Assembly: GCF_014648575.1 (NCBI RefSeq)
Contig: NZ_BMRJ01000002.1
Coordinates: 499,697-563,696, forward strand
Direction: 5' to 3'
Source of the DNA: Agromyces mediolanus
GTDB lineage: Bacteria > Actinomycetota > Actinomycetes > Actinomycetales > Microbacteriaceae
Length of the DNA stretch: 64,000 nt
Shown here: one piece after another, positions 1-64,000 of the stretch
Layout of the letters: each line of letters opens with the position of its first letter
Position numbering within the stretch: the first letter of the stretch is position 1
The notes under the pieces: generated by a model
Seen by the model: only the letters and a program-made list of their open reading frames with translations
Told to the model about the DNA's origin: nothing
Database searches by the model: none
Program-made: the position numbers and the translations under genes

Positions 1-2
1 AG

Positions 3-40
3 TGGGTCAAGCGACCCAGTTCGGGGCGACGAGGCCCCGA
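3..40. terminator. two tandem hairpins at the window edge
   Basis: Two short perfect stems lie just before the first gene: TGGGTC/GACCCA at 3-18 with a four-base loop, and TCGGGGC/GCCCCGA at 21-40 with a six-base loop. They may end an upstream gene or form the leader of the glucosidase mRNA. There is no T-tract, and upstream sequence is missing. Confidence 0.35.
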
Positions 41-57
41 TGATCCGGAGGGCGAGG

Positions 58-1431
58 ATGCCGATGGCCGAGACGACGAGGATGCCGGCGTTCCCGGCCG
101 GATTCCGCTGGGGCGCGGCCACCGCCGCCTTCCAGATCGAGGGCTCCCCGCACGCCGACGGCCGGGGCGCCTCCATCTGGGACGTCTTCGCCGCCGAACC
201 CGGCCGCATCCTCGACGGCCGCGACGCGAGCACGAGCGCCGACAGCTACCGCCGTTTCCGCGACGACGTCGCGCTCCTCGCCGAGCTCGGCGTCGACGAG
301 TACCGCTTCTCGATCTCCTGGCCCCGCATCCAGGCCGACGGCCGCGGCCCCGCGAACCCGGCCGGCCTCGACCACTACGCGCGCGTCGTCGACGCGCTCG
401 CCGAAGCCGGCATCAGCCCGCTCGTCACGCTCTACCACTGGGACCTGCCGCAGGCGCTCGAGGACGAGGGCGGATGGCTCGCCCGCGACACCGCGGCGCG
501 CTTCGCCGAGTACGCGGCGCTCGTCGTCGACGCGCTCGACGACCGGGTCGGCCGCTGGATCACCCTGAACGAACCGGCCATGACGACCCTGCAGGGCTAC
601 GCCCTCGGCGAGCTCGCGCCCGGCCGCACGCTCATGCTCGGCGCGCTGCCCACGGTGCACCACCAGCTGCTCGGCCACGGCCTCGCCGTGCAGGCGATCC
701 GCGCCGCGCGCCCCGGCGCCGAGCTCGGCATCACGAACAACCACACCCTCGTCGAACCCGCCTCCGAAGCCGAGGGCGACCTCGCCGCGGCCGGCGCCTT
801 CGACGCGATCTACAACCGCATCTTCGCCGAGCCGGTGCTGCTCGGCCGGTACCCGGATCTCGCGCCGCTCGGGCTCGAGGCGTTCCCCGGCGTCGAGGAC
901 GGCGACCTCGAGCTCGTCTCGGCCCCGCTCGACTTCTACGGCGTGAACTTCTACAACCCCACCCGGGTGGCGGAGGCCGCGCCCGACTCGCCCTTCGCCG
1001 AGGCCGGGCTGCCGTTCGAGCCCGTCGAGATCCCGGGCGTGCCGGTCACGGGCTTCGGCTGGCCCGTGGTGCCGGAGGCCTTCGAACACCTGCTCGTCGG
1101 CCTGCGCGACGCCTACGGCGACGCGCTGCCGCCGCTCGCCATCACCGAGAACGGGGCGTCCTACCCCGACGAGGTGGTCGGCGGCCGGGTCGCGGATGCC
1201 GAGCGCATCGCCTACCTCGACGGCCATGTGCGCGCGGTGCACCGGGCGATCGAGGCGGGGGTGGACGTGCGCGGCTACGACGTGTGGTCGCTCATCGACA
1301 ACTTCGAGTGGGCCGACGGCTACACGCAGCGCTTCGGGCTCGTGCACCTCGACCTCGACACCGGCGAGCGCACCCGCAAGGACTCCTTCGACTGGTACCG
1401 CCGGCTGATCGCCGAGCAGCGCGCGGGCTGA
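58..1431 (+). CDS. GH1 family beta-glucosidase
   Basis: A retaining glycoside hydrolase of family 1, 457 residues against a usual 440-480. It should release glucose from beta-glucosides in the cytoplasm, since no signal peptide is visible. TLNEP places the acid/base at Glu172 and ITENG places the nucleophile at Glu364. The N-terminal FRWGAATAAFQIEG and C-terminal SLIDNFEWADGY blocks are intact. The ATG at 58 is preferred to the in-frame ATG at 40 because GGAGG ends seven bases before it; ATG 64 is also possible. Neighbours upstream are outside the window, so the natural glucoside cannot be read from context. Confidence 0.93.
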   Translation: MPMAETTRMPAFPAGFRWGAATAAFQIEGSPHADGRGASIWDVFAAEPGRILDGRDASTSADSYRRFRDDVALLAELGVDEYRFSISWPRIQADGRGPANPAGLDHYARVVDALAEAGISPLVTLYHWDLPQALEDEGGWLARDTAARFAEYAALVVDALDDRVGRWITLNEPAMTTLQGYALGELAPGRTLMLGALPTVHHQLLGHGLAVQAIRAARPGAELGITNNHTLVEPASEAEGDLAAAGAFDAIYNRIFAEPVLLGRYPDLAPLGLEAFPGVEDGDLELVSAPLDFYGVNFYNPTRVAEAAPDSPFAEAGLPFEPVEIPGVPVTGFGWPVVPEAFEHLLVGLRDAYGDALPPLAITENGASYPDEVVGGRVADAERIAYLDGHVRAVHRAIEAGVDVRGYDVWSLIDNFEWADGYTQRFGLVHLDLDTGERTRKDSFDWYRRLIAEQRAG

Positions 1432-1440
1432 CGCGCGGTA

Positions 1441-1457
1441 CGGCGGCCGCGCCGCCG
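1441..1457. terminator. short GC hairpin between convergent genes
   Basis: CGGCGGC, three bases, then GCCGCCG form a 7-bp stem in the 38-base gap between the glucosidase stop and the stop of the PucR-type gene. It is a plausible bidirectional terminator, but the flanking sequence is GC-repetitive and there is no T-tract. Confidence 0.35.
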
Positions 1458-1469
1458 GCCCCGCCGGCC

Positions 1470-3032
1470 CTATTCGACCGCGAGCAGCGCCGCCCAGAGG
1501 TCGGCGCGCGCGTGGAAGCCCGAGAGGTCCCGGCCGAGCAGCCGTTCGGCGAGCCCGACCCGGCTGCGCACGGTATGCCGGTGCACGCCGAGCGCCTGCG
1601 CGGTGGCGTCGAACTGGCCGCCGTTCTCGAGCCAGGTCCGCGTCGTCGCGACGAGCGTGCTGCCGTTCTCGCGGTCGTACTCGGTGAGCGGGGCGAGCGT
1701 GGCCCGCGCCACCGCCCTCGCGTCGGTGCGGGCGAGGAAGGCGAGCACGCCCTGCCGGCTGATGTCGTCGAACCACGCGACGCCCGAGCCCGCCTCGCGG
1801 GCGCGCTCGTAGCCGCGCACGGCCTCCTCCTGCGCGTCGGCGAGCTGCGCGAGCGAACTCGGATCGCTGACGCCCACGGCGAGCTCGAACTCGGCGGCGA
1901 GCTCCTCGGCGAGCTCGGCGGCGTCGGGCTCCTCGGCGAGCACGACGACGTGCTCGGCCTCCCGGCCGAAGAAGAGGCGGCCGCCGCGCTCGTCCACCCG
2001 CAGCTCGAGGAGCTCGACGAGCCGGTCGATGCCGTCCTCCGGCGCGCTCGTCACGAGCACCCGGAGCGGCGCCTCGGGCAGCGGCCCCCACATCTCGCCC
2101 GCGACGTCCGCCGCGAGGCCGACGTCGCCCGCGAGCAGCGAGCGCAGCAGGCCGGAGCGCAGGTGCCCGCGGGCGCGGTCGAGGTCGCGGTTCTGCTCGA
2201 GCGCGAGCCCGGCGAGCGCGATCACCGAGGTGACGACCTCGCGGCCGGCCTGGTCGAGCTCGGGGGAGTCGCCGATGGCGAGCACGCCGCGCAGGGCGCC
2301 GCCGGAGCCGAGGGTCTGCAGCGTCATCCGCTGCGGCCGCCCCACCGTGCCGCCGGCCTCGACCGCGCGGCTCGCCCGCTGCCCGCGGCGCAGCATGGTG
2401 CGCGCCTCGCCGACGACCTCGCCGAGCGCGGGCTGGCCGAGTCCGCCGAGCGGGAACTCGCGGTCGAGGCCGCCCGTCGAGTCGATGAGGCCCACCCAGG
2501 CGCCGAGCCGCTTGGAGAGTTCGGCGAGCGTCGCCGAGAGCCCGTCGGGGCGGAGTGCGGCGAGCGAGATGGCGCGCTGCGCCTGCAGGGCCCAGGCCTG
2601 CCTGGCGTAGGCGTCCTCGGCGATGAGGTCGGCGACGGTGCGCGCGATCGCGATGAACGGGGTGCGGTAGGGCACCTCGAAGAGCGGCAGTCCGGAGGCC
2701 AGGCACGCCTCGACGAGGGCGGCGGGCGTGCCGGCGCGGGTGACCTCCGTGCCGAAGCCGAGCGCGGCGATGCCGGCGTCGCGGAGCCGGGTCACGTAGG
2801 CGCCGACGTCGGCGGCGCCGCCGGGCCGCGGTTCGCGCTCCTCGCCGAGCCAGGTGCCGGTGGTGAGCAGCACCTGCCCCGCGTCGAGGAACGGGGTGGG
2901 GTCGACGAGGTCGGAGCTGTGCGCCCAGGTCACCGGGGCGGCGAGCGCGCCCTCGGGCAGCGAGTCCGCCGGGGTGAGCAGGCGGAGCATCAGCTCGGGG
3001 CGGTCGAGCAGGGTCTGCACGGTGGGCTTCAC
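1470..3032 (-). CDS. PucR family transcriptional regulator
   Basis: A 520-residue regulator. The N-terminal half matches the PucR (purine-catabolism regulator) ligand domain (TVQTLLDRPEL, then VLLTTGTWLGEE), with a GGDEF-like middle. The C-terminal end is the PucR helix-turn-helix: LVATTRTWLENGGQ, then A.ALGVHRHTVRSR. The GTG at 3032 was chosen because GAGGAGCC lies just upstream and the conserved N-terminus starts there. It is the last gene on the minus strand after kynureninase, with its own 118-base gap, so it probably has its own promoter. That gap holds a pair of TGTAC elements matched before gabT at 20477. I therefore infer control of itself and of the GABA operon, as PucR-type GabR does in Corynebacterium (from memory); control of the kynureninase operon is the alternative. 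Confidence 0.88.
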   Translation of the reverse strand: MKPTVQTLLDRPELMLRLLTPADSLPEGALAAPVTWAHSSDLVDPTPFLDAGQVLLTTGTWLGEEREPRPGGAADVGAYVTRLRDAGIAALGFGTEVTRAGTPAALVEACLASGLPLFEVPYRTPFIAIARTVADLIAEDAYARQAWALQAQRAISLAALRPDGLSATLAELSKRLGAWVGLIDSTGGLDREFPLGGLGQPALGEVVGEARTMLRRGQRASRAVEAGGTVGRPQRMTLQTLGSGGALRGVLAIGDSPELDQAGREVVTSVIALAGLALEQNRDLDRARGHLRSGLLRSLLAGDVGLAADVAGEMWGPLPEAPLRVLVTSAPEDGIDRLVELLELRVDERGGRLFFGREAEHVVVLAEEPDAAELAEELAAEFELAVGVSDPSSLAQLADAQEEAVRGYERAREAGSGVAWFDDISRQGVLAFLARTDARAVARATLAPLTEYDRENGSTLVATTRTWLENGGQFDATAQALGVHRHTVRSRVGLAERLLGRDLSGFHARADLWAALLAVE

Positions 3033-3092
3033 GGCGGCTCCTCGGAGGGCTCCTCCGTCGACGGCGCGAGCTCGGGCGGGGGCACGAGCTGG

Positions 3093-3129
3093 TGTACGCC
3101 GCGTCGAACGGATCAGCCCCGAGTGTACA
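3093..3129. promoter_or_regulatory. paired TGTAC elements upstream of the PucR gene
   Basis: TGTACG at 3093-3098 and TGTACA at 3124-3129 start exactly 31 bases apart, about three helical turns. The first is followed by CCGCGTC. The same arrangement, TGTACACCGCGTC with TGTACA 31 bases on, occurs at 20360-20396 before gabT. It is probably an operator, perhaps for the PucR-type protein encoded next to it. Confidence 0.55.
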
Positions 3130-3150
3130 GCCGGGCCCTGCGTGCTCGGC

Positions 3151-4431
3151 CTACGTGACGAGACCCCGGCGGGCGAAGCGCGGCTCGCGCCAGCGCCCGC
3201 TCGCGAGCACGTCCTCGAGGGCGTCGACCGCGTCGCAGACGTCGGCGTGCGAGACGTAGAGCGGCGCGAAGCCGAAGCGGACGAGGTCCGGCGCGCGGAA
3301 GTCACCGATCACGCCGCCGTCGATGAGGGCCTGCATCACGGCGTAGCCGTCGGCCGCGCCGATGCGCAGCGACACCTGGCTGCCGCGCCGGGCCGATTGC
3401 CTCGGCGTCACGACCTCGACGTCCCAGGCGCCGAGCCGGGCATCGACGAGGGAGATGAACAGCTCGGTGAGCCGCAGGCTCTTCTCCCGCAGCGCCTCGA
3501 GGTCGACCTCGGCCCAGAGCTCGAGGCTCGCCTCGAGGCCCGCGAGCGCGAGCAGCTGCGGCGTGCCGACGCGGAACCGGCCGATGCCCTCGGCCGGGGC
3601 GTAGCCGAGCTCGAAGGCGAACGGCCGGGCGTGGCCGTGCCAGCCGGTCAGCGCGGGCCGCGCCTCGGCCTGGTGCCGTGCGGCGACCCAGATGAAGGAG
3701 GGCGAGCCGGGCCCGCCGTTCAGGTACTTGTAGGTGCAGCCGACCGCGAAGTCCGCACCGGCGGCGTTCAGCTCGACGGGCACCGCGCCGACCGAGTGGC
3801 AGAGGTCCCAGACGACGATCGCGCCCGCCTCGTGCACCTGCCGGGTCACCTCGGCGAGGTCGTGCATCCGCCCCGTGCGGTAGTCGACGTGGGTCAGCAC
3901 GACGACCGCGACGTCCTCGTCGAGCACCTCGGCGAGGGTCGGCCCGTCGTCGGCGATCAGCCGGCGCTCGAGCGGCGCGTCGCCGCCGAGCAGCTCCTGC
4001 ACCGACTCGAGCACGTACAGATCGGTCGGGAAGTTGCCCCGCTCGGCGACGATCGCCCGTCGCCCCGGCCGCAGCCGCGCCGCCGCGACCACGGCCTGGA
4101 ACAGGCTCGCCGACGTCGAGTCGCCGAGCGTCACCTCGCCGGGCGCCCCGCCGATGAGCGGCGCGATCCGGTCGCCGAGCACGAGCGGCTTCTCGAACCA
4201 TCCCGCGTCGTTCCAGCTGCGGATGAGCCCCTGCCCCCACTCCTCGGTGACCACCCGGGCGACGTGGGACGCCGTCGCCCGGGGGAGCGCACCGAGGGAG
4301 TTGCCGTCGAGGTAGACGACCCCGTCCGGCAGGACGAAGCGCTCGCGGAAGTGCGCGAGCGGGTCGGCGGCATCGAGCGCCGAGCAGGTGCTGCGGTCGA
4401 TCGGCTGGCGGGCCTGGGTGTCGAGGGTCAT
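3151..4431 (-). CDS. kynU: kynureninase
   Basis: A PLP-dependent hydrolase that cleaves 3-hydroxykynurenine (or kynurenine) to 3-hydroxyanthranilate (or anthranilate) and alanine. It has 426 residues, the usual length. YLDGNSLG near residue 41 is the kynureninase signature, and CTYKYLNGGPGSP carries the Schiff-base Lys235. It is the tenth and last enzyme gene of the minus-strand operon that begins at 11636, after a 69-base gap, and supplies the substrate for the dioxygenase two genes upstream. No tryptophan dioxygenase, formamidase or kynurenine 3-monooxygenase is in the window. Confidence 0.95.
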   Translation of the reverse strand: MTLDTQARQPIDRSTCSALDAADPLAHFRERFVLPDGVVYLDGNSLGALPRATASHVARVVTEEWGQGLIRSWNDAGWFEKPLVLGDRIAPLIGGAPGEVTLGDSTSASLFQAVVAAARLRPGRRAIVAERGNFPTDLYVLESVQELLGGDAPLERRLIADDGPTLAEVLDEDVAVVVLTHVDYRTGRMHDLAEVTRQVHEAGAIVVWDLCHSVGAVPVELNAAGADFAVGCTYKYLNGGPGSPSFIWVAARHQAEARPALTGWHGHARPFAFELGYAPAEGIGRFRVGTPQLLALAGLEASLELWAEVDLEALREKSLRLTELFISLVDARLGAWDVEVVTPRQSARRGSQVSLRIGAADGYAVMQALIDGGVIGDFRAPDLVRFGFAPLYVSHADVCDAVDALEDVLASGRWREPRFARRGLVT

Positions 4432-4500
4432 GCGCTGCTCCGGAGCTCTCGGTGGGACGTGCGGGGTCGGTGGGTGGATGGATGGCGCGGCGGCTTCCGC

Positions 4501-5493
4501 TCAGCGGCCGAGGAAGCGGCGCGCGTTGCCGTGCAGGATGGCGGCCTTCTGCGCCTCGTCGAGGAAGTCGGACCGCTCGACGACCGACCCGACCGGCCGC
4601 TCGCCGAGCGGGTACGGGTAGTCGCTGCCGACCATGACGCGCTCGGCGCCGAGCGTGTCGACGAGCAGCCGCAGCGCGGCCGGATCGAACACGACGGAGT
4701 CGACGCTGAAGCGGTCGAGGTACGCCGAGGGCGGCCGCTCGCTCACTCCGACGAGGTCGGGGCGCTGCTGCCAGGCGTTCTCGAAGCGGCCGAGCCAGAA
4801 GGCGAAGGAGCCGCCGCCGTGGGCGAAGGCGATCCGCAGCGACGGCGGCACCCGGTCGAACACGCCGCCGAGGATCATCGCGATGATCGACAGGTGCGTC
4901 TCGGCGGGCATCCCGGTGAGCCAGCGCGCCATCCAGCGCTCCAGCCGCGGCGAGCTCGGCATGTCCCAGGGGTGCACGAAGACGGGGATGCCCCGCTCGG
5001 CGCAGTGCTGCAGGAACGTGACGGTGCCCGCGTCGTCGAGGTCGCGGTCGCCCACGTGGTTGCCGATCTCGACGCCCGCGTGGCCCGAGGCCATCGCGCG
5101 GTCGGCCTCGGCGCACGCGGCGTCCGGGTCCTGCAGCGGCACCTGCGCGAACGGGATCAGCCGTCCGCCGCCGGGCGCGCAGATCTCCAGCGTCAGCTCG
5201 TTGAAGATGCGGGCGACCTTCGCGGCCTGGTCGCCGGTCTTGTCGTAGGAGAAGAAGACCGGCGTCGGCGAGACGACCTGCAGCTCGACGCCGTCGGCGT
5301 CCATGTCCGCGAGCCTCGTCTCGGCATCCCAGGCCTCGGCGCCCACGCGACGGAACTCGACGTCCCCGAGCAGGATCATCGCCTCGCGCTCCGAGTCGAC
5401 CCGCAGCGACGGCCAGACCCCCGGCCCGGCCTGCGTCCGCAGGTCGGGCCAGGCGCTCGGCACGGAGTGCGTGTGGACGTCGATGGTTCCCAA
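4501..5493 (-). CDS. nbaD: 2-amino-3-carboxymuconate-6-semialdehyde decarboxylase (ACMSD)
   Basis: An amidohydrolase-superfamily zinc decarboxylase that turns 2-amino-3-carboxymuconate semialdehyde into 2-aminomuconate semialdehyde, diverting it from quinolinate. Candidate metal and active-site residues are all in place: His7 and His9 (DVHTH), His174 (FVHPWD), His225 (FAHGGG) and Asp291 (GSDYPYP). Spacing matches the Pseudomonas enzyme as I recall it (9, 11, 177, 228, 294). The TTG start at 5493 is chosen because DVHTH must be included and no ATG or GTG precedes it after the upstream stop; it lies five bases beyond the dioxygenase stop. At 330 residues the length is typical. Confidence 0.92.
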   Translation of the reverse strand: MGTIDVHTHSVPSAWPDLRTQAGPGVWPSLRVDSEREAMILLGDVEFRRVGAEAWDAETRLADMDADGVELQVVSPTPVFFSYDKTGDQAAKVARIFNELTLEICAPGGGRLIPFAQVPLQDPDAACAEADRAMASGHAGVEIGNHVGDRDLDDAGTVTFLQHCAERGIPVFVHPWDMPSSPRLERWMARWLTGMPAETHLSIIAMILGGVFDRVPPSLRIAFAHGGGSFAFWLGRFENAWQQRPDLVGVSERPPSAYLDRFSVDSVVFDPAALRLLVDTLGAERVMVGSDYPYPLGERPVGSVVERSDFLDEAQKAAILHGNARRFLGR

Positions 5494-5498
5494 GGGGC

Positions 5499-6023
5499 TC
5501 AGCCCTTGCCCGGGTGGACCGTGCCGCACTGCGGGCAGGTGCGCCCCTCCTCGCTCTCGTAGAACTCGCGGAAGACGGGCGGCAGGTCCTCGACGATGTC
5601 GCGCACCTGCAGCTCCACCTCGTGCACCTTCGTGTTGCAGTTCGGGCAGAACCAGGCGAACTTCTCGAGCGTGCCCTCCTCGCGGATGCGCTCGATGACG
5701 ATGCCGATCGAGCCGGGCTCGGGCCGCTGCGGCGAGTGGAAGACGTTGCCGGGCAGCAGCCACATCTCGCCCTCGCGGATGTCGATCCGCTTGGGGCCGT
5801 CCTCCGTCTGGATGTTCACGTGCATGTTGCCGCGGTACTGGTAGAACCACTCCTCGTAGGGGTCGAAGTGGAAGTCGGTGCGCTGGTTCGGGCCGCCGAC
5901 GACCTGGACGATGAAGTCGCCCATGGGCTCCCAGGCCTGCTTGTTGTTCACCGGCGGCTGGAGCAGGTGCTCGTGCTCCTTGATCCACGCGGCGAAATCG
6001 ATGACGGGTGGGATGGTGCTCAT
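5499..6023 (-). CDS. nbaC: 3-hydroxyanthranilate 3,4-dioxygenase
   Basis: A cupin ring-cleaving dioxygenase of 174 residues that opens 3-hydroxyanthranilate with O2 to 2-amino-3-carboxymuconate semialdehyde. The ferrous ligands are His52 and Glu58 (FHFDPYEEW) and His96 (FHSPQ). The C-terminal rubredoxin-like iron site is complete, with Cys126, Cys129, Cys163 and Cys166 in two CPxC motifs. The ATG at 6023 follows GAGGAGGAGAA and overlaps the stop of the preceding RidA gene as ATGA, so translation is probably coupled. The 174-residue form with the extra iron site is the bacterial/fungal type. Confidence 0.95.
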
Positions 6024-6481
6024 TTCTCCTCCTCGAGAGTGGCGGTCGTGCTTCGGTCGGTGGTCGGGCGCAACGCGATCCCCTGGATCTCGAGGCGCAG
6101 GTGTGGGTGCGGCAGGGCGTGCACCGCGACGGTGGTGCGCGCGGGCCCCTGCTCGTCGAAGTACTCGGCCCACACCGCGTTGTACGCGGCGAAGTCGTTC
6201 ATGTCGACGAGGTAGCTCGTCGCCTGCACGAGGTCGGAGAGCTCGCAGCCGGCTGCGGCGAGCACCGCACGGAGATTCTCGATCACGGCGCGCGTCTGCA
6301 CCGCGATGTCGAGGCGCGTCGCCCCGAACTCGTCGGCGTCGGCTCCTGCGATGGTGTTGTCGGGGCGGCGGCTCGAGGTGCCCGAGACGAACACGTAGTC
6401 GCCGGCGACCCGCGCGTGCGGGAAGCGGCCGCGCGGCACCGCGCGCCCCTCGGCCAGGATGCCCCGGTCGTCGTCGGTCAT
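6020..6481 (-). CDS. nbaF: RidA family 2-aminomuconate deaminase
   Basis: A RidA/YjgF-fold protein of 153 residues, longer than housekeeping RidA (about 127). Residues such as [16 protein letters not shown] and the C-terminal [15 protein letters not shown] fit the aminomuconate deaminase branch. It should hydrolyse 2-aminomuconate to 4-oxalocrotonate plus ammonia. Its context is decisive: it sits between the dioxygenase and the oxalocrotonate decarboxylase, overlapping both by four bases. A general enamine deaminase role is less likely because a second, shorter RidA is encoded at 56406. Confidence 0.88.
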
Positions 6482-7281
6482 GCGGTCTCCTCCTTCGCTG
6501 CGGACGTCGTCGTGCCGATGCGGACCGAGACCCGGCCGAGCCCGGTGACGGATGCCTCGACGAGTCCCCGAGCGGGCACTGGCACGGCCGCGGTCGCGGC
6601 GCCCGCGAGCAGCACGGTGCCGGCGCGCAGCGCGAAGCCGTGCGCGGCGGCGAGCCGGGCGGCCGCAGTGAGCGCGCGCCTCGGGTCGCCCAGGATCGCG
6701 CCCGTCGAGCCGATGGCGGTCTGCCGGCCGTCGAACTCGAGTGTCACGGCCCGGTTGTCGAGGCCGTCGCCGAGCGCCGCGGGCGAGGTCCACGGGCCGA
6801 TCACGAAGCCGGCGGCCGAGGCGTTGTCGGCGACGACGTCGTCGAGGCTGAAGCGGAAGTCGCGGAAACGGGAGTCGATGAGCTCGAGCGCCGGGGCGAC
6901 CCCCGCGACGGCGGCCATCGGGTCGCCCGCGGCCGAGGCATCCAATTCGGCGCCGAGCAGGAAGGCGAGCTCCGGCTCGACCCTGGCGTGGATCGCGCGG
7001 CTCGGGTCGAAGACCCCGCCGTCCTCGATCCGCATCGCATCGGTCAGGGTGCCGATGATGACGTCGTCGACGCCCATCTGCACGGCCTTCGCGCGGCTCG
7101 TGAAGCCGAGCTTCACACCGACGGCGCGCTCGCCGCGGCCGAGCCGGCGGGCGATGAGGGCGTGCTGGGTGGCGTAGGCGCGGTCGAGCCCGATGGGCGC
7201 GTCGCCGGCGAGCTGCGAGATGGGCGAGACGGTGCGCTGCGCCTGGTCGAGCGCCGCCGCGAAGGCGGACGCGGCGGTCAC
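6478..7281 (-). CDS. nbaG: 4-oxalocrotonate decarboxylase
   Basis: A member of the hydratase/decarboxylase (FAH-like) family, 267 residues. It should convert 4-oxalocrotonate to 2-oxopent-4-enoate and CO2 with a divalent metal. [19 protein letters not shown] and [11 protein letters not shown] mark the decarboxylase branch (DmpH/XylI type), while the paralogue at 9313 has the hydratase-type [17 protein letters not shown]. The GTG start at 7281 overlaps the aldolase stop as GTGA. As in other meta-cleavage operons, decarboxylase and hydratase are encoded together and probably act as a complex. Confidence 0.88.
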
Positions 7282-8324
7282 GCCGCGCCTCCGCCCGAGG
7301 CGGCGTCGCGCGCGGCGACGAGGTCGAGGGCGACGTCGACGATCATGTCCTCCTGGCCGCCCACCATGCGCCGTCGGCCGAGTTCGACGAGGATGTCGCG
7401 GGGGTCGAGGCCGTGCCGCTCGGCGGCGCGCTCGGCGTGCAGCAGGAAGGACGAGTACACGCCGGCGTAGCCGAGGGCGAGGGTCTCCCGGTCGACGCGG
7501 ACGGGTCGGCGCTGCAGCGGCCGCACGAGGTCCTCGGCGGCGTCCTGCAGGGCGAACAGCTCGCAGCCGTGCTGCCAGCCGAGCAGCTCTGCGACGGCGA
7601 CGAACGCCTCGATCGGCGTGTTGCCGGCGCCCGCGCCCATGCCGGCGAGGGAGGCGTCGACGCGGGTGGCGCCGTGCTCGACGGCGGTCACGCTGTTGGC
7701 GACGCTCAGCGAGAGGTTCTCGTGCGCGTGGATGCCGATGCCGGTGCCCGGCTCGAGCACCTCGCGGTACGCGTCGATCCGCTCGGCCACGTCGTGCATC
7801 GTCAGCCGGCCGCCGGAGTCGGTGACGTAGACGCAGTGCGCCCCGTACGACTCCATGAGCTTCGCCTGCCGGGCGAGCCCGGCCGGGTCGTTCAGGTGGC
7901 TCATCATGAGGAAGCCCGACACGTCCATGCCGTGCTCGCGCGCCCAGCCGATGTGCTGGGCGGCGACGTCGGCCTCGGTGCAGTGCGTCGCGACGCGCAC
8001 GCTCTGCACGCCGAGGTCGCGGGCCCGGGCGAGGTCGTCGATCGTGCCGATGCCCGGCAGGATCAGCGTCGTCAGGCGCGCCCGCTCGAGCACCGAGGCG
8101 GCCGCCTCGATCCAGTCCCAATCGCTGTGCGCGCCCTGCCCGTAGGCGACGCTCGAGCCGCCGAGGCCGTCGCCGTGGGCGACCTCGATGGCGTCGACGC
8201 CGGCCGCCTCGAGGGCCGCGGCGATCGTGCGCACCTCCTCGACGGTGTAGCGGTGGGCGACGGCGTGCATGCCGTCGCGGAGGGTCACGTCCTGCACGTA
8301 GACCCGGGGCGCGTCCGCGGTCAT
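7278..8324 (-). CDS. mhpE: 4-hydroxy-2-oxovalerate aldolase
   Basis: A DmpG/MhpE-type class II aldolase of 348 residues that splits 4-hydroxy-2-oxovalerate into pyruvate and acetaldehyde. The N-terminal motif [10 protein letters not shown] holds the metal Asp and catalytic His; [11 protein letters not shown] carries the C-terminal metal histidines. The C-terminal part ([13 protein letters not shown]) is the region that contacts the dehydrogenase partner encoded by the preceding gene, so acetaldehyde is probably channelled. It starts at ATG 8324, overlapping the dehydrogenase stop as ATGA. Confidence 0.95.
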
Positions 8325-9316
8325 GCCGGCACCTCCGTCAGCTGGGCCCGGCGCCGCTCGGCGACGAGCCGCTCGGCGGTGCGCAGGGCGGCCGAGGTCA
8401 TGATGTCGAGATTGCCCGCGTACTCGGGCAGGTAGTGCCCGGCGCCGGCGACCTCGAGGAGGATCGTCACCCGGGTGCCGCGGAAGGGCCGGTCGAGCGC
8501 GGGCACGTAGGCCTCGTCGACGGCGTCGAACTGCACCCGTTGCTTCAACCGGTAGCCGCCGACGTAGCCTGAGACCGCCGCGACCATGTCCTCGACCGAG
8601 CGGCGCACGGCGTCCTCGTCGAGCGGGCCGTCGGCCCCGTCGACGAGGCAGTAGACCGTGTCCCGCATCATGAGGGGCGGCTCCGCGGGGTTCAGCACGA
8701 TGATCGCCTTGCCCCGTTCGGCGCCGCCGATCTGCTCGATCGCGCGGGCCGTGGTCTGCGTGAACTCGTCGATGTTGGCGCGCGTGCCGGGGCCCGCCGA
8801 CTTCGAGGCGATCGAGGCCACGATCTCGGCGTAGGCGACGGTGGCGACCCGGGAGACGGCGGCCACCATCGGCACGGTTGCCTGGCCGCCGCAGGTCACG
8901 AGGTTCACGTTCGTCGCCGCGAGCTGCTGTTCGAGGTTCACGACCGGCACGACGTACGGGCCGATCGCGGCGGGGGTGAGGTCGACCATCAGCCGGCCGT
9001 GCGCGCGGACGACCTCGTCGTTGCGCACGTGCGCCCCGGCGGAGGTCGCGTCGAAGACGAGCGCGACGTCGGCGAACTCGGGGAGGGCGACGAGCCCGTC
9101 GACGCCCTCGTGGGTGGTCGCGACGCCGAGCCGGCGCGCCCTGGCGAGGCCGTCGGAGTCGGGGTCGATGCCCGCCATCGCCGCGACGTGCAGCTCGGCG
9201 GACAGCCGCTTCACCTTGATCATCAGATCGGTGCCGATGTTGCCGGAGCCGATGATGGCGATGCCGACGGTGCCGCCGGTCGCGGTGCCGCCCGTCCCGG
9301 TGTCGTCCGTGCTCAT
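8321..9316 (-). CDS. mhpF: acetaldehyde dehydrogenase (acylating)
   Basis: An NAD- and CoA-dependent dehydrogenase that makes acetyl-CoA from the acetaldehyde released by the aldolase. It has 331 residues, with a short threonine/glycine-rich N-terminal extension before [15 protein letters not shown], the Rossmann motif. [13 protein letters not shown] carries the catalytic Cys142. The start at 9316 overlaps the upstream hydratase stop by ATGA, and its own stop overlaps the aldolase start. A DmpFG-type complex with the 7278 product is expected. Confidence 0.95.
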
Positions 9317-10128
9317 GCCGCCGCCTCCGTCTCGTCGAGGGGTGCGAGGAAGTCGGCGCGCACCTCGCCGAGCCCGTCGAGCCGGGCGTGGAAGACGCCC
9401 GGCGTCGCGGCGACCATGGGGCCGAGCGCGCCGGACAGCACGATCTCGCCCGCGCGCAGCGGCCGGCCGTGCCGGGCGACCGCCCGCGCGAGCCAGGCCA
9501 CGGCGATCACCGGGCTGCCGAGGCAGGCGCTGCCCGCGCCCGTCGAGACGGGGTCGCCGTCGACGTCGAGCCGCATCCCGGCCGCCGCGAGGTCGAGCCC
9601 GTCGAGCTTGCGGGGCACGGTGCCGAGCACGACCGCCCCGCTCGAGGCGTTGTCGGCGATCGTGTCGGCGATGCGGATGCTCCAGTCGGCGATGCGCGAG
9701 TCGACGACCTCGATCGCGGGCAGCACGAACTCGGTGGCCCGCAGCACGTCGGCGACGTGCGTCGTGGGGGAGTCGAGGTCGCGGCCGAGCACGAAGGCGA
9801 CCTCGGCCTCGACCCGCGGCTGCAGGAAGCGGTCGAGCGGCATCGGCTCGCGGTCGGCGACGACCATGTCGTCGAGGAGCACGCCGTAGTCGGGGGAGTG
9901 CACGCCGAACTGGGCCTGCACGGCCGGCGAGGTCAGGCCGATCTTGCGGCCGACGAGCCGCCGGCCCTCCGCGATCCGCCGCTCGATGCCGAGCGATTGC
10001 ACGGCGTACGCGGCATCCTGGTCCTCCGCGCCGATGAGCTCGCGCACGGGCGCGCACGCCGTGCGCGACGCGGCCGCCTCGCGCAGCCGCGCGTCGGCCG
10101 CGCGGATCGCCTCGTCCGTCGCGCTCAC
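9313..10128 (-). CDS. mhpD: 2-oxopent-4-enoate hydratase
   Basis: A 271-residue hydratase of the MhpD/DmpE branch that adds water to 2-oxopent-4-enoate to give 4-hydroxy-2-oxovalerate. Motifs are [34 protein letters not shown] and a C-terminal SGALGPMV. It is a paralogue of the decarboxylase at 6478. The GTG start at 10128 overlaps the dehydrogenase stop as GTGA; no better start lies downstream before the conserved region. Confidence 0.9.
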
Positions 10129-11636
10129 AGCTGCACGCACACGTTCGTCGGCTCGGTGTAGAACTCGAGCGAGTGGTGGCCGCCCTCGCGGCCGATGCCG
10201 GAGAGGCCGACGCCGCCGAAGGGGCTGCGGAGGTCGCGCAGGTACCAGGTGTTCACCCAGGACATGCCGACCCGCATGCGCTGCGCCACCCGGTGGCCGC
10301 GGGCGAGGTCGCTCGTCCAGGTGACGGCGGCGAGCCCGTAGTCGGTGTCGTTCGCGAGCGCGATCGCCTGCTCCTCGGTGTCGAAGGGGATGAGCGCCGC
10401 CGCCGGTCCGAAGATCTCCTCGCGCACGGTGCGGTGCGAGTGGTCGAGCCCGGTCCAGAGGGTCGGCTCGATCCACGCGCCGCCGTCGAGCTCCGCGCCG
10501 AGCGACGGGACGCCGCCGCCGGCGAGCACCGTCGCGCCCTCCTCGAGCGCGAGCTCGAAGTAGGAACGCACCTTCTCGCGGTGCGCCTGCGAGATGAGCG
10601 GCCCGGTCGTCGTCGCCGGGTCCTCCGGGCGGCCGAGCCGCAGCCGGCGGGACTGCTCGGCGAGGCCCGCGGCCACCTCGTCGAACACGGCGCGCTCGAC
10701 GTAGATGCGCTCGGTGCAGAGGCAGACCTGGCCCGTGTTCAGGTACGTGGAGCGGGCGAGGCCCGCGATCGCGTGGTCGAGGTCGGCGTCGGCGAAGACG
10801 ACCGCCGCGTTCTTGCCGCCGAGCTCGAAGGAGACGGGGCGCACCCGCGGGGCGACGGCCCGCATGATCGCCGAGCCCGTCGAGGACTCGCCGGTGAAGG
10901 TCACGCCGTCGATGCCGGGATGCCGGGTCAGCGCCTCGCCCGCCGAGCCCGCGCCGAAGCCGTGCACGACGTTCACGACGCCGGCGGGCACGCCCGCCTC
11001 GACGAGGATCTCGGCGAGGAGCGTGGCCGAGGACGGCGTCTCCTCCGAGGGCTTCACGACGACGGCGTTGCCGGTCGCGAGGGCGGGGGCGAGCTTCCAG
11101 GTGAGCAGCAGCAGCGGCAGGTTCCACGGCACGATCACGGCGACGACGCCGAGGGGCTTGCGCACCGCGTAGTTCAGGGCGCTGCGGCCGTCGGGCAGCT
11201 CGGTGAGGTACGAGTCGAGGCCCGCGGCCGAGACGGTGTCGGCGAAGGAGCGGAAGTTCGCGGCGGCCCGGGCGACGTCGAGCTCGCGGGCGAGGGTCTC
11301 CGGCTTGCCGGTGTCGCCCACCTCGGTCGCGACGAGCTCCTCGGCGCGGCGGTCGATGACGTCGGCGACGCGGCGGAGGAGGCGGGCGCGCTCGGCGACC
11401 GACATCCGCCCCCAGGGGCCGTCGAGCGCGGCGCGCGCCGCGGCGACCGCGCGGTCGACCTGCTCGGCGCCGGCCTCGTGCACGAGCGCGATGCGGCTGC
11501 CGTCCACCGGGTCGAACTTGTCGAAGCCCGCCACGCCGTCGACCGGCACGCCGCCGATGAAGTTGCGGATCGTGCGCGGCGCGGGCCCCGCCTCGGGGGT
11601 CGCGGCGGTCGGCAGCGACGTCGTCTGAGCTGGCAT
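10125..11636 (-). CDS. nbaE: 2-aminomuconate-6-semialdehyde dehydrogenase
   Basis: An aldehyde dehydrogenase superfamily member of 503 residues, first gene of the minus-strand operon. It should oxidise 2-aminomuconate semialdehyde to 2-aminomuconate with [15 protein letters not shown] carries the general-base Glu and [15 protein letters not shown] the nucleophile Cys305. The C-terminal [17 protein letters not shown] block is typical of hydroxy/aminomuconic semialdehyde dehydrogenases. The function comes from the operon as much as from sequence. It diverges from a LysR gene across an 82-base gap, so that LysR protein is its likely regulator. Confidence 0.9.
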
Positions 11637-11705
11637 GGCCTCAGGCTAGGAAGGACCAGGGATGCCGACAAATACTCTCTTGCTGCGCTGCCATGCCCAT
11701 CCGGC

Positions 11706-11711
11706 TATAGT
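11706..11711 (+). promoter_or_regulatory. -10 element TATAGT of the LysR gene
   Basis: TATAGT ends seven bases before the ATG at 11719 and no Shine-Dalgarno is present, so the transcript is probably leaderless. The 82-base gap also has to hold the nbaE promoter and the LysR site; I saw no clear T-N11-A dyad. Confidence 0.55.
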
Positions 11712-11718
11712 TCCCCGC

Positions 11719-12684
11719 ATGGTCACCGATCGACTCCTGGACGGCCGGCTGAAGATCCGGCATCTCGTGCTCGTCACCGCCATCGCCGACGAGGGCACGC
11801 TCGTCCGCGCGGCCGAGTCGCTGCACATCACCCAGCCCGTCGTCACCCGCGGCCTCCGCGAGGTCGAGGAGGTGCTCGCCGCCCCGCTGTTCGAGCGCCT
11901 GCCGCGCGGCGTCACCCCGACGCCCTACGGGCAGGCCTTCATCGAACGGGCGCGCTCGGTGCTCGCCGAGCTCCGCGCCGCGGGCGAGGAGGTGCGCCTG
12001 CTGCGCGCCGGCCAGCTCGGCACCGTGACGGTCGGCACCCACCTCGCCGGCTCGAACCTCCTGCTGCCGCGCGCGATCGCCGGGCTCAAGGCGGAGCATC
12101 CGAAGCTCACCGTCGTCGTGCGGGAGGGCACGCCCGACGCGCTGCAGCAGTGGCTGCTCGCGGGCGACCTCGACCTCACCGTGGGCCGGCTCTCACCGAC
12201 GGTGCCCGTGCGGCTCGAGCAGGAGCGGCTGCACCAGGAGCCCATCCGGCTCGTGGCGCGGGCGGGCCATCCGGTGCACGGCGGCCGCGGCACCGCGCTC
12301 GCCGAGCTGCTCGCCTACCCGTGGATCTTCCCCGTCGCGCAGACCGCGCTCCGGGCCGAGCTCGAGGCGGTGTTCTTCCAGGAGGGGCTGCCGCTGCCGG
12401 CCGATCGCGTGGAGTGCACCTCGATGCTGACGCTGCGCAACCTCCTCGTCTCGACCGACGTCATCGCCGCGCTGCCGATGTTCATCGCGGTCGACGACCG
12501 GGAGCTGCGCATCCTGCCGACGGCGCTGAGCTCCATCCGGCGCTCGGTGGGCGTCACGCTGCCGAAGGACCGCGCCCCGTCACCGGCCGCGGCCGCGCTG
12601 CTCGGGCACCTCCGCGAGGAGGGCGCGAAGCTCGCCGAGCTCGAGGAGGCGTTCGCGCGGGGCGAGGCCGGGCCGCGCGGCTGA
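11719..12684 (+). CDS. LysR family transcriptional regulator
   Basis: A 321-residue LysR-type regulator. The winged helix is at residues 10-70 (LVLVTAIADEGTLVRAAESL, then ITQPVVTRGLREVEE) and the periplasmic-binding-like effector domain follows (TVTVGTHLAGSNLLLPRAI). The ATG at 11719 is preferred to in-frame codons back to 11662, since those would lie in the divergent promoter. It faces the 3-hydroxyanthranilate operon, the classic layout for a LysR activator of an aromatic pathway; a pathway intermediate would be the expected effector. Regulation of the 12805 operon downstream is an alternative. Confidence 0.9.
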   Translation: MVTDRLLDGRLKIRHLVLVTAIADEGTLVRAAESLHITQPVVTRGLREVEEVLAAPLFERLPRGVTPTPYGQAFIERARSVLAELRAAGEEVRLLRAGQLGTVTVGTHLAGSNLLLPRAIAGLKAEHPKLTVVVREGTPDALQQWLLAGDLDLTVGRLSPTVPVRLEQERLHQEPIRLVARAGHPVHGGRGTALAELLAYPWIFPVAQTALRAELEAVFFQEGLPLPADRVECTSMLTLRNLLVSTDVIAALPMFIAVDDRELRILPTALSSIRRSVGVTLPKDRAPSPAAAALLGHLREEGAKLAELEEAFARGEAGPRG

Positions 12685-12804
12685 TATGCCCTCCCGGTCA
12701 TAGCTCGAAGCCGAAAGGATATTGGACAGCATCGCTCGGGCTGGCGACGCTGAAGGGGACGGCGCATCGAGGCGCCGCAGTTCCCAGCCGATTCTGGAGG
12801 CGAC

Positions 12805-14412
12805 ATGGCCGGCTCTCCCTACGTTCCCGACGCGAAGAAGTACCGCCCGGAGGATTTCCAGCGCGTCCCGGGCGAACCGGCCGATCCCGACCCCGCCAGC
12901 TGGGGCATGCAGCCCGACGGCACCTTCCTGCCGCCGGCGCACACGCCCTCGGTGCCGCGCGACGTGTTCGTCGACTGGCCCGGCCAGCTCGACTACCGCG
13001 ACCCCGAGGCCTACGCGCTCAACGCCACCGCGGAGGCGTTCTACCCGATCGTCGTGAACACGAGCCACTCCTGGCAGTGCATCTACGACTGGGACGGCGT
13101 CCGCTACATGCTGCACTACGGCGGCGGCAACCACTGGAAGCTCTACGACATCACCGACCCGCGCAACCTCACGATCGTCGACGAGGAGCAGTGGGGCTGG
13201 GGCGACCCCCGCCCGCAGTTCGGCGCGACCACCGTGCAGTGGAACGAGCGGCTCGGCAAGTACCTGGCGATCCAGGCGAGCGAGACGCCCCGCTACTTCC
13301 TCAAGGGCCGCGTCGCCAACAAGTGGATCGACGACACCGTCGAGGGCCAGCTGAAGGAGTGGGAGGGCCTGCGCGGCTTCCGCACCTTCGAGATGCACGG
13401 GCCGAGCCCGCGCGACTGGACCATCATCAACGAGACCTCCACCGACCCGAACCACGGGCCCGACGAGATCCAGGAGGGCAACGGCGTCCTCGACCTCCCG
13501 GTCTACTACGGCGAGAAGTACCTCTTCGTGGCGACCGCGCCCGACAACACCTTCACCAACCAGCCGTACAAGACCACCCTCTGGGCCGCGGGTCACGCCG
13601 CCTACGACGTGAGCGACCCGGCGAAGCCCGAACTGCTCTCCACCTGGTGGGTGCCGGGCACGCGCGCCGGCGAGGAGGACGACTCCGAGTACCTCGCGAA
13701 CAACGAGCGCTGGAACAACAAGACCTCGTGGTTCGGCTCGCGCATGGGCATCTTCCTGCCCCGCTCGGTCGAGTCGGGCTGGAAGTACGGCTACGCCGCC
13801 CAGGGCGGTCAGGGCTTCTTCGTGCTCGACGTCTCCGACCCGTCGAACATCCACCACGTCGGCTGGTGCGAGCTCCCGTCGAGCGTCGCCGGCACCGAGG
13901 GCGACAACGTCGACACCACGCAGGTCGAGGAGACCGGCTACGTCTACGTCTCGGGCTACCCGATGAACACCGACTGCTACGAGCCGGCCAAGGAGATCTA
14001 CCAGATCGACGTCAGCGACCCGACGAACCCCCGGCTCGTGCGCACGCTGCCCCGCCCGGTGCCGCCCGCCGAGGCGAAGTTCACCGACTGGGCGCAGCGG
14101 CGCGGCTCCTTCGGGCCGAAGCGCTCGGGCTACTTCACGAACACGGGCACGCCGCACGGCGGCGTGATCCCCTACGCCTTCTACGCCGCGGGCCTGCAGA
14201 TCTTCGACGTGCGCGACCCGGAGGACCCGAAGGTCGGCGCCTACTTCGTGCCGCCGATGGGCCTGAAGGACGACGACGACCTCGCGGCGCCCGTGCACGG
14301 CGTGTTCGTCGAGTGGGACCGCAACCTCATCTGGCTGTTCGCGAACCATGGCATCTACGCGGTGTCGACGCCGCTGCTCGGCGAGCCGGTGGTGGGGCTG
14401 CCGCCCGCCTGA
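12805..14412 (+). CDS. LVIVD-repeat beta-propeller-like protein, function unknown
   Basis: A 535-residue protein with no signal peptide. It carries several LVIVD-type blade motifs of the form YDITDP, YDVSDPAKPELL, LDVSDPSNIHHV, IDVSDPTNPRLV and FDVRDPEDPKVG, which suggest a beta-propeller. Conserved-looking histidines (NTSHSW, TPHGGV, VHGVFVEW, FANHGIY) and three cysteines could bind metal, but I cannot assign a reaction. GGAGGCGAC precedes the ATG. It leads an operon with a SnoaL-like protein, a double-DUF427 protein and an ABC importer, so it probably acts on the imported compound. Confidence 0.75.
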   Translation: MAGSPYVPDAKKYRPEDFQRVPGEPADPDPASWGMQPDGTFLPPAHTPSVPRDVFVDWPGQLDYRDPEAYALNATAEAFYPIVVNTSHSWQCIYDWDGVRYMLHYGGGNHWKLYDITDPRNLTIVDEEQWGWGDPRPQFGATTVQWNERLGKYLAIQASETPRYFLKGRVANKWIDDTVEGQLKEWEGLRGFRTFEMHGPSPRDWTIINETSTDPNHGPDEIQEGNGVLDLPVYYGEKYLFVATAPDNTFTNQPYKTTLWAAGHAAYDVSDPAKPELLSTWWVPGTRAGEEDDSEYLANNERWNNKTSWFGSRMGIFLPRSVESGWKYGYAAQGGQGFFVLDVSDPSNIHHVGWCELPSSVAGTEGDNVDTTQVEETGYVYVSGYPMNTDCYEPAKEIYQIDVSDPTNPRLVRTLPRPVPPAEAKFTDWAQRRGSFGPKRSGYFTNTGTPHGGVIPYAFYAAGLQIFDVRDPEDPKVGAYFVPPMGLKDDDDLAAPVHGVFVEWDRNLIWLFANHGIYAVSTPLLGEPVVGLPPA

Positions 14413-14463
14413 GCGGCGCGCCGCCGCGGCCGCTCGGCCCGGAGGTGGTTCGCTGTCCAGCAT

Positions 14464-14480
14464 TCCGATCGCAGATCGGA
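14464..14480 (+). other. intercistronic hairpin
   Basis: TCCGATC, three bases, then GATCGGA form a perfect 7-bp stem in the 99-base gap between the LVIVD-repeat gene and the SnoaL-like gene. It may be an mRNA processing or stabilising hairpin, or an operator. An AT-rich stretch and AAGGAGG follow it. Confidence 0.4.
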
Positions 14481-14511
14481 TCCAGAATACAAAATCCGAA
14501 GGAGGGGCGTC

Positions 14512-15042
14512 ATGGACGACGTCGCAGCCCGCAACAAGGAGATCGCCCTCGAGGTCTGGGGCAACGACCTCGACTCGCACAAGACCTCGCCCGACGACCC
14601 CTCGTTCCGCGAGCACTTCGAGCGGTACTACACCGAGGACTACTGGAACCACGCCTCGCAGCCCGGCAAGGACCGCGGCTTCCAGAACGCGTACTACGTG
14701 CGCAAGGCGTTCCTCGAGCTGTTCACCGACCCGAACTTCGTGATCGACAAGGTCGCGGCCGACGGCGACCTCGTCTTCCTCGAGGGCGTGTTCACCGCGA
14801 AGCACACGGGCCTCACGCTCTACGGCGTCCCGGCGACGGGCGTCGAGGTGAGCCAGCCGCAGGTGCACATCCTGCGCTTCCGCGACTTCAAGATCAGCGA
14901 GCACTTCGTCGTGCGCGACGACTACGAGATGTACCGCCAGGTCGTCCCGCTCGACCAGGACGGCGGCATCCTGCGCTTCGTCGACACCGACAAGTACGAC
15001 GCCGAGCGCGAGGACGCCGCATCGGTGGAGGCCGGGAGATGA
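14512..15042 (+). CDS. SnoaL-like (NTF2 fold) protein
   Basis: A 176-residue cone-shaped NTF2/SnoaL-fold protein: RNKEIALEVW at the N-terminus, YYTEDYWNHASQPGKDRGF, VFLEGVFTAKHTG and a C-terminal VHILRFRDFKISEHFVVRDD. The Asp/His pattern is that of SnoaL-like cyclases and isomerases, which act on enolisable ketones. The substrate is unknown. GGAGG precedes the ATG, and its stop overlaps the DUF427 gene as ATGA. The tail past residue 145 is acidic and probably disordered. Confidence 0.78.
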   Translation: MDDVAARNKEIALEVWGNDLDSHKTSPDDPSFREHFERYYTEDYWNHASQPGKDRGFQNAYYVRKAFLELFTDPNFVIDKVAADGDLVFLEGVFTAKHTGLTLYGVPATGVEVSQPQVHILRFRDFKISEHFVVRDDYEMYRQVVPLDQDGGILRFVDTDKYDAEREDAASVEAGR

Positions 15043-15890
15043 CCGTCTCCGACTTCCAGATCGAGGACAAGCTCATCGAGCGCGAGCTCGACCCGAGCTA
15101 CCACGAGTTCTCCGTCGAGCCGACGGGCCGGCAGGTGACCGTCGTGCTCGGCGGCGTGGTCGTCGCGCGCAGCCGGCGGGTCGCGCTCCTGCACGAGTCG
15201 AAGCACATGCCCGTCTACTACTTCCCGGTCGAGGACGTGCGGATGGATCTGCTGAGCCCGTCCGGCCGCACGAAGGACACGCCGATCAAGGGGGTCGCCC
15301 GCTACCTCGACGTCGACACCGGCACGAAGCGGGTGGCCGACGGCGCGTGGATCCACGAGGCGCCGACCTCGCCCGCGGCCGAGCTGCTGCGCGGCATGGT
15401 CGCCTTCTACTGGGCGAAGATGGACCGCTGGTTCGAGGAGGACGACGAGGTCTACAAGCACCCGCGCGACCCGTACCACCGGGTGGACGTGCTGAACTCC
15501 TCCCGCCACGTGCAGATCGTCGTGCTCGGGGAGGTCGTCGCCGAGTCGCGCCGCCCGAGGCTGCTCTTCGAGACGCGCCTGCCCACCCGGTACTACCTGC
15601 CCTGGGCCGATGTGCGCTCGGAGCTCCTCGTGCCGTCCACGACCCGCTCGACCTGCCCCTACAAGGGCGACGCCGAGTACTGGTCGGTGCAGATCGGCGA
15701 CCAGCTCGTGAAGGACCTCGCCTGGTCGTACCGCCATCCCATCGCCGAGTGCCCGAAGATCGAGAACCTCGTCTGCTTCTACGACGAGCAGGTGGACGCC
15801 GTCATCGTCGACGGCGTCGAGCAGGAGCGGCCGCGCACCGCCTGGTCGAAGGCCAGGGCCGTGCGCACCGTCGCCCCCACGGAGAGCTGA
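15039..15890 (+). CDS. tandem DUF427 domain protein
   Basis: A 283-residue protein made of two DUF427 domains, at about residues 20-115 and 155-250. Each has the pattern of a beta strand with G.VVA.SRR, an L.E...P..YY.P..DVR block and a later KG.A.YW/L element. DUF427 domains are small beta-barrels of unknown function. The ATG at 15039 overlaps the preceding stop and the next gene begins seven bases after its own stop. The link to an ABC importer here suggests a cytoplasmic role with the transported compound, but the sequence alone gives no reaction. Confidence 0.8.
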   Translation: MTVSDFQIEDKLIERELDPSYHEFSVEPTGRQVTVVLGGVVVARSRRVALLHESKHMPVYYFPVEDVRMDLLSPSGRTKDTPIKGVARYLDVDTGTKRVADGAWIHEAPTSPAAELLRGMVAFYWAKMDRWFEEDDEVYKHPRDPYHRVDVLNSSRHVQIVVLGEVVAESRRPRLLFETRLPTRYYLPWADVRSELLVPSTTRSTCPYKGDAEYWSVQIGDQLVKDLAWSYRHPIAECPKIENLVCFYDEQVDAVIVDGVEQERPRTAWSKARAVRTVAPTES

Positions 15891-15897
15891 GACCCGC

Positions 15898-17052
15898 ATG
15901 ACCACCCAGACCACGGACGCGCAGCGCGGCGGGGGACTCCTCGTCGTCGAGAACCTGCAGAAGCACTACGAGCTCGACGGCGCCGAGGTGCCCGTCGTGA
16001 AGGGCGTCGACTTCACGATCGAGCCCGGCACCTTCTACTCCCTGCTCGGCCCCTCCGGCTGCGGCAAGACGACCACGCTCCGCTGCGTCGCCGGCCTCGA
16101 GACGAGCAACGGGGGCAGCATCCGCCTCGACGGCGACGTGCTGTCGACGGGCGACCGCCACGTGCCGCCGAACAAGCGCGACGTCGGCATGGTCTTCCAG
16201 AACTACGCGATCTGGCCGCACATGACCGTGTTCCAGAACGCGGTCTTCCCGCTCCAGGTCTCCGGCGGCCGGCTGCCCAAGGCGCAGGCCAGGAAGCGCG
16301 CCATGGAGGCGCTCGAGCTCGTGCAGCTCGACCACCTCGCCGAGCGGCCCGCGACCGCCCTCTCCGGCGGCCAGCAGCAGCGGCTCGCGCTCGCCCGTGC
16401 GCTCGCGCACCGCCCACGGCTGCTGCTCCTCGACGAGCCGCTGTCGAATCTCGACGCGAAGCTGCGCGACACCATGCGCACCGAGCTGCGGAGTCTGCAG
16501 CGCAGCCTCGGCATCAGCGCCCTCTACGTCACGCACGACCAGTCCGAGGCGCTCTCGATGTCCGACCGCGTCGCCGTCATGAACGGCGGGCGGATCGTGC
16601 AGGAGGCCTCGCCGCGCGAGCTCTACGACCGCCCGGCTGACCGCTTCGTGGCGGACTTCGTCGGCCGGGTGAACATGATCCCCGCGGTCGTCCGCGACCG
16701 CGACGAGCACGGCGACGCCGTGGTCGAGGCCTTCGGCACGCGGATGGTGACGCCCTGCCCGGGCGGCGTCGTCCGCGGCGAGGAGGTCACGATCACCTTC
16801 CGGCCCGAGAGCATCCGCTGGCACGAGACCGCGCCGGCGGACCGGCCGAACGTGCTGCCGGCTCGGGTCGTCCGCGTCGAGTTCCTCGGCGAGATCGTCG
16901 AGTACGAGGCCGAGGTCCTGCACGGCGGCACCACGGTCGGCCGGCTCACCGCGCGCGGCGCCCCCATGGCGTCGCCCCGCGAGGGCGCCGAGGTCTTCCT
17001 CGAGCTCGCCCCGCACGCCTGCCGCGTGCTTGTCGACGATCCCGTCGGCTGA
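15898..17052 (+). CDS. ABC importer ATP-binding protein (PotA/FbpC type)
   Basis: A 384-residue ATPase for a binding-protein-dependent importer. It has Walker A GPSGCGKTTT near residue 50, the Q-loop MVFQNYAIWPHMTV, signature LSGGQQQR, Walker B LLLLDEPLSNLDAK and H-loop YVTHDQSEA, then a C-terminal TOBE-like domain. This layout is shared by spermidine/putrescine, iron(III), thiamine and phosphonate importers. It is followed by the lipoprotein and permease genes and preceded by DUF427, all in one direction. Confidence 0.92.
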   Translation: MTTQTTDAQRGGGLLVVENLQKHYELDGAEVPVVKGVDFTIEPGTFYSLLGPSGCGKTTTLRCVAGLETSNGGSIRLDGDVLSTGDRHVPPNKRDVGMVFQNYAIWPHMTVFQNAVFPLQVSGGRLPKAQARKRAMEALELVQLDHLAERPATALSGGQQQRLALARALAHRPRLLLLDEPLSNLDAKLRDTMRTELRSLQRSLGISALYVTHDQSEALSMSDRVAVMNGGRIVQEASPRELYDRPADRFVADFVGRVNMIPAVVRDRDEHGDAVVEAFGTRMVTPCPGGVVRGEEVTITFRPESIRWHETAPADRPNVLPARVVRVEFLGEIVEYEAEVLHGGTTVGRLTARGAPMASPREGAEVFLELAPHACRVLVDDPVG

Positions 17053-17059
17053 GCGGCGC

Positions 17060-17165
17060 GGCATCCGTCCGGCCCCCGGCCCCCAGATCGCACCACCGCA
17101 CGACCAAGGCACCACCTGCACGACCGCACGACCAGCACCACTGAACCAGAACCCCCGATCCAGGT
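17060..17165 (+). other. C-rich, G-poor leader before the binding-protein gene
   Basis: The 123-base gap before the lipoprotein gene is rich in C and A and poor in G, with repeated CACGACC and CACCAC units and no stem. Such unstructured C-rich RNA resembles Rho-loading sites or translation leaders. I see no promoter in it. Confidence 0.3.
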
Positions 17166-17175
17166 CAGAGAGGAC

Positions 17176-18342
17176 ATGAGGATCATGCGCACACGGATGG
17201 GATACGTCGCAGTCGCGGCAGCAGGCATGCTGCTGCTGAGCTCCTGCGCCACCAGCAGCGGCGAGGCCGCGCCGACCGCGGCAGCCGGCGAGGGCGCGGA
17301 CATCGCGCCCTGCGAGGCCGTCGAGGTCGGCGCGATCACGCGCTGCGAGAACTTCTACGAGGACAACTGGCCCGAGATCGACCGGCAGCTCGACGCGCTC
17401 TACGAGCAGGCGAAGGAGACCGACGGCGGCCGCCTCGTCATCTGGGACTGGTACGAGCTCGGCCCCGAGGTCATCGCGGCGTTCAACGAGCGCTTCCCCG
17501 ACCTCACGATCGAGACCCGCGGCCTCACCTACAACCTGTCGTCCGCGATCATCTCGGCGAAGGCCACCGGCTCGCGGAACACCGACGTCGTCTCGGGCTC
17601 GATCACCTCGATGGCCGCGATGTACGACGAGGGCTTCTGGGAGAAGGTCGACTGGTCCTCGTTCGGCGTGCCGAAGGAGTACCTCGAGCTCGGCGCCCCC
17701 GAGCTGCTGCCCGACAGCATCAACGGTTCGCTCATGCAGGTGAACACCGACAAGATCGAGGCGCCCGACTCGCTCGACGGTCTCCTCGCCCCGGAGTACA
17801 CGGGCAAGGTCTCGGTCGCCGCGTACAACGCCGTCGTCTTCGCCGGCTACGGCAAGGCGCTCGGCGAGGACGCGATGGTCGACCTGATCGGCGAGCTGAA
17901 GTCGAGCGGCACGCTGTCGCTGCTCGAGGACCAGAACACCCCGCTGTCGAGCGGCGACGTGCCGATCGCGCTCAACCAGACGCTGTTCAACCCGAACCCG
18001 AGCCTCGCGGCGCAGCCCTTCGAGCACTCGGGCGTGTGGGCGCAGTTCTCCGGCGTGAACACCGACGCGAAGAACAAGCCCGGCGCCATGCTCTGGGTGC
18101 TCTGGAACGCCTACGATCCGGACTGGCTGAAGCTCCGGATGACGGACGAGCGCTTCGCCACCACGCAGGTGCCGTACGCCGGCCTCCCCTCCTCGCTCTT
18201 CGACGAGGCCACCGGTCTCATGAAGACGAACGCCGACGCACTGCTCACGGGCCTCGAGTCCGGCGCGGAGACGGAGACGCAGGACACCCGCGATGAGTGG
18301 AACGCGCTCATCAACGCCGCCGACGCCGCACTGAACGGCTGA
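17176..18342 (+). CDS. ABC importer substrate-binding lipoprotein
   Basis: A 388-residue extracellular solute-binding lipoprotein. The basic N-terminus, hydrophobic stretch and lipobox LLSSC put the lipidated residue at Cys24. The mature protein has two nearby cysteines (IAPCEAVEV, ITRCENFYE) that could pair. The body is a PotD/FbpA-like type II binding fold (RLVIWDWYELGPEVIAAFNE). Start 17176 is drawn; ATG 17185 is equally possible, as AGAGAGG is two bases from the first and eleven from the second. The ligand is unknown: the fold covers polyamines, iron and organic phosphonates. Confidence 0.88.
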   Translation: MRIMRTRMGYVAVAAAGMLLLSSCATSSGEAAPTAAAGEGADIAPCEAVEVGAITRCENFYEDNWPEIDRQLDALYEQAKETDGGRLVIWDWYELGPEVIAAFNERFPDLTIETRGLTYNLSSAIISAKATGSRNTDVVSGSITSMAAMYDEGFWEKVDWSSFGVPKEYLELGAPELLPDSINGSLMQVNTDKIEAPDSLDGLLAPEYTGKVSVAAYNAVVFAGYGKALGEDAMVDLIGELKSSGTLSLLEDQNTPLSSGDVPIALNQTLFNPNPSLAAQPFEHSGVWAQFSGVNTDAKNKPGAMLWVLWNAYDPDWLKLRMTDERFATTQVPYAGLPSSLFDEATGLMKTNADALLTGLESGAETETQDTRDEWNALINAADAALNG

Positions 18343-18345
18343 TCG

Positions 18346-20298
18346 ATGTCGACGGCAGGACGGGCCCGGCGGCCGGGCGGAGCGAGGCCGGGGCGGCAGC
18401 GCCCCACGACCATGACCGCGGCGATGATCGTCGCGGGGGTCGTCATCTTCCTCCTCCTCGCGGTGCCGCTGATCGTTCAGGTGATCACGGCGTTCCGCGG
18501 CCCGTTCCTGCCGTTCGGCGTCGCCTCCGCGCAGTGGGGCGTCTCGAACTTCGTCACCCTCTGGGAGCTCCGGGAGGACTTCTGGTCGGTGCTCGGCGCC
18601 ACGGGCGCCTTCGTCGGCGGCTCGACGCTGCTGTCGCTGCTCATGGCCTTCGGCCTGGCCTGGGTGACGGTGCGCACCGACTTCCCGTTCCGCCGGGTGA
18701 TCGGCGTGCTCGTGATCGTGCCGTACATCATCCCGCCGATCGTGAAGGCGCAGGCGTACCTGCTCATGGTCTCGCCCGAGACGGGCGTGCTGAACCAGCT
18801 GCTGCGGCTCCTGCCGTGGACGGGCGACGTGCCGATCGACCCCTACGCCTTCGGCACCCTCATCCTGATCCAGGCCCTCACGAACGTGACGTTCCCGTAC
18901 CTGATGATCGTGCCGATCCTCACGAACATGGACGGCTCGCTCGAGGAGTCGGCCCGCGCCTCGGGCGCGAGCTGGGGCGAGACGCTCCGCCGGGTCACCC
19001 TGCCGATGCTCTGGCCGGGCCTCCTCGGCGTCGCCGTGCTCACCTTCATCCTCGGCCTCGGCAGCCTCGAGGTGCCGCTGCTGTTCGGCCAGGAGTCCGG
19101 CCGCTCGATCTTCGCGCTGAAACTCTGGACGCTGATCAGCTCGAACGCGGGCGAGCTGCCGCAGTACGGGCTCGCGGCGGCCTGGGGCCTCGTCTTCCTC
19201 GTCATCACGACGATCGCCTTCGCGGTGTACCTGCGGGCGACGCGGAACGCCGAGCGGCGCGCCTCGGTCTCCGGCAAGGGCTTCCGGCCCACGACGATGA
19301 AGCTCGGCGCGTGGCGCATCCCCGTCGCGATCGGCGTCGCGATCTTCATCCTGCTGACCGCGGTGCTGCCGCTCTTCGCCCTGTTCTGGGCGGCGATCAC
19401 GCCGTACCCGATCGCGTTCAGCTTCACCGCGCTCGTCGAGCAGACCCAGTTCGGCTCCTTCGCCGCGGTGCTCGCCGACGGCGAGTTCTGGGCCTCGCTC
19501 GGCCGCACCCTCGTGATCGCGGGCGGCAGCGCCACGATCGCCTGCGTCGCGGCGACCGTGCTCGCCTACGGCATCGCCCGCAGCACCTCGACGTGGTGGA
19601 CCCGCGCGGTCGACCTCTTCGCCTCCTCCTCGGTGGCGATCCCGGCGACGATCGCGGGCTTCGCGATGTTCCTGCTGTTCATGGTCATCAACCCGGTCAT
19701 CCCGATCGCGGGCACCGTGCTCGCGCTCGTCATCGCGTACTCGTACCGGGTGTCGATCGCGTACCGGGCCTCGTACAGCGCGACGCTGCAGATCCGCACC
19801 GAGCTGGAGGAGGCGGCGCTCACGAGCGGCGCGAGCCGGCTCGCGACGTTCCGCCGGGTGATCGCCCCGCTGCTGCTGCCGACGGTGCTCGCGGTGTGGA
19901 TCCAGGTGTTCATCCTCGGCACGAACGAGTTCACACTGCCCGCCTTCCTCGCGACGCCCGAGTCGCGACCGCTGTCGATGTACGTCTACGCGATGATCAA
20001 CCCGCGCTCGGCGCAGCTCTACGCGCCCGACCAGGGCGCGGCGATGGCGCTGGTCTTCACGCTGCTCGTGTTCCTCATCGGCTACGGGCTGCAGTGGGCC
20101 GTGTCGCTCCGGGCGATCGGCCGCGCCAAGCGTCGGCCGGGCCTGCCCGGCCTCGGCTCGCGGAGCGGCAAGCCCCCGGTCGCGCCCGCGCCCGACACGA
20201 TCTCCATCGCCGCGCAGGAGCACCAGGAGCACCGCGCGCGTACGAAGCTCCGCACGCCGGACGCAGCCGGCAGCGAGCGCTCGGTCAGTCGCAGCTGA
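18346..20298 (+). CDS. ABC importer permease, two fused domains
   Basis: A 650-residue membrane protein carrying two BPD_transp_1 domains in one chain, about residues 60-290 and 340-580, roughly 12 helices. Each has its EAA loop for contacting the ATPase: EESARASGASWGETLRRV near residue 200 and EEAALTSGASRLATFRRV near 487. Fused permeases are typical of the iron(III)/thiamine/2-aminoethylphosphonate group rather than PotBC. The start is three bases after the lipoprotein stop. The polar tail past residue 590 is probably cytoplasmic. Confidence 0.92.
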   Translation: MSTAGRARRPGGARPGRQRPTTMTAAMIVAGVVIFLLLAVPLIVQVITAFRGPFLPFGVASAQWGVSNFVTLWELREDFWSVLGATGAFVGGSTLLSLLMAFGLAWVTVRTDFPFRRVIGVLVIVPYIIPPIVKAQAYLLMVSPETGVLNQLLRLLPWTGDVPIDPYAFGTLILIQALTNVTFPYLMIVPILTNMDGSLEESARASGASWGETLRRVTLPMLWPGLLGVAVLTFILGLGSLEVPLLFGQESGRSIFALKLWTLISSNAGELPQYGLAAAWGLVFLVITTIAFAVYLRATRNAERRASVSGKGFRPTTMKLGAWRIPVAIGVAIFILLTAVLPLFALFWAAITPYPIAFSFTALVEQTQFGSFAAVLADGEFWASLGRTLVIAGGSATIACVAATVLAYGIARSTSTWWTRAVDLFASSSVAIPATIAGFAMFLLFMVINPVIPIAGTVLALVIAYSYRVSIAYRASYSATLQIRTELEEAALTSGASRLATFRRVIAPLLLPTVLAVWIQVFILGTNEFTLPAFLATPESRPLSMYVYAMINPRSAQLYAPDQGAAMALVFTLLVFLIGYGLQWAVSLRAIGRAKRRPGLPGLGSRSGKPPVAPAPDTISIAAQEHQEHRARTKLRTPDAAGSERSVSRS

Positions 20299-20347
20299 CC
20301 GGGCGGCGCCGGGGCGGCGGGCGGTGGGATGCCGGCCGCCCCGGCGC

Positions 20348-20353
20348 TTGACA
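20348..20353 (+). promoter_or_regulatory. -35-like TTGACA before gabT
   Basis: A consensus TTGACA lies 124 bases before the gabT start, just upstream of the first TGTACA of the paired operator. No good -10 occurs 16-18 bases on, so an activator bound to the TGTACA pair may be needed. Confidence 0.4.
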
Positions 20354-20359
20354 CCGCGC

Positions 20360-20396
20360 TGTACACCGCGTCCAGTGCGGTGGCATCCGATGTACA
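20360..20396. promoter_or_regulatory. paired TGTACA elements upstream of gabT
   Basis: TGTACA at 20360-20365 and 20391-20396 begin 31 bases apart; the second is the centre of the palindrome GATGTACATC. The first is followed by CCGCGTC, the same as at 3093 before the PucR-type gene, with the same 31-base step. It is a likely binding site for that regulator at the GABA operon promoter. Confidence 0.6.
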
Positions 20397-20476
20397 TCAG
20401 GGCGTCGCGGGACGCGGGGGAGCCGACCTAGCATTGCGGTCATCCTCCCCCGTCGTCACTTGCATCGGAGCAACCA

Positions 20477-21835
20477 ATGACCCTCGTCGACACCCCGGCC
20501 ACCGCCACCGGAGGCCCCGCGCTCGCACAGGAGCGCCGCCTCGTCACCGCCATCCCCGGCCCCCGCTCGCAGGAGCTGCTGGCCCGCAAGGCGAGCGCCG
20601 TCGCCGCGGGCGTCGGCCACACCCTGCCGATCTCGGTCGTCGCTGCCGGCGGCGGCGTCGTCGTCGACGCCGACGGCAACTCGCTCATCGACCTCGGCTC
20701 CGGCATCGCGGTCACCGGCGTCGGCAACTCGGCCCCCCGCGTCGTCGAGGCCGTCACGGCCCAGCTGAACGCCTTCACGCACACCTGCTTCACCGTCTCG
20801 CCCTACGAGGGCTACGTCGCCGTCGCCGAGAAGCTCAACGAGCTCACCCCCGGCGACCACGTCAAGCGCACCGCCCTGTTCAACTCGGGCGCCGAGGCCG
20901 TCGAGAACGCCGTGAAGATCGCGCGTCACTACACGAAGAAGCAGGCCGTCGTCGCCTTCGACCACGCCTACCACGGCCGCACCAACCTCACCATGGGCCT
21001 CACGGCGAAGAACCAGCCGTACAAGAACGGCTTCGGCCCCTTCGCCCCCGAGATCTACCGCGCCCCGCTCAGCTACCCCTTCCGCGACGGCGGCCTCGAC
21101 GGCCGCGAGGCGGCGGCCCGCGCCATCCTCGGCATCGAGAAGCAGATCGGCGCCGAGAACCTCGCCGCGATCATCATCGAGCCCATCCAGGGCGAGGGCG
21201 GCTTCATCGTCCCGGCCCCGGGCTTCCTCGCCGCGCTCGTCGAGTGGGCGACGGCGAACGACGTCGTCTTCATCGCCGACGAGGTGCAGACCGGCTTCGC
21301 CCGCACCGGCGCCTGGTTCGCGAGCGAGCACGAGGGCATCGTGCCCGACCTCATCGTCACCGCGAAGGGCATCGCCGGCGGCCTCCCGCTCTCGGCCGTC
21401 ACCGGCCGCGCCGAGATCATGGACGCCGCCCAGGTCGGCGGCCTCGGCGGCACCTACACCGGCAGCCCGCTCGCCTGCGCCGCGGCGCTCGCGACGATCG
21501 AGACCTACGCCGAGGACGGCCTCGTCGAGCGCGCCAAGGAGATCGGCTCGGTGCTCATCGGCCGCCTGAACGCCCTGCGCACCGCCGACGCCCGCATCGG
21601 CGACGTCCGCGGCCGCGGCGCCATGGTCGCGATCGAGCTCGTCGACCCCGAGACCGGGGCCCCCGACGCCGCCCTCACCGGCAAGGTCGCGAAGTACGCC
21701 CACGAGCAGGGCGTCATCCTGCTCACCTGCGGCACCTACGGCAACGTGATCCGCTTCCTCCCGCCGCTCACGATCTCCGACGAGCTCCTCATCGAGGGCC
21801 TCGGCGTCGTGGCCGAGGGGCTCAAGCAGGCATGA
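20477..21835 (+). CDS. gabT: 4-aminobutyrate-2-oxoglutarate aminotransferase
   Basis: A class III PLP aminotransferase of 452 residues that transfers the amino group of GABA to 2-oxoglutarate, giving succinate semialdehyde and glutamate. FNSGAEAVENAVKIAR binds the cofactor phosphate, IADEVQTGFARTG holds the PLP-stacking Asp, and TAKGIAGG carries Lys297. It is the first gene of a six-gene operon; its stop overlaps the glutamate dehydrogenase start as ATGA. The operon context with gabD and an amine oxidase supports GABA over other omega-amino acids such as beta-alanine. Confidence 0.93.
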   Translation: MTLVDTPATATGGPALAQERRLVTAIPGPRSQELLARKASAVAAGVGHTLPISVVAAGGGVVVDADGNSLIDLGSGIAVTGVGNSAPRVVEAVTAQLNAFTHTCFTVSPYEGYVAVAEKLNELTPGDHVKRTALFNSGAEAVENAVKIARHYTKKQAVVAFDHAYHGRTNLTMGLTAKNQPYKNGFGPFAPEIYRAPLSYPFRDGGLDGREAAARAILGIEKQIGAENLAAIIIEPIQGEGGFIVPAPGFLAALVEWATANDVVFIADEVQTGFARTGAWFASEHEGIVPDLIVTAKGIAGGLPLSAVTGRAEIMDAAQVGGLGGTYTGSPLACAAALATIETYAEDGLVERAKEIGSVLIGRLNALRTADARIGDVRGRGAMVAIELVDPETGAPDAALTGKVAKYAHEQGVILLTCGTYGNVIRFLPPLTISDELLIEGLGVVAEGLKQA

Positions 21836-23115
21836 GCACCGTGATCGACGGGGCGGCGACCCTCGCCGCCCCCGTCGCGACGCCCCTCGAGGACGCCCGA
21901 GCCCAGCTCGCCGAGGCCATCGCGCTGCTCGGCTACAGCGACGGCACCCGGCAGATGCTCGCGACCCCGCGCCGCGAGCTCACCGTCGCCGTGCCGCTGC
22001 GCACCGACGCCGGCGAGACCCGCCTGTTCACCGGCTACCGGGTGCAGCACAACTTCAGCCGCGGCCCCGCCAAGGGCGGCCTCCGCTACGCGCCGAACGT
22101 GAACCTCGACGAGGTCCGCGCGCTCGCGATGTGGATGACCTGGAAGTGCGCGCTGCTCGACGTGCCGTACGGCGGCGCGAAGGGCGGCATCGCGATCGAC
22201 CCGCGCGAGCACTCGCAGGCGGAGCTCGAGCGCGTGACCCGCCGCTACACGAGCGAGATCCTGCCGATCATCGGGCCGGAGCGCGACATCCCCGCGCCCG
22301 ACATCGGCACCGACGAGCGCACGATGGCGTGGATCATGGACACCTACTCGGTGAACTCCGGGTACACCGTGCCCGGCATCGTGACCGGCAAGCCGATCGC
22401 GCTCGGCGGCTCGCAGGGGCGCGCGAGCGCCACCTCGCGCGGCGTCACCCACATCGCGCTCGCCGCGCTCCGCCACGCCGGCATCACCCAGAGGCAGGCC
22501 ACCGCGGCGGTGCAGGGCTTCGGCAAGGTCGGCGCCGACGCGGCCCGCTTCCTCGCCGAGGCCGGCGTCACCGTGCAGGCCGTCAGCGACCAGTACGGCG
22601 CCGTGTTCAACGCCGCGGGCCTCGACATCGAGGCGCTCGGCGACCACGTGCAGCGCACCGGCGCGGTCGTCGGCTTCGCCGGCGGCGAGGCGCTCGACGG
22701 CGCCGCCCTGCTCGAGCTCGAGGTCGACCTGCTCGTGCCGGCCGCCGTCGAGGGCGTGCTGCACGAGGGCAACGCCGGCCGGGTCGGCGCGAAGGTCATC
22801 GTCGAGGGCGCGAACGGCCCGACGACGCCCGACGCCGACCGGATCCTGCGCGAGCGGGGCATCCTCGTCGTCCCGGACATCCTCGCGAACGCCGGCGGCG
22901 TGATCGTCTCCTACTTCGAGTGGGTGCAGGCGAACCAGGCTTACTGGTGGCGCGCCGACGAGGTGGAGTCCAGACTGGAGGAGCGGATGCTGAGCGCCTG
23001 GGAGCACGTGCTGGGCTATGCCCGGTCGCGCGACCTCTCGCTCCGCACCGCCGCCACGGCGCTCGCGGTCGAACGCGTCGCCGAGGCGCACAAGCTGCGC
23101 GGCCTGTACCCCTGA
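21832..23115 (+). CDS. Glu/Leu/Phe/Val family dehydrogenase, probably NAD-glutamate dehydrogenase
   Basis: A 427-residue amino-acid dehydrogenase that oxidatively deaminates glutamate to 2-oxoglutarate and ammonia. The dimerisation half has RVQHNFSRGPAKGGLRY and DVPYGGAKGGIAID with the catalytic lysines; the Rossmann half has AAVQGFGKVGADAARFL. The C-terminal NAGGVIVSYFEWVQANQAYWW is typical of the RocG/GudB glutamate branch. Being coupled to gabT (ATGA overlap), it would regenerate the 2-oxoglutarate that GabT consumes. A leucine or valine preference cannot be excluded from sequence alone. Confidence 0.88.
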   Translation: MSTVIDGAATLAAPVATPLEDARAQLAEAIALLGYSDGTRQMLATPRRELTVAVPLRTDAGETRLFTGYRVQHNFSRGPAKGGLRYAPNVNLDEVRALAMWMTWKCALLDVPYGGAKGGIAIDPREHSQAELERVTRRYTSEILPIIGPERDIPAPDIGTDERTMAWIMDTYSVNSGYTVPGIVTGKPIALGGSQGRASATSRGVTHIALAALRHAGITQRQATAAVQGFGKVGADAARFLAEAGVTVQAVSDQYGAVFNAAGLDIEALGDHVQRTGAVVGFAGGEALDGAALLELEVDLLVPAAVEGVLHEGNAGRVGAKVIVEGANGPTTPDADRILRERGILVVPDILANAGGVIVSYFEWVQANQAYWWRADEVESRLEERMLSAWEHVLGYARSRDLSLRTAATALAVERVAEAHKLRGLYP

Positions 23116-23130
23116 TCAGGCCCGCTCCCT

Positions 23131-23170
23131 CCCGACTCGCCCGACGTCGATCGACGTCGGGCACGTCGGG
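23131..23170. repeat. 40-bp palindromic element, copy A
   Basis: A near-perfect 40-bp palindrome in the gap between glutamate dehydrogenase and gabD. The inner 24 bases (arms GCCCGACGTCGA and its complement, 23139-23162) are perfect. Outer arms CCCGACTCGCCCGAC and GTCGGGCACGTCGGG match a second 40-bp element at 40048. It may be a REP-like repeat or an mRNA hairpin. Confidence 0.65.
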
Positions 23171-23209
23171 GGTGCACCGCACGAACATCCATCGAAACGG
23201 AAGTCACAC

Positions 23210-24679
23210 ATGACGAACGCAACGCTTGAATCCTCGGTGCTCGACAAGGTCGAGGGCCGGCTGTTCATCGGGGGAGCCTGGGTCGACGCCGAGGGCGGCA
23301 AGACCCTCGAGGTCGCCGACCCCTCGACGGGCGACACCATCAAGGTCATCGCCGACGCCTCCCCGGCCGACGGCATCAAGGCGCTCGACGCGGCCGTCGC
23401 CGCGCAGGACGAGTGGGCCAAGGTCGCCCCGCGCCAGCGCGGCGAGCTGCTGCGCCGCGCCTTCGACCTGCTCACCGAGCGCAAGGAGGAGTTCGCGCTC
23501 CTCATGACCCTCGAGATGGGCAAGCCGATCGCCGAGGCCCGCGGCGAGGTCGTCTACGGCGGCGAGTTCCTCCGCTGGTTCAGCGAGGAGGCCGTGCGCA
23601 TCTCCGGCCGCTACGGCCTGAACCCCGAGGGCACCGGCCACATGGTCGTCTCGCAGCGCCCCGTCGGCCCCTCGTTCTTCATCACCCCGTGGAACTTCCC
23701 GCTCGCGATGGCGACCCGCAAGATCGCCCCCGCGCTCGCGGCCGGCTGCACCGTCGTCATCAAGCCCCCGGCCCTCACGCCGCTCACGACGATCGCGTTC
23801 GTGCAGCTGCTCGAGGAGGTCGGCCTGCCCAAGGGCGTCGTGAACGTCATCCCGACCTCGACCTCGTCGAAGGTCTCCGGCCCGATCATCGAGGACCCGC
23901 GCCTGCGCAAGCTCAGCTTCACGGGCTCGACCGAGGTCGGCCGCGCCCTCATGAAGCAGGCCGCCACCGGCATCCTGCGCACCTCGATGGAGCTCGGCGG
24001 CAACGCCCCCTTCGTCGTGTTCGAGGACGCCGACCTCGACAAGGCGGTCGACGGCGCGATGCTCGCGAAGTTCCGCAACATCGGCCAGGCCTGCACGGCG
24101 GCGAACCGCTTCATCGTGCACGAGAAGGTCGCCGCCGAGTTCTCGAAGCGCGTCGCCGAGCGCGTCGCCTCGTTCAAGGTCGGCCGCGGCACCGCGGACG
24201 ACGTGAACATCGGGCCGCTCATCGACGACAAGGCCGTGGCCTCGACCGACGAGCTCGTGCAGGACGCCGTGTCCAAGGGCGCCAAGGTGCTCACCGGCGG
24301 CACCGTCATCGACGGCGCCGGCTCGTTCTACGCGCCGACCGTGCTCGGCGACGTGTCGGCCGACGCGCGCCTGCTCCGCGAGGAGATCTTCGGGCCGGTG
24401 CTCGGCATCACCACCTTCGCCGACGAGGACGAGGCCGTGCGCCTCGCCAACGACACCGAGTACGGGCTCGTCTCGTACGTCTTCACCGAGGACCTGGCGC
24501 GCGGCCACCGCATGATCGAGCGCCTCGCCACGGGCATGATGGGCCTGAACACCGGCCTCGTCTCGAACGCGGCGGCGCCCTTCGGCGGCATCAAGCAGTC
24601 CGGCATCGGCCGCGAGGGCGGCGCAGAGGGCATCCACGAGTACCTCGACACCAAGTACACGCTCATCCCGGTGAGCTGA
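23210..24679 (+). CDS. gabD: succinate-semialdehyde dehydrogenase
   Basis: An aldehyde dehydrogenase of 489 residues that oxidises succinate semialdehyde, the product of GabT, to succinate. SMELGGNAPFVVF holds the general base and NIGQACTAANRF the nucleophile Cys295; [16 protein letters not shown] is the GabD-type C-terminus. It may also accept 4-aminobutanal from the putrescine oxidase encoded next. It is separated from glutamate dehydrogenase by a 94-base gap with the palindromic element, and GAAACGGAAG precedes the ATG. Confidence 0.92.
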   Translation: MTNATLESSVLDKVEGRLFIGGAWVDAEGGKTLEVADPSTGDTIKVIADASPADGIKALDAAVAAQDEWAKVAPRQRGELLRRAFDLLTERKEEFALLMTLEMGKPIAEARGEVVYGGEFLRWFSEEAVRISGRYGLNPEGTGHMVVSQRPVGPSFFITPWNFPLAMATRKIAPALAAGCTVVIKPPALTPLTTIAFVQLLEEVGLPKGVVNVIPTSTSSKVSGPIIEDPRLRKLSFTGSTEVGRALMKQAATGILRTSMELGGNAPFVVFEDADLDKAVDGAMLAKFRNIGQACTAANRFIVHEKVAAEFSKRVAERVASFKVGRGTADDVNIGPLIDDKAVASTDELVQDAVSKGAKVLTGGTVIDGAGSFYAPTVLGDVSADARLLREEIFGPVLGITTFADEDEAVRLANDTEYGLVSYVFTEDLARGHRMIERLATGMMGLNTGLVSNAAAPFGGIKQSGIGREGGAEGIHEYLDTKYTLIPVS

Positions 24680-24686
24680 GCGCGCG

Positions 24687-24722
24687 GGCGGATGCCGCGG
24701 GCGCACGCCTGCGGCATCCGCC
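24687..24722. terminator. 12-bp hairpin inside the GABA operon
   Basis: GGCGGATGCCGC and GCGGCATCCGCC pair perfectly over a 12-base loop, followed by TTCGTGTTT. It sits between gabD and the oxidase gene and would partly terminate or process the transcript. The arms are an inverted pair of the frequent heptamer GGATGCC. Confidence 0.6.
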
Positions 24723-24763
24723 TTCGTGTTTCTCCGAACGAACAGAAGCAGGAACCAGGAACC

Positions 24764-26128
24764 ATGGAACGCATCGAAACCGACGTCGTCGTGATCGGAG
24801 CCGGCGCCGCCGGCCTCACCGCCGCGACCGAGCTGAAGGCCGCGGGCAAGCGCGTCGTCGTGCTCGAGGCGCGTGACCGCGTCGGCGGCCGCCTCTGGAA
24901 CGGCGACTTCGACGGGCACCTGCTCGAGATCGGCGGCCAGTGGGTCTCGCCCGACCAGGACGCCCTGATCGAGACCCTCGCCGAGCTCGGCCTCGAGACC
25001 TACTCGCGCTACCGCGAGGGCGAGAACGTCTACATCGCGGAGGACGGCGAGCGCCGCCTCTTCGAGGGCGAGATCTTCCCGGTCCCCGCCAAGACGGAGG
25101 GCGAGATCCTCGGCCTCATCGAGAAGCTCGACGCGCTCGTCGCCGAGATCGACCCCGAGGCCCCCTGGGCGCACCCGCGCGCCAAGGAGCTCGACGAGAT
25201 CTCCTTCGCCGAGTGGCTCGGCACCCAGACCGACGACGAGGAGGCGAAGCTCAACATCGGCATGTTCATCGCCGGCGCGATGCTGACGAAGCCGACGCAC
25301 GCCTTCTCGGCCCTGCAGGCGCTGCTGATGGCCGCCTCGGCCGGCTCGTTCTCGCACCTCGTCGACGCGGACTTCATCCTCGACCAGCGCGTCGTCGGCG
25401 GCCTGCAGCAGGTGCCGCTCCGCCTCGCCGAGCGTCTCGGCGACGACGTCGTCAAGCTCGAGCAGCCCGTGCGCACCATCCGCTGGTCGCCGGAGGACCC
25501 GGCCGCGGGCGTCACCGTCGTGACCGACTCGCTCGAGGTCGCCGCCGAGCGCGTCATCCTCGCGCTCGCGCCGATCCTGTACTCGCGGATCAGCTACGAC
25601 CCGCCGCTGCCGCGCCGCCAGCACCAGCTGCACCAGCACCTCTCGATGGGCTTCGTGATCAAGGTGCACGCCGTCTACGAGACGCCGTTCTGGCGCGAGC
25701 AGGGCCTCTCGGGCACCGCGTTCAGCCCGTACGAGCTCTGCCACGAGGCGTACGACAACACGAACCACGGCGACACCCGCGGCACGCTCGTCGGCTTCGT
25801 CTCCGACGAGGAGGCCGACGGCGTCTTCTCGCTCTCCGCCGAGGAGCGCCAGGCGAAGATCCTCGAATCGCTCTCGCACTACTACGGCGAGCAGGCGAAG
25901 AACCCGGTGCTCTACTACGAGAGCGACTGGGGCAGCGAGGAGTGGACCCGCGGCGCCTACGCCGCGAGCTTCGACATGGGCGGCCTCGCCCGCTACGGCG
26001 CCGACCTGCGCGAGCCGGTGGGCCCGATCTCCTTCGCCTGCTCCGACATGGCGGGCAAGGGCTATCAGCACGTCGACGGCGCGATCCGCATGGGCCGCCT
26101 CGCCGCCGCCAACATCCTCCAGGGCTGA
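24764..26128 (+). CDS. puo: FAD-dependent amine oxidase, probably putrescine oxidase
   Basis: A 454-residue flavin monoamine oxidase with the dinucleotide motif VVVIGAGAAGLTAATEL at the N-terminus, then EARDRVGGRLWNG and a C-terminal SDMAGKGYQHVDGAIRMG flavin-binding block. Length and the C-terminal motif fit the actinobacterial putrescine oxidases, which make 4-aminobutanal, H2O2 and ammonia. Its place after gabT-gdh-gabD supports a putrescine-to-succinate route. Tyramine or another primary amine remains possible. Confidence 0.82.
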   Translation: MERIETDVVVIGAGAAGLTAATELKAAGKRVVVLEARDRVGGRLWNGDFDGHLLEIGGQWVSPDQDALIETLAELGLETYSRYREGENVYIAEDGERRLFEGEIFPVPAKTEGEILGLIEKLDALVAEIDPEAPWAHPRAKELDEISFAEWLGTQTDDEEAKLNIGMFIAGAMLTKPTHAFSALQALLMAASAGSFSHLVDADFILDQRVVGGLQQVPLRLAERLGDDVVKLEQPVRTIRWSPEDPAAGVTVVTDSLEVAAERVILALAPILYSRISYDPPLPRRQHQLHQHLSMGFVIKVHAVYETPFWREQGLSGTAFSPYELCHEAYDNTNHGDTRGTLVGFVSDEEADGVFSLSAEERQAKILESLSHYYGEQAKNPVLYYESDWGSEEWTRGAYAASFDMGGLARYGADLREPVGPISFACSDMAGKGYQHVDGAIRMGRLAAANILQG

Positions 26129-26137
26129 GCGCCGCCG

Positions 26138-27025
26138 ATGACTGCGAACACCGAGCCGGGCTACCGGATCGTCGTCGGCTACACCGCGGATGACTCGGGG
26201 GCCGACGCGCTCGCGCTGGGCGCCCGGATCGCCGGCGCCACGGAGGCCTCGCTCGAGGTCGTCATGGTGCTGCCGATCGAGGCGCGCGGCGGCGTCGTGC
26301 CCCGCGACCCGGGGCACGAGCGCCGGGTCAAGGAGCAGGCGCAGGCGTGGCTCGCCGAGGCCTCCGCCGGCCTCGGCGGCGCCGTCGACCAGGCGCTGCA
26401 CATCCGCTACGCCGACTCCTTCGCCGGGGGCCTCGTGGCCGCGGCGCACGAGTTCGGCGCGCGCCTCGTCGTCGTCGGGCCCGCCCGCGGCGGGCTGTTC
26501 GGCCGCACCCGCATCGGCTCGGTGGCGTCCGAACTGCTGCACTCGGCCGACGTGCCCGTCGCGCTCGCGCCCGTCGGCGCCCGCAAGCTGCCGGTCGCGG
26601 CGGGGCTCACCCGGGTCACCGCCGCCGTCGGCGGCACGCCCGGCGTCGTGCTCGAGGCATCCGTCGCGCTCGCCCGCCGGGCGCACGCGCCGCTGCGGCT
26701 GCTCTCCCTCGTGCCCATCGACCTGCCCGCGGGCGTCGACACCGGGCTCGTGAACCTCACGAGCACGGTCGCCGCCGAGCAGGCGCTCGAGGGCGCTCGC
26801 CGCGAGCTGCCCGCCGGCGTCGAGGCGAGCGCCGTCGTCGCCACCGGCCAGACGATCGAGGAGTCCGTCGGCGCGCTCGACTGGGAGCCGGGCGAGCTCG
26901 TGCTCGTCGGCTCGAGCCGGCTCGCGGCGCCGTCGCGCCTCTTCCTCGGCGGCACCGCGACCAAGATGCTCCGCGAGCTGCCGGTGCCCCTGATCGTGGT
27001 GCCCCGCGCCGCCCAGACCTCCTGA
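26138..27025 (+). CDS. universal stress protein, two Usp domains
   Basis: A 295-residue cytoplasmic protein with two UspA domains, residues 8-145 and 153-292. Each ends in a nucleotide-loop pattern: VVGPARGGLFGRTRIGSVA in the first and LVGSSRLAAPSRLFLGGTA in the second, the second being closer to the G2xG9xG ATP-binding rule. It lies nine bases after the oxidase and 23 before the permease. Usp genes often accompany transporters, so a regulatory role in uptake is likely; hydrogen peroxide from the oxidase could also explain it. Confidence 0.85.
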   Translation: MTANTEPGYRIVVGYTADDSGADALALGARIAGATEASLEVVMVLPIEARGGVVPRDPGHERRVKEQAQAWLAEASAGLGGAVDQALHIRYADSFAGGLVAAAHEFGARLVVVGPARGGLFGRTRIGSVASELLHSADVPVALAPVGARKLPVAAGLTRVTAAVGGTPGVVLEASVALARRAHAPLRLLSLVPIDLPAGVDTGLVNLTSTVAAEQALEGARRELPAGVEASAVVATGQTIEESVGALDWEPGELVLVGSSRLAAPSRLFLGGTATKMLRELPVPLIVVPRAAQTS

Positions 27026-27048
27026 CCCCACCCGAAAGACCTTCTGCA

Positions 27049-28641
27049 ATGACGCACGACCCCGCGAACCAGCACCCGGCCCACGAGGCCCACACCCTGC
27101 CGCACGCCCCGCTCACCACCGCGAGCGCGACGGTCGACGGCGGCGACCCCGGCCTCTCGAAGAAGGGCCTCTCGGCCGGATCGGTCGGGCTCATCGGCGC
27201 GATCGTCATCGGCATCTCCTGCATCGCCCCGGCGTACACGCTCACGGGCGCGCTCGGCCCGACCGTCGCGGAGGTCGGCACGCAGCTGCCGGCGATCTTC
27301 CTGCTCGGCTTCATCCCCATGCTGCTCGTCGCCTTCGGCTACCGCGAGCTGAACAGCGCGATGCCGGACTCGGGCACCTCCTTCACCTGGGCGACGCGGG
27401 CCTTCGGCCCGTGGGTCGGCTGGATGGCCGGCTGGGGGCTCATCGCCGCGACCGTCGTGGTGCTGTCGAATCTCGCGGGCATCGCGGTGGAGTTCTTCTA
27501 CCTCGCGCTCGCGCAGGCCTTCAACAACCCCGACATCGCGAACCTCGTCGGCAACCCCTTCGTGAACGTCGCGACGTGCCTGGTGTTCATCCTCGGGGCG
27601 ACGTTCATCTCGTACCGCGACATGCAGACGACGCAGAAGCTGCAGTACTGGCTCGTCGGCTTCCAGCTGCTCGTGATGATCGGCTTCGGCGTCGCCGCGT
27701 TCTGGCACGTGGCGAACGGCACCGCCTTCGACCCGACGCAGATCGAGCTGAGCTGGTTCAACCCGCTCGAGGTCGGCTCGTTCTCGGCGATCGTCGCCGG
27801 GCTCTCGGTGTCGCTCTTCGTGTTCTGGGGCTGGGATGTGACCCTCACCATGAACGAGGAGACGAAGGGCTCGAACTCGACGCCGGGCCGGGCGGCGACG
27901 CTCACCGTCACGATCGTCGTCGCGATCTACCTCTTCGTCGCGATGGGCGCGCTCGCCTTCGCGGGCACGGGCGAGGCGGGCGTCGGCCTCGGCAACCCGG
28001 CGATCCAGGAGAACGCGTTCTTCTACCTCGCCGGTCCGATCCTCGGGCCGCTCGCGATCCTCATGTCGATCGCGGTGCTGTCGAGCTCGGCGGCCTCGCT
28101 GCAGTCGACCTTCGTCTCACCCGCGCGCACCCTGCTCGCGATGGGCCACTACGGCGCGCTGCCGAAGCAGTTCTCGAAGGTGAGCCCGCGCTTCTTCACG
28201 CCCGGCTACGCCACCGTCGTCTCGGCGATCGTCGCGGCGGTGTTCTACACCGTGATGCGCTTCGTCAGCGAGGACGTGCTCTGGGACACGATCACGACGC
28301 TCGGCATGATGATCTGCTTCTACTACGGGCTGACCGCGTTCGCGTGCGTCTGGTACTTCCGCAAGACGTGGTTCCGCAGCGGCCGCAACGTGTTCTTCCG
28401 GCTCGTCGCGCCGCTCGTCGGTGGTCTCATCCTCGCGGTGCTGTTCTTCACCACGCTCATCGACAGCATGGACCCGGCGTACGGCTCGGGCTCGAACATC
28501 GGCGGCGTGGGCCTCGTGTTCATCCTCGGGGTGGTCATCCTGCTCGCGGGCGTCGTCGTGATGATCTGGCAGCGCGTCAAGCGGCCGGAGTTCTTCCGCA
28601 GCGAGCACCTCGCCCGCGGCGTCGCCGACCGCGACAGCTAG
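27049..28641 (+). CDS. APC family amino acid/polyamine permease
   Basis: A 530-residue permease with about 12 membrane helices. Helix 1 begins GLIGAIVIGISCIAPAYTLTGALG, and the SGTSFTWATRAFGPWVGW region matches the APC superfamily. The 45-residue N-terminal tail is rich in His, Pro and Thr and should be cytoplasmic. It is the last gene of the operon and is followed by a strong terminator. From the neighbouring enzymes I infer import of putrescine or GABA; which of the two cannot be read from the sequence. Confidence 0.88.
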   Translation: MTHDPANQHPAHEAHTLPHAPLTTASATVDGGDPGLSKKGLSAGSVGLIGAIVIGISCIAPAYTLTGALGPTVAEVGTQLPAIFLLGFIPMLLVAFGYRELNSAMPDSGTSFTWATRAFGPWVGWMAGWGLIAATVVVLSNLAGIAVEFFYLALAQAFNNPDIANLVGNPFVNVATCLVFILGATFISYRDMQTTQKLQYWLVGFQLLVMIGFGVAAFWHVANGTAFDPTQIELSWFNPLEVGSFSAIVAGLSVSLFVFWGWDVTLTMNEETKGSNSTPGRAATLTVTIVVAIYLFVAMGALAFAGTGEAGVGLGNPAIQENAFFYLAGPILGPLAILMSIAVLSSSAASLQSTFVSPARTLLAMGHYGALPKQFSKVSPRFFTPGYATVVSAIVAAVFYTVMRFVSEDVLWDTITTLGMMICFYYGLTAFACVWYFRKTWFRSGRNVFFRLVAPLVGGLILAVLFFTTLIDSMDPAYGSGSNIGGVGLVFILGVVILLAGVVVMIWQRVKRPEFFRSEHLARGVADRDS

Positions 28642-28653
28642 GCCGCACAGACT

Positions 28654-28691
28654 GGAGCCGCCCCGCCGACGACACTCGGCGGGGCGGCTCC
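28654..28691. terminator. bidirectional terminator
   Basis: A perfect 15-bp stem (GGAGCCGCCCCGCCG and its complement) with an eight-base loop lies between the convergent permease and amidohydrolase genes. It should end both transcripts. T-residues after the stem are few, as is common at this GC. Confidence 0.8.
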
Positions 28692-28719
28692 GTTCGTGCC
28701 GGCTCGGGAACGCCGGCGC

Positions 28720-30342
28720 TCAGGCCTCGAACTCGGTGCGGCCGGCGACGACCGTGCGCACGACGCGCGCCTCGAGCAGCGACTCCTCGCCGAGGGCGAA
28801 GGGATCGCGGTCGACGACGGCGAAGTCGGCGGCGAGGCCGGCGGCCAGACTGCCCCGGCGGTGCTCCTCGAGGCAGGAGGCCGCGGCGTCGCGGGTGGCG
28901 TGCACGATCGCCTCGTCGAGGGGGACCGCGAACTCCGGATGGTTCGGCGGGAACGAGTCGTCGAGGGCCGAGCGACGGGTCGCCGCGATGAACATGTTCG
29001 GCAGCGCCTCGTACGGCGCGGTCGGCGCGTCGGTCGAGAACGCCAGGCGCACGCCGGCCTCGGTGTACTCGGGCCAGGCGCAGCCGCGGTCGGCGCGCTC
29101 GTCGCCGAGCATCGCCGCCCAGTTGTCCCAGATCGCCGGGTCGGTGTGCACGGGCTGCATCGAGGCGGTCACGCCGAGGCGGGCCATCCGCGCCGGGGTC
29201 TCGGGCGCGGCGTACTCCAGGTGCTCGATGCGGTGCCGACGGGGGCGCTCGCCGTTCACGGCGACGGCGTGCTCGATCGCGTCGAGGGCGAGGTCGCTCG
29301 CGGCATCCCCGATCGCGTGCAGCGCGATCTGCAGGCCGGCCGCGTCCGCGGCGGCGACGACCGGCTTCGCCCGCTCGAGCGGCCAGATCGGCTCGGCGTT
29401 GGAGCCGTCGGCGTAGGGCAGGCGCAGCGCCGCCGTGCACGCGTCGATGACGCCGTCGAGCACGAGCTTGATGCCGCCGACCCGCAGCGTCGGGTTCCCG
29501 GCCCGCGCGGCGAGTTCGGCGGCGCGCGCCACCTGGGCGAGGTTCTGCTCGTCGTCGCCGGTGTTCTCGATGAACCAGTGCCCGATGACCGTGAGCGGGA
29601 GCGTGCCGCCGCGTCGGGCGGCGGCGCGCTCGAACGCGGCGAGGCCGAGCTCGTCGAAGGCCATGTCGACGACGGCGGTGACGCCGGCGGCGAGGTAGGC
29701 GGCGATCGTGCGCTCGACGGCGGCGTCGCGGTCGGCGTCCGTCGTGGCCGCGGCGAGGAAGGACCAGACGTGCTGCTGCGCGGCCGTCTCGTAGAGCATG
29801 CCGTTGGGTTCGCCGTCGGCGTCGCGGCCGATGCGCCCGCCGATCGGGTCGGGGGTGTCGCGGGTGATGCCGAGCTCGGCGAGCGCGGCGCTGTTCACCC
29901 AGCAGGAGTGGTAGTCGTTCGCGTCGAGGTAGACGGGCACCTCGGCGACGGCGGCGTCGATCATCGCGGCGGTCGGCTTGCCGTCGGGCACGGAGTCGAA
30001 GAGCCAGCCGCGGCCGAGCAGCCGCGGCGCGTCGGGGGCCGCGGCGCGGGCGGCGCGCAGCCGCTCCTGGATGCTCGCGACGCTCCGGGCGTCGGTGAGG
30101 CCGACCCGGCCGAGCGCGTCGCCCATCATGACGAGGTGGGTGTGCGCGTCGACGAAGCCGGGGACGACGAGGCCGCCGCCGAGGTCGATGCGTGTCGCGG
30201 CATCACCGGCCGCTTCGTGCGCCGTCTCGGCGTCGCCGACGTAGGCGAGGGTGTCGCCGTCGACGACGATGGCCTCGGCCCAGGCCGGACCGCCCTCCGC
30301 AGCGGTGAAGATGCGGCCGTTGGTGTAGAGCGTGCGGGTCAC
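28720..30342 (-). CDS. amidohydrolase family protein (YtcJ-like)
   Basis: A 540-residue metal-dependent amidohydrolase of the amidohydrolase-3/YtcJ group. [11 protein letters not shown] gives the HxH metal pair, [16 protein letters not shown] and HRIEHLEYA the later histidines, and [11 protein letters not shown] the Asp. No signal peptide. Family members hydrolyse N-acyl or cyclic amides; the substrate here is unknown. The GTG start at 30342 overlaps the MFS stop (GTGA), so import and hydrolysis are coupled, and both are probably repressed by the divergent TetR protein. Confidence 0.85.
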
Positions 30343-31613
30343 GCGGGGACCTCCTCGGTGGTGGTGGACGTGGCGGCGCGCTCCTCGCGCTGCAGCCGGG
30401 TGGACAGGCGGGCGACGGCGACGGTCGGCACGGCGAGCACGAAGCTCGCGACGCCGAGCGCGATCGCGAAGCCCTGGAAGCCGAGCACCTCGACGAGCGC
30501 GGCGCCGATCACGGGCGTGAGGCTCGAGCCGACGAGGTAGACGGCCAGCAGCGGGCCCGACCAGCGGCCGTCGGCGTCGAGCGCGGCGGAGGTCGAGACG
30601 AAGTACATGAAGGCGAGCGCGTAGATCGTGTTCCAGGCGACGAAGATCACGATGAAGGTCGTCGGGTCCGCGGCGAAGCCCTCGACGATCTTCAGCGCGC
30701 CGCCGGCGACGAGCAGGATGCCGAGGGGAGCCGCGCGGCCGAGGCGGTCGCCGACGATCGTGAGCACGAGCGAGCCGAGCAGGCCGCCGGCGGTCGCGCC
30801 GCTCAGGGCGATGCCGAGGCCCTCGGGCGTGAGCCCGGCCTGCTCGGTGCCCATGACGCCGGCCATCGCCCAGAGCGAGTCCTCGCTCGCCGCCCAGAGT
30901 GCGAAGGTGACGAGCAGGGTGAAGCCCGCGATGGTGACCGCGCGGGTGGTCGCGGCGCTGCGCACCGGGATCTGACGGATGTGCCCGGTCGGCGGGATCT
31001 CCACGGGCACGGCCTCGGCGACGGCGGCCCCGGCCTGGGGCCCGTGCACCGGCGCGGCGGGCAGCCAGGCGCTGAGCAGGAGGCCGATGAGCGAGAACAG
31101 GGCGAGCGCGCCGAACACCTCGAGCGGGGCGAGTCCGATCACCGGCAGCACGGCCAGCACGACGGTGATGATGCCGCGGTTCGCGAGGCCGTTGAAGCCG
31201 GCGACCCGGTCTGGGTTGCGGAAGGCGGCGAGGGCCGCGCCGGCCGCGGCGACCGCCCCGCCGGCGCCGGCTCCGCCGAGCAGGAGCCCGCCGACGACGA
31301 CGCCCGGGAGGGGGAGCAGTGCGGCGGCGCCGAATCCGACGACCCCGAGCGCGAGTCCGGCCCGGGCGACGAGCCGCCGCCGCGGTCCCGCGCAGAGCGG
31401 GGCGATGGCGAGGCCGACGATGGCGGTGGCGAGGAGGGCGCCCGTGACGATCCAGCTCGCGGTGAGCACGTCGGCGCCGAGCGCGGATTGCAGCGCGCCG
31501 ATCATGTACGGCGAGAGGTTCACGCCGAGGTACCCGGCGATGGCGATGGCGAAGGTCGCGCTGGCGCTGGGCAGGCGGAGCGGGACTCGCGAGGCGAGAT
31601 CGGAGTTCGACAT
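30339..31613 (-). CDS. MFS transporter
   Basis: A 424-residue major facilitator protein with about 12 helices. The MFS loop motif is degenerate (PLCAGPRRRLVARAG after helix 2; GDRLGRAAPLG after helix 8). ATG 31613 is preferred to the GTG at 31637, because CCGGAG lies just before it. Its only partner is the amidohydrolase, and the TetR gene diverges from it, so it either imports the amidohydrolase substrate or exports a toxic one. Direction cannot be told from the sequence. Confidence 0.82.
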   Translation of the reverse strand: MSNSDLASRVPLRLPSASATFAIAIAGYLGVNLSPYMIGALQSALGADVLTASWIVTGALLATAIVGLAIAPLCAGPRRRLVARAGLALGVVGFGAAALLPLPGVVVGGLLLGGAGAGGAVAAAGAALAAFRNPDRVAGFNGLANRGIITVVLAVLPVIGLAPLEVFGALALFSLIGLLLSAWLPAAPVHGPQAGAAVAEAVPVEIPPTGHIRQIPVRSAATTRAVTIAGFTLLVTFALWAASEDSLWAMAGVMGTEQAGLTPEGLGIALSGATAGGLLGSLVLTIVGDRLGRAAPLGILLVAGGALKIVEGFAADPTTFIVIFVAWNTIYALAFMYFVSTSAALDADGRWSGPLLAVYLVGSSLTPVIGAALVEVLGFQGFAIALGVASFVLAVPTVAVARLSTRLQREERAATSTTTEEVPA

Positions 31614-31675
31614 TGGGTCTCCGGGGGAGTCTGGCACGGCGGCGTGCAGGGCGGGGGAGCGGCTCGGCCGCGACC

Positions 31676-31698
31676 ATAAATGAATGGCGTTCGTTTAT
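31676..31698. promoter_or_regulatory. TetR-type operator in the divergent promoter
   Basis: ATAAATGAA, five bases, then TTCGTTTAT form a 23-bp dyad with one mismatched pair, in an AT-rich island within GC-rich sequence. TATTAT at 31696-31701, overlapping the right arm, can serve as a -10 for the TetR gene. It is the expected site for autorepression and control of the MFS/amidohydrolase pair. Confidence 0.7.
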
Positions 31699-31791
31699 TA
31701 TGCAGACGGATGCCCTGGATGGGAAGAGGGAGCCGTCGATCCGAGCGTGTAGCCTCGTTCGGATCGCCCGCGACGCCGAGAGGAGGGGCGG

Positions 31792-32406
31792 ATGCCGCGC
31801 CCCAGAGTGCCGCTGCTGTCCGAGGACCGCATCGCCGACGCCGCGATCGAGCTCATCGACTCGGGCGACGGCTTCGGGGTGAACGCGCTCGCCCGCCGGC
31901 TCGGGGTGACGCCGTCGTCGCTCTACAACCACGTCGACGGCAAGGACGCGATCGTCGAGCTCGTCCGGGACCGGCTCACCGTGCGCTACCTCGCCGAACC
32001 GCCGGAGGGCGGCTGGGAGGACGTCGTCGTCTCGGTCATGCGCGCCCAGCGCCGCATGTACGCGGCGCACCCCCTCATCGTGCCGTTGCTCGTCGGCAAG
32101 ACGATCACCTCCGACCGGGTGATCGCCTCCTACGACCGGGTGGCGACGGCGCTGCTCGAGGCGGGCTTCCCCGAGGACGAGGTGCTCACGATCGTCGCCG
32201 TGCTCGACGGCTTCGCGCTCGGCTTCGGCCTCGACCTCGCCGGGCCGGACGTCGTCTGGCTGCCGCAGCAGCCCACGCGCACCCTCGGCCGGCTGGTGGA
32301 GAGCGGGCCGACCGGCGCCGCGCGCAGCGACCGCGTCTTCGAGGTCGGGCTCGAGCTCCTGATGGATTCGCTGCACGTCCGGCTCGCCCGCATCGCCGGC
32401 CGCTGA
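31792..32406 (+). CDS. TetR family transcriptional regulator
   Basis: A 204-residue regulator with an N-terminal TetR helix-turn-helix (IADAAIELIDSG, then VNALARRLGVTPSSLYNHV) and a helical ligand domain of the TetR_C type. AGGAGGGGCGG precedes the ATG. It diverges from the MFS/amidohydrolase operon with a clear dyad between them, so it probably represses that operon until a ligand, perhaps the amidohydrolase substrate, binds. Confidence 0.9.
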   Translation: MPRPRVPLLSEDRIADAAIELIDSGDGFGVNALARRLGVTPSSLYNHVDGKDAIVELVRDRLTVRYLAEPPEGGWEDVVVSVMRAQRRMYAAHPLIVPLLVGKTITSDRVIASYDRVATALLEAGFPEDEVLTIVAVLDGFALGFGLDLAGPDVVWLPQQPTRTLGRLVESGPTGAARSDRVFEVGLELLMDSLHVRLARIAGR

Positions 32407-32457
32407 CCGGGCGCGTCGCCGCGCTTTGGCCCCTTCCGTCGGCGGCATCCGTCCAGC

Positions 32458-32463
32458 TAGCGT
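32458..32463 (+). promoter_or_regulatory. -10 element TAGCGT of the DUF937 gene
   Basis: TAGCGT lies 45 bases before the ATG at 32509; AGAAGGAG provides the ribosome site. No consensus -35 is evident. Confidence 0.45.
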
Positions 32464-32508
32464 GAACGCGGGACGCCCCGGACGCGGGCGCCAGAAGGAG
32501 ACGCACCA

Positions 32509-33135
32509 ATGGCAGCACTCGACGAGCTCATGAGCAGCCTTCCCATCGGCGACATCGCGAAGAAGCTCGGCGTCGACGAGGCGACCGCGAGCCAGGCGGT
32601 CGAGCAGGCGCTCCCCGCCCTCCTCGCCGGCATGGGCGCCAACGCCCAGGACGAGGCGGGCGCCGCCTCGCTGCAGAAGGCCGTCTCGAAGCACGACCCC
32701 TCGCTCGTCGAGGGCGGCGTGAACCTCGCCGACGTCGACGAGGAGGACGGCAAGAAGATCGTGAAGAACGTCTTCGGCCAGAACACCGACCAGGTCGTGC
32801 AGGCCCTCGACCAGAAGCAGGGCGGCGGCGCCGGCGACCTCATCGGCAAGCTGCTGCCGATCCTCGCCCCGATCGTGCTGAGCTTCCTCGCACAGCAGTT
32901 CACCAAGAAGTCCGCGGGCGGCGAGGCGCAGGGCGGCGGCATCGGCGATCTGCTCGGCGGCCTCCTCGGCGGCGGCGGATCCGGCTCCGGCGGTTCGGCC
33001 GGCGGCGTCGACCTCGGTGGCCTCCTCGGGGGCCTGTTCGGCGGCGGATCCGGCGGCGGCTCGCAGGCGCAGGGCGGCGGGCTCGGTGATCTGCTCGGCG
33101 GCCTCGGCGGCCTCCTCGGCGGCGGCAAGCGCTGA
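32509..33135 (+). CDS. DUF937 domain protein with glycine-rich tail
   Basis: A 208-residue protein. Residues 1-130 form a helical DUF937 domain (DELMSSLPIGDIAKKLGVDE, then NVFGQNTDQVVQALDQK). The last 70 residues are repeats of the form GGGIGDLLGGLLGGG, low in complexity and probably disordered or self-associating. No signal peptide or lipobox. The function is not known; the repeated G-L-L-G-G units suggest assembly. It stands alone before the dehydratase pair, with its own promoter. Confidence 0.8.
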   Translation: MAALDELMSSLPIGDIAKKLGVDEATASQAVEQALPALLAGMGANAQDEAGAASLQKAVSKHDPSLVEGGVNLADVDEEDGKKIVKNVFGQNTDQVVQALDQKQGGGAGDLIGKLLPILAPIVLSFLAQQFTKKSAGGEAQGGGIGDLLGGLLGGGGSGSGGSAGGVDLGGLLGGLFGGGSGGGSQAQGGGLGDLLGGLGGLLGGGKR

Positions 33136-33157
33136 TCCTGCGGACACCCCGCCCGTC

Positions 33158-33163
33158 TAGACT
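33158..33163 (+). promoter_or_regulatory. -10 element TAGACT, leaderless start
   Basis: TAGACT ends six bases before the GTG at 33170 with no Shine-Dalgarno, so transcription probably begins at the start codon of the dehydratase gene. Confidence 0.6.
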
Positions 33164-33169
33164 GGCGGG

Positions 33170-33616
33170 GTGTCCGTGAATCCCGAACTCGTCGGCCGGG
33201 AGTTCCCGCCGACCGCGCCGTACCTCGTCGGCCGCGAGAAGGTGCGCGAGTTCGCCCGCGCCGTGCTCGCCTCCACGCCGATCTCGCTCGACCCCGAGGC
33301 CGCTCGGGCGGCCGGGTACGCCGACGTCGTCGCTCCGCCGACCTTCGCCGTCGTCATCCAGGAGCAGACGCTCGCGCAGCTGCTCGCCGAGCCCGACGCG
33401 GGCATCGACTTCTCGCGCGTCGTGCACGGCAGCCAGCAGTTCGTGCAGAGCCGGCCGATCGTCGCCGGCGACCTGCTCACCGCGGCGCTCGCCGTCACGA
33501 GCGTGAAGTCGCTCGGTGCGCACGCCATGGTGACCGCCGAGTCCACGATCACCGACGCCGACGGTGCGCACGTCGTCACCGCGATCTCGACGCTCGTCGT
33601 GCGAGGGGAGGACTGA
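33170..33616 (+). CDS. MaoC/FAS1-like dehydratase subunit, HadA type
   Basis: A 148-residue hot-dog fold protein (SVNPELVGREFPPTAPYLV at the start, VVAPPTFAVVIQEQ) that lacks the catalytic hydratase-2 motif, as expected for the structural subunit of a heterodimeric (3R)-hydroxyacyl dehydratase. Its stop overlaps the ATG of the catalytic partner. This pair before murB is a conserved actinobacterial arrangement, so a fatty-acid synthesis role is likely. Confidence 0.85.
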   Translation: MSVNPELVGREFPPTAPYLVGREKVREFARAVLASTPISLDPEAARAAGYADVVAPPTFAVVIQEQTLAQLLAEPDAGIDFSRVVHGSQQFVQSRPIVAGDLLTAALAVTSVKSLGAHAMVTAESTITDADGAHVVTAISTLVVRGED

Positions 33617-34065
33617 TGGCCGCGCCGCAGACCCCGGAGTTCGCCTCGCTCGCGGTGGGCGACGTCGTCGCCGAGCAGAGCTTCGCGCTCACCCGCGACA
33701 CGCTCGTCCGCTACGCGGGCGCCTCGGGCGACTTCAACCCGATCCACTACCGCGACGACGTCGCCAAGGCGGTCGGCCTGCCGGGCGTGCTCGCCCACGG
33801 CATGCTCACGATGGGCTTCGCCGTGCAGCCGGTCGTCGACTGGGCGGTCGACCCCGGCCGCGTCGTCGACTACCAGGTGCGCTTCACCCGGCCCGTGGTC
33901 GTCGACCCCGAGCTGGGCGCCGTCGTGCAGGTCGTCGCGAAGGTCGGTCAGCTGGATGCCGAGGCCGCCGTCGCCCGCATCGATCTCACCGTGAAGGTGG
34001 GCGACGAGACCGTGCTCGGCAAGGCGCAGGTGCGCGTCGAGCTCGGCGACCGCGGCGGACGATGA
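33616..34065 (+). CDS. MaoC-like dehydratase catalytic subunit, HadB type
   Basis: A 149-residue hot-dog fold hydratase 2. YAGASGDFNPIHYRDDVAKAVGLPGVLAHG contains the catalytic Asp and His of the family. It would dehydrate (3R)-hydroxyacyl intermediates together with the 33170 product. TGATG joins it to the upstream gene and ATGA to murB, so the three are one translational unit. Confidence 0.9.
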   Translation: MAAPQTPEFASLAVGDVVAEQSFALTRDTLVRYAGASGDFNPIHYRDDVAKAVGLPGVLAHGMLTMGFAVQPVVDWAVDPGRVVDYQVRFTRPVVVDPELGAVVQVVAKVGQLDAEAAVARIDLTVKVGDETVLGKAQVRVELGDRGGR

Positions 34066-35252
34066 CGGGCGCGAGCTTCGCCGAGCTCACGACGCTCCGC
34101 CTCGGCGGGCCGATCGCCCGGCTCGTGACGGCGACCACGCAGCGCGACCTCGTCGACCTGCTGCACGGCGTCTGGGGATCGGGCGAGCCCTGGCTCGTGC
34201 TCGGCGGCGGCTCGAACCTCGTCGCGGGCGACGAGGGCTTCGACGGCACGGTCGTGCGCATCGCGACGAACGGCATCGAGGTGCTGCCCGACGCCCCCGA
34301 GGGCTCGGTGCGGCTGCGCGTGCAGGCGGGCGAGAACTGGGACGGCTTCATCGCCTGGACCGTCGCGCACGGCTACTCGGGGCTCGAGGCGCTCTCGGGC
34401 ATCCCCGGCTCCGTCGGCGCCGCCCCGGTGCAGAACATCGGCGCCTACGGACAGGAGCTGTCGGAGGCGCTGCTCGGGGTCTGGCTCCTCGACGAGGGCG
34501 CGGACGCCCCGCGCTGGATGCCGGCCGACGAGCTCGAGCTCGGCTACCGCACCTCGGTGCTGAAGCAGGGGCTCGCCGGCGTCGTCGTCGCCGTCGAGGT
34601 GCAGCTGCACGACACGGCCGCCGAGCGCGCCGTGCTCGGCGAGGCGATCGGCCGGCCCATCGCCTACGCCCAGCTCGCCGCCGCACTCGGCGTGCAGCCG
34701 GGCGACCGCGCGCCGGTCGCGAAGGTGCGCGAGACCGTGCTGGCCCTGCGCGGCTCGAAGGGCATGGTGCTCGATCCCGACGACCCCGACTCGGTGAGCG
34801 CCGGCTCCTTCTTCACGAACCCGATCGTCACCGAGCGGGTGGCGCGCACGCTGCCCGCCGACGCCCCGCGCTGGTACCTCGAGCCCGAGCAGCCCGACGA
34901 GGTGGTGCCGCTCTCGCGGCTCGCCTCGCACTCGCCGCTCGACGCCTTCCTCGAGCTGCAGGCCGAGCTCGCCGCCGCCGACGAGGAGCCGGCCGCCGAC
35001 GCCGCGCCGGCCGAGCCGCTCGTGAAGCTCTCGGCCGCGTGGCTCATCGAGCAGTCCGGCATCCGCCGCGGCTTCGCACTGCCCGGCTCGCGCGCCGCGG
35101 TCTCCTCGAAGCACACCCTCGCACTCACGAACCGGGGCGGGGCCACGGCCGCCGAGCTCGCCGAGCTCGCGCGCTACGTGCGCCACCGCGTGCAGGCCGA
35201 GTTCGGCATCGTGCTGCACCCGGAGCCCGTGCTCGTCGGCGTCGAGATCTAG
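34062..35252 (+). CDS. murB: UDP-N-acetylenolpyruvoylglucosamine reductase
   Basis: A 396-residue FAD enzyme that reduces UDP-GlcNAc-enolpyruvate to UDP-MurNAc in peptidoglycan synthesis. GGGSNLV and GIPGSVGAAPVQNIGAYGQE bind FAD; SAGSFFTNPI holds the proton-donor Ser, and the C-terminal FGIVLHPEPVLVG the Glu. It is a type I enzyme with an acidic Ala/Glu insertion (about residues 305-318). It starts at the ATG overlapping the HadB stop. Confidence 0.95.
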   Translation: MTGASFAELTTLRLGGPIARLVTATTQRDLVDLLHGVWGSGEPWLVLGGGSNLVAGDEGFDGTVVRIATNGIEVLPDAPEGSVRLRVQAGENWDGFIAWTVAHGYSGLEALSGIPGSVGAAPVQNIGAYGQELSEALLGVWLLDEGADAPRWMPADELELGYRTSVLKQGLAGVVVAVEVQLHDTAAERAVLGEAIGRPIAYAQLAAALGVQPGDRAPVAKVRETVLALRGSKGMVLDPDDPDSVSAGSFFTNPIVTERVARTLPADAPRWYLEPEQPDEVVPLSRLASHSPLDAFLELQAELAAADEEPAADAAPAEPLVKLSAAWLIEQSGIRRGFALPGSRAAVSSKHTLALTNRGGATAAELAELARYVRHRVQAEFGIVLHPEPVLVGVEI

Positions 35253-35288
35253 CCGTCTCGATCGCGGCGCTCGACGACGGCTCGCGAC

Positions 35289-35492
35289 TCAGCCGGTCTC
35301 GCCGCCGAAGGCGCGGCGGGTGAGCGCCTGCACGTCGCGGTCGATCGTCGCGAGCTCCGTGCGGAGTTCGGCGGTGGCCCGCCCGATCTCGGCGCGGAAC
35401 AGCGAACTCAGGTGCACGGTCTGCCAGCTCGTCATGCCGATGACGACGCTCGCGAACACCCCGATGAGCACCCAGCTCTGCACCTCGGTCAT
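35289..35492 (-). CDS. small membrane protein with coiled-coil tail
   Basis: A 67-residue protein with one N-terminal helix (SWVLIGVFASVVIGMTSW) and a charged helical tail (LFRAEIGRATAELRTELATIDRD). CAGGAGGAGGGTGCG before the ATG is a strong ribosome site, which supports it as a real gene. It is convergent with murB. I do not recognise a family. Confidence 0.65.
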   Translation of the reverse strand: MTEVQSWVLIGVFASVVIGMTSWQTVHLSSLFRAEIGRATAELRTELATIDRDVQALTRRAFGGETG

Positions 35493-35617
35493 CGCACCCT
35501 CCTCCTGTCTCGGCCCCCGGTGTTTCGACCCTATGCGATCCGTCGGGCGCCGTCGGGTTCGGGCCTGAAGCTGTGGAGCGTTCCGTCACAGGCGGCAGTG
35601 GGGAGGAGCAGGCGGGC

Positions 35618-35623
35618 TAGGCT
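35618..35623 (+). promoter_or_regulatory. -10 element TAGGCT, leaderless start
   Basis: TAGGCT ends six bases before the GTG at 35630, with no usable Shine-Dalgarno at the right distance. Confidence 0.55.
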
Positions 35624-35629
35624 CGGCGG

Positions 35630-36001
35630 GTGGACCGCAGCGACTTCATCGAACACCGCCGCCCGGACGGCGAGCTCGTCGGCTGGCTGCGCCCCGAGGG
35701 CGAGGGCTTCGTGCCCGTCGACCTGCTCGGGCGCGAGCACGGCGGCGCCGTCGACTGGCTCGACGGCGAGACGCTGCTCGAGGATCTCGGCATCCGCTAC
35801 CTCGCCGACCCCTACGTGCTGCGCCTCGAGAACGGCACCGAGCTGCGCGTGCGGATCACCGAGGTGAGCACCCGCGGCATCGTCGTGAAGAAGGACGACT
35901 TCGGGGCGATCGACGCGCCGCTCGTGCGCTACGAGCTCGCCTGGCCGATGCCGCCGGAGCTGACGCCGCTCGGAGACCGGGAGCTGCCCGCCGCCTGGTG
36001 A
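35630..36001 (+). CDS. hypothetical protein, 123 residues
   Basis: A soluble protein (FIEHRRPDGELVGWLRPEGEG, VRITEVSTRGIVVKKDDFG) with no family I recognise; length and beta-rich pattern suggest a small barrel. Its last 73 bases overlap the 3' end of the convergent gene at 35929-36402. A -10 six bases before the GTG supports expression. Confidence 0.65.
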   Translation: MDRSDFIEHRRPDGELVGWLRPEGEGFVPVDLLGREHGGAVDWLDGETLLEDLGIRYLADPYVLRLENGTELRVRITEVSTRGIVVKKDDFGAIDAPLVRYELAWPMPPELTPLGDRELPAAW

Positions 36002-36402
36002 CCGCGCCGGGCGCGTTCGCCGCGGCGGATGAGCCCGACGATGCCGAAGAGGGCGATCACGACGCCGACGGCGATCACGCCGGAGAGCACGAGCACGAGC
36101 GGATGCACCGAGCCGAGCCAGTCGCCCACGGCGTCGCGCCGCTCCGGCGAGACGAGCAGCCACATCGTCGTGCCGGCGATCGCCAGGAAGAGCAGCGCCC
36201 AGACGAGCGCGCCCCAGCGGATCGTCGGACCCTCGACGGGCGCGGGCGCGGGCGCGGGGGCGGGCAGGGGAGCGGTCGCGGACACGGGCATGGCCTCCGC
36301 CTCGACGACCGGTTCGGGAGCGGGCGCGAGCACCTCGGTCACGGCGGTCTCCTCGGGCTCGGCGTTCGTCTCGGCCTCGCGGTCCGGGGTGGGCTTCGTC
36401 AT
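35929..36402 (-). CDS. small membrane protein of the PspC operon
   Basis: A 157-residue protein. The first 60 residues are acidic and Pro/Ala-rich; two membrane helices follow (WGALVWALLFLAIAGTTMWLLV and LVLVLSGVIAVGVVIALFGIVGLI), then a basic tail. Its ATG overlaps the stop of the PspC gene upstream (ATGA), so it belongs to that envelope-stress operon. The 3' end overlaps the convergent gene by 73 bases. Confidence 0.7.
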   Translation of the reverse strand: MTKPTPDREAETNAEPEETAVTEVLAPAPEPVVEAEAMPVSATAPLPAPAPAPAPVEGPTIRWGALVWALLFLAIAGTTMWLLVSPERRDAVGDWLGSVHPLVLVLSGVIAVGVVIALFGIVGLIRRGERARRGHQAAGSSRSPSGVSSGGIGQASS

Positions 36403-38057
36403 CCCTGCATCTCCGATCGGATCTCGACGTACACGGACCCCGTCCACTGCCGCAGCACGAGGCGGGCGTCCACCGGGCCCTCGTCGCTCGCGAGGCCGTC
36501 CGGGCCGCCGACGACGAAGGGTCGCCGGGTGTCGGGCCCGATGGCCGACATCCCGCCGTTCTCGTCGGTGACCCAGATCGTGACGCCGCCGGCGTCCGAG
36601 GCGTCCAGCTGCAGCCGGTCGCCGTCGTCGATCGTGATCCAGGCCTGCCCGATGCCCTGCGAGAGCTCGACCGTCGCCGGCCCCTCCGCCGCCGAGCCGG
36701 GCGTCGTGTACAGGCTCAGGTAGGCGTCGCCGAGCGGCTGCACGAGGCGCTGCGGCGTCGAGAGCGAGATCGAGGCGTTCGGCCCGATCAGCCGGCCCTC
36801 GGGCAGCACCGCCGCGATCGCGGTCGCCGCGAGCATCACGAGGGTCGTGGCCGAGGCGAAGAAGGCGAGCCAGCCGCTGCGGCGCCGGCGCAGCGCGGCG
36901 ATCACCATCGCCACGGCGAATACGCAGACGGCGGTCGCGAGCGCGAGCGGGACGGCGAAGCCGTCGGTGCTCGCGCTCGACATCGCGGCGATGGCGGCGA
37001 CCGCGCCGCCGACGATCGCGAGGCCGAGCGCGGTGAACACGAACGCGGCGCTCGCCCGAGGACGGCTCGCCCGGCGGGCGGCGCGGGCGGCGTCGGCCCG
37101 CGCCATGAGCTCGCGGGCCTGCGCGCGGTTCTCCTCGGCCGCGGCGGCGCGGGCGCGGCGGTCGGCCTCGGCCTGACCGGCGCGCCACTCGGCGTGCTCG
37201 GCGCGCCACGCATCGTGGCTCTGGCGCCAGGCGCCGAGCTCTTCGCCCGAGGCGTCCGGGCCCGGCTCGAGCGGCGGCGGGGGCGGCGGGGCGGGCGCGG
37301 GCGGCGCCTCCCCGGCGAAGGCAGCGGTGGTCGCGGTGGTCGCGGCGGATGCCTCGGGGGCGCCGGATGCCTCGGGCGCAGTCGCGGACCCGGACCCCGC
37401 CCCGGTCTCGGCGGGAGCCGACTGCGGGGCGGCCTGCGCCGGGGCCGGCCGGGCCGAGGCATCCACGCCGCCGGTGGCGCTCGCGCGCCGGACGAGCCAC
37501 ACCACGAGCGCGGCGAGGCCGCCGAGCAGCAGCAGCACCCAGAACAGTCGCAGCGGCACCGAGAGATCGAAGCCGAACAGCGGGTCGGGCAGCGTCGGCA
37601 GATCGGGCCACCAGCGCCAGCCGAGCCAGCCGCCCTGCACGAGCGGGATGATCCCGACGACCGTCAGCACGGCGATGCCGGCGAGGGCCGGGTCGACGAC
37701 CCCGCGGAAGAGCTGCTCGAGGTGGATGCGCCCCTCGAGGTCGGGCAGCAGCAGCCAGGCGGCCGCGTAGATCAGCAGGAACGGCGCACCGAGCACGGCC
37801 AGCACCACGACGATGCCGCGCACGAGGATCGGGTCGAGGCCGATCCGCGCGGCCACGCCGGCGCAGACGCCGCCGATCCAGCCCTCGCGGCGCGGCACCC
37901 CGGCCCGGCGCAGATCGGCGAAGAAGCCGCTGCCCGGGCCGCCGTTCGGAGCCGAACCGCCCGCTCCGCCACCGGTGCCCCGGCCGTCGGTCGTGCGTTC
38001 CCCCTGCTCGTCCCGCGGCGCCTCGGCGTCGTGGGGAGCGGTGCGATTCGTCTCCAT
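36399..38057 (-). CDS. PspC domain envelope-stress protein
   Basis: A 552-residue membrane protein. A PspC domain lies near residues 45-115 (WIGGVCAGVAARIGLDPILVRGIVVVLAVLG), with further helices to about 210 and an Ala/Pro-rich charged middle. More helices near 340-440 and a beta-rich C-terminal part follow, like the LiaF-type domain. It diverges from a histidine kinase that itself carries a PspC domain, so the two probably sense the same membrane signal. The -10 element six bases before the ATG at 38057 suggests a leaderless mRNA. Confidence 0.82.
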   Translation of the reverse strand: METNRTAPHDAEAPRDEQGERTTDGRGTGGGAGGSAPNGGPGSGFFADLRRAGVPRREGWIGGVCAGVAARIGLDPILVRGIVVVLAVLGAPFLLIYAAAWLLLPDLEGRIHLEQLFRGVVDPALAGIAVLTVVGIIPLVQGGWLGWRWWPDLPTLPDPLFGFDLSVPLRLFWVLLLLGGLAALVVWLVRRASATGGVDASARPAPAQAAPQSAPAETGAGSGSATAPEASGAPEASAATTATTAAFAGEAPPAPAPPPPPPLEPGPDASGEELGAWRQSHDAWRAEHAEWRAGQAEADRRARAAAAEENRAQARELMARADAARAARRASRPRASAAFVFTALGLAIVGGAVAAIAAMSSASTDGFAVPLALATAVCVFAVAMVIAALRRRRSGWLAFFASATTLVMLAATAIAAVLPEGRLIGPNASISLSTPQRLVQPLGDAYLSLYTTPGSAAEGPATVELSQGIGQAWITIDDGDRLQLDASDAGGVTIWVTDENGGMSAIGPDTRRPFVVGGPDGLASDEGPVDARLVLRQWTGSVYVEIRSEMQG

Positions 38058-38063
38058 GCCTCG

Positions 38064-38069
38064 ATGCTG
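38064..38069 (-). promoter_or_regulatory. -10 element CAGCAT, leaderless start
   Basis: On the minus strand CAGCAT ends six bases before the ATG at 38057. It lies in the 115-base divergent gap shared with the PspC-kinase gene. Confidence 0.5.
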
Positions 38070-38159
38070 GCGCACCCGGGCTCCCGCCCGCGATGGGGTG
38101 AACCCCTGATTCGACCCTGAACGAGGCCCGGGGGCGGTCGGGGCGACGGCCCGGTCTGC

Positions 38160-38165
38160 TTGGAT
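38160..38165 (+). promoter_or_regulatory. -10-like TTGGAT before the PspC-kinase
   Basis: TTGGAT ends seven bases before the ATG at 38173; no Shine-Dalgarno is present. It is weaker than the other leaderless sites here. Confidence 0.35.
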
Positions 38166-38172
38166 GGCAGGC

Positions 38173-39372
38173 ATGAGCACCGCCCCCGCGACGGGCGACG
38201 ACCGCGTCGTGCCCCGCCTCGCCCGCCCGCGCGACTGCGTGGCGACGGGCGTCGCCGCAGGCCTCGCCGAGCACCTCGGCTGGCCCGTCGCGCTCGTGCG
38301 GCTCGGCTTCGCGCTGACGAGCCTCGTCGGTGGGGCGGGCCTGCTGCTCTACCTCTGGCTCTGGGCGCTCACGCCCTGGCAGCCGGGCGAGCAGGCGCCG
38401 AAGCGTCGCGCCCCCGTCGCCTGGATCCTCCTCGCGGCCGCCGCCGTGCCGCTCGGCCTCGCCGCGGTCTCGGGCGGACCGCCCACGGGCGGGCCCGCCT
38501 GGTTCTGGCCGGCGCTCGCGGGCGTCGGGCTCATCGTGGCGGCGTCCGCCTGGGCGGGCTTCCTCGACCGGCCCGACGCCGACCGCGGCCCGCGGCACGA
38601 GTTCGCCGTGCGGATCGTCGCGACGGTCGTCCTCGCCCTCGTCGCCGTCGTGATCGTGTTCGGACCGGCCGCGAGCGAGGCGCCGCGGCCCGCCTTCGCG
38701 GTCGCCCTCGCCGCGGTGGCCGGCATCGCCCTCGTCTACGCCCCGACCCTCGTGACCCGGTTCCGGGAGCTGAGCGAGGAGCGCACCCGCCGCATCCGCG
38801 AGGAGCAGCGCAGCGAGATCGCGGCGCACCTGCATGACTCCGTGCTGCAGACGCTCGCCCTCATCCAGAACCGGGCCGGCGCGACGAGCGAGGTCGCCCG
38901 CATCGCCAGGGCGCAGGAGCGGGAGCTGCGCGAATGGCTCTTCGCCGGCGACGCCGTGCCCGACCGCGACCTCGGCGCCGAGCTGCGCGAGGTCGCCGCC
39001 GTGCTCGAGATCGAGTACCCGGTGAGCGTCGACGTGGTCGTCGTCGGCGAGCAGCGCGAACGCGCCTCCGGCGAGCTCGCCGCCGCGAGCCGGGAGGCGA
39101 TGCTGAACGCCGCGCGGCACGCGGGCGGAGAGGTCTCCGTCTACGTGGAGGGCCGCCCGGACGCCGTCGAGGTCTTCGTCCGCGACCGCGGCGAGGGCTT
39201 CTCGCTCGAGGACGTGCCCGCCGACCGGCTCGGCGTGCGGCAGTCGATCGTCGGCCGGATGCGCCGCGCGGGCGGCGAGGCCGAGGTCGGCCCCGGGGTC
39301 GGCGGCGTCGGCACCCAGGTGCGGCTGCGGATGCCGGCGGCGGCGCCGGGCGAAGGGGGAACGCGTGGCTGA
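38173..39372 (+). CDS. sensor histidine kinase with N-terminal PspC domain
   Basis: A 399-residue kinase. A PspC domain fills residues 15-80 (ATGVAAGLAEHLGWPVALVRLGFAL). Four to five more helices follow up to about 190, then the dimerisation helix with the phospho-acceptor in AHLHDSVLQTL (His221) and an HATPase domain (REAMLNAARHAGG, VRDRGEGFS). ATG 38173 is chosen over the in-frame ATG at 38164. It overlaps the response regulator by eight bases. It would report envelope stress to that regulator. Confidence 0.9.
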   Translation: MSTAPATGDDRVVPRLARPRDCVATGVAAGLAEHLGWPVALVRLGFALTSLVGGAGLLLYLWLWALTPWQPGEQAPKRRAPVAWILLAAAAVPLGLAAVSGGPPTGGPAWFWPALAGVGLIVAASAWAGFLDRPDADRGPRHEFAVRIVATVVLALVAVVIVFGPAASEAPRPAFAVALAAVAGIALVYAPTLVTRFRELSEERTRRIREEQRSEIAAHLHDSVLQTLALIQNRAGATSEVARIARAQERELREWLFAGDAVPDRDLGAELREVAAVLEIEYPVSVDVVVVGEQRERASGELAAASREAMLNAARHAGGEVSVYVEGRPDAVEVFVRDRGEGFSLEDVPADRLGVRQSIVGRMRRAGGEAEVGPGVGGVGTQVRLRMPAAAPGEGGTRG

Positions 39373-40036
39373 GGCATCCGTCCGGGTCGTCGTCGTCGAC
39401 GACCACTCGATCTTCCGCTCCGGGCTGAAGGCCGACCTCGACGCCTCGATCGACGTCGTCGGCGAGGCGCACGACGTCGAGTCGGCGCTCGCCGTCGTCG
39501 TCGAGACCGCGCCCGACGTCGTGCTGCTCGACGTGCACCTGCCCGGGCTCGCGGTGCCCGCCGGCAGCACCGGCGGCGCCGAGGTGATCCGGCGGGCGGC
39601 GCCCGAGCTGCCCGCGACGCGCTTCCTCGCGCTCAGCGTCTCGGACAAGGCGGAGGACGTCGTCGGCGTCATCCGCGCCGGCGCCCGCGGCTACATCACG
39701 AAGGGCTCCTCCGGCGGCGAGGTGAGCCGGGCGGTGCACGCCGTGGCCACCGGCGACGCGGTCTTCTCGCCGAAGCTCGCGGGCTTCGTGCTCGACGCCT
39801 TCGGTGCGGCGGTCGGCGAGACGGCGGTCGCGGGCGACGAGCTCGACCGGCTCTCGGCGCGCGAGCAGGAGGTGATGCGGCTGATCGCCCGCGGCTACGC
39901 GTACAAGGAGGTCGCGGCCGAGCTCTTCATCTCGGTGAAGACGGTGGAGACGCACGTCTCGGCGGTGCTCCGGAAGCTCCAGCTCTCCAGCCGCCACGAG
40001 CTCACCGCCTGGGCGACCGCGCGCCGCCTGCTCTGA
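39365..40036 (+). CDS. NarL/LuxR family response regulator
   Basis: A 223-residue two-component regulator: receiver domain with the phospho-acceptor Asp56 (LLDVHLPG) and a C-terminal LuxR helix-turn-helix (LSAREQEVMRLIARGYAYKEVAAELFISVKTVETH). The GTG start lies inside the kinase gene, so both are made together. The likely target is the divergent PspC operon. Confidence 0.92.
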   Translation: MAEASVRVVVVDDHSIFRSGLKADLDASIDVVGEAHDVESALAVVVETAPDVVLLDVHLPGLAVPAGSTGGAEVIRRAAPELPATRFLALSVSDKAEDVVGVIRAGARGYITKGSSGGEVSRAVHAVATGDAVFSPKLAGFVLDAFGAAVGETAVAGDELDRLSAREQEVMRLIARGYAYKEVAAELFISVKTVETHVSAVLRKLQLSSRHELTAWATARRLL

Positions 40037-40047
40037 CCAGCCCCCAC

Positions 40048-40087
40048 CCCGACTTGCCCGACTTTCATGAAAGTCGGGCAACTCGGG
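40048..40087. repeat. 40-bp palindromic element, copy B
   Basis: A 40-bp palindrome with a single mismatched pair, downstream of the response regulator. Outer arms CCCGACTTGCCCGAC and GTCGGGCAACTCGGG match copy A at 23131 except for two bases; the ten-base core (TTTCATGAAA) differs. It may also act as the terminator of the kinase-regulator operon. Confidence 0.65.
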
Positions 40088-40107
40088 ATCACGGCCGCGG
40101 GTCGCGG

Positions 40108-40136
40108 AATGTGACGTGACGAAATGTGACCGTCAC
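40108..40136. promoter_or_regulatory. GTGAC-rich repeats upstream of ppc
   Basis: AATGTGAC occurs at 40108-40115 and 40123-40130, fifteen bases apart, and the second joins the small palindrome GTGACCGTCAC at 40126-40136. They overlap the expected -35 region of ppc. TGTGA half-sites resemble those of CRP/GlxR proteins, but the spacing does not match a full site. Confidence 0.45.
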
Positions 40137-40147
40137 GCGAATCCGGG

Positions 40148-40153
40148 TACGGT
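40148..40153 (+). promoter_or_regulatory. -10 element TACGGT, leaderless start of ppc
   Basis: TACGGT ends six bases before the GTG at 40160; no Shine-Dalgarno. Confidence 0.5.
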
Positions 40154-40159
40154 CGCAGG

Positions 40160-42853
40160 GTGACCAGCTCCGCCTTCCCATCAGAGCCCGCCGCAGCCCA
40201 CCACGACCCCAGCGCCCGTGGGGCCGTCAGCGACCGCATCGACCACGAGCTCCGCGCCGAGGTGCGCCTGCTCGGCAGCCTCCTCGGCACCGTGCTCGCC
40301 GAGGCCGGCGGCCCCGCCCTCCTCGACGACGTCGAACGCCTCCGCGCGCTCACGATCGCCGCGTACGAGGGCGAAGGCGCCTCCCTCGAGGACGCCGAGG
40401 CCCTCGTGGCCGCCTTCACGCCCGCCCGCGCCGAGGAGGTGGCGCGCGCGTTCACGGTGTACTTCCACCTCGCGAACCTCGCCGAGGAGCACCACCGCGT
40501 GCGCGTGCTCCGAGCCCGCGACGGCGCCGACCGCGACGCCCCGGCCGAGTCGCTCGGCGCGGCCTACGACCACCTCGTCGCCGAGATCGGCGAGGATGCC
40601 GCGGCCGAGCGTCTGCGCCGGCTGCGCTTCCACCCCGTGCTCACGGCCCACCCTACCGAGGCCCGGCGCCGCGCCGTCGCCTCCGCGATCCGCCGCGTCG
40701 GCGAGCTGCTCGCCGAGCGCGAGGAGCTGCTCCGGCTCGCCCCGGCCGCCGACCCCGCCGAGCTCGACCGCCGCCTCGCCGAGCAGATCGACGTGCTCTG
40801 GCGCACCTCGCCGATCCGCACCACCCGGCCCACCCCGCTCGACGAGGTGCGCAGTGCGATGAACGTCTTCGACCAGACGCTCTTCGAGGTCGTGCCGCGG
40901 GTGTACCGCCAGCTCGACGACCGCCTGCAGGGCCGCGAGGCCGGGCTCGCCCCCGCCGTCGCGCCCGCCTTCGTGCGCCTCGGCAGCTGGATCGCGGGCG
41001 ACCGCGACGGCAATCCCTTCGTCACCGCCGAGACGACGGCCGCCGCCGCCGGGATCGCCGCCGAGCACGTGCTGCTCGGGCTCGAGCGCGCCGCCACCCG
41101 CGTGGGCCGCAGCCTCACCCTCGCCGAGGACGGCACGCCCGCTTCGCCCGAGGTGCGGGAGCTCTGGGCCGCCCAGCAGCGGCTCGCCCCCGAGGTGACC
41201 GCCGGCATCGGCACGCGCGCGCCCGACGAGCCGCACCGCCGGGTGCTGCTCGTCATCGCCGCCCGGCTCCGCGCCACCCGCGAGGGCGACGCGACGCTCG
41301 CTTACGCCTCGCCCGAGGAGCTGCTCGCCGAGCTCCGCCTCGTGCAGGCCTCGCTCGCCGCGGCCGGCGCCCACCGCAGCGCGAACGGCGAGCTGCAGGG
41401 GCTCGTCTGGCAGGTGGAGACCTTCGGCTTCCACCTCGCCGAGCTCGAGGTGCGCCAGCACTCCGAGGTGCACCGGCGCGTGCTCGCCGAGCTCGCCGAG
41501 GCCGAGCCCGGGGCCGAGCGCAGCGAGCTCGCCGCCGAGGTGCTCGCCGTGTTCCGCACGATCGCCGAGCTGCAGCGACGCGGCGGGCTGCGCGCCGCCC
41601 GCCGCTACATCGTCTCCTTCACGCAGAGCGCCGACGACCTCGCGAACGTCTTCCGGCTCGCCGAGGCCGCGCTCGGCGACGAGGCCCCCGTGCTCGATGT
41701 CATCCCGCTGTTCGAGACCTTCGCCGACCTCGAGGCGTCCACCGACATCCTCGACGGCATGCTGCAGCTGCCCGAGGTGCAGCGCCGCCTCGCCGAGACG
41801 GGCCGGGCGGTCGAGGTCATGCTCGGCTACTCCGACTCCTCGAAGGACGTCGGCCCGGTCGCCGCGACGCTCGCCCTCGACGCCGCGCAGGCGCGCATCG
41901 CCGCCTGGGCGGAGCGCAACGACATCGAGCTCACTCTCTTCCACGGCCGCGGCGGCGCCCTCGGCCGCGGCGGCGGGCGCACGAACGAGGCCGTGCTCGC
42001 GCAGCCGCCGGGCTCGGTCGACGGCCGCTTCAAGGTCACCGAGCAGGGCGAGGTGATCTTCGCCCGCTACGGCGACCCCGACATCGCCGCCCGCCACCTC
42101 GAACAGATGGCCGCGGCCACGCTGCTCGCCGGCAGCCCCGAGAACGAGCAGCGCAACCGCGAGGCCGCCGCCCGCTTCGCCGGGCTCGCGGCGCGGCTCG
42201 ACGAGGCCTCCCGCGCCCGCTTCTTCGCGCTCGTGAAGGCGGAGGGCTTCGCGCCCTGGTTCGCCAGGGTCACGCCGATGGAGGAGGTCGGGCTGCTCGC
42301 CCTCGGCTCCCGGCCCGCGCGGCGCGGGCTCTCGGTGTCCTCGCTCGAGGACCTGCGGGCCATCCCGTGGGTGTTCGCCTGGACACAGGCGCGGATCAAC
42401 CTCACCGGCTGGTTCGGGCTCGGCACCGCGCTCGCCGCGGTCGGCGAGGAGGAGCTGCTGCGCCGGGCGTACCGGGAGTGGCCGCTGTTCGCCTCGATGA
42501 TCGACAACGTCGAGATGTCGCTCGCGAAGGCCGACGACCGGCTCGCCGAGCGCTACCTCGCCCTCGGCGATCGGGACGAGCTCGCCGCCCTCGTGCTCGA
42601 CGAGCTCGCCCTCACCCGCGAGTGGGTGCTGCGGGCGAGCGGGCACGACGAGCTGCTGGCCGAGCAGCCGGTGCTGCAGCGCGCGGTGCGGCTGCGGAGC
42701 CCCTACGTGGACGCGCTGTCGCTGCTGCAGCTGCGGGCGCTCCGTGCGGTCCGCGAGGAGCAGAGCGCCGGCGCGACGCCCGACGAGCACGAGCTGCGGC
42801 TGCTGCTGCTCGCCGTGAACGGGATCGCCGCCGGCCTGCAGAACACGGGCTGA
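40160..42853 (+). CDS. ppc: phosphoenolpyruvate carboxylase
   Basis: An 897-residue enzyme, normal length, that carboxylates PEP to oxaloacetate to refill the TCA cycle. VLTAHPTEARRR carries the catalytic His; GDRDGNPFVTAETT and FHGRGGALGRGGGRTNEA are the substrate and bicarbonate loops, and NGIAAGLQNTG the C-terminal allosteric end. The gene stands alone, with its own GTGAC-rich upstream region. The GTG start is supported by a -10 six bases upstream. Confidence 0.96.
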   Translation: MTSSAFPSEPAAAHHDPSARGAVSDRIDHELRAEVRLLGSLLGTVLAEAGGPALLDDVERLRALTIAAYEGEGASLEDAEALVAAFTPARAEEVARAFTVYFHLANLAEEHHRVRVLRARDGADRDAPAESLGAAYDHLVAEIGEDAAAERLRRLRFHPVLTAHPTEARRRAVASAIRRVGELLAEREELLRLAPAADPAELDRRLAEQIDVLWRTSPIRTTRPTPLDEVRSAMNVFDQTLFEVVPRVYRQLDDRLQGREAGLAPAVAPAFVRLGSWIAGDRDGNPFVTAETTAAAAGIAAEHVLLGLERAATRVGRSLTLAEDGTPASPEVRELWAAQQRLAPEVTAGIGTRAPDEPHRRVLLVIAARLRATREGDATLAYASPEELLAELRLVQASLAAAGAHRSANGELQGLVWQVETFGFHLAELEVRQHSEVHRRVLAELAEAEPGAERSELAAEVLAVFRTIAELQRRGGLRAARRYIVSFTQSADDLANVFRLAEAALGDEAPVLDVIPLFETFADLEASTDILDGMLQLPEVQRRLAETGRAVEVMLGYSDSSKDVGPVAATLALDAAQARIAAWAERNDIELTLFHGRGGALGRGGGRTNEAVLAQPPGSVDGRFKVTEQGEVIFARYGDPDIAARHLEQMAAATLLAGSPENEQRNREAAARFAGLAARLDEASRARFFALVKAEGFAPWFARVTPMEEVGLLALGSRPARRGLSVSSLEDLRAIPWVFAWTQARINLTGWFGLGTALAAVGEEELLRRAYREWPLFASMIDNVEMSLAKADDRLAERYLALGDRDELAALVLDELALTREWVLRASGHDELLAEQPVLQRAVRLRSPYVDALSLLQLRALRAVREEQSAGATPDEHELRLLLLAVNGIAAGLQNTG

Positions 42854-42869
42854 GCCGGCGCCACCCGGG

Positions 42870-42893
42870 GCTCGGGCTCAGAGCAGCCCGAGC
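42870..42893. terminator. bidirectional terminator
   Basis: GCTCGGGCT, six bases, then AGCCCGAGC form a 9-bp stem between ppc and the convergent regulator gene. It includes the regulator stop codon. Confidence 0.55.
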
Positions 42894-43522
42894 TCCATCG
42901 CGCGGGTCACGGCGCGGGTGCGGTCGTTCACGCCGAGCTTCTCGAACACGTGCGCGAGGTGCGTCTTCACCGTCGCCTCGCCGATCACGAGCGTGCGGGC
43001 GATCTCGGGGTTCGAGCTGCCGGCCGCGACGAGCCGCAGCACGTCGAGCTCCCGCGGCGAGAGGGCCTGCGGCGGGGCCGTCGCGCCGCCGGCATCCGCC
43101 CGCATCCGCCGCACGAGCTGGGCCGCGACCGAGGGCGCGAGCACCGTCTCGCCCGCGACGACGGCGCGGATGCCGGCGAGGATCTCGTCCTGCGGCGCCG
43201 CCTTCAGCAGGTACCCGGCGGCGCCCGCCTCGATCGCCTCGACGATGTGCTCGTCGGTGTCGTAGGTGGTGAGCACGAGCACCCGCACGCCGCCGCCCTC
43301 GGCGAGGATGCGCGCGGTCGCCCGGGCGCCGTCGAGGCCGGGCATGCGCAGGTCCATCAGCACGAGGGCGGGGGACAGCTCGGCCGCGAGCGCGACGGCC
43401 TCGAGCCCGTCGGCGGCGACGCCGACGACCTCGATCCCCTCGGCGCTCTCGAGCAGGCCGACGATGCCGGCGCGCACGATGGGGTGGTCGTCGGCGACGA
43501 CGACGCGGATCGGCGCGGTCAT
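42878..43522 (-). CDS. NarL/LuxR family response regulator
   Basis: A 214-residue regulator with the receiver Asp57 ([13 protein letters not shown]) and a LuxR-type helix-turn-helix ([35 protein letters not shown]). GGGGAG precedes the ATG, which overlaps the kinase stop (ATGA). Downstream of an ABC-2 exporter operon on the same strand, it probably controls that exporter. Confidence 0.92.
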
Positions 43523-44697
43523 GCGCTGCTCCCCTCGCTCGGAACGCGGTCGGATGCCTCGACGGGCAGCTCGACGCGGAGTTCGGCCCCGCCGCCGGGG
43601 GCTGGGCCGAACGTCACCCGCCCGCCGGCGAGGGCGACGCGGTCGCGGAGCCCGGCGAGCCCGAAGCCGGGCGGATCGTCGGGGCCCGGACCGACGCCGT
43701 CGTCGCGCACGACGAGCCGGGCCATCCCGTCCGCCGCGTCGACGCTGAGGGCCGCGTGCGCCGCCCTGGCGTGCTTCCGCACGTTCGCGAGCCCCTCCTG
43801 GGAGGCGCGCAGCAGCACGACCTCGAGCTCCCGGTCGAGGCCCGGCGCGCGCACGTCGAGCGCCACGGCGACGCCGGTCTCCCGCTCGAAGCCGGCGGCG
43901 AGCCGGCCGAGCGCGTCGGCGAGGCTCGTGTCGAGCGCGATGGGGGAGACCGCGGCGACGAGCCCGCGCGCCTCGGTCAGCGCCTCGCGCGCCATCTCCT
44001 CGATGAGGCCGAGGTCGCCGCGCGCGGCCGGCACGTCGGGCGACGGGGCGTCGAGCCGCCGCTCCGCGCGCTGGGCGAGCATGACGAGCCCGGTGAGGCT
44101 CTGCGCGATGGTGTCGTGGATCTCCCGGGCGAGCCGCGCCCGCTCCTCGGTCACGCCCGTCTCACGGTGCATCGCCGCGAGCTGCCCCTGGGCGGCCTGC
44201 AGCTCGGCGAGCAGACGGGCCCGCTCCTCGCCGACCTCGGCGATTCGGGTGATCCACAGGCCGAGCGCGAGGCTGAACGCGAGCGAGAGCGCGCCGACGC
44301 CGAGGCCCGCGAGCACGCCCGTCGGGCCGAGCCCGACCGCGTAGCCGGCGGCGACCGCGATCCCGAGCAGCACGTTGCCGATGATCGCGCGCTTCGTCGA
44401 CGGCGCGGTGATCCAGAGGAACGGGTAGGCGAAGGCCTGCAGCGTCGCGGCGCCGGAGTCGAACGCGGTGCCGGCGAAGACCAGGGCGACGAGGATGGCG
44501 GTGATCGCGACGTGGTGCCGCGGGTCCTCCGAGCCGATCCGCCACCTGAGGTAGCCGGCGTAGACCAGGAGGAACCCCGCGACGACGGCCCAGGTGCCCC
44601 AGTCCCGCGGGCCGTACGGCGGGAAGACGAGGCCGAAGGTGACGACGACGGCCGACACCGCGACGGCGGCGAGGTCCCACCAGCGGCGGTTCAGCAT
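43519..44697 (-). CDS. sensor histidine kinase
   Basis: A 392-residue NarX/DesK-type kinase. Five or six membrane helices fill residues 1-150 with no large extracellular part, so it senses the membrane. The phospho-acceptor is His194 ([13 protein letters not shown]), and HATPase motifs follow ([23 protein letters not shown]). Leaderless -10 at 44704-44709. It is paired with the 42878 regulator and lies 21 bases after the ABC-2 permease, a typical drug or lantibiotic response layout. Confidence 0.92.
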
Positions 44698-44703
44698 TCC
44701 GTC

Positions 44704-44709
44704 ATGCTC
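44704..44709 (-). promoter_or_regulatory. -10 element GAGCAT, leaderless start
   Basis: On the minus strand GAGCAT ends six bases before the kinase ATG at 44697, inside the 21-base gap after the permease stop, so the kinase can be transcribed apart from the exporter. Confidence 0.45.
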
Positions 44710-44718
44710 TCACGTGGC

Positions 44719-45582
44719 TCAGGCGTCGCGCCGGATCCAGCGGAACGTGAGCCGGCTCGCGACGAGCCCGATCACGAGCCAGACGAGCAGCCACAGCGCG
44801 ACCCAGCCGAGGTCCCAGCTGCCGTGCTGCTCCATGACGGCGAAGTCCTCCGGCAGGAACGCGGCGCGCATGCCCTGCGCCATCCACTTCAGGGGGAACA
44901 GGCTCGCGAGGTTTTGCATCCACTCCGGCAGGGCGGAGAACTGCAGGTACACGCCCGAGATGAACTGCAGCACGAGCACGATCGGCACGACGACGGCGGT
45001 GGCCGAGCGGGCGCTGCGAGGCACCGCGGAGAGCGCGATGCCGAGCAGGGCCGAGGCGACCGTGCCGAGCACGAAGACCCAGGCGAAGGTCAGCCAGGCC
45101 TCGCCGCTCGTCGGCAGCTCGACGCCGAAGACGGTGGCCGCGACGAGCAGCAGCAGCCCCGCCTGCAGCACGCCGGTCGTGAACACCTGGCCGAGCTTGC
45201 CGATGAAGTACGACACGGGCGACAGCGGGGTGCCGCCGAGTCGCTTCAGCGTGCCGTCGCCCTTCTCGCCGGCGATGTCGACGGCGAGGTTCTGCACCCC
45301 CGAGAGCAGCACGCCCGCCGCGAGCATGCCGGGCAGGTAGTACGCGCCGACGCTGACGCCCGCGGTGCCGGGACCGGGCGAGATGTCCCCGGCCGAGCTG
45401 AACGCGGCGGTGAAGATGCCGAGCATGATGAGCGGGAACAGGAAGGTGAAGAACACCGTGTCCGGGCTGCGGAAGTAGCCGCGCACCTCGTAGCCGATGC
45501 GGCTGAGCCCCGAGGCGATGACGCCCGGCAGGCGGGCGGCGCCTGAGCGGCCGGCGGTGGACGGGGTGGTGACGGCGCTCAT
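44719..45582 (-). CDS. ABC-2 type exporter permease
   Basis: A 287-residue permease with six helices of the DrrB/ABC-2 type (RGYFRSPDTVFFTFLFPLIM at the start, FISGVYLQFSALPEWMQNLASLFPLKWM in the last periplasmic stretch). It should export a drug or lipid with the ATPase encoded just upstream, whose stop overlaps its start (ATGA). Confidence 0.9.
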   Translation of the reverse strand: MSAVTTPSTAGRSGAARLPGVIASGLSRIGYEVRGYFRSPDTVFFTFLFPLIMLGIFTAAFSSAGDISPGPGTAGVSVGAYYLPGMLAAGVLLSGVQNLAVDIAGEKGDGTLKRLGGTPLSPVSYFIGKLGQVFTTGVLQAGLLLLVAATVFGVELPTSGEAWLTFAWVFVLGTVASALLGIALSAVPRSARSATAVVVPIVLVLQFISGVYLQFSALPEWMQNLASLFPLKWMAQGMRAAFLPEDFAVMEQHGSWDLGWVALWLLVWLVIGLVASRLTFRWIRRDA

Positions 45583-46508
45583 GCGCGGGCCTCCTCGGGG
45601 GTCGCGACGGTGGGGGAGACGGCGGATGCCTCGGCGGCGCCCACGAGCTCGAGGTACACGTCCTCGAGGCTCGGGCGGATGACCTCGAGCTCGGCGGGCT
45701 CGCCGCCGCGCCCGTCGGCGGTCACGGACCCGGCCTCGGCCGCGAGGGCCGCGACGAGTTCGGCGGGCCGTTCGGTGCGTCGCTCGCGGCGGACGCCCGA
45801 GGCATCCCGCCAGCGCACGATCGGGACCCTGGCGGCCGGGCCGCCGAGCTCGGCGATGGCGCCCTCGGCGACGATCCGGCCGCCCAGGATCACCGCGGCG
45901 CGGTCGCCGAGCTGCGCGGCCTCGTCGAGGTAGTGGGTGGTCAGCAGGATCGTGGTGCCCTCGGCCTTCAGCCGTTCGATGAGGCCCCAGAACTCGCGCC
46001 GGGCCTCGGGGTCGAAGCCCGTCGTCGGCTCGTCCAGGAACAGCAGCTGCGGGCGGCCGACGATGCCGAGCGCCACGTCGACGCGACGGCGCTGCCCGCC
46101 GGAGAGCTTCGAGATTCGGGTGCCGGCCTTCTGCTCGAGTCCGACGGCGGCGATGACCTCGTCGACGTCGCGCGGGTTCGGGTAGTAGCCGGCGAACTGG
46201 CGCAACTGCTCGCGGACCGTGTACAGCCCGGCCTCGGGGGCGGACTGCAGCACGATGCCGAGGCGGGAGCGCCACGCGCGGCCGCCCGTCGCCGGGTCGG
46301 CGCCGAGCACCGACACCTCGCCCGAGCTGCGCCGGCGGTAGCCCTCGAGGATCTCGATCGTGGTCGACTTGCCGGCGCCGTTCGGGCCGAGCAGTGCGAA
46401 CGTCTCGCCGCGGGCGATGTCGAGATCGATGCCGTCGACGGCGGTCACCCCGCCGTACGCCTTGCGGAGGCCGCGCACGCGGACGGCGGGGCTCTGAATC
46501 TGGTCCAT
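45579..46508 (-). CDS. ABC exporter ATP-binding protein
   Basis: A 309-residue ATPase of the drug-export (DrrA) type: Walker A GPNGAGKSTT, signature LSGGQRRRVDVALG, Walker B LLFLDEPTTGFD and H-loop LLTTHYLDEA, with a C-terminal extension after residue 215. The ATG at 46508 is preferred to codons further up because a -10 sits six bases before it. With the 44719 permease it forms an efflux pump. Confidence 0.92.
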   Translation of the reverse strand: MDQIQSPAVRVRGLRKAYGGVTAVDGIDLDIARGETFALLGPNGAGKSTTIEILEGYRRRSSGEVSVLGADPATGGRAWRSRLGIVLQSAPEAGLYTVREQLRQFAGYYPNPRDVDEVIAAVGLEQKAGTRISKLSGGQRRRVDVALGIVGRPQLLFLDEPTTGFDPEARREFWGLIERLKAEGTTILLTTHYLDEAAQLGDRAAVILGGRIVAEGAIAELGGPAARVPIVRWRDASGVRRERRTERPAELVAALAAEAGSVTADGRGGEPAELEVIRPSLEDVYLELVGAAEASAVSPTVATPEEARA

Positions 46509-46514
46509 ACTGCG

Positions 46515-46520
46515 ATGCTC
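46515..46520 (-). promoter_or_regulatory. -10 element GAGCAT, leaderless start
   Basis: On the minus strand GAGCAT ends six bases before the ATG at 46508; no Shine-Dalgarno. Confidence 0.5.
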
Positions 46521-46562
46521 CCGCGCCCGGGGCGGTCGCGGGCACCCCCGAACTGGCGATTC

Positions 46563-46588
46563 CGGCATCCCCCGATCGGTGGATGCCG
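46563..46588. terminator. GGATGCC-type hairpin
   Basis: CGGCATCC, ten bases, then GGATGCCG form an 8-bp stem after the lysE stop (minus strand). It is an inverted pair of the heptamer GGATGCC. Confidence 0.5.
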
Positions 46589-46614
46589 CGAGGACCCGAC
46601 CGGGCGTCTCCGGC

Positions 46615-47355
46615 TCAGCGGGGCAGCACGAGCGATACCGCGAGGGCGAGCATCACGACGGCGATGACGCCGTCGAGGATGCGCCAGGCCCGCGGCGTCG
46701 AGAGCACCCGGCCGAGCAGCCGGGCCCCGTAGGCCAGGCCGAAGAACCAGAGCACCGAGCCGAGTGCGGCCCCGAGGGCGAACCACCAGCGGCCCTCGCC
46801 GTGCCCATTGGCGACCGAGCCGAGCAGGAACACGGTGTCGAGGTAGACGTGCGGGTTCAGCCAGGTGAGCGCGAGGCAGGTGCCGAGCGTCGCGAGGAGG
46901 GTCGTGCGGGCGCCCGCGCCGGTCTCGCGCGTCGGCCGGGCGGGCGCCGCCGTGAGCGTGCCGGCCGCCGCGGTCGTGGCGGCCGGGCCGGAGGCGGAGG
47001 GTGCGGCGCCGTCCGGTGTCCCGTCGGACGGCGCCGCGGTCGATGCGCCGGCGCCGAGCGTCGCGCCGCTCGGGCGGATCGCGCGCTTCGCGGCGAGCAC
47101 GGCGTAGCCGGCGAGGAAGGCGGCGCCCGCCCAGCGCACGACGTCGACGAGCCACGGCACCGCGGTGAGCACGGCCCCGATGCCCGACACCCCGGCGAGG
47201 ATGAGCACGGCGTCCGACACCGCGCAGACCGCCGCGACCGCGAAGACGTGCTCGCGGCGGATGCCCTGGCGCAGCACGAACACGTTCTGCGCGCCGATGG
47301 CGACGATGAGCGAGAGGCCGAGGCCGAGGCCGGCGAGGGTCGAGCTGAGATCCAC
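46615..47355 (-). CDS. lysE: LysE/ArgO family amino acid exporter
   Basis: A 246-residue exporter of basic amino acids. GLGLGLSLIVAIGAQNVFVLRQGIRREH is the LysE N-terminal signature, and LTWLNPHVYLDTVFLLGSVA follows the central loop. That loop, about residues 97-150, is a long Ala/Thr/Pro-rich insertion absent from most family members. The GTG start at 47355 has a -10 six bases upstream. It diverges from a LysG/ArgP-type gene, the standard partner. Confidence 0.9.
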   Translation of the reverse strand: MDLSSTLAGLGLGLSLIVAIGAQNVFVLRQGIRREHVFAVAAVCAVSDAVLILAGVSGIGAVLTAVPWLVDVVRWAGAAFLAGYAVLAAKRAIRPSGATLGAGASTAAPSDGTPDGAAPSASGPAATTAAAGTLTAAPARPTRETGAGARTTLLATLGTCLALTWLNPHVYLDTVFLLGSVANGHGEGRWWFALGAALGSVLWFFGLAYGARLLGRVLSTPRAWRILDGVIAVVMLALAVSLVLPR

Positions 47356-47361
47356 GCCTCG

Positions 47362-47367
47362 ACGCTA
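47362..47367 (-). promoter_or_regulatory. -10 element TAGCGT of lysE, leaderless start
   Basis: On the minus strand TAGCGT ends six bases before the GTG at 47355, in the 71-base divergent gap where the LysG protein should bind. Confidence 0.5.
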
Positions 47368-47412
47368 GGACTCAGGATGCCTGAAGTACAGTTCAGGATT
47401 CTTCATCAGCAT

Positions 47413-47418
47413 TAGCAT
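47413..47418 (+). promoter_or_regulatory. -10 element TAGCAT of lysG
   Basis: TAGCAT ends eight bases before the ATG at 47427; no Shine-Dalgarno is seen. Confidence 0.45.
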
Positions 47419-47426
47419 GGCTACAG

Positions 47427-48326
47427 ATGGAGATCCCCGCCGAGCTCGCCCGCACCCTCGCGACCGTCGTCGCCGAGGGCACCTTCGACGCCGCGTCGCG
47501 GGTGCTGCAGATCACGCCCTCGGCCGTCTCGCAGCGCATCAAGGCGCTCGAGCAGCACCTCGGCCGCGTGCTCCTCGTGCGGCAGAAGCCCGTGCGGGCG
47601 ACCGAGGCCGGGCAGGCCGTGGTGCGCTACGCCCGGCAGCTCGCGCTGCTCGAGCACGACGCCCTCGCGGGCTTCGCGCTCGGTCGTACGGACGGCGAGG
47701 CCGACCGCCGCCCCATCGCGGTGCCGCTCGCGGTGAACGCCGACACGCTCGGCACGTGGATCCTGCCCACCCTCGCCGGGCTCGCGGCGAGGCATCCGGT
47801 CGTCTTCGACCTGCACCGCGACGACCAGGATTTCACCGCCGAGCTGCTCGAGTCGGGCACCGTGATGGCGGCGATCACCTCGCAGGCGACGCCGGTCGCC
47901 GGCTGCGTCGCGCGGCCGCTCGGCGTGATGCGCTACCGCGCGGTCGCGACGCCCGAGTACGTGGCGCGCTGGCTGCCCGGCGGGATGACGCCCGCGGCGC
48001 TGTCGGGCGCGCCGCTCGTGGACTTCGACCGGCGCGACGACCTGCAGACCGGCTTCCTGCGCTTCGTCGGGGCCGACGCCGCCGGGCCGCCCAGGCACTA
48101 CGTGCCCGCGTCGAACGACTTCGCCGTCGCGGTGAAGCTCGGGCTCGGCTGGGGCATGCTGCCCGGCTTCCAGAGCGAGGAGGAGCTCGCCGACGGGCGG
48201 CTCGTGCCGCTCGGCGGCCCGCCGATCGACGTGCCGCTGCACTGGCAGCAGTGGAACCTGCGCTCGCCGCTGCTCGACACGATCGCCGACGCCGTGGTGG
48301 CCGAGGCCCGCCGCGCCTTCAGCTGA
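47427..48326 (+). CDS. lysG: LysR family regulator, LysG/ArgP type
   Basis: A 299-residue LysR regulator. The helix-turn-helix reads ATVVAEGTFDAASRVLQITPSAVSQRIKALEQ, and the effector domain has the ArgP/LysG pattern (VNADTLGTWILPTL, FDLHRDDQDFT). It should activate lysE, which diverges from it, when lysine or arginine is in excess. The gap holds both -10 elements. Confidence 0.9.
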   Translation: MEIPAELARTLATVVAEGTFDAASRVLQITPSAVSQRIKALEQHLGRVLLVRQKPVRATEAGQAVVRYARQLALLEHDALAGFALGRTDGEADRRPIAVPLAVNADTLGTWILPTLAGLAARHPVVFDLHRDDQDFTAELLESGTVMAAITSQATPVAGCVARPLGVMRYRAVATPEYVARWLPGGMTPAALSGAPLVDFDRRDDLQTGFLRFVGADAAGPPRHYVPASNDFAVAVKLGLGWGMLPGFQSEEELADGRLVPLGGPPIDVPLHWQQWNLRSPLLDTIADAVVAEARRAFS

Positions 48327-48354
48327 CGCGGCGGCCCGCCCTCCGGGGAGTGTC

Positions 48355-48400
48355 GTCAGTATTTGCGGGTGCGCGGCGCCCGGCACCCGCAAATACTGAC
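48355..48400. terminator. long hairpin between lysG and the aminotransferase gene
   Basis: Two perfect 18-base arms (GTCAGTATTTGCGGGTGC and its complement) flank a ten-base loop; four more bases extend the stem with one mismatch. It is longer and more AT-rich than needed for a terminator, so it may also be a palindromic repeat. Confidence 0.6.
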
Positions 48401-48436
48401 GTCAAGCTGGGGGAGTGCGCGGCGCGATGCCGCCGC

Positions 48437-49663
48437 TCAGCCGAAGAGGCGCTGCAGGCGCTGCACGCCCTCGAGCAGCGGCTCGTCGCCGAGCGCGTAG
48501 CTGAAGCGCAGGAAGCCGCTCGGCCCGAACGCCTCGCCGGGCACCGCGGCCACCTCGGCGCGCTCGAGGATGAGGTCGGCGAGCTCGAGCGAGGTGGTCG
48601 GCGTGACGCCGCCCCACTCGCGGCCGAGCAGGCCCGTCACGTCGGGGTACACGTAGAACGCGCCCTCGGGCACCGGCACGCGCAGCCCCTCGATCTTCGA
48701 CAGCTCGGCGACGATCGTGCGGCGGCGGCGGTCGAAGGCGCGGCGCATCTGCTCCACCGGCTCCTGGGGGCCGGTGAGGGCGGCGATCGCGGCCCGCTGC
48801 GAGATGTTCGACACGTTCGAGGTGAGGTGCGACTGCAGGTTGGCGGCGCCCTTGATGACGTCGGCCGGGCCGACCATCCAGCCGAGCCGCCAGCCGGTCA
48901 TCGCGTAGGTCTTCGCGACGCCGTTCACGAGGATCGCCTGCTCGGCGAGCCCCGGCACCGCCTCGACGATCGACAGCGCGCGCGGCGCGGGCGCGCCCAC
49001 CTCGGTGTCGAGGCCCGCGTACGTCAGGTTCTGGTAGATCTCGTCGGCGATCACCCAGATGCCGTGCTCGAGCGCCCACTCGCCGATCGCCCGCACCTGC
49101 TCGGGCGGGTAGACCGCGCCCGTGGGGTTCGAGGGCGAGACGAAGAGCAGCGCCTTGGTGCGCTCGGTGCGCGCGGCCTCGAGCTGCTCGACCGTGACGA
49201 GGTAGCCCTGCTCGCTGCCCGCGAAGACGTCGACCTGGCGCCCGCCGGCGAGCTTGATCGCCTCGGGGTAGGTGGTCCAGTAGGGCGTGGGCACGAGCAC
49301 CTCGTCGCCCTCGTCGAGGAGCACCTGGAACGCCTGGTAGACGGCCTGCTTGCCGCCGTTCGTGACGACGACCTGCGAGGCGGGCACGTCGAGCCCGGAG
49401 TCCCGCCGCGTCTTGTCGGCGATCGCCTCGCGGAGCTCGGGCAGCCCGGCGGCCGGCGTGTAGCGGTAGTTCTTGGGGTCGTGCGTGGCGGCGAGCGCCG
49501 CCTCGACGATGTGCTCGGGCGTCGCGAAGTCGGGTTCGCCGGCCGCGTAGGAGATGACCGGGCGCCCCTCGGCCTGGAGGGCCTTCGCCTTCGCGTCGAC
49601 CTTCAGGGTCGCGGACTCGGCGATGGCGGCGATGCGGGCGGACAGGCGCGGCTTCTCGGTCAC
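48437..49663 (-). CDS. aspC: class I aminotransferase, aspartate type
   Basis: A 408-residue PLP aminotransferase of the aspartate/prephenate group. [14 protein letters not shown] and [12 protein letters not shown] contact the cofactor, and [16 protein letters not shown] carries the Schiff-base Lys. The final RFSYALGDE holds the substrate Arg. The GTG start at 49663 has TAGACT six bases upstream. In actinobacteria an aminotransferase gene commonly lies between murB and tRNA-Trp/secE, as here. Confidence 0.9.
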
Positions 49664-49669
49664 ACCGCG

Positions 49670-49675
49670 AGTCTA
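49670..49675 (-). promoter_or_regulatory. -10 element TAGACT, leaderless start
   Basis: On the minus strand TAGACT ends six bases before the GTG at 49663; no Shine-Dalgarno. Confidence 0.55.
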
Positions 49676-49690
49676 CCGAGCGACTGCGCG

Positions 49691-49708
49691 CTGAGCATGT
49701 CGAAGGGG
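49691..49708. repeat. fragment resembling a widespread REP-like sequence
   Basis: CTGAGCATGTCGAAGGGG lies in the gap between the aminotransferase and dgt genes. It resembles the CTGAGCTTGTCGAAGG repeat found dispersed in many bacterial genomes (from memory). Only this one copy is seen here. Confidence 0.35.
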
Positions 49709-49748
49709 GCCCGCCGGACCGTCGATCCGACCGGCATCCGGTGCCGAT

Positions 49749-51266
49749 TCAGAGGTTCTGACCGATGTCCCAGAGCCGGTCCGGCCGGCCGTCGATCGCC
49801 TCGGACACCGCGAGCGCCTGGTCGTCCGAGAGCGAGGCGACGTAGTCGACGACGCCGCGGCCGACGCCGAGCCGGGCGAGCTCGCCGACCTCGGGCACCG
49901 GCACGCCCTCCGGGCGGGTGCGCCGCAGCAGGGCGTAGCCGTCGGTCGCGATCTCGATGAGCTCGCGCAGCCGCTGCGGCACCCGGTGCCGGTCGTACTC
50001 GTCGCTCGCCCAGGCGGTGAGCCCCTTCACCGCGCGGGTCAGCACGCGGCTGAGCCCGCGCTGGTACATCGCGATGTCGGCCCGGTCGAGGATGAAGTGC
50101 CGGTGCACGAACTTCAGGATCTCGACCTCGTGCCAGGCCGCCCGGTCGAGGGTGACGAGGCCCGTGCGGGCGACCCCGGGCGGCGCGGGCACCACGGAGG
50201 TCTGCAGGTGCCCGATCCAGCCGTTCGTGAAGGCGGAGAGCGCCCGCTCGGACGCGATCGAGCCGTCGAAGGGGGAGGCGAGCAGTCCGTCGACGAGGTC
50301 GTCGGCGACGGCGTCGACCGCGGCGGCGAAGGCGTCGTCGTCGGCGATCCAGCCGTCGGAGCGGCGGAGCTTGCGGCGGAGCGACTCGAGGGCGGCGCCG
50401 GGCGGCGCGGTGCGGGCGGCGAGCTCCTCGTCGGCGAGCTCGCGCAGCTCGGTCGCGGCCTGCGTCCAGCCGCGGAACTCCCGGGCCACGGCGCCCTGGC
50501 TGAGCAGCCCGGCCCGGTAGAAGTCGTCGACGTCGTGGATGGAGTAGGCGATGTCGTCGGCGGTGTCCATGATCGAGCACTCGAGCGACTGCACCATGGG
50601 CGGCAGCCCGGTGCGCGCGGCGGCGAGGTCGGCGGCGTCGAGGTCGTACGCCGAGAACTTGCCGGCCTCGACGGCGCCGTCGACGAGCCGGAGCCCGCGC
50701 GGCAGGCCGCCGTCGGAGAACGGCACCGGGCGGGCGAACCGCGTCCACGGGTACTTCGCCACGGCGGCGCGAACCGCGGAGGTGAGGTTCAGCCCGTGCG
50801 GGGCGGCGGCGCTGACGTCGAGGGTCGCGAGGATGCGATAGCTCTGCGCGTTGCCCTCGAAGCCGTCGGCGAGGCCGAGCGTCTCCCGGGCGAGCCGGTC
50901 GAGCACGCGCTCGCCGAGGTGGCCGAAGGGCGGGTGGCCGAGGTCGTGCGCGCTCGCGGCGGCCTGCACGACGACGGCGTCGCAGCCGTGCTCGCGGGCG
51001 AGCGCGTTGCCGGGCGAGGCGGGGTCGGCGAAGCCGACGGCGATCGCGCGGGCGACGGCGGTCACCTTGATCGAGTGGGTGAGCCGGTTGTGGATGAGGG
51101 GTCCCGCGCCGGGCTGCGCGATCACCTGCGTGACGGCGGAGAGGCGCGAGAAGTAGGGCGAGAAGCGGATCCGCTCGAGGTCGAGCCGGAACTGGGAGTG
51201 CTCGCCGGTGACCTCGACGCTCGAGCTCGGTTCAGGCGTGCGGCGGGCGGCGCGGTCCGGGGTCAT
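49749..51266 (-). CDS. dgt: deoxyguanosinetriphosphate triphosphohydrolase-like protein
   Basis: A 505-residue HD-domain dNTP triphosphohydrolase. AASAHDLGHPPFGHLGE is the HD metal motif, RLTHSIKVTAVARAI the first His, and SIMDTADDIAYSIHDVDDFY the later Asp. ATG 51266 is chosen, with TACATT six bases before it. It controls dNTP pools or defends against foreign DNA. It lies between the aminotransferase and the tRNA-Trp gene, diverging from the latter. Confidence 0.92.
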   Translation of the reverse strand: MTPDRAARRTPEPSSSVEVTGEHSQFRLDLERIRFSPYFSRLSAVTQVIAQPGAGPLIHNRLTHSIKVTAVARAIAVGFADPASPGNALAREHGCDAVVVQAAASAHDLGHPPFGHLGERVLDRLARETLGLADGFEGNAQSYRILATLDVSAAAPHGLNLTSAVRAAVAKYPWTRFARPVPFSDGGLPRGLRLVDGAVEAGKFSAYDLDAADLAAARTGLPPMVQSLECSIMDTADDIAYSIHDVDDFYRAGLLSQGAVAREFRGWTQAATELRELADEELAARTAPPGAALESLRRKLRRSDGWIADDDAFAAAVDAVADDLVDGLLASPFDGSIASERALSAFTNGWIGHLQTSVVPAPPGVARTGLVTLDRAAWHEVEILKFVHRHFILDRADIAMYQRGLSRVLTRAVKGLTAWASDEYDRHRVPQRLRELIEIATDGYALLRRTRPEGVPVPEVGELARLGVGRGVVDYVASLSDDQALAVSEAIDGRPDRLWDIGQNL

Positions 51267-51272
51267 GGTCCC

Positions 51273-51278
51273 AATGTA
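51273..51278 (-). promoter_or_regulatory. -10 element TACATT of dgt, leaderless start
   Basis: On the minus strand TACATT ends six bases before the ATG at 51266. Confidence 0.5.
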
Positions 51279-51310
51279 GGCGTCGGTTCGCGCCAGCCGC
51301 TCGCGTCGCA

Positions 51311-51316
51311 TAGACT
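51311..51316 (+). promoter_or_regulatory. -10 element TAGACT before tRNA-Trp
   Basis: TAGACT lies 108 bases before the tRNA and is the best promoter candidate for the tRNA-Trp/secE transcript. A small stem, CCGAAA/TTTCGG with a four-base loop, follows at 51354-51369. Confidence 0.4.
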
Positions 51317-51424
51317 GGGTGAGGTTGCTCGTTCCGGCAATGCTTCACTGCGCCCGAAATCCGTTTCGGACGCGGTCGGCTGCGGCGAGACTGGCAGCCT
51401 CCTCGGCCCCAGCAACGGGGGCCT

Positions 51425-51497
51425 AGGGCGGTGGCTCAATTGGTAGAGCAGCGGTCTCCAAAACCGCAGGTTGCAGGTTCGAGTCCTGTCCGCCCTG
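51425..51497 (+). tRNA. trpT: tRNA-Trp (anticodon CCA)
   Basis: A full cloverleaf of 73 bases without encoded CCA. Acceptor arms AGGGCGG and CCGCCCT pair fully, the anticodon stem is GCGGT/ACCGC with the loop CTCCAAA, and the anticodon CCA is at 51458-51460; TTCGAGT is the T-loop. It precedes secE by 39 bases, as in many actinobacteria, so the two may be cotranscribed. Confidence 0.97.
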
Positions 51498-51536
51498 CGA
51501 GCCGGCAGTGAATGCCGGCCCACGAAAGGTGTACAG

Positions 51537-51812
51537 GTGGCCCGGAAGATCATCGACGAACCCAGCGAGGATGTCGTCGCCAACGCCAAGCGCGACCGCG
51601 CTGCGCGTCGGAATCCGTTCGCCCGGATCGCCCTGTTCATCCGTCAGGTCATCGCAGAACTGAAGAAGGTCGTCTCCCCGACCCGCAAGGAGCTCGTCAA
51701 TTTCACGATCGTCGTGCTCGTCTTCGTCATCATCATGATGGCGCTCGTCTGGGGCCTCGACCAGCTGTTCGGTCTGCTGGTGGTGTACGTCTTCGGGCAA
51801 CCGGGAGTCTGA
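51537..51812 (+). CDS. secE: preprotein translocase subunit SecE
   Basis: A 91-residue inner-membrane protein of the SecYEG channel. An amphipathic helix (ARIALFIRQVIAELKKVVSPTRKELVNFT) is followed by the single membrane helix (IVVLVFVIIMMALVWGLDQLF). The GTG at 51537 has GAAAGG nine bases upstream. It lies between tRNA-Trp and nusG, the standard order. Confidence 0.95.
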   Translation: MARKIIDEPSEDVVANAKRDRAARRNPFARIALFIRQVIAELKKVVSPTRKELVNFTIVVLVFVIIMMALVWGLDQLFGLLVVYVFGQPGV

Positions 51813-51883
51813 TCGGGGCTTCGGGCCCGCGTCGACCGAGACTCGCCGAGTGGCGGTCGGGACTCACGAAGTAAGGATCAGAA

Positions 51884-52822
51884 GTGTCAAGGACTGAGCG
51901 CGACGACGTCGACTGGGCCACGGCTGCCGAGCAGTCTGCCGAGGACGACGAGGCGCAGACGGGCAACGTCAACCAGCACGAGGAGGACTCCTCCGAGGCG
52001 GCCGAGCACGTCGCCGTCCACGTGGTGGACGACGAGGGCAACGAGGTCGACCTCGACGCCGTCCTCGACTCCCTCGCCGAGGCGAGCGACCCCGAGGCCG
52101 ACGCGGTCGTCGACGACGCCCTCGACATCGACTCCGCCGACGAGGCCGAGGCGGCCGCGGAGGCCGTCGAAGAAGAGGCCGAGACCGAGGCCGAAGACGA
52201 GTTCGACCCGTACGAGGAGTTCCGCGCCGAGCTGCGCTTCCTGCCGGGCAAGTGGTACGTCATCCACTCCTACGCGGGCTTCGAGCGTCGCGTGAAGGCG
52301 AACATCGAGCAGCGCCGCGAGTCGATGGCGATGGCCGACTACATCTACCAGGTCGAAGTGCCGATGGAAGACGTCGTCGAGATCAAGAACGGCCAGCGCA
52401 AGATGGTCACCCGCGTGCGCATCCCCGGCTACGTGCTCGTGCGCATGGAGCTCAACGAGGACTCGTGGTCGGTCATCCGCCACACCCCGGGCGTCACCGG
52501 CTTCGTGGGCAACGCCCACAACCCGACGCCGCTGCGCTTCGAAGAGGCCTTCGGCATGCTGAAGAGCCTCGTCGCCCCCGCCGACGTGCCCGCCGCGAAG
52601 GGCTCGAAGGCCGCCGCGGCCTCCGGCGCCGCGCGTCAGGTGCAGGCCGAGGTCGACTTCGAGGTCGGCGAGACCATCACCATCAAGGACGGCTCCTTCG
52701 CCGGCCTGCCCGGCACGATCAGCGAGATCAAGCCCGAGAGCGGCAAGCTCACGGTCCTCGTCTCGCTCTTCGAGCGCGAGACCCCGGTCGAGCTCAGCTT
52801 CGACCAGGTCACGAAGCTCTAG
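51884..52822 (+). CDS. nusG: transcription termination/antitermination factor NusG
   Basis: A 312-residue NusG. The first 120 residues are very acidic and low in complexity. The NGN domain starts at about 123 ([22 protein letters not shown]) and the KOW domain at about 260 ([18 protein letters not shown]). The acidic extension is an actinobacterial feature. A GTG start follows AAGGATCAG. It couples RNA polymerase to ribosomes or Rho. Confidence 0.96.
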
Positions 52823-52849
52823 CAGGCTTCCCACCGCGCGTCCAGCCGA

Positions 52850-52870
52850 CCCTCCGGTATACTCGGAGGG
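52850..52870. promoter_or_regulatory. -10 TATACT framed by a 7-bp inverted repeat
   Basis: TATACT at 52858-52863 is the best -10 in the region and lies between CCCTCCG and CGGAGGG. It probably starts the rplK-rplA transcript; the repeat may serve as operator or, as RNA, as the nusG terminator. Confidence 0.55.
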
Positions 52871-52879
52871 TTGTGCTGC

Positions 52880-52978
52880 GTTCGGGCCAGCCCGAACCAC
52901 ACGATCCACCGCCACCCGGAACCGCCGGAGTGACGGGAGAGTGCCCCGCCGGGGCGTTCGAACAGAAAGAGAGAAATC
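52880..52978 (+). promoter_or_regulatory. structured leader of rplK-rplA
   Basis: Two hairpins precede rplK: GTTCGGG/CCCGAAC with a four-base loop at 52880-52897, and GCCCC/GGGGC at 52943-52955. AGAGAGAA before the ATG is a weak ribosome site. Leaders of this operon bind ribosomal protein L1 in other bacteria, so autoregulation is likely but not proved here. Confidence 0.45.
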
Positions 52979-53407
52979 ATGGCACCGAAGAAGAAGGTCA
53001 CTGGTCTGATCAAGCTTCAGATCAACGCCGGCGCCGCCAACCCCGCCCCGCCGATCGGTCCGGCGCTGGGTCAGCACGGCGTGAACATCATGGAGTTCTG
53101 CAAGGCCTACAACGCGGCCACCGAGTCGCAGCGCGGCAACGTGATCCCCGTCGAGATCACCGTCTACGAGGACCGCAGCTTCACCTTCATCCTGAAGACC
53201 CCGCCCGCCGCGGAGCTCATCAAGAAGGCCGCCGGCGTCGCCAAGGGTTCCGGCGTCCCGCACACCACCAAGGTCGGCAAGATCAGCCCCGACCAGGTCC
53301 GTGCGATCGCCGAGCAGAAGATGTCCGACCTGAACGCGAACGACCTCGACGCCGCGTCGAAGATCATCGCCGGCACCGCCCGGTCGATGGGCATCACGGT
53401 CGAGTAA
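52979..53407 (+). CDS. rplK: 50S ribosomal protein L11
   Basis: A 142-residue L11: [37 protein letters not shown] at the N-terminus and the RNA-binding C-terminal domain ending ARSMGITVE. It binds the GTPase-associated centre of 23S rRNA. It is followed by rplA after a 123-base gap. Confidence 0.98.
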
Positions 53408-53442
53408 TCGCCTCGCGGGCTCATTCGCTGAGCCCGTCGGAT

Positions 53443-53460
53443 GGATGCCTCGAGGCATCC
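53443..53460. other. 18-bp perfect palindrome between rplK and rplA
   Basis: GGATGCCTCGAGGCATCC lies 35 bases after the rplK stop. It could fold as a small attenuating hairpin and is another inverted pair of GGATGCC. Confidence 0.5.
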
Positions 53461-53530
53461 GCCTTCAGAACTCTCATTCGTGGCAGCGCCCGCCAGGCGC
53501 GATGACCACATTCTCGCAAGGAGAAGCAAC

Positions 53531-54220
53531 ATGGCACAGAAGTCCAAGGCCTACCGGGCCGCGGCCGAGAAGATCGAGGCCGGCAAGTACTACACCCCGA
53601 GCGAGGCCGTCGCCCTCGCCAAGGAGACCGGCTCGGCGAAGTTCGACTCGACCGTCGAGGTCGCGCTGAAGCTCGGCGTCGACCCCCGCAAGGCCGACCA
53701 GATGGTGCGCGGCACCGTCATCCTCCCGCACGGCACCGGCAAGACCGCCCGCGTCATCGTGTTCGCGACCGGCCCCGCCGCCGAGGCCGCGATCGCGGCC
53801 GGCGCCGACGAGGTCGGCGGCGCCGAGCTCATCGAGAAGGTCGCCGCGGGCTACACCGCCTTCGACTCGGCCGTCTCGACGCCCGAGCTCATGGGCCAGG
53901 TCGGCCGTCTCGGCAAGGTGCTCGGTCCGCGCGGCCTCATGCCGAACCCGAAGACCGGCACCGTGACCCCGAACGTCGGCCAGGCCGTCTCCGACATCAA
54001 GGGCGGCAAGATCGAGTTCCGCGTCGACAAGCACGCCAACGTGCACTTCGTCGTCGGCAAGGCCTCCTTCTCGACCGAGCAGCTCGAGGAGAACGCCAAG
54101 GCTGCGCTCGAAGAGGTCCTGCGCCTCAAGCCGTCGAGCTCGAAGGGCCGCTACATCCAGAAGGGCGCCGTGTCGACCACCTTCGGCCCCGGCATCCCGC
54201 TGGACGTCAACGCCATCTGA
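53531..54220 (+). CDS. rplA: 50S ribosomal protein L1
   Basis: A 229-residue L1 ([20 protein letters not shown] start, [19 protein letters not shown] signature). It binds the L1 stalk of 23S rRNA and, in other bacteria, represses its own operon. ATG 53531 follows AAGGAGAAGCAAC. A strong terminator follows. Confidence 0.98.
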
Positions 54221-54235
54221 GCCAGCTCAGACCAG

Positions 54236-54269
54236 AGAACGGCCCGCCGGTGATCCGGCGGGCCGTTCT
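54236..54269. terminator. bidirectional terminator after rplA
   Basis: A perfect 15-bp stem (AGAACGGCCCGCCGG and its complement) with the loop TGAT, between rplA and the convergent acylphosphatase gene. Confidence 0.85.
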
Positions 54270-54290
54270 GCGTGTTCCGGCCGCTGCGCC

Positions 54291-54572
54291 TCAGCGCAGG
54301 ATCTGGAAGCGCGCGGCGCCCTCGGCCGGCTCGGCGAGCGGCCGCTCGGCGACCTCGAGGCCGGTCACCCGGGACCCGGGCGGACCGGCCTCGAGCCGGC
54401 GCAGCATCGTCTCGACCGCAGCGTCCTCACCCTCGATCTCGGCCTCGACGCGCCCGTCGGGGAGGTTCCGCACCCAGCCCGCGATGCCGAGCCGATCGGC
54501 GTGCTTGCGGGCGAGGTAGCGGTAGCCGACCCCCTGCACGTGGCCGGAGACGAGGACGTGGCGGCGGATCAT
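54291..54572 (-). CDS. acyP: acylphosphatase
   Basis: A 93-residue acylphosphatase that hydrolyses acyl phosphates. VSGHVQGVGYRYLARKHAD contains the phosphate loop with its Arg, and GWVRNLPDGRVEAEIEG the catalytic Asn. A -10 (TAGCGT) six bases before the ATG suggests a leaderless mRNA. Confidence 0.94.
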   Translation of the reverse strand: MIRRHVLVSGHVQGVGYRYLARKHADRLGIAGWVRNLPDGRVEAEIEGEDAAVETMLRRLEAGPPGSRVTGLEVAERPLAEPAEGAARFQILR

Positions 54573-54578
54573 CCCGCC

Positions 54579-54584
54579 ACGCTA
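54579..54584 (-). promoter_or_regulatory. -10 element TAGCGT, leaderless start
   Basis: On the minus strand TAGCGT ends six bases before the acylphosphatase ATG at 54572. Confidence 0.5.
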
Positions 54585-54625
54585 TCCCACCCTCCGCCCC
54601 GCCCCGCCCCGCCCCCCCGCACCAT

Positions 54626-54693
54626 CGAGGGGGTCGTTTTGCGACATCCGCATGGGTGTCCGACGCAGCATCCGTCGGAATTCGACCCCCTCG
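54626..54693. other. 68-base structured intergenic element
   Basis: CGAGGGGGTCG at 54626 and CGACCCCCTCG at 54683 form an 11-bp closing stem. Inside lie a 7-bp hairpin (TCCGACG/CGTCGGA, 54659-54679) and a 4-bp one (TGCG/CGCA, 54640-54652), giving a three-way junction. It may terminate the APC permease transcript, be a small RNA, or be a short mobile palindrome. Confidence 0.45.
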
Positions 54694-54755
54694 CGGTGGA
54701 GAGCGGTGGAGAGCGGGCGGGAGCGGGCAGGGAGGGAGCTGGTGAGGAGGGCGGG

Positions 54756-56267
54756 CTACCGCCTGACGGGCGTCGCGCCGGTGCGGGTGCGGATCGCCTC
54801 GGCCACGGCGATGGCGTCGCCCTCGGGGGCGCTCGACTTGCGGTCGGGGCGGGCGATGAAGAGGTACGCGAGCCCCGTGACGAGCACGATGCCGAGGCCG
54901 ATCAGCACGACCCAGTCGGCGAACACGTCGCCGGACTCCCCGGGCCGCGCGATGAGCACGATCGCGAAGACGCCGTACGCGAGCGCGAGGATGTTCACGA
55001 CGACGCCCGCGCCGCGGAGCGAGAACGGTCCGGCCGGGCGCCAGCCCTTCGCCCGCTGCCGGAGCGAGGCCAGCACGACCATCTGGAACGCGAGGTAGAT
55101 GCCGAGCACCGCGAAGGAGGTGATCGGCACGAGCAGGTTGCCGTTCAGGAAGATCAGCACGCTGATGATCGCGGGCACCGTGCAGGCGACGATGAGGGCG
55201 TTCGTGGGCACCTTGTTTCGCGGCGAGACCTTGGCGAGCCAGGTGTGCCCGGGGATCATCCCGTCGCGGGCGAAGGAGAACAGCAGCCGGCTCGCCGCCG
55301 CCTGCAGGCTCAGCACGCAGGAGATGAACGCGGTGATCGCGACGAGGAGGAAGATCTTCGCGCCGACGGGGCCGAGGGTGTCGGCCAGGATGCCGGGGAT
55401 CGGGTCCGCGTCCTCGCCGGAGACGATCGCCTCGAGGTTCGGGGCGGCGAGCACGTAGCCGCCGAAGGAGAACAGCGCGGAGACCCCGCCCACGAGGATC
55501 GTCATCATCATCGCCCGGGGGATGCGCTTCGCGGGGTTCGAGACCTCCTCGGCGACGTCGCCGCAGGCCTCGAAGCCGTAGAAGAGGAAGAGCCCGGCGA
55601 GCGCGGCGCCGAGGAAGGCCACCGCGTAGCTGCCGTCGCCCTCGACGCCCATCGTGTCGAAGAAGATGCCGAAGTCGTGCTTGCGCTGGAAGATCAGCAG
55701 GTAGAGGCCGAGGCCGATGACGCCGATGAGTTCGGCGGCGAGGCCGATCTGGGCGACCCGGGCGAGCGTCTTCGTGCCCGAGAAGTTGAACACGAAGGCG
55801 AGCAGCAGCAGGCCGAGCGTGATCGCGAGGTTCACCCCGGGGGTGAGTTCGAGGTCGAAGAGGCTCGCGACGAAGCCGGCGCCGAACTCGGCGACCGCGG
55901 TGATCGTGACGATCATCGCCCAGATGTAGACCCAGGCGGCCATCCACGCGTAGCGCCGGCCCCAGAGCCGACGCGCCCAGGGGTAGATGCCGCCGTGGAT
56001 CGGGTACTGCGAGACGATCTCGCCGAACACGAGCGAGACGAGCAGCTGCCCGCAGCCGACGATCACGATCCACCAGATCGACGGCGGGCCGCCGATCGTG
56101 AGCGCGACGGCGAACAGGGAGTAGACGCCGACGAGCGGCGAGAGGTACGTGAAGCCGAGGGCGAAGTTCGCCCACAGGCTCATCGAGCGGTTGAACGAGT
56201 CGTCGTAGCCGAGCACCTGGAGGTGCTCGGCGTCGTCGAGGTGGGTGACCTCGGGTTCTGCAGGCAT
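54756..56267 (-). CDS. APC family permease
   Basis: A 503-residue amino acid permease with 12 helices (NFALGFTYLSPLVGVYSLFAVAL at helix 1, SGTKTLARVAQIGLAAELIG in the middle). It is the last gene of the minus-strand operon that begins at 60459, after a 138-base gap with its own AT-rich promoter element. The neighbours act on D-amino-acid-like compounds, so it may import a D-amino acid or an aminosugar acid such as D-glucosaminate. Confidence 0.88.
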   Translation of the reverse strand: MPAEPEVTHLDDAEHLQVLGYDDSFNRSMSLWANFALGFTYLSPLVGVYSLFAVALTIGGPPSIWWIVIVGCGQLLVSLVFGEIVSQYPIHGGIYPWARRLWGRRYAWMAAWVYIWAMIVTITAVAEFGAGFVASLFDLELTPGVNLAITLGLLLLAFVFNFSGTKTLARVAQIGLAAELIGVIGLGLYLLIFQRKHDFGIFFDTMGVEGDGSYAVAFLGAALAGLFLFYGFEACGDVAEEVSNPAKRIPRAMMMTILVGGVSALFSFGGYVLAAPNLEAIVSGEDADPIPGILADTLGPVGAKIFLLVAITAFISCVLSLQAAASRLLFSFARDGMIPGHTWLAKVSPRNKVPTNALIVACTVPAIISVLIFLNGNLLVPITSFAVLGIYLAFQMVVLASLRQRAKGWRPAGPFSLRGAGVVVNILALAYGVFAIVLIARPGESGDVFADWVVLIGLGIVLVTGLAYLFIARPDRKSSAPEGDAIAVAEAIRTRTGATPVRR

Positions 56268-56365
56268 GGGGGTCCCTTCGATCGTCGTTGATCTCGCGTC
56301 ACGAGGGCCGGTCGTGAGGGCCGGTCGCGCGGGTCGAGCGCCAGCATAGCCATACCTCCGGCGGT

Positions 56366-56387
56366 AAAGCTATAGAACCGGATGATT
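56366..56387 (-). promoter_or_regulatory. 22-bp AT-rich element, copy 1
   Basis: Read on the plus strand it begins AAAGCTATAG and ends CGGATGATT. It is 19/22 identical to 63970-63991, before the aldehyde dehydrogenase, in the same orientation to the gene. On the minus strand CTATAGCT can serve as the -10. It is a probable promoter-operator shared by the two genes. Confidence 0.6.
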
Positions 56388-56405
56388 CGAAGGGGCCCCG
56401 CTCGA

Positions 56406-56789
56406 TCAGCCCTGCGGCACGGCCGCCACGACGTCGATCTCGACGAGGATGTTCGCGAGACGCGAGCCGACCGTGGTGCGCACCGGGTACGGCTCCTGGA
56501 AGAACTCGGCGTAGGCCTCGTTGTACTCCGCGAAGTCGGCGAGGTCCTCGAGGTGCGCGGTCACCTTCACGACGTCGTCGAAGCCCAGGCCGTACTCGGC
56601 GAGCACGGCGCCGATGTTCCGCAGCACCTGGCGGGTCTGCTCCTGCACCCCGCCCTCGACGACGAGGCCCGTCGCCGGGTCCTGGGGGCCGAAGCCGGCG
56701 GTGTAGAGGAAGCCGTTCGCGACGACGCCGTGGCTGTACGGCCCGGCGGGCTTCGGCGCGTTCGAGAGGGTGACGGCGGTCTTCGGCAT
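56406..56789 (-). CDS. RidA family enamine/imine deaminase
   Basis: A 127-residue RidA protein of normal length, with GPYSHGVVANGFLYTAGFG and R103-type residues near the C-terminus (EPYPVRTTVGS). It hydrolyses enamine or imine intermediates released by PLP enzymes. In this operon it would act on the product of the fold-III PLP enzyme at 59185. GCAGGAGCACCCC precedes the ATG. Confidence 0.9.
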   Translation of the reverse strand: MPKTAVTLSNAPKPAGPYSHGVVANGFLYTAGFGPQDPATGLVVEGGVQEQTRQVLRNIGAVLAEYGLGFDDVVKVTAHLEDLADFAEYNEAYAEFFQEPYPVRTTVGSRLANILVEIDVVAAVPQG

Positions 56790-56832
56790 GGGGTGCTCCT
56801 GATTCGGTTGGGTGGATGGACGGACGGGGGTC

Positions 56833-57564
56833 TCAGCCGAGCTCGGCGGCGATCGCCGCCGCCGTGGCCCGGAGGGCGGGGAGGTGCTGTTTCAGCGCGT
56901 CGAGGTCGGCGACCATGCGGATGGCGGTGACGGACACGGCGCCGACGACGCCCATGCTCGACACCACCGGCACGGCGAGGCAATTGACGAAGGGCTCGAA
57001 CTCGCGGTCGTCGGCGGCGTAGCCGGCGGCGGACACCCGGTCGAGCTCGGCGTCGAAGCGGGCGCGGCTCGTGATCGTGCGCTCGGTGAACGGCGCCCAG
57101 TCGACGTCGGCGAGCACGGCGTCCCGCTCGGTCTCGGGCAGCTCGGCGAGGATGGCCTTGCCGACGCCCGAGCAGTAGGGGATCACGGCTTTGCCGATCC
57201 GGGAGTACATGCGCACGCCCGAGGCATCCTCGACCTTGTCGACGTAGACGATCGAGCCGTCGAGGAGCGCCGCGAGGTGCACCGTGTTGCCCGTGCGCCG
57301 ATGCAGTCGGCGCACGTGCTCGGCACCCGCCTCGCGCAGGTCGAGGGACTCCAGAGCCTCCCGGGAGAGCGCGGCGAGCCGCGGCCCGAGCGCGTAGCGG
57401 CCGGAGCTGCGGCGGCGCACCCAGCCGACCTGCTCGAGCGACTGCAGCTCGCGGAACATGGTCGAGCGATGCAGCCCGAAGGCCTCGGCGAGCTCGGCGA
57501 CGGTGCGCGGCGACGCGGCGACGGCGTCGATGATGCGGGCGGCCCGCTCCACGCTCTGCGACAT
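56833..57564 (-). CDS. IclR family transcriptional regulator
   Basis: A 243-residue regulator: helix-turn-helix at residues 1-60 (RAARIIDAVAASPRTVAELAEAFGLHRSTMFRELQSLEQ) and an IclR effector domain after it (GNTVHLAALLDGSIVYVDKV, VIPYCSGVGKAILAELPE). Its ATG overlaps the D-aminoacylase stop (TGATG), so it is part of the operon it probably controls; the 22-bp element is a candidate site. Confidence 0.92.
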   Translation of the reverse strand: MSQSVERAARIIDAVAASPRTVAELAEAFGLHRSTMFRELQSLEQVGWVRRRSSGRYALGPRLAALSREALESLDLREAGAEHVRRLHRRTGNTVHLAALLDGSIVYVDKVEDASGVRMYSRIGKAVIPYCSGVGKAILAELPETERDAVLADVDWAPFTERTITSRARFDAELDRVSAAGYAADDREFEPFVNCLAVPVVSSMGVVGAVSVTAIRMVADLDALKQHLPALRATAAAIAAELG

Positions 57565-59171
57565 CAGCGGCTCCCTTCTGCGGCGGCGGGCGAGCCGGCG
57601 CGGCGCAGGCCCCGGCCGGGCGTCGCGCCGCTGAGCCGGCCGCCCGCGAGCACCGGGACGCCCGCGACGAGCACGTCCTCGATCCCCTCGGCGAGCCCGA
57701 GCGGCGCGGCGTACGTGGCGGTGTCGCGCACCGTCGCGGGGTCGAGCAGCACGAGATCGGCGACCGCGCCGGCCTCGACGCGGCCGCGCCGGCCGAGGCC
57801 GAAGCGCTCCACCGCCCGCGTCGAGGCGAAGGCGACGAGGCCGGACCAGTCGAGCACGCCGTGCTCGAGCACGAGCTCGCGGGGATAGCGGGCGAAGCTG
57901 CCGCGCGCTCGCGGGTGCGGATGCCGGCCCACGAAGATGCCGTCGGAGCCGCCCATGGCCTGCGGGTGGCCGAGGATGCCGGCGAGCTCCGCCGCGGTCC
58001 GCTCGCGCTGCACGGCCATCACGACGTTGACCTCGAGGCGGCTGGCGACCAGGGCGTCGAGGGCGAACTCGGCCGGGCTCCGGCCGGCGCGCGCGGCTGC
58101 CTCGGCGAGCGTCAGCCCGTGCGCCCAGTCGAGATCGGGCGCCGCGAGGTGGCCGAACACGAGCATCTCCGGCCAGGCCGGGCCGAGGCTCGGGTAGTCG
58201 GCGATGCCGGGGAACCAGTCGCGCAGCAGCTCCGCGCGCACCCGCTCGTCGGCGAGCAGCCCGACGAGCTCCTCGGCGGGCCGCACGCCGAGCTCCGGCG
58301 GCAGCAGCGGCATGGCGAGCAGGGAGCAGCCGCGCCCGTACGGGTAGGCGTCGAAGCTCGCGTCGAGGCCGGCCTCGGCGAGCTCGGCCATGAGCCCGTG
58401 CACGATCGCCGGTTCGGCGTGGAAGTGCGAGACGTGCACCGGTGCCCCGGCCCGGCGGCCGATCTCGGCGAGTTCGGCGATCCCGGCCGCGGAGTTCGCC
58501 TCGTAGCCGCCGCGGAGGTGCGAGACGTAGACGCCCCCGCGTTCGCCGAGGGCCGCGGCGAGCCCGGCGAGCTCGTCGACGTCGGCGAAGATCCCGGGCA
58601 CGTAGTCGAGGCCGCTGGAGAGCCCGAGCGCGCCCTCGTCGAGCCCGCCCTCGACGAGGGCCCGCATCGCGGCGAGCTCCTCGGCGGTCGCCGGCGCGCT
58701 GGACCGGCCGAGCACCTCGTGGCGCACGGTGCCGGCCGGCACGAGCACGCCGACGTTCAGCGGGGTGCGGCCGTCGTAGCCCGCGAGCAGCCCCGCGACG
58801 CCGCCGCCCGCGTCGCCCGGGTGCCGACCGTTGATGGCGGCGAAGTACTCGCTGCCGTACCGCCCGTCGCCCGGAGCGAAGCCGACGCCGTCCTGCCCGC
58901 CGATGACGCTCGTGACGCCCTGGCGGAGCAGGGCGAGCTGCACCTCGGGGTCGAAGACGCGGGCGTCGGCGTGCGAGTGCGCGTCGACGAAGCCGGGCAG
59001 CACGAGCCGGCCCTCGCCCGCGATGGTGCGCTCGGCCGATCGCGGCCCGGAGGCCTCGCGGTCGCTGCGGGGTCGGACCGCGGCGATGCGCTCGCCGTCG
59101 ACGACGAGGTCGACGGGTTCGGCCGCGGGGTCGAGCCGGACGTCGCGGAGGACGGTTCGGGAGTCGCTCAT
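57564..59171 (-). CDS. D-aminoacylase-like amidohydrolase
   Basis: A 535-residue member of the N-acyl-D-amino-acid deacylase family. VDAHSHADARVF gives the metal pair His65 and His67, and MGGSDGIFVGRHPHPRARGSF is the family C-terminal block. The usual NCG motif with the zinc Cys is replaced: the aligned GGQDGVGFAPG has Asp94. It should remove an acyl group from a D-amino acid or, given the KDG pathway genes next door, from N-acetyl-D-glucosaminate. It lies 13 bases after the PLP enzyme gene. Confidence 0.85.
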   Translation of the reverse strand: MSDSRTVLRDVRLDPAAEPVDLVVDGERIAAVRPRSDREASGPRSAERTIAGEGRLVLPGFVDAHSHADARVFDPEVQLALLRQGVTSVIGGQDGVGFAPGDGRYGSEYFAAINGRHPGDAGGGVAGLLAGYDGRTPLNVGVLVPAGTVRHEVLGRSSAPATAEELAAMRALVEGGLDEGALGLSSGLDYVPGIFADVDELAGLAAALGERGGVYVSHLRGGYEANSAAGIAELAEIGRRAGAPVHVSHFHAEPAIVHGLMAELAEAGLDASFDAYPYGRGCSLLAMPLLPPELGVRPAEELVGLLADERVRAELLRDWFPGIADYPSLGPAWPEMLVFGHLAAPDLDWAHGLTLAEAAARAGRSPAEFALDALVASRLEVNVVMAVQRERTAAELAGILGHPQAMGGSDGIFVGRHPHPRARGSFARYPRELVLEHGVLDWSGLVAFASTRAVERFGLGRRGRVEAGAVADLVLLDPATVRDTATYAAPLGLAEGIEDVLVAGVPVLAGGRLSGATPGRGLRRAGSPAAAEGSR

Positions 59172-59184
59172 GCCGGCCGCCCGC

Positions 59185-60459
59185 TCAGAAGAAGGTCCGG
59201 ACGAGCTCGACCACGCGGGTGCTGCCCGCGTGCTCGACGACGGGCAGCCAGCGGCGCTTGTCGAACGCCGTGCAGGGGTGCGAGAGACCGAGCGCGACGA
59301 CCTCGCCGACGCGCACGGGCAGCGCCTCGCCGCGGAGGAAGGCGTGCTGGTCGTTCACCGCCGAGATCTCGGCGCCGGGCAGCGGGCGGGTCGCGGCGTC
59401 GCCGAGCTCGGCGGAGACGGCGAGCGGGCGCGGCAGGCCCTCGTCGAAGGGGAAGTCGCGTCGGCCGCCGTCGAGCAGGGCGAGACCGGGCTCGGGGTGC
59501 GAGACGACGCGCGCGTAGCCGCGCATCGCGGGCACGAGCTCCGCGTCGAGCGGCGAGATGCCGTGGTAGAAGCCGTCGTCGTGCACGAGCGAGGCGCCCG
59601 AGCGGAGGATCCAGCGCCCGGGCCGGGCCGACGCCGTCGCCGCGGCGATCGCGGGGGCGAAGACCTCGGCGACGAGGTCGGGGTAGGCGCTGCCGCCCGC
59701 CGTGACGATGAGCGGCGCCGCATCGTCGACGAGGTCGGCGAGCCCGTCGCGCAGTTCGAGCATCGCCGCGAGGTAGTCGCGCACGGCGTCGAGCCCGGCA
59801 GCGCTGCGGTCGTGGGCGAGCGCGCCCTCGTAGCCGGCGACCCCGGCCAGGCGCAGCACGGGGGAGGCGGCCACGCGGCGCGCGAGCGCGAGGGCGTCGG
59901 CGAGCGAGCGGGCGCCCGTGCGGCCCCCGGCGCCGCCGAGCTCGACGAGCACCTCGATCGGGCGGGGGAGCGGTGGCAGCGTGGCCAGCCCGCGTTCCAT
60001 CGCCTCGACGGTCTCGATGGAGTCGACCCAGCAGTGGAAGCGGAAGCCGGGGTCGGCGAGCTCGCCCGCGAGCCAGGCCAGGGCTGCCGGGGCGACGAGC
60101 GCGTTCGCGAGCATGAGCCGGTCGGCGCCGAAGGCGCGCGCGGTGCGGAGTTGGCCGGGGGTGGCCAGGGTGAGCCCGCTCGCGCCGTGGTCGAGCTGCA
60201 GCGCCCAGAGCTGCGGGGCCATCGTGGTCTTGCCGTGCGGCATGAGCTCGAGCCCGGCCTCGCTCGTCCAGCGCTGCACGGTGGTGGCGTTGTGCTCGAG
60301 GGCCGCCCGGTCGAGCACCGTGAGGGGGGTCCAGAACTCGTCGAGCGTCGGCTCGGTGGCGAGGAACGCCCGGGCGGTGAGCCCGGCCGCGCGGGCCGGC
60401 AGCCCGGTGTCGGCGGGTGTCAGCAGCTCGTCGTGCAGTCGGTCGAGCGCGAGCGTCAT
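59185..60459 (-). CDS. fold-III PLP enzyme, D-threonine aldolase/D-serine dehydratase-like
   Basis: A 424-residue alanine-racemase-fold PLP enzyme. LMPHGKTTMAPQ carries the Schiff-base Lys77, and SHPCTAFDK holds His394 and Cys396, the metal pair of the DSD1/D-threonine aldolase branch. It should eliminate or cleave a D-configured beta-hydroxy amino acid; D-serine, D-threonine and D-glucosaminate all fit. CGAGGAGACGC precedes the ATG. It is the first gene of the operon and diverges from the KDG kinase gene, which favours D-glucosaminate. Confidence 0.85.
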   Translation of the reverse strand: MTLALDRLHDELLTPADTGLPARAAGLTARAFLATEPTLDEFWTPLTVLDRAALEHNATTVQRWTSEAGLELMPHGKTTMAPQLWALQLDHGASGLTLATPGQLRTARAFGADRLMLANALVAPAALAWLAGELADPGFRFHCWVDSIETVEAMERGLATLPPLPRPIEVLVELGGAGGRTGARSLADALALARRVAASPVLRLAGVAGYEGALAHDRSAAGLDAVRDYLAAMLELRDGLADLVDDAAPLIVTAGGSAYPDLVAEVFAPAIAAATASARPGRWILRSGASLVHDDGFYHGISPLDAELVPAMRGYARVVSHPEPGLALLDGGRRDFPFDEGLPRPLAVSAELGDAATRPLPGAEISAVNDQHAFLRGEALPVRVGEVVALGLSHPCTAFDKRRWLPVVEHAGSTRVVELVRTFF

Positions 60460-60542
60460 GCGTCTCCTCGCAGTGCGGCGTGATCGGTCGTGCGGCGGTG
60501 TGCAAATACTGCAACGCGCTTGCGCGGCAACTGCACAGCAGT

Positions 60543-60548
60543 CAGCAT
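60543..60548 (+). promoter_or_regulatory. -10 element CAGCAT of the sugar kinase gene
   Basis: CAGCAT ends seven bases before the GTG at 60556. The 96-base divergent gap also holds TGCAAATACTGCA and two GCAAC direct repeats that may bind the IclR protein. Confidence 0.5.
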
Positions 60549-60555
60549 AGGGGCC

Positions 60556-61461
60556 GTGCCGCCCTTCCCTGAAGTCCTGACCGTCGGCGAGACGATGGCG
60601 CTCGTCGTGCCCGCCCGCGCCGAGCCGCTCGAGTCCGCCGTCGACTTCCGCGTCGAGCCGGGCGGGGCGGAGTCGAACGTCGCGGCGCATCTCGCCGCGC
60701 TCGGGCGCCGGGCGGCCTGGGCCGGCGCCGTCGGCGACGACCCCCTCGGCCGTCGACTGCTCGCCCAGCTCGACGCGCTCGGCGTGGACACGAGCTGGGC
60801 CGGCCGCGACCCCGGGTCGCCGACGGGCGTCTACTTCAAGAACCCCGGCGACGGGGTGCACTACTACCGGACCGGCTCCGCGGCATCCAGGCTCGGCGCG
60901 GACACCGTGGCCGGACTGCCCGTGGCCGGCGCGCGCCTCCTGCACCTGAGCGGCATCACCCCAGCGCTCTCGGCGAGCTGCGAGGAGCTCGTCGACGCGC
61001 TCTTCGCCGCCGCCGACGCGGCGGAGGTGCCGGTGAGCTTCGACGTGAACCACCGGCCGGCGCTGTGGCCGTCGCGGGCGGCCGCGGCCGAACGGCTGCT
61101 CGGGCTCGCCCGCCGCGCCCGCGTCGTCTTCGTCGGCCTCGACGAGGCCGAGGGGCTCTGGGGCACGAGCACCGCCGAATCGGTGCGCGAGCTGCTGCCG
61201 GAGCCGGCGCAGCTGATCGTGAAGGACGGCGCGGTCGGCGCGACGGAGTACTCCCACAGCGCGCCCGCCGCCCACGTGCCGGCGACGCCGACGACGGCCG
61301 TCGAGGTGGTGGGCGCGGGCGACGCGTTCGCCGCGGGCTGGATCGCCGCCTGGCTCGACGGCGCGGACGCCGAGGCGCGGCTCGCCGCCGGCCACGCGCG
61401 CGCCGTGCTGACCATCGCGGGCACGAGCGACGTGCCCCGCGAGGAGGAGAACGACGGATGA
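60556..61461 (+). CDS. kdgK: 2-keto-3-deoxygluconate kinase (PfkB family)
   Basis: A 301-residue PfkB-family kinase that phosphorylates KDG to KDPG. VEPGGAESNVAAHLAALG and the C-terminal VVGAGDAFAAGW with the catalytic Asp256 are the family signatures. The KDG assignment rests on coupling to KDPG aldolase (ATGA overlap at 61458). GTG 60556 has a leaderless -10. Confidence 0.87.
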   Translation: MPPFPEVLTVGETMALVVPARAEPLESAVDFRVEPGGAESNVAAHLAALGRRAAWAGAVGDDPLGRRLLAQLDALGVDTSWAGRDPGSPTGVYFKNPGDGVHYYRTGSAASRLGADTVAGLPVAGARLLHLSGITPALSASCEELVDALFAAADAAEVPVSFDVNHRPALWPSRAAAAERLLGLARRARVVFVGLDEAEGLWGTSTAESVRELLPEPAQLIVKDGAVGATEYSHSAPAAHVPATPTTAVEVVGAGDAFAAGWIAAWLDGADAEARLAAGHARAVLTIAGTSDVPREEENDG

Positions 61462-62072
61462 CCCGGATCGAGAACGCCGAGTTCGCCGAGCTGCTCGGAG
61501 GTGCGCCCGTGATGGCGATCTTCCGCGGGCTCGGCGCGCGCCGCAGCCTGGAGCTCGCGGAGCGCGCCTGGGAGCTCGGCATCGACGCGGTCGAACTGCC
61601 GATCCAGGCCGCCGAGGACGTCGAGGCCCTGCGCCTCGTCGCCGACGCGGCGCGGAGCAACGGTCGCGTCGTCGGCGCCGGCACGGTCGTCAGCACCGAG
61701 CAGGTCGGCCTCGCCGCCCGCGCGGGCGCCGCGTTCACCGTGAGCCCCGGCTTCGACGAGGCGGTGGTGCGGGCCTCGGCGGCGGCCGGGCTGCCGCCCC
61801 TGCCTGGCGTCGCGACGGCCACCGAGGTGCAGCGGGCCGCGGCGCTCGGGCTCAGCTGGCTGAAGGCCTTCCCCGCCGCCTCGCTCGGGCCGGGCTGGTT
61901 CCGGGCGATGCGCGGCCCGTTCCCCGAGGTGCGCTTCGTCGCGACGGGCGGCCTCGACGCCGGCAACGCCGGGGACTTCCTCGCCGCCGGGGTGCGTTCG
62001 GTGGCGGTCGGCTCGGCGCTCGAGGACGAGACGCAGCTGCCCCGGCTCGCCGAGCTGCTGCGACGGGGCTGA
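61458..62072 (+). CDS. eda: KDPG aldolase
   Basis: A 204-residue class I aldolase that cleaves 2-keto-3-deoxy-6-phosphogluconate to pyruvate and glyceraldehyde 3-phosphate. The Schiff-base is Lys136 (WLKAFPA) and the catalytic base is Glu46 (AVELPIQ); GAGTV near residue 73 is intact. KHG and 6-phosphogalactonate aldolases have the same fold, but the kinase partner supports KDPG. Confidence 0.93.
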   Translation: MTRIENAEFAELLGGAPVMAIFRGLGARRSLELAERAWELGIDAVELPIQAAEDVEALRLVADAARSNGRVVGAGTVVSTEQVGLAARAGAAFTVSPGFDEAVVRASAAAGLPPLPGVATATEVQRAAALGLSWLKAFPAASLGPGWFRAMRGPFPEVRFVATGGLDAGNAGDFLAAGVRSVAVGSALEDETQLPRLAELLRRG

Positions 62073-62092
62073 CAGCGCCGGCCCAAGGCTGG

Positions 62093-62098
62093 CAGGAT
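62093..62098 (+). promoter_or_regulatory. -10-like CAGGAT, leaderless start
   Basis: CAGGAT ends six bases before the ATG at 62105; no Shine-Dalgarno. Confidence 0.4.
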
Positions 62099-62104
62099 GC
62101 CGCC

Positions 62105-62464
62105 ATGGGAACCGTCACCGACTACCTCGACGAGCGCAGCGGGCCCGAGCGGGCCGCGCTCGAACGGGTCATCCGCATCGCGCGCGAGCTCGCGCCGGAC
62201 GCGAGCGAGGGCGAGAGCTACGGCATGCCCGCCCTGCTGCACCGGGGCAAGGGGCTCGTCTCGGCGATGCAGGCGAAGCACCACCTCGGCTTCTACCCGT
62301 TCAGCGGGACGGTGCTCGAGGGCTTCGCTGACGAGCTCGCGGGCTTCGCCTGGTCGAAGGGCACCGTGCAGTTCAGCGCCGAGCACCAGCTGCCCGACGA
62401 ACTGCTGCGCCGCATCCTGCGCGCCCGCATCGCCGAGATCGACGCACGGCTCGACCGGCGCTGA
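62105..62464 (+). CDS. DUF1801 family protein
   Basis: A 119-residue YdhG/DUF1801-type protein (VTDYLDERSGPERAALERVI, SYGMPALLHRGKGLVSAMQAKHHLGFYPFSG). Members are small helix-sheet proteins of unknown biochemistry. It stands alone with its own -10 and is followed by a strong terminator. Confidence 0.82.
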   Translation: MGTVTDYLDERSGPERAALERVIRIARELAPDASEGESYGMPALLHRGKGLVSAMQAKHHLGFYPFSGTVLEGFADELAGFAWSKGTVQFSAEHQLPDELLRRILRARIAEIDARLDRR

Positions 62465-62483
62465 GCCGGGGCCCAGCCGCGGA

Positions 62484-62525
62484 GACGGCGGATGCCGCAG
62501 GCCTGCGCCTGCGGCATCCGCCGTC
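62484..62525. terminator. strong bidirectional terminator
   Basis: A perfect 18-bp stem (GACGGCGGATGCCGCAGG and its complement) with a six-base loop, between the DUF1801 gene and the convergent aldehyde dehydrogenase gene. It contains an inverted pair of GGATGCC. Confidence 0.85.
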
Positions 62526-62538
62526 GTGATCGGCCGGA

Positions 62539-63903
62539 TCAGCCGAGGCGGATCATCTTCTTGTTGACGAACTCGTCGGCGCCGAAGCGGCCGAGCTCGC
62601 GGCCCGAGCCCGAGCGCTTGATGCCGCCGAAGGGCAGCTCGGCGCCGTCGGCGCCGACGACGTTCACGAAGACCATGCCGGCCTCGATCTTGTCGGCGAC
62701 GCGGAGGGCCTGCTCGCGGTCGGTGGTGAAGACGTAGGAGCCGAGACCGAACGGGGTGTCGTTCGCGAGCTCGACGGCGGCGTCCTCGTCGGCGACCTTG
62801 AACACCTGCGCGACCGGGCCGAAGAACTCCTCGTGGAAGGCGTCCGAGCCGGGCTTCACGTCGGTGAGGATCGTGGCCGAGTAGTAGTTGTCGCTGCGGG
62901 TGCCGCCCGAGTGCAGGGTGGCGCCCTGGGCGACGGCGCGGTCGACCTGCTCCTGCAGGGTGTCGGCGGCCTTCGCCGAGGACAGCGGGCCGAGGGCGGT
63001 GCCGTCCTTGGCCGGGTCGCCCTCCTCGACGGCGTTCATCGCGGCGGTGAACTTCTCGAGGAAGGGCTCGTAGAGCTCATCGGCGACGATGAAGCGCTTG
63101 GCCGCGTTGCAGGCCTGGCCGTTGTTGTCGACGCGGGCCATGACGGCCGCCTCGACGGTCGCGTCGAGGTCGTCGGTCGAGAGCAGGATGAAGGGGTCGG
63201 ATCCGCCGAGCTCGAGCACGACCTTCTTCAGGTAGCGGCCGGCGATCTCGGCGACCTTCGCACCGGCGCGCTCCGAGCCGGTGAGCGAGACGCCCTGCAC
63301 GCGCGGGTCGGCGATGACGGTCTCGATCTGCGCGTGCGAGGCGTAGATGTTGACGTAGGCGCCCTCGGGGAAGCCGGCGTCGAGGAAGATGCGCTCGATC
63401 GCGGCGGCCGACTCGGGGCACTGCTCGGCGTGCTTCAGCAGGATGGTGTTGCCGATGATGAGGTTCGGGCCGGCGAAGCGGGCGACCTGGTAGTACGGGA
63501 AGTTCCACGGCATGATGCCGAGCAGCGGCCCGAGCGAGGAGCGGCGGATGAGCGCCGAGCCCTCGCCCGCGAGCAGCTCGATCTCCTCGTCGGCGAGGAG
63601 CGACTCCGCGTTGTCGGCGTAGTACTCGTAGATCGCGGCCGAGAACTCGACCTCGCCGACGGCCTGCTCGCGGGGCTTGCCCATCTCGCGGACGATGATG
63701 TCGGCGAGCTCGTCGATGCGCTCGGTGTGCAGCTCGGCGACGCGGCGGACGAGGGCGGCGCGCTCGGCGACGGTGGAGTTCTTCGACCAGCCGCGGTGCG
63801 CCTCGGTGGCCTTGGCGATCGCGGCCTGCAGCGCCTCGTCGGTGATCGTGTCGTAGCTCTTGACGACCTCGCCGGTGGCGGGGTTGGTCACGGCATAGGG
63901 CAT
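62539..63903 (-). CDS. aldehyde dehydrogenase, succinate-semialdehyde type
   Basis: A 454-residue NAD(P)-dependent aldehyde dehydrogenase close to the Sad/GabD2 branch. MPWNFPYYQVARF, VLELGGSDPFILL (general base) and NNGQACNAAKRF (nucleophile Cys265) are in place, with GGIKRSGSGRELG at the end. ATG 63903 is preferred to 63930 because GAAGGAGAA lies four bases before it. It is a second candidate for succinate semialdehyde besides 23210. The 22-bp element upstream links it to the APC permease gene. Confidence 0.88.
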   Translation of the reverse strand: MPYAVTNPATGEVVKSYDTITDEALQAAIAKATEAHRGWSKNSTVAERAALVRRVAELHTERIDELADIIVREMGKPREQAVGEVEFSAAIYEYYADNAESLLADEEIELLAGEGSALIRRSSLGPLLGIMPWNFPYYQVARFAGPNLIIGNTILLKHAEQCPESAAAIERIFLDAGFPEGAYVNIYASHAQIETVIADPRVQGVSLTGSERAGAKVAEIAGRYLKKVVLELGGSDPFILLSTDDLDATVEAAVMARVDNNGQACNAAKRFIVADELYEPFLEKFTAAMNAVEEGDPAKDGTALGPLSSAKAADTLQEQVDRAVAQGATLHSGGTRSDNYYSATILTDVKPGSDAFHEEFFGPVAQVFKVADEDAAVELANDTPFGLGSYVFTTDREQALRVADKIEAGMVFVNVVGADGAELPFGGIKRSGSGRELGRFGADEFVNKKMIRLG

Positions 63904-63969
63904 GGGGTTCTCCTTCTCGGGTGCACGCACGCCAGAGTCCGTCTGCCGCGGTGCATACGCTCGTCCTTC

Positions 63970-63991
63970 AAAGATATAGCAGCGGATGATT
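63970..63991 (-). promoter_or_regulatory. 22-bp AT-rich element, copy 2
   Basis: On the plus strand it begins AAAGATATAG and ends CGGATGATT, three mismatches from copy 1 at 56366. It lies 67 bases before the aldehyde dehydrogenase start; the rest of the promoter is at or beyond the window edge. Confidence 0.6.
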
Positions 63992-64000
63992 GATCTGGGC

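Follow-up and report, generated by a model that had tools for sequence, protein, structure and literature searches.

A paired TGTAC element upstream of gabT and of a PucR-type gene in Agromyces is very probably the operator of a GABA regulator

In the stretch of DNA analyzed here, a window of 64,000 nucleotides from Agromyces mediolanus, a paired TGTAC element lies upstream of gabT and again upstream of the gene for a PucR-type regulator. It is very probably the operator of that regulator, the product of 1470 to 3032, which would be a functional counterpart of GabR and would use the element both to activate gabT and to regulate its own gene. The direct evidence consists of the sites themselves, their conservation and position, the gene context, and the occurrence of operators on both sides in 16 genomes in which the two genes have been parted. 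No description of the TGTAC-pair operator or of the history of the split locus was found in the open-licence literature searched. The operators and the genes around them are as follows.

1470 to 3032, minus strand: PucR-type transcription regulator of 520 amino acids with a GTG start and PucR, GGDEF-like and C-terminal HTH_30 domains
3093 to 3129, plus strand: PucR-side operator TGTAC-N26-TGTACA, 60 bp upstream of the PucR-type start codon (3032, minus strand)
3151 to 11636, minus strand: kyn part of the intervening block, reading towards the PucR gene, with kynureninase, amidohydrolase, Rid protein, 4-hydroxy-2-oxovalerate aldolase, acetaldehyde dehydrogenase and 2-hydroxymuconic-semialdehyde dehydrogenase
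15898 to 20298, plus strand: end of the block, reading towards gabT, with a PotA-like ABC transporter ATPase, binding protein and permease
20360 to 20396, plus strand: gabT-side operator TGTAC-N26-TGTACA, 80 bp upstream of the gabT ATG
20429 to 20434, plus strand: predicted -10 element TAGCAT of the gabT promoter, from the conservation of CYTA[GC][CG]AT
20477 to 21835, plus strand: gabT, 4-aminobutyrate--2-oxoglutarate transaminase (NCBIfam NF004714, 759 bits, cut-off 639; TIGR00700, 620 bits, cut-off 506.65)
21832 to 23115, plus strand: glutamate dehydrogenase, the first gene downstream of gabT (Pfam ELFV_dehydrog and dimerization domain; ATG from translation; NF041398, 508 bits, under the cut-off of 620)
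23018 to 24679, plus strand: succinate-semialdehyde dehydrogenase-like gene (Pfam Aldedh, 542 bits; TIGR01780, 552.8 bits, under the cut-off of 646), whose true start probably lies farther downstream than 23018, since the domain does not begin until about residue 80
24692 to 26128, plus strand: flavin amine oxidase (Pfam Amino_oxidase, 258.7 bits), possibly a putrescine oxidase by inferred substrate

Each operator is a pair of TGTAC words whose starts are 31 bases apart, with TGTACG at 3093 and TGTACA at 3124 on the PucR side and TGTACA at both 20360 and 20391 on the gabT side. An earlier sequence-only reading of the window had picked out both pairs with this spacing, as well as the CCGCGTC that directly follows the first element at 3093 and at 20360, and the sequence confirms both observations. 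The flank exemplifies a looser consensus, in which operator position 11 is G and position 13 is C in all 55 gabT-side operators compared within the genus. The word TGTACA is a palindrome by itself. Dinucleotide shuffles of the window gave a mean of 0.01 sites for TGTAC-N26-TGTACA over 100 trials, against two in the real sequence; these two sites count as three strand matches, the gabT copy being readable on either strand. The sequence-only reading had proposed a genome-wide search for the pattern and named many chance hits inside genes as the outcome that would count against it. That outcome did not occur: across the whole genome (3,861,601 bases) the pattern is found at just the same two sites, both intergenic, and the reversed control has no matches. 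With up to two mismatches allowed, nothing further rose above background (47/42 strand matches genome-wide versus 34/31 for the reversed control). The same scan also ruled out a larger regulon in this genome at zero or one mismatch.

The element is conserved across the genus. An exact TGTAC-N26-TGTACA is present in 42 of 60 Agromyces genomes and its reversed control in 4, and every pattern locus fetched from the window genome and the Agromyces set (31/31) adjoins GabT or PucR. At the 22 loci with named relatives matched through the PucR-type protein, the relative was Agromyces each time. Matches to PucR (E 1e-60) and to GabT (E 1e-150) were found in 57 and 58 of the 60 genomes, respectively, the GabT match in G040 being a 58% paralog. 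The most common arrangement, seen in 38 of the 60, has the PucR gene and gabT as divergent neighbors with an operator (two mismatches or fewer) between them. The regions upstream of gabT carry an operator within two mismatches at 55 of 55 loci and an exact one at 42, while shuffles gave means of 0.6 and 0; these 55 loci leave out G005, G011, G017, G021 and G040. In the adjacent genomes, the operator lies 45 to 152 bp from the gabT start, and 26 of the 38 fall between 78 and 82 bp. The distance to the PucR start runs from about 8 to 218 bp, an approximate range since 15 of 54 starts are off by a codon or more, and in some genomes the operator may overlap the pucR promoter.

PucR or gabT is missing, partial or on broken contigs in G011, G017, G021 and G040. 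Among these, G011 has an exact PucR-side TGTAC pair at spacing 30, and G017 and G040 lack a PucR ortholog, a close gabT and, too, an exact operator match. In G059 the PucR gene and gabT are on different contigs, with an operator on each side at spacings of 30 and 31. G005 has no gabT match at E 1e-150; there, a one-mismatch operator lies between the PucR gene and a divergent succinate-semialdehyde-dehydrogenase-like gene (L272), which scores 548.6 bits against TIGR01780, under the cut-off of 646. At two further loci, L018 (G028) and L025 (G035), the PucR gene matches as two overlapping pieces, possibly from a frameshift or a sequencing error, and the operator and gabT are present despite the broken match.

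The protein encoded at 1470 to 3032 falls within the PucR family by its N-terminal PucR domain (Pfam PF07905, 63.5 bits, cut-off 33.5) and its C-terminal HTH_30 domain (PF13556, 61.2 bits, cut-off 27). It also has a GGDEF-like domain (PF17853, 27.7 bits, cut-off 24.5), and no solved structure was related to it in sequence at E 0.01. Its best NCBIfam match, PmfR (NF045769), reaches 69.8 bits against a cut-off of 800, so the protein is not classed as PmfR. PmfR of Arthrobacter nicotinovorans pAO1 is said to be a divergent activator of the gamma-N-methylaminobutyrate operon, with a footprint reportedly at about -88 to -48 and a core site of GTTT-14 bp-AAAC. This reported footprint is close to the place of the operator described here, whereas the core site differs from the TGTAC pair.

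That the GABA regulator belongs to a known kind, the PucR kind, is well supported, and the case to compare is GabR of Corynebacterium glutamicum. Expression of C. glutamicum gabTDP depends on GabR, a PucR-type activator that forms an octamer; its two sites, 21-bp inverted repeats between -87 and -23, lie just upstream of the gabT -35 region, and both are needed for strong binding (PMC7652997). The window protein, compared with GabR by description, likewise belongs to the PucR family and is predicted to control GABA transaminase genes from two elements upstream of the gabT promoter. GabR is encoded divergently to gabT, which is the usual layout among the relatives of the window (38/60 Agromyces), whereas in the window itself the genes are 17 kb apart. 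GabR is also reported there to be without a GGDEF-like domain, which the window protein has, and its sites are described as inverted repeats, where the window has TGTAC words set 31 bp apart. The same paper describes PucR, PutR and AdeR of Bacillus subtilis and CdaR of Escherichia coli as PucR-type proteins with a GGDEF-like domain, and reports a 17-bp inverted repeat for PutR, a 24-bp inverted repeat for AdeR and a non-palindromic site for PucR (PMC7652997). On that description, these four share the domains of the window protein and its control of local catabolic genes, while their ligands differ.

The gabT promoter offers a place for such a regulator to act. In 54 of 55 Agromyces gabT loci, a CYTA[GC][CG]AT box follows the operator, its TA starting 32 to 33 bp downstream, so that the pair of putative sites ends at this distance before the -10 box, just upstream of the promoter. 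When the gabT promoter sequences were read by eye, no good -35 hexamer was seen at the right distance, which fits an activator-dependent promoter. The sequence-only reading had taken the 31-base spacing as three helical turns, on which a dimer or tetramer could bridge both elements. This is a reasonable reading: elements 30 to 31 bp apart, about three turns, would present the same face of the DNA, and the regulator probably binds both together as a higher oligomer. It would then sit just upstream of the gabT promoter and, in the presence of a pathway metabolite, could activate the GABA/putrescine operon. Binding, the effector, activation rather than repression, and the oligomeric state are steps that we infer, and the expectation that both elements are bound on one face and that gabT is activated is drawn by analogy with C. 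glutamicum GabR. The second operator copy, at the regulator's own gene, would provide autoregulation of either sign.

Going by gene order and site conservation, the most likely arrangement is that the 1470 to 3032 protein controls gabT through the paired TGTAC operator, and itself as well. Control of the gabT operon by this protein had been suggested from the window alone; it is now very probable, with the two genes divergent around an operator in most of the genus and the layout and operator recurring together in some other genera of the family. The operator upstream of the PucR gene is best read as a site for control of that gene. An operator upstream of both genes is also what any shared regulator would lead one to expect. 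Another PucR-family protein, or a global regulator of nitrogen or carbon, could bind the TGTAC pair, with the PucR gene as one of its targets, and the genome does encode three PF07905 proteins. We consider this improbable. Two sites in the genome do not suit a global regulator. A paralog with 43% identity is matched at E 1e-60 in just 3 of the 60 Agromyces genomes, whereas the operator is present at every one of the 55 gabT loci. Nor is there a TGTAC pair, at spacings of 25 to 40, in the stretch upstream of either of the other PF07905 genes. The rarity of the paralog and this lack of an upstream pair led us to reject the other PF07905 proteins as obvious binders.

In 16 of the 60 Agromyces genomes, the window included, the PucR gene and gabT are about 16 to 18 kb apart (the other split loci are L095, L099, L102, L106, L112, L113, L115, L117, L120, L129, L130, L133, L136, L141 and L144). 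Between them lies a block of about 17 kb (3151 to 20298 in the window) made up of kynurenine/3-hydroxyanthranilate genes and an ABC transporter. Its gene order is identical in 16 of 16: kynureninase, amidohydrolase, Rid protein, aldolase and two dehydrogenases, and then a LysR-type gene, one further gene and the ABC transporter. Only G000 and G042 gave a match to the SnoaL-like gene of the block. Upstream of the PucR gene, an exact TGTAC pair is present in each of the 16. The spacing of 31 on both sides, read from the window, holds there but fails as a rule on the PucR side, where it is 30 in 14 of these genomes and 31 in 2. On the gabT side, an exact TGTAC pair at 31 is found in 13 of 16, with one or two mismatches in the other 3, and the stricter TGTAC-N26-TGTACA is exact on 8 of the 16. 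A GAAC within the spacer is common to all 14 spacing-30 operators on the PucR side (e.g., L095, L102 and L106), extending to GAACAT in 13, and the 31-bp PucR-side copy in the window appears to be of this type but one base longer. In most relatives, a single operator between the divergent genes would serve both. A single shared operator cannot serve two genes that have been parted, so each keeps its own copy; in this genome, each gene would likewise require the copy that it has kept beside the 17-kb block.

The sequence-only reading had proposed that the PucR-type protein next to kynureninase, by controlling the GABA/putrescine operon, links two pathways, here taken as the breakdown of kynurenine and that of GABA. 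The protein might, for example, sense a metabolite of the kynurenine pathway or be co-transcribed with the kyn genes; in 16 of 16 split genomes, these genes run on the same strand towards the PucR gene, with kynureninase adjoining, so that read-through could occur. This neighborhood is not general, however. In the 38 adjacent genomes, the block is missing from the interval between pucR and gabT, and the regulator and the gabT operator are retained with no intervening kyn genes. A close kynureninase occurs in just one of the 38, G007 (79% identity), where it is located elsewhere; the others have at best a distant kynureninase with 44% identity or less. Beyond the 16 split genomes, the block kynureninase (77 to 100% identical) is found only in G007, G011 and G059, and in the last two it adjoins the PucR gene as in the split genomes. 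Two further points speak against a link: every split genome has a TGTAC pair at its PucR promoter, and the window has no further site of the full pattern near the kyn genes. Since the gabT operator is found both in genomes with the inserted kyn genes and in genomes without them, the proposed link is left unsupported, and we rate it as unlikely. A looser coupling, in which the PucR gene receives read-through from the same-strand kyn genes, is possible. A second, distant kynureninase (about 40% identical) lies at 1262709 to 1263905 of contig C1 of G000, and its kind is present in nearly all Agromyces genomes, those that have no block included. We consider it very improbable that the element is instead a promoter or RNA signal, or that it is a chance TGTAC pair of the kind common in coding DNA. 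Many TGTAC pairs at multiple-of-three spacings do occur among the genus-wide matches listed, but 31 is not a multiple of three, the two sites are intergenic and conserved in sequence and position, and chance occurrence was rejected on the window and genus shuffles, the genome-wide count and the reversed control.

In G033 (L121) the block is absent and the operator occurs twice in tandem, at a distance of 102 bp. This genome is close to the window, matching it up to position 3142 and again from 20354; the 46 bp between the matching stretches resemble nothing clearly within the window's first 30 kb. A small tree built from about 600 nt of this locus, on which the outgroup did not fall on one side, requires at least six changes to explain the split state. 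The basal rows and the outgroups have the adjacent layout, so the block may have been gained early and then lost several times, or gained several times, or the locus may have been exchanged. We suggest, with somewhat more doubt than confidence, that the divergent promoter of regulator and target has been a docking point for a catabolic block of about 17 kb. Full operators in the same orientation would have been kept on both sides, so that autoregulation survives, and the block would have come and gone repeatedly, G033 with its tandem operators being a case in which it is missing.

Outside the genus, the picture is more varied. An exact TGTAC-N26-TGTACA was found in 26 of 299 Microbacteriaceae genomes, 22 of them outside Agromyces; one or more loci were examined in each of the 22, with one further place in G074 left out. 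The match lies exactly between a PucR homologue and gabT in 8 of these, and elsewhere in the other 14, about equal to the reversed control (14 non-genus genomes). A search of 199 non-Agromyces genomes with the PucR protein returned 104 matches. Seventy are divergent to a gabT of more than 60% identity, 26 face a distant aminotransferase (about 26 to 32%), and the remaining 8 have no gabT in the stretch. Within the 70 divergent PucR-gabT regions, an operator with two mismatches or fewer is present in 21 (12 of 36 genera) and an exact one in 7. The corresponding shuffle means, 0.9 and 0, were obtained on the first 52 of the 70 regions; all 21 matching regions are among these 52, and the remaining 18, from the other 34 rows, include none within two mismatches. 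A scan of one strand found the operator in 20 of the 70 divergent regions and in none of the 34 regions where the PucR homologue has no close gabT opposite it. Because 49 of the 70 regions have no match within two mismatches, the TGTAC letters are not general to the family, and the divergent PucR-gabT pairing is more widespread than they are. The confidence placed in the operator assignment draws on the data from within Agromyces. When direct repeats of any letters were considered in the first 52 regions, 31 bp was the commonest spacing (14 of 26 genera; shuffle mean 6.4). The spacing by itself is weak evidence, since the best of all spacings reached at least 14 in 2 of 60 shuffle trials. In some more distant genera (L247, L248, L238 and L227), the words are altered, as in TGTCGA and TGTCCA, and the 31-bp spacing is still readable; regulator and operator may have changed together there.

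The analysis provides a testable operator and target for an uncharacterized PucR-type regulator of GABA catabolism, in a family, the Microbacteriaceae, in which the divergent PucR-gabT pairing is common. The split genomes amount to a natural experiment: the operator seems to be as necessary at the regulator's own promoter as at its target, and the locus illustrates how regulation can persist with a large block of genes inside a shared promoter.
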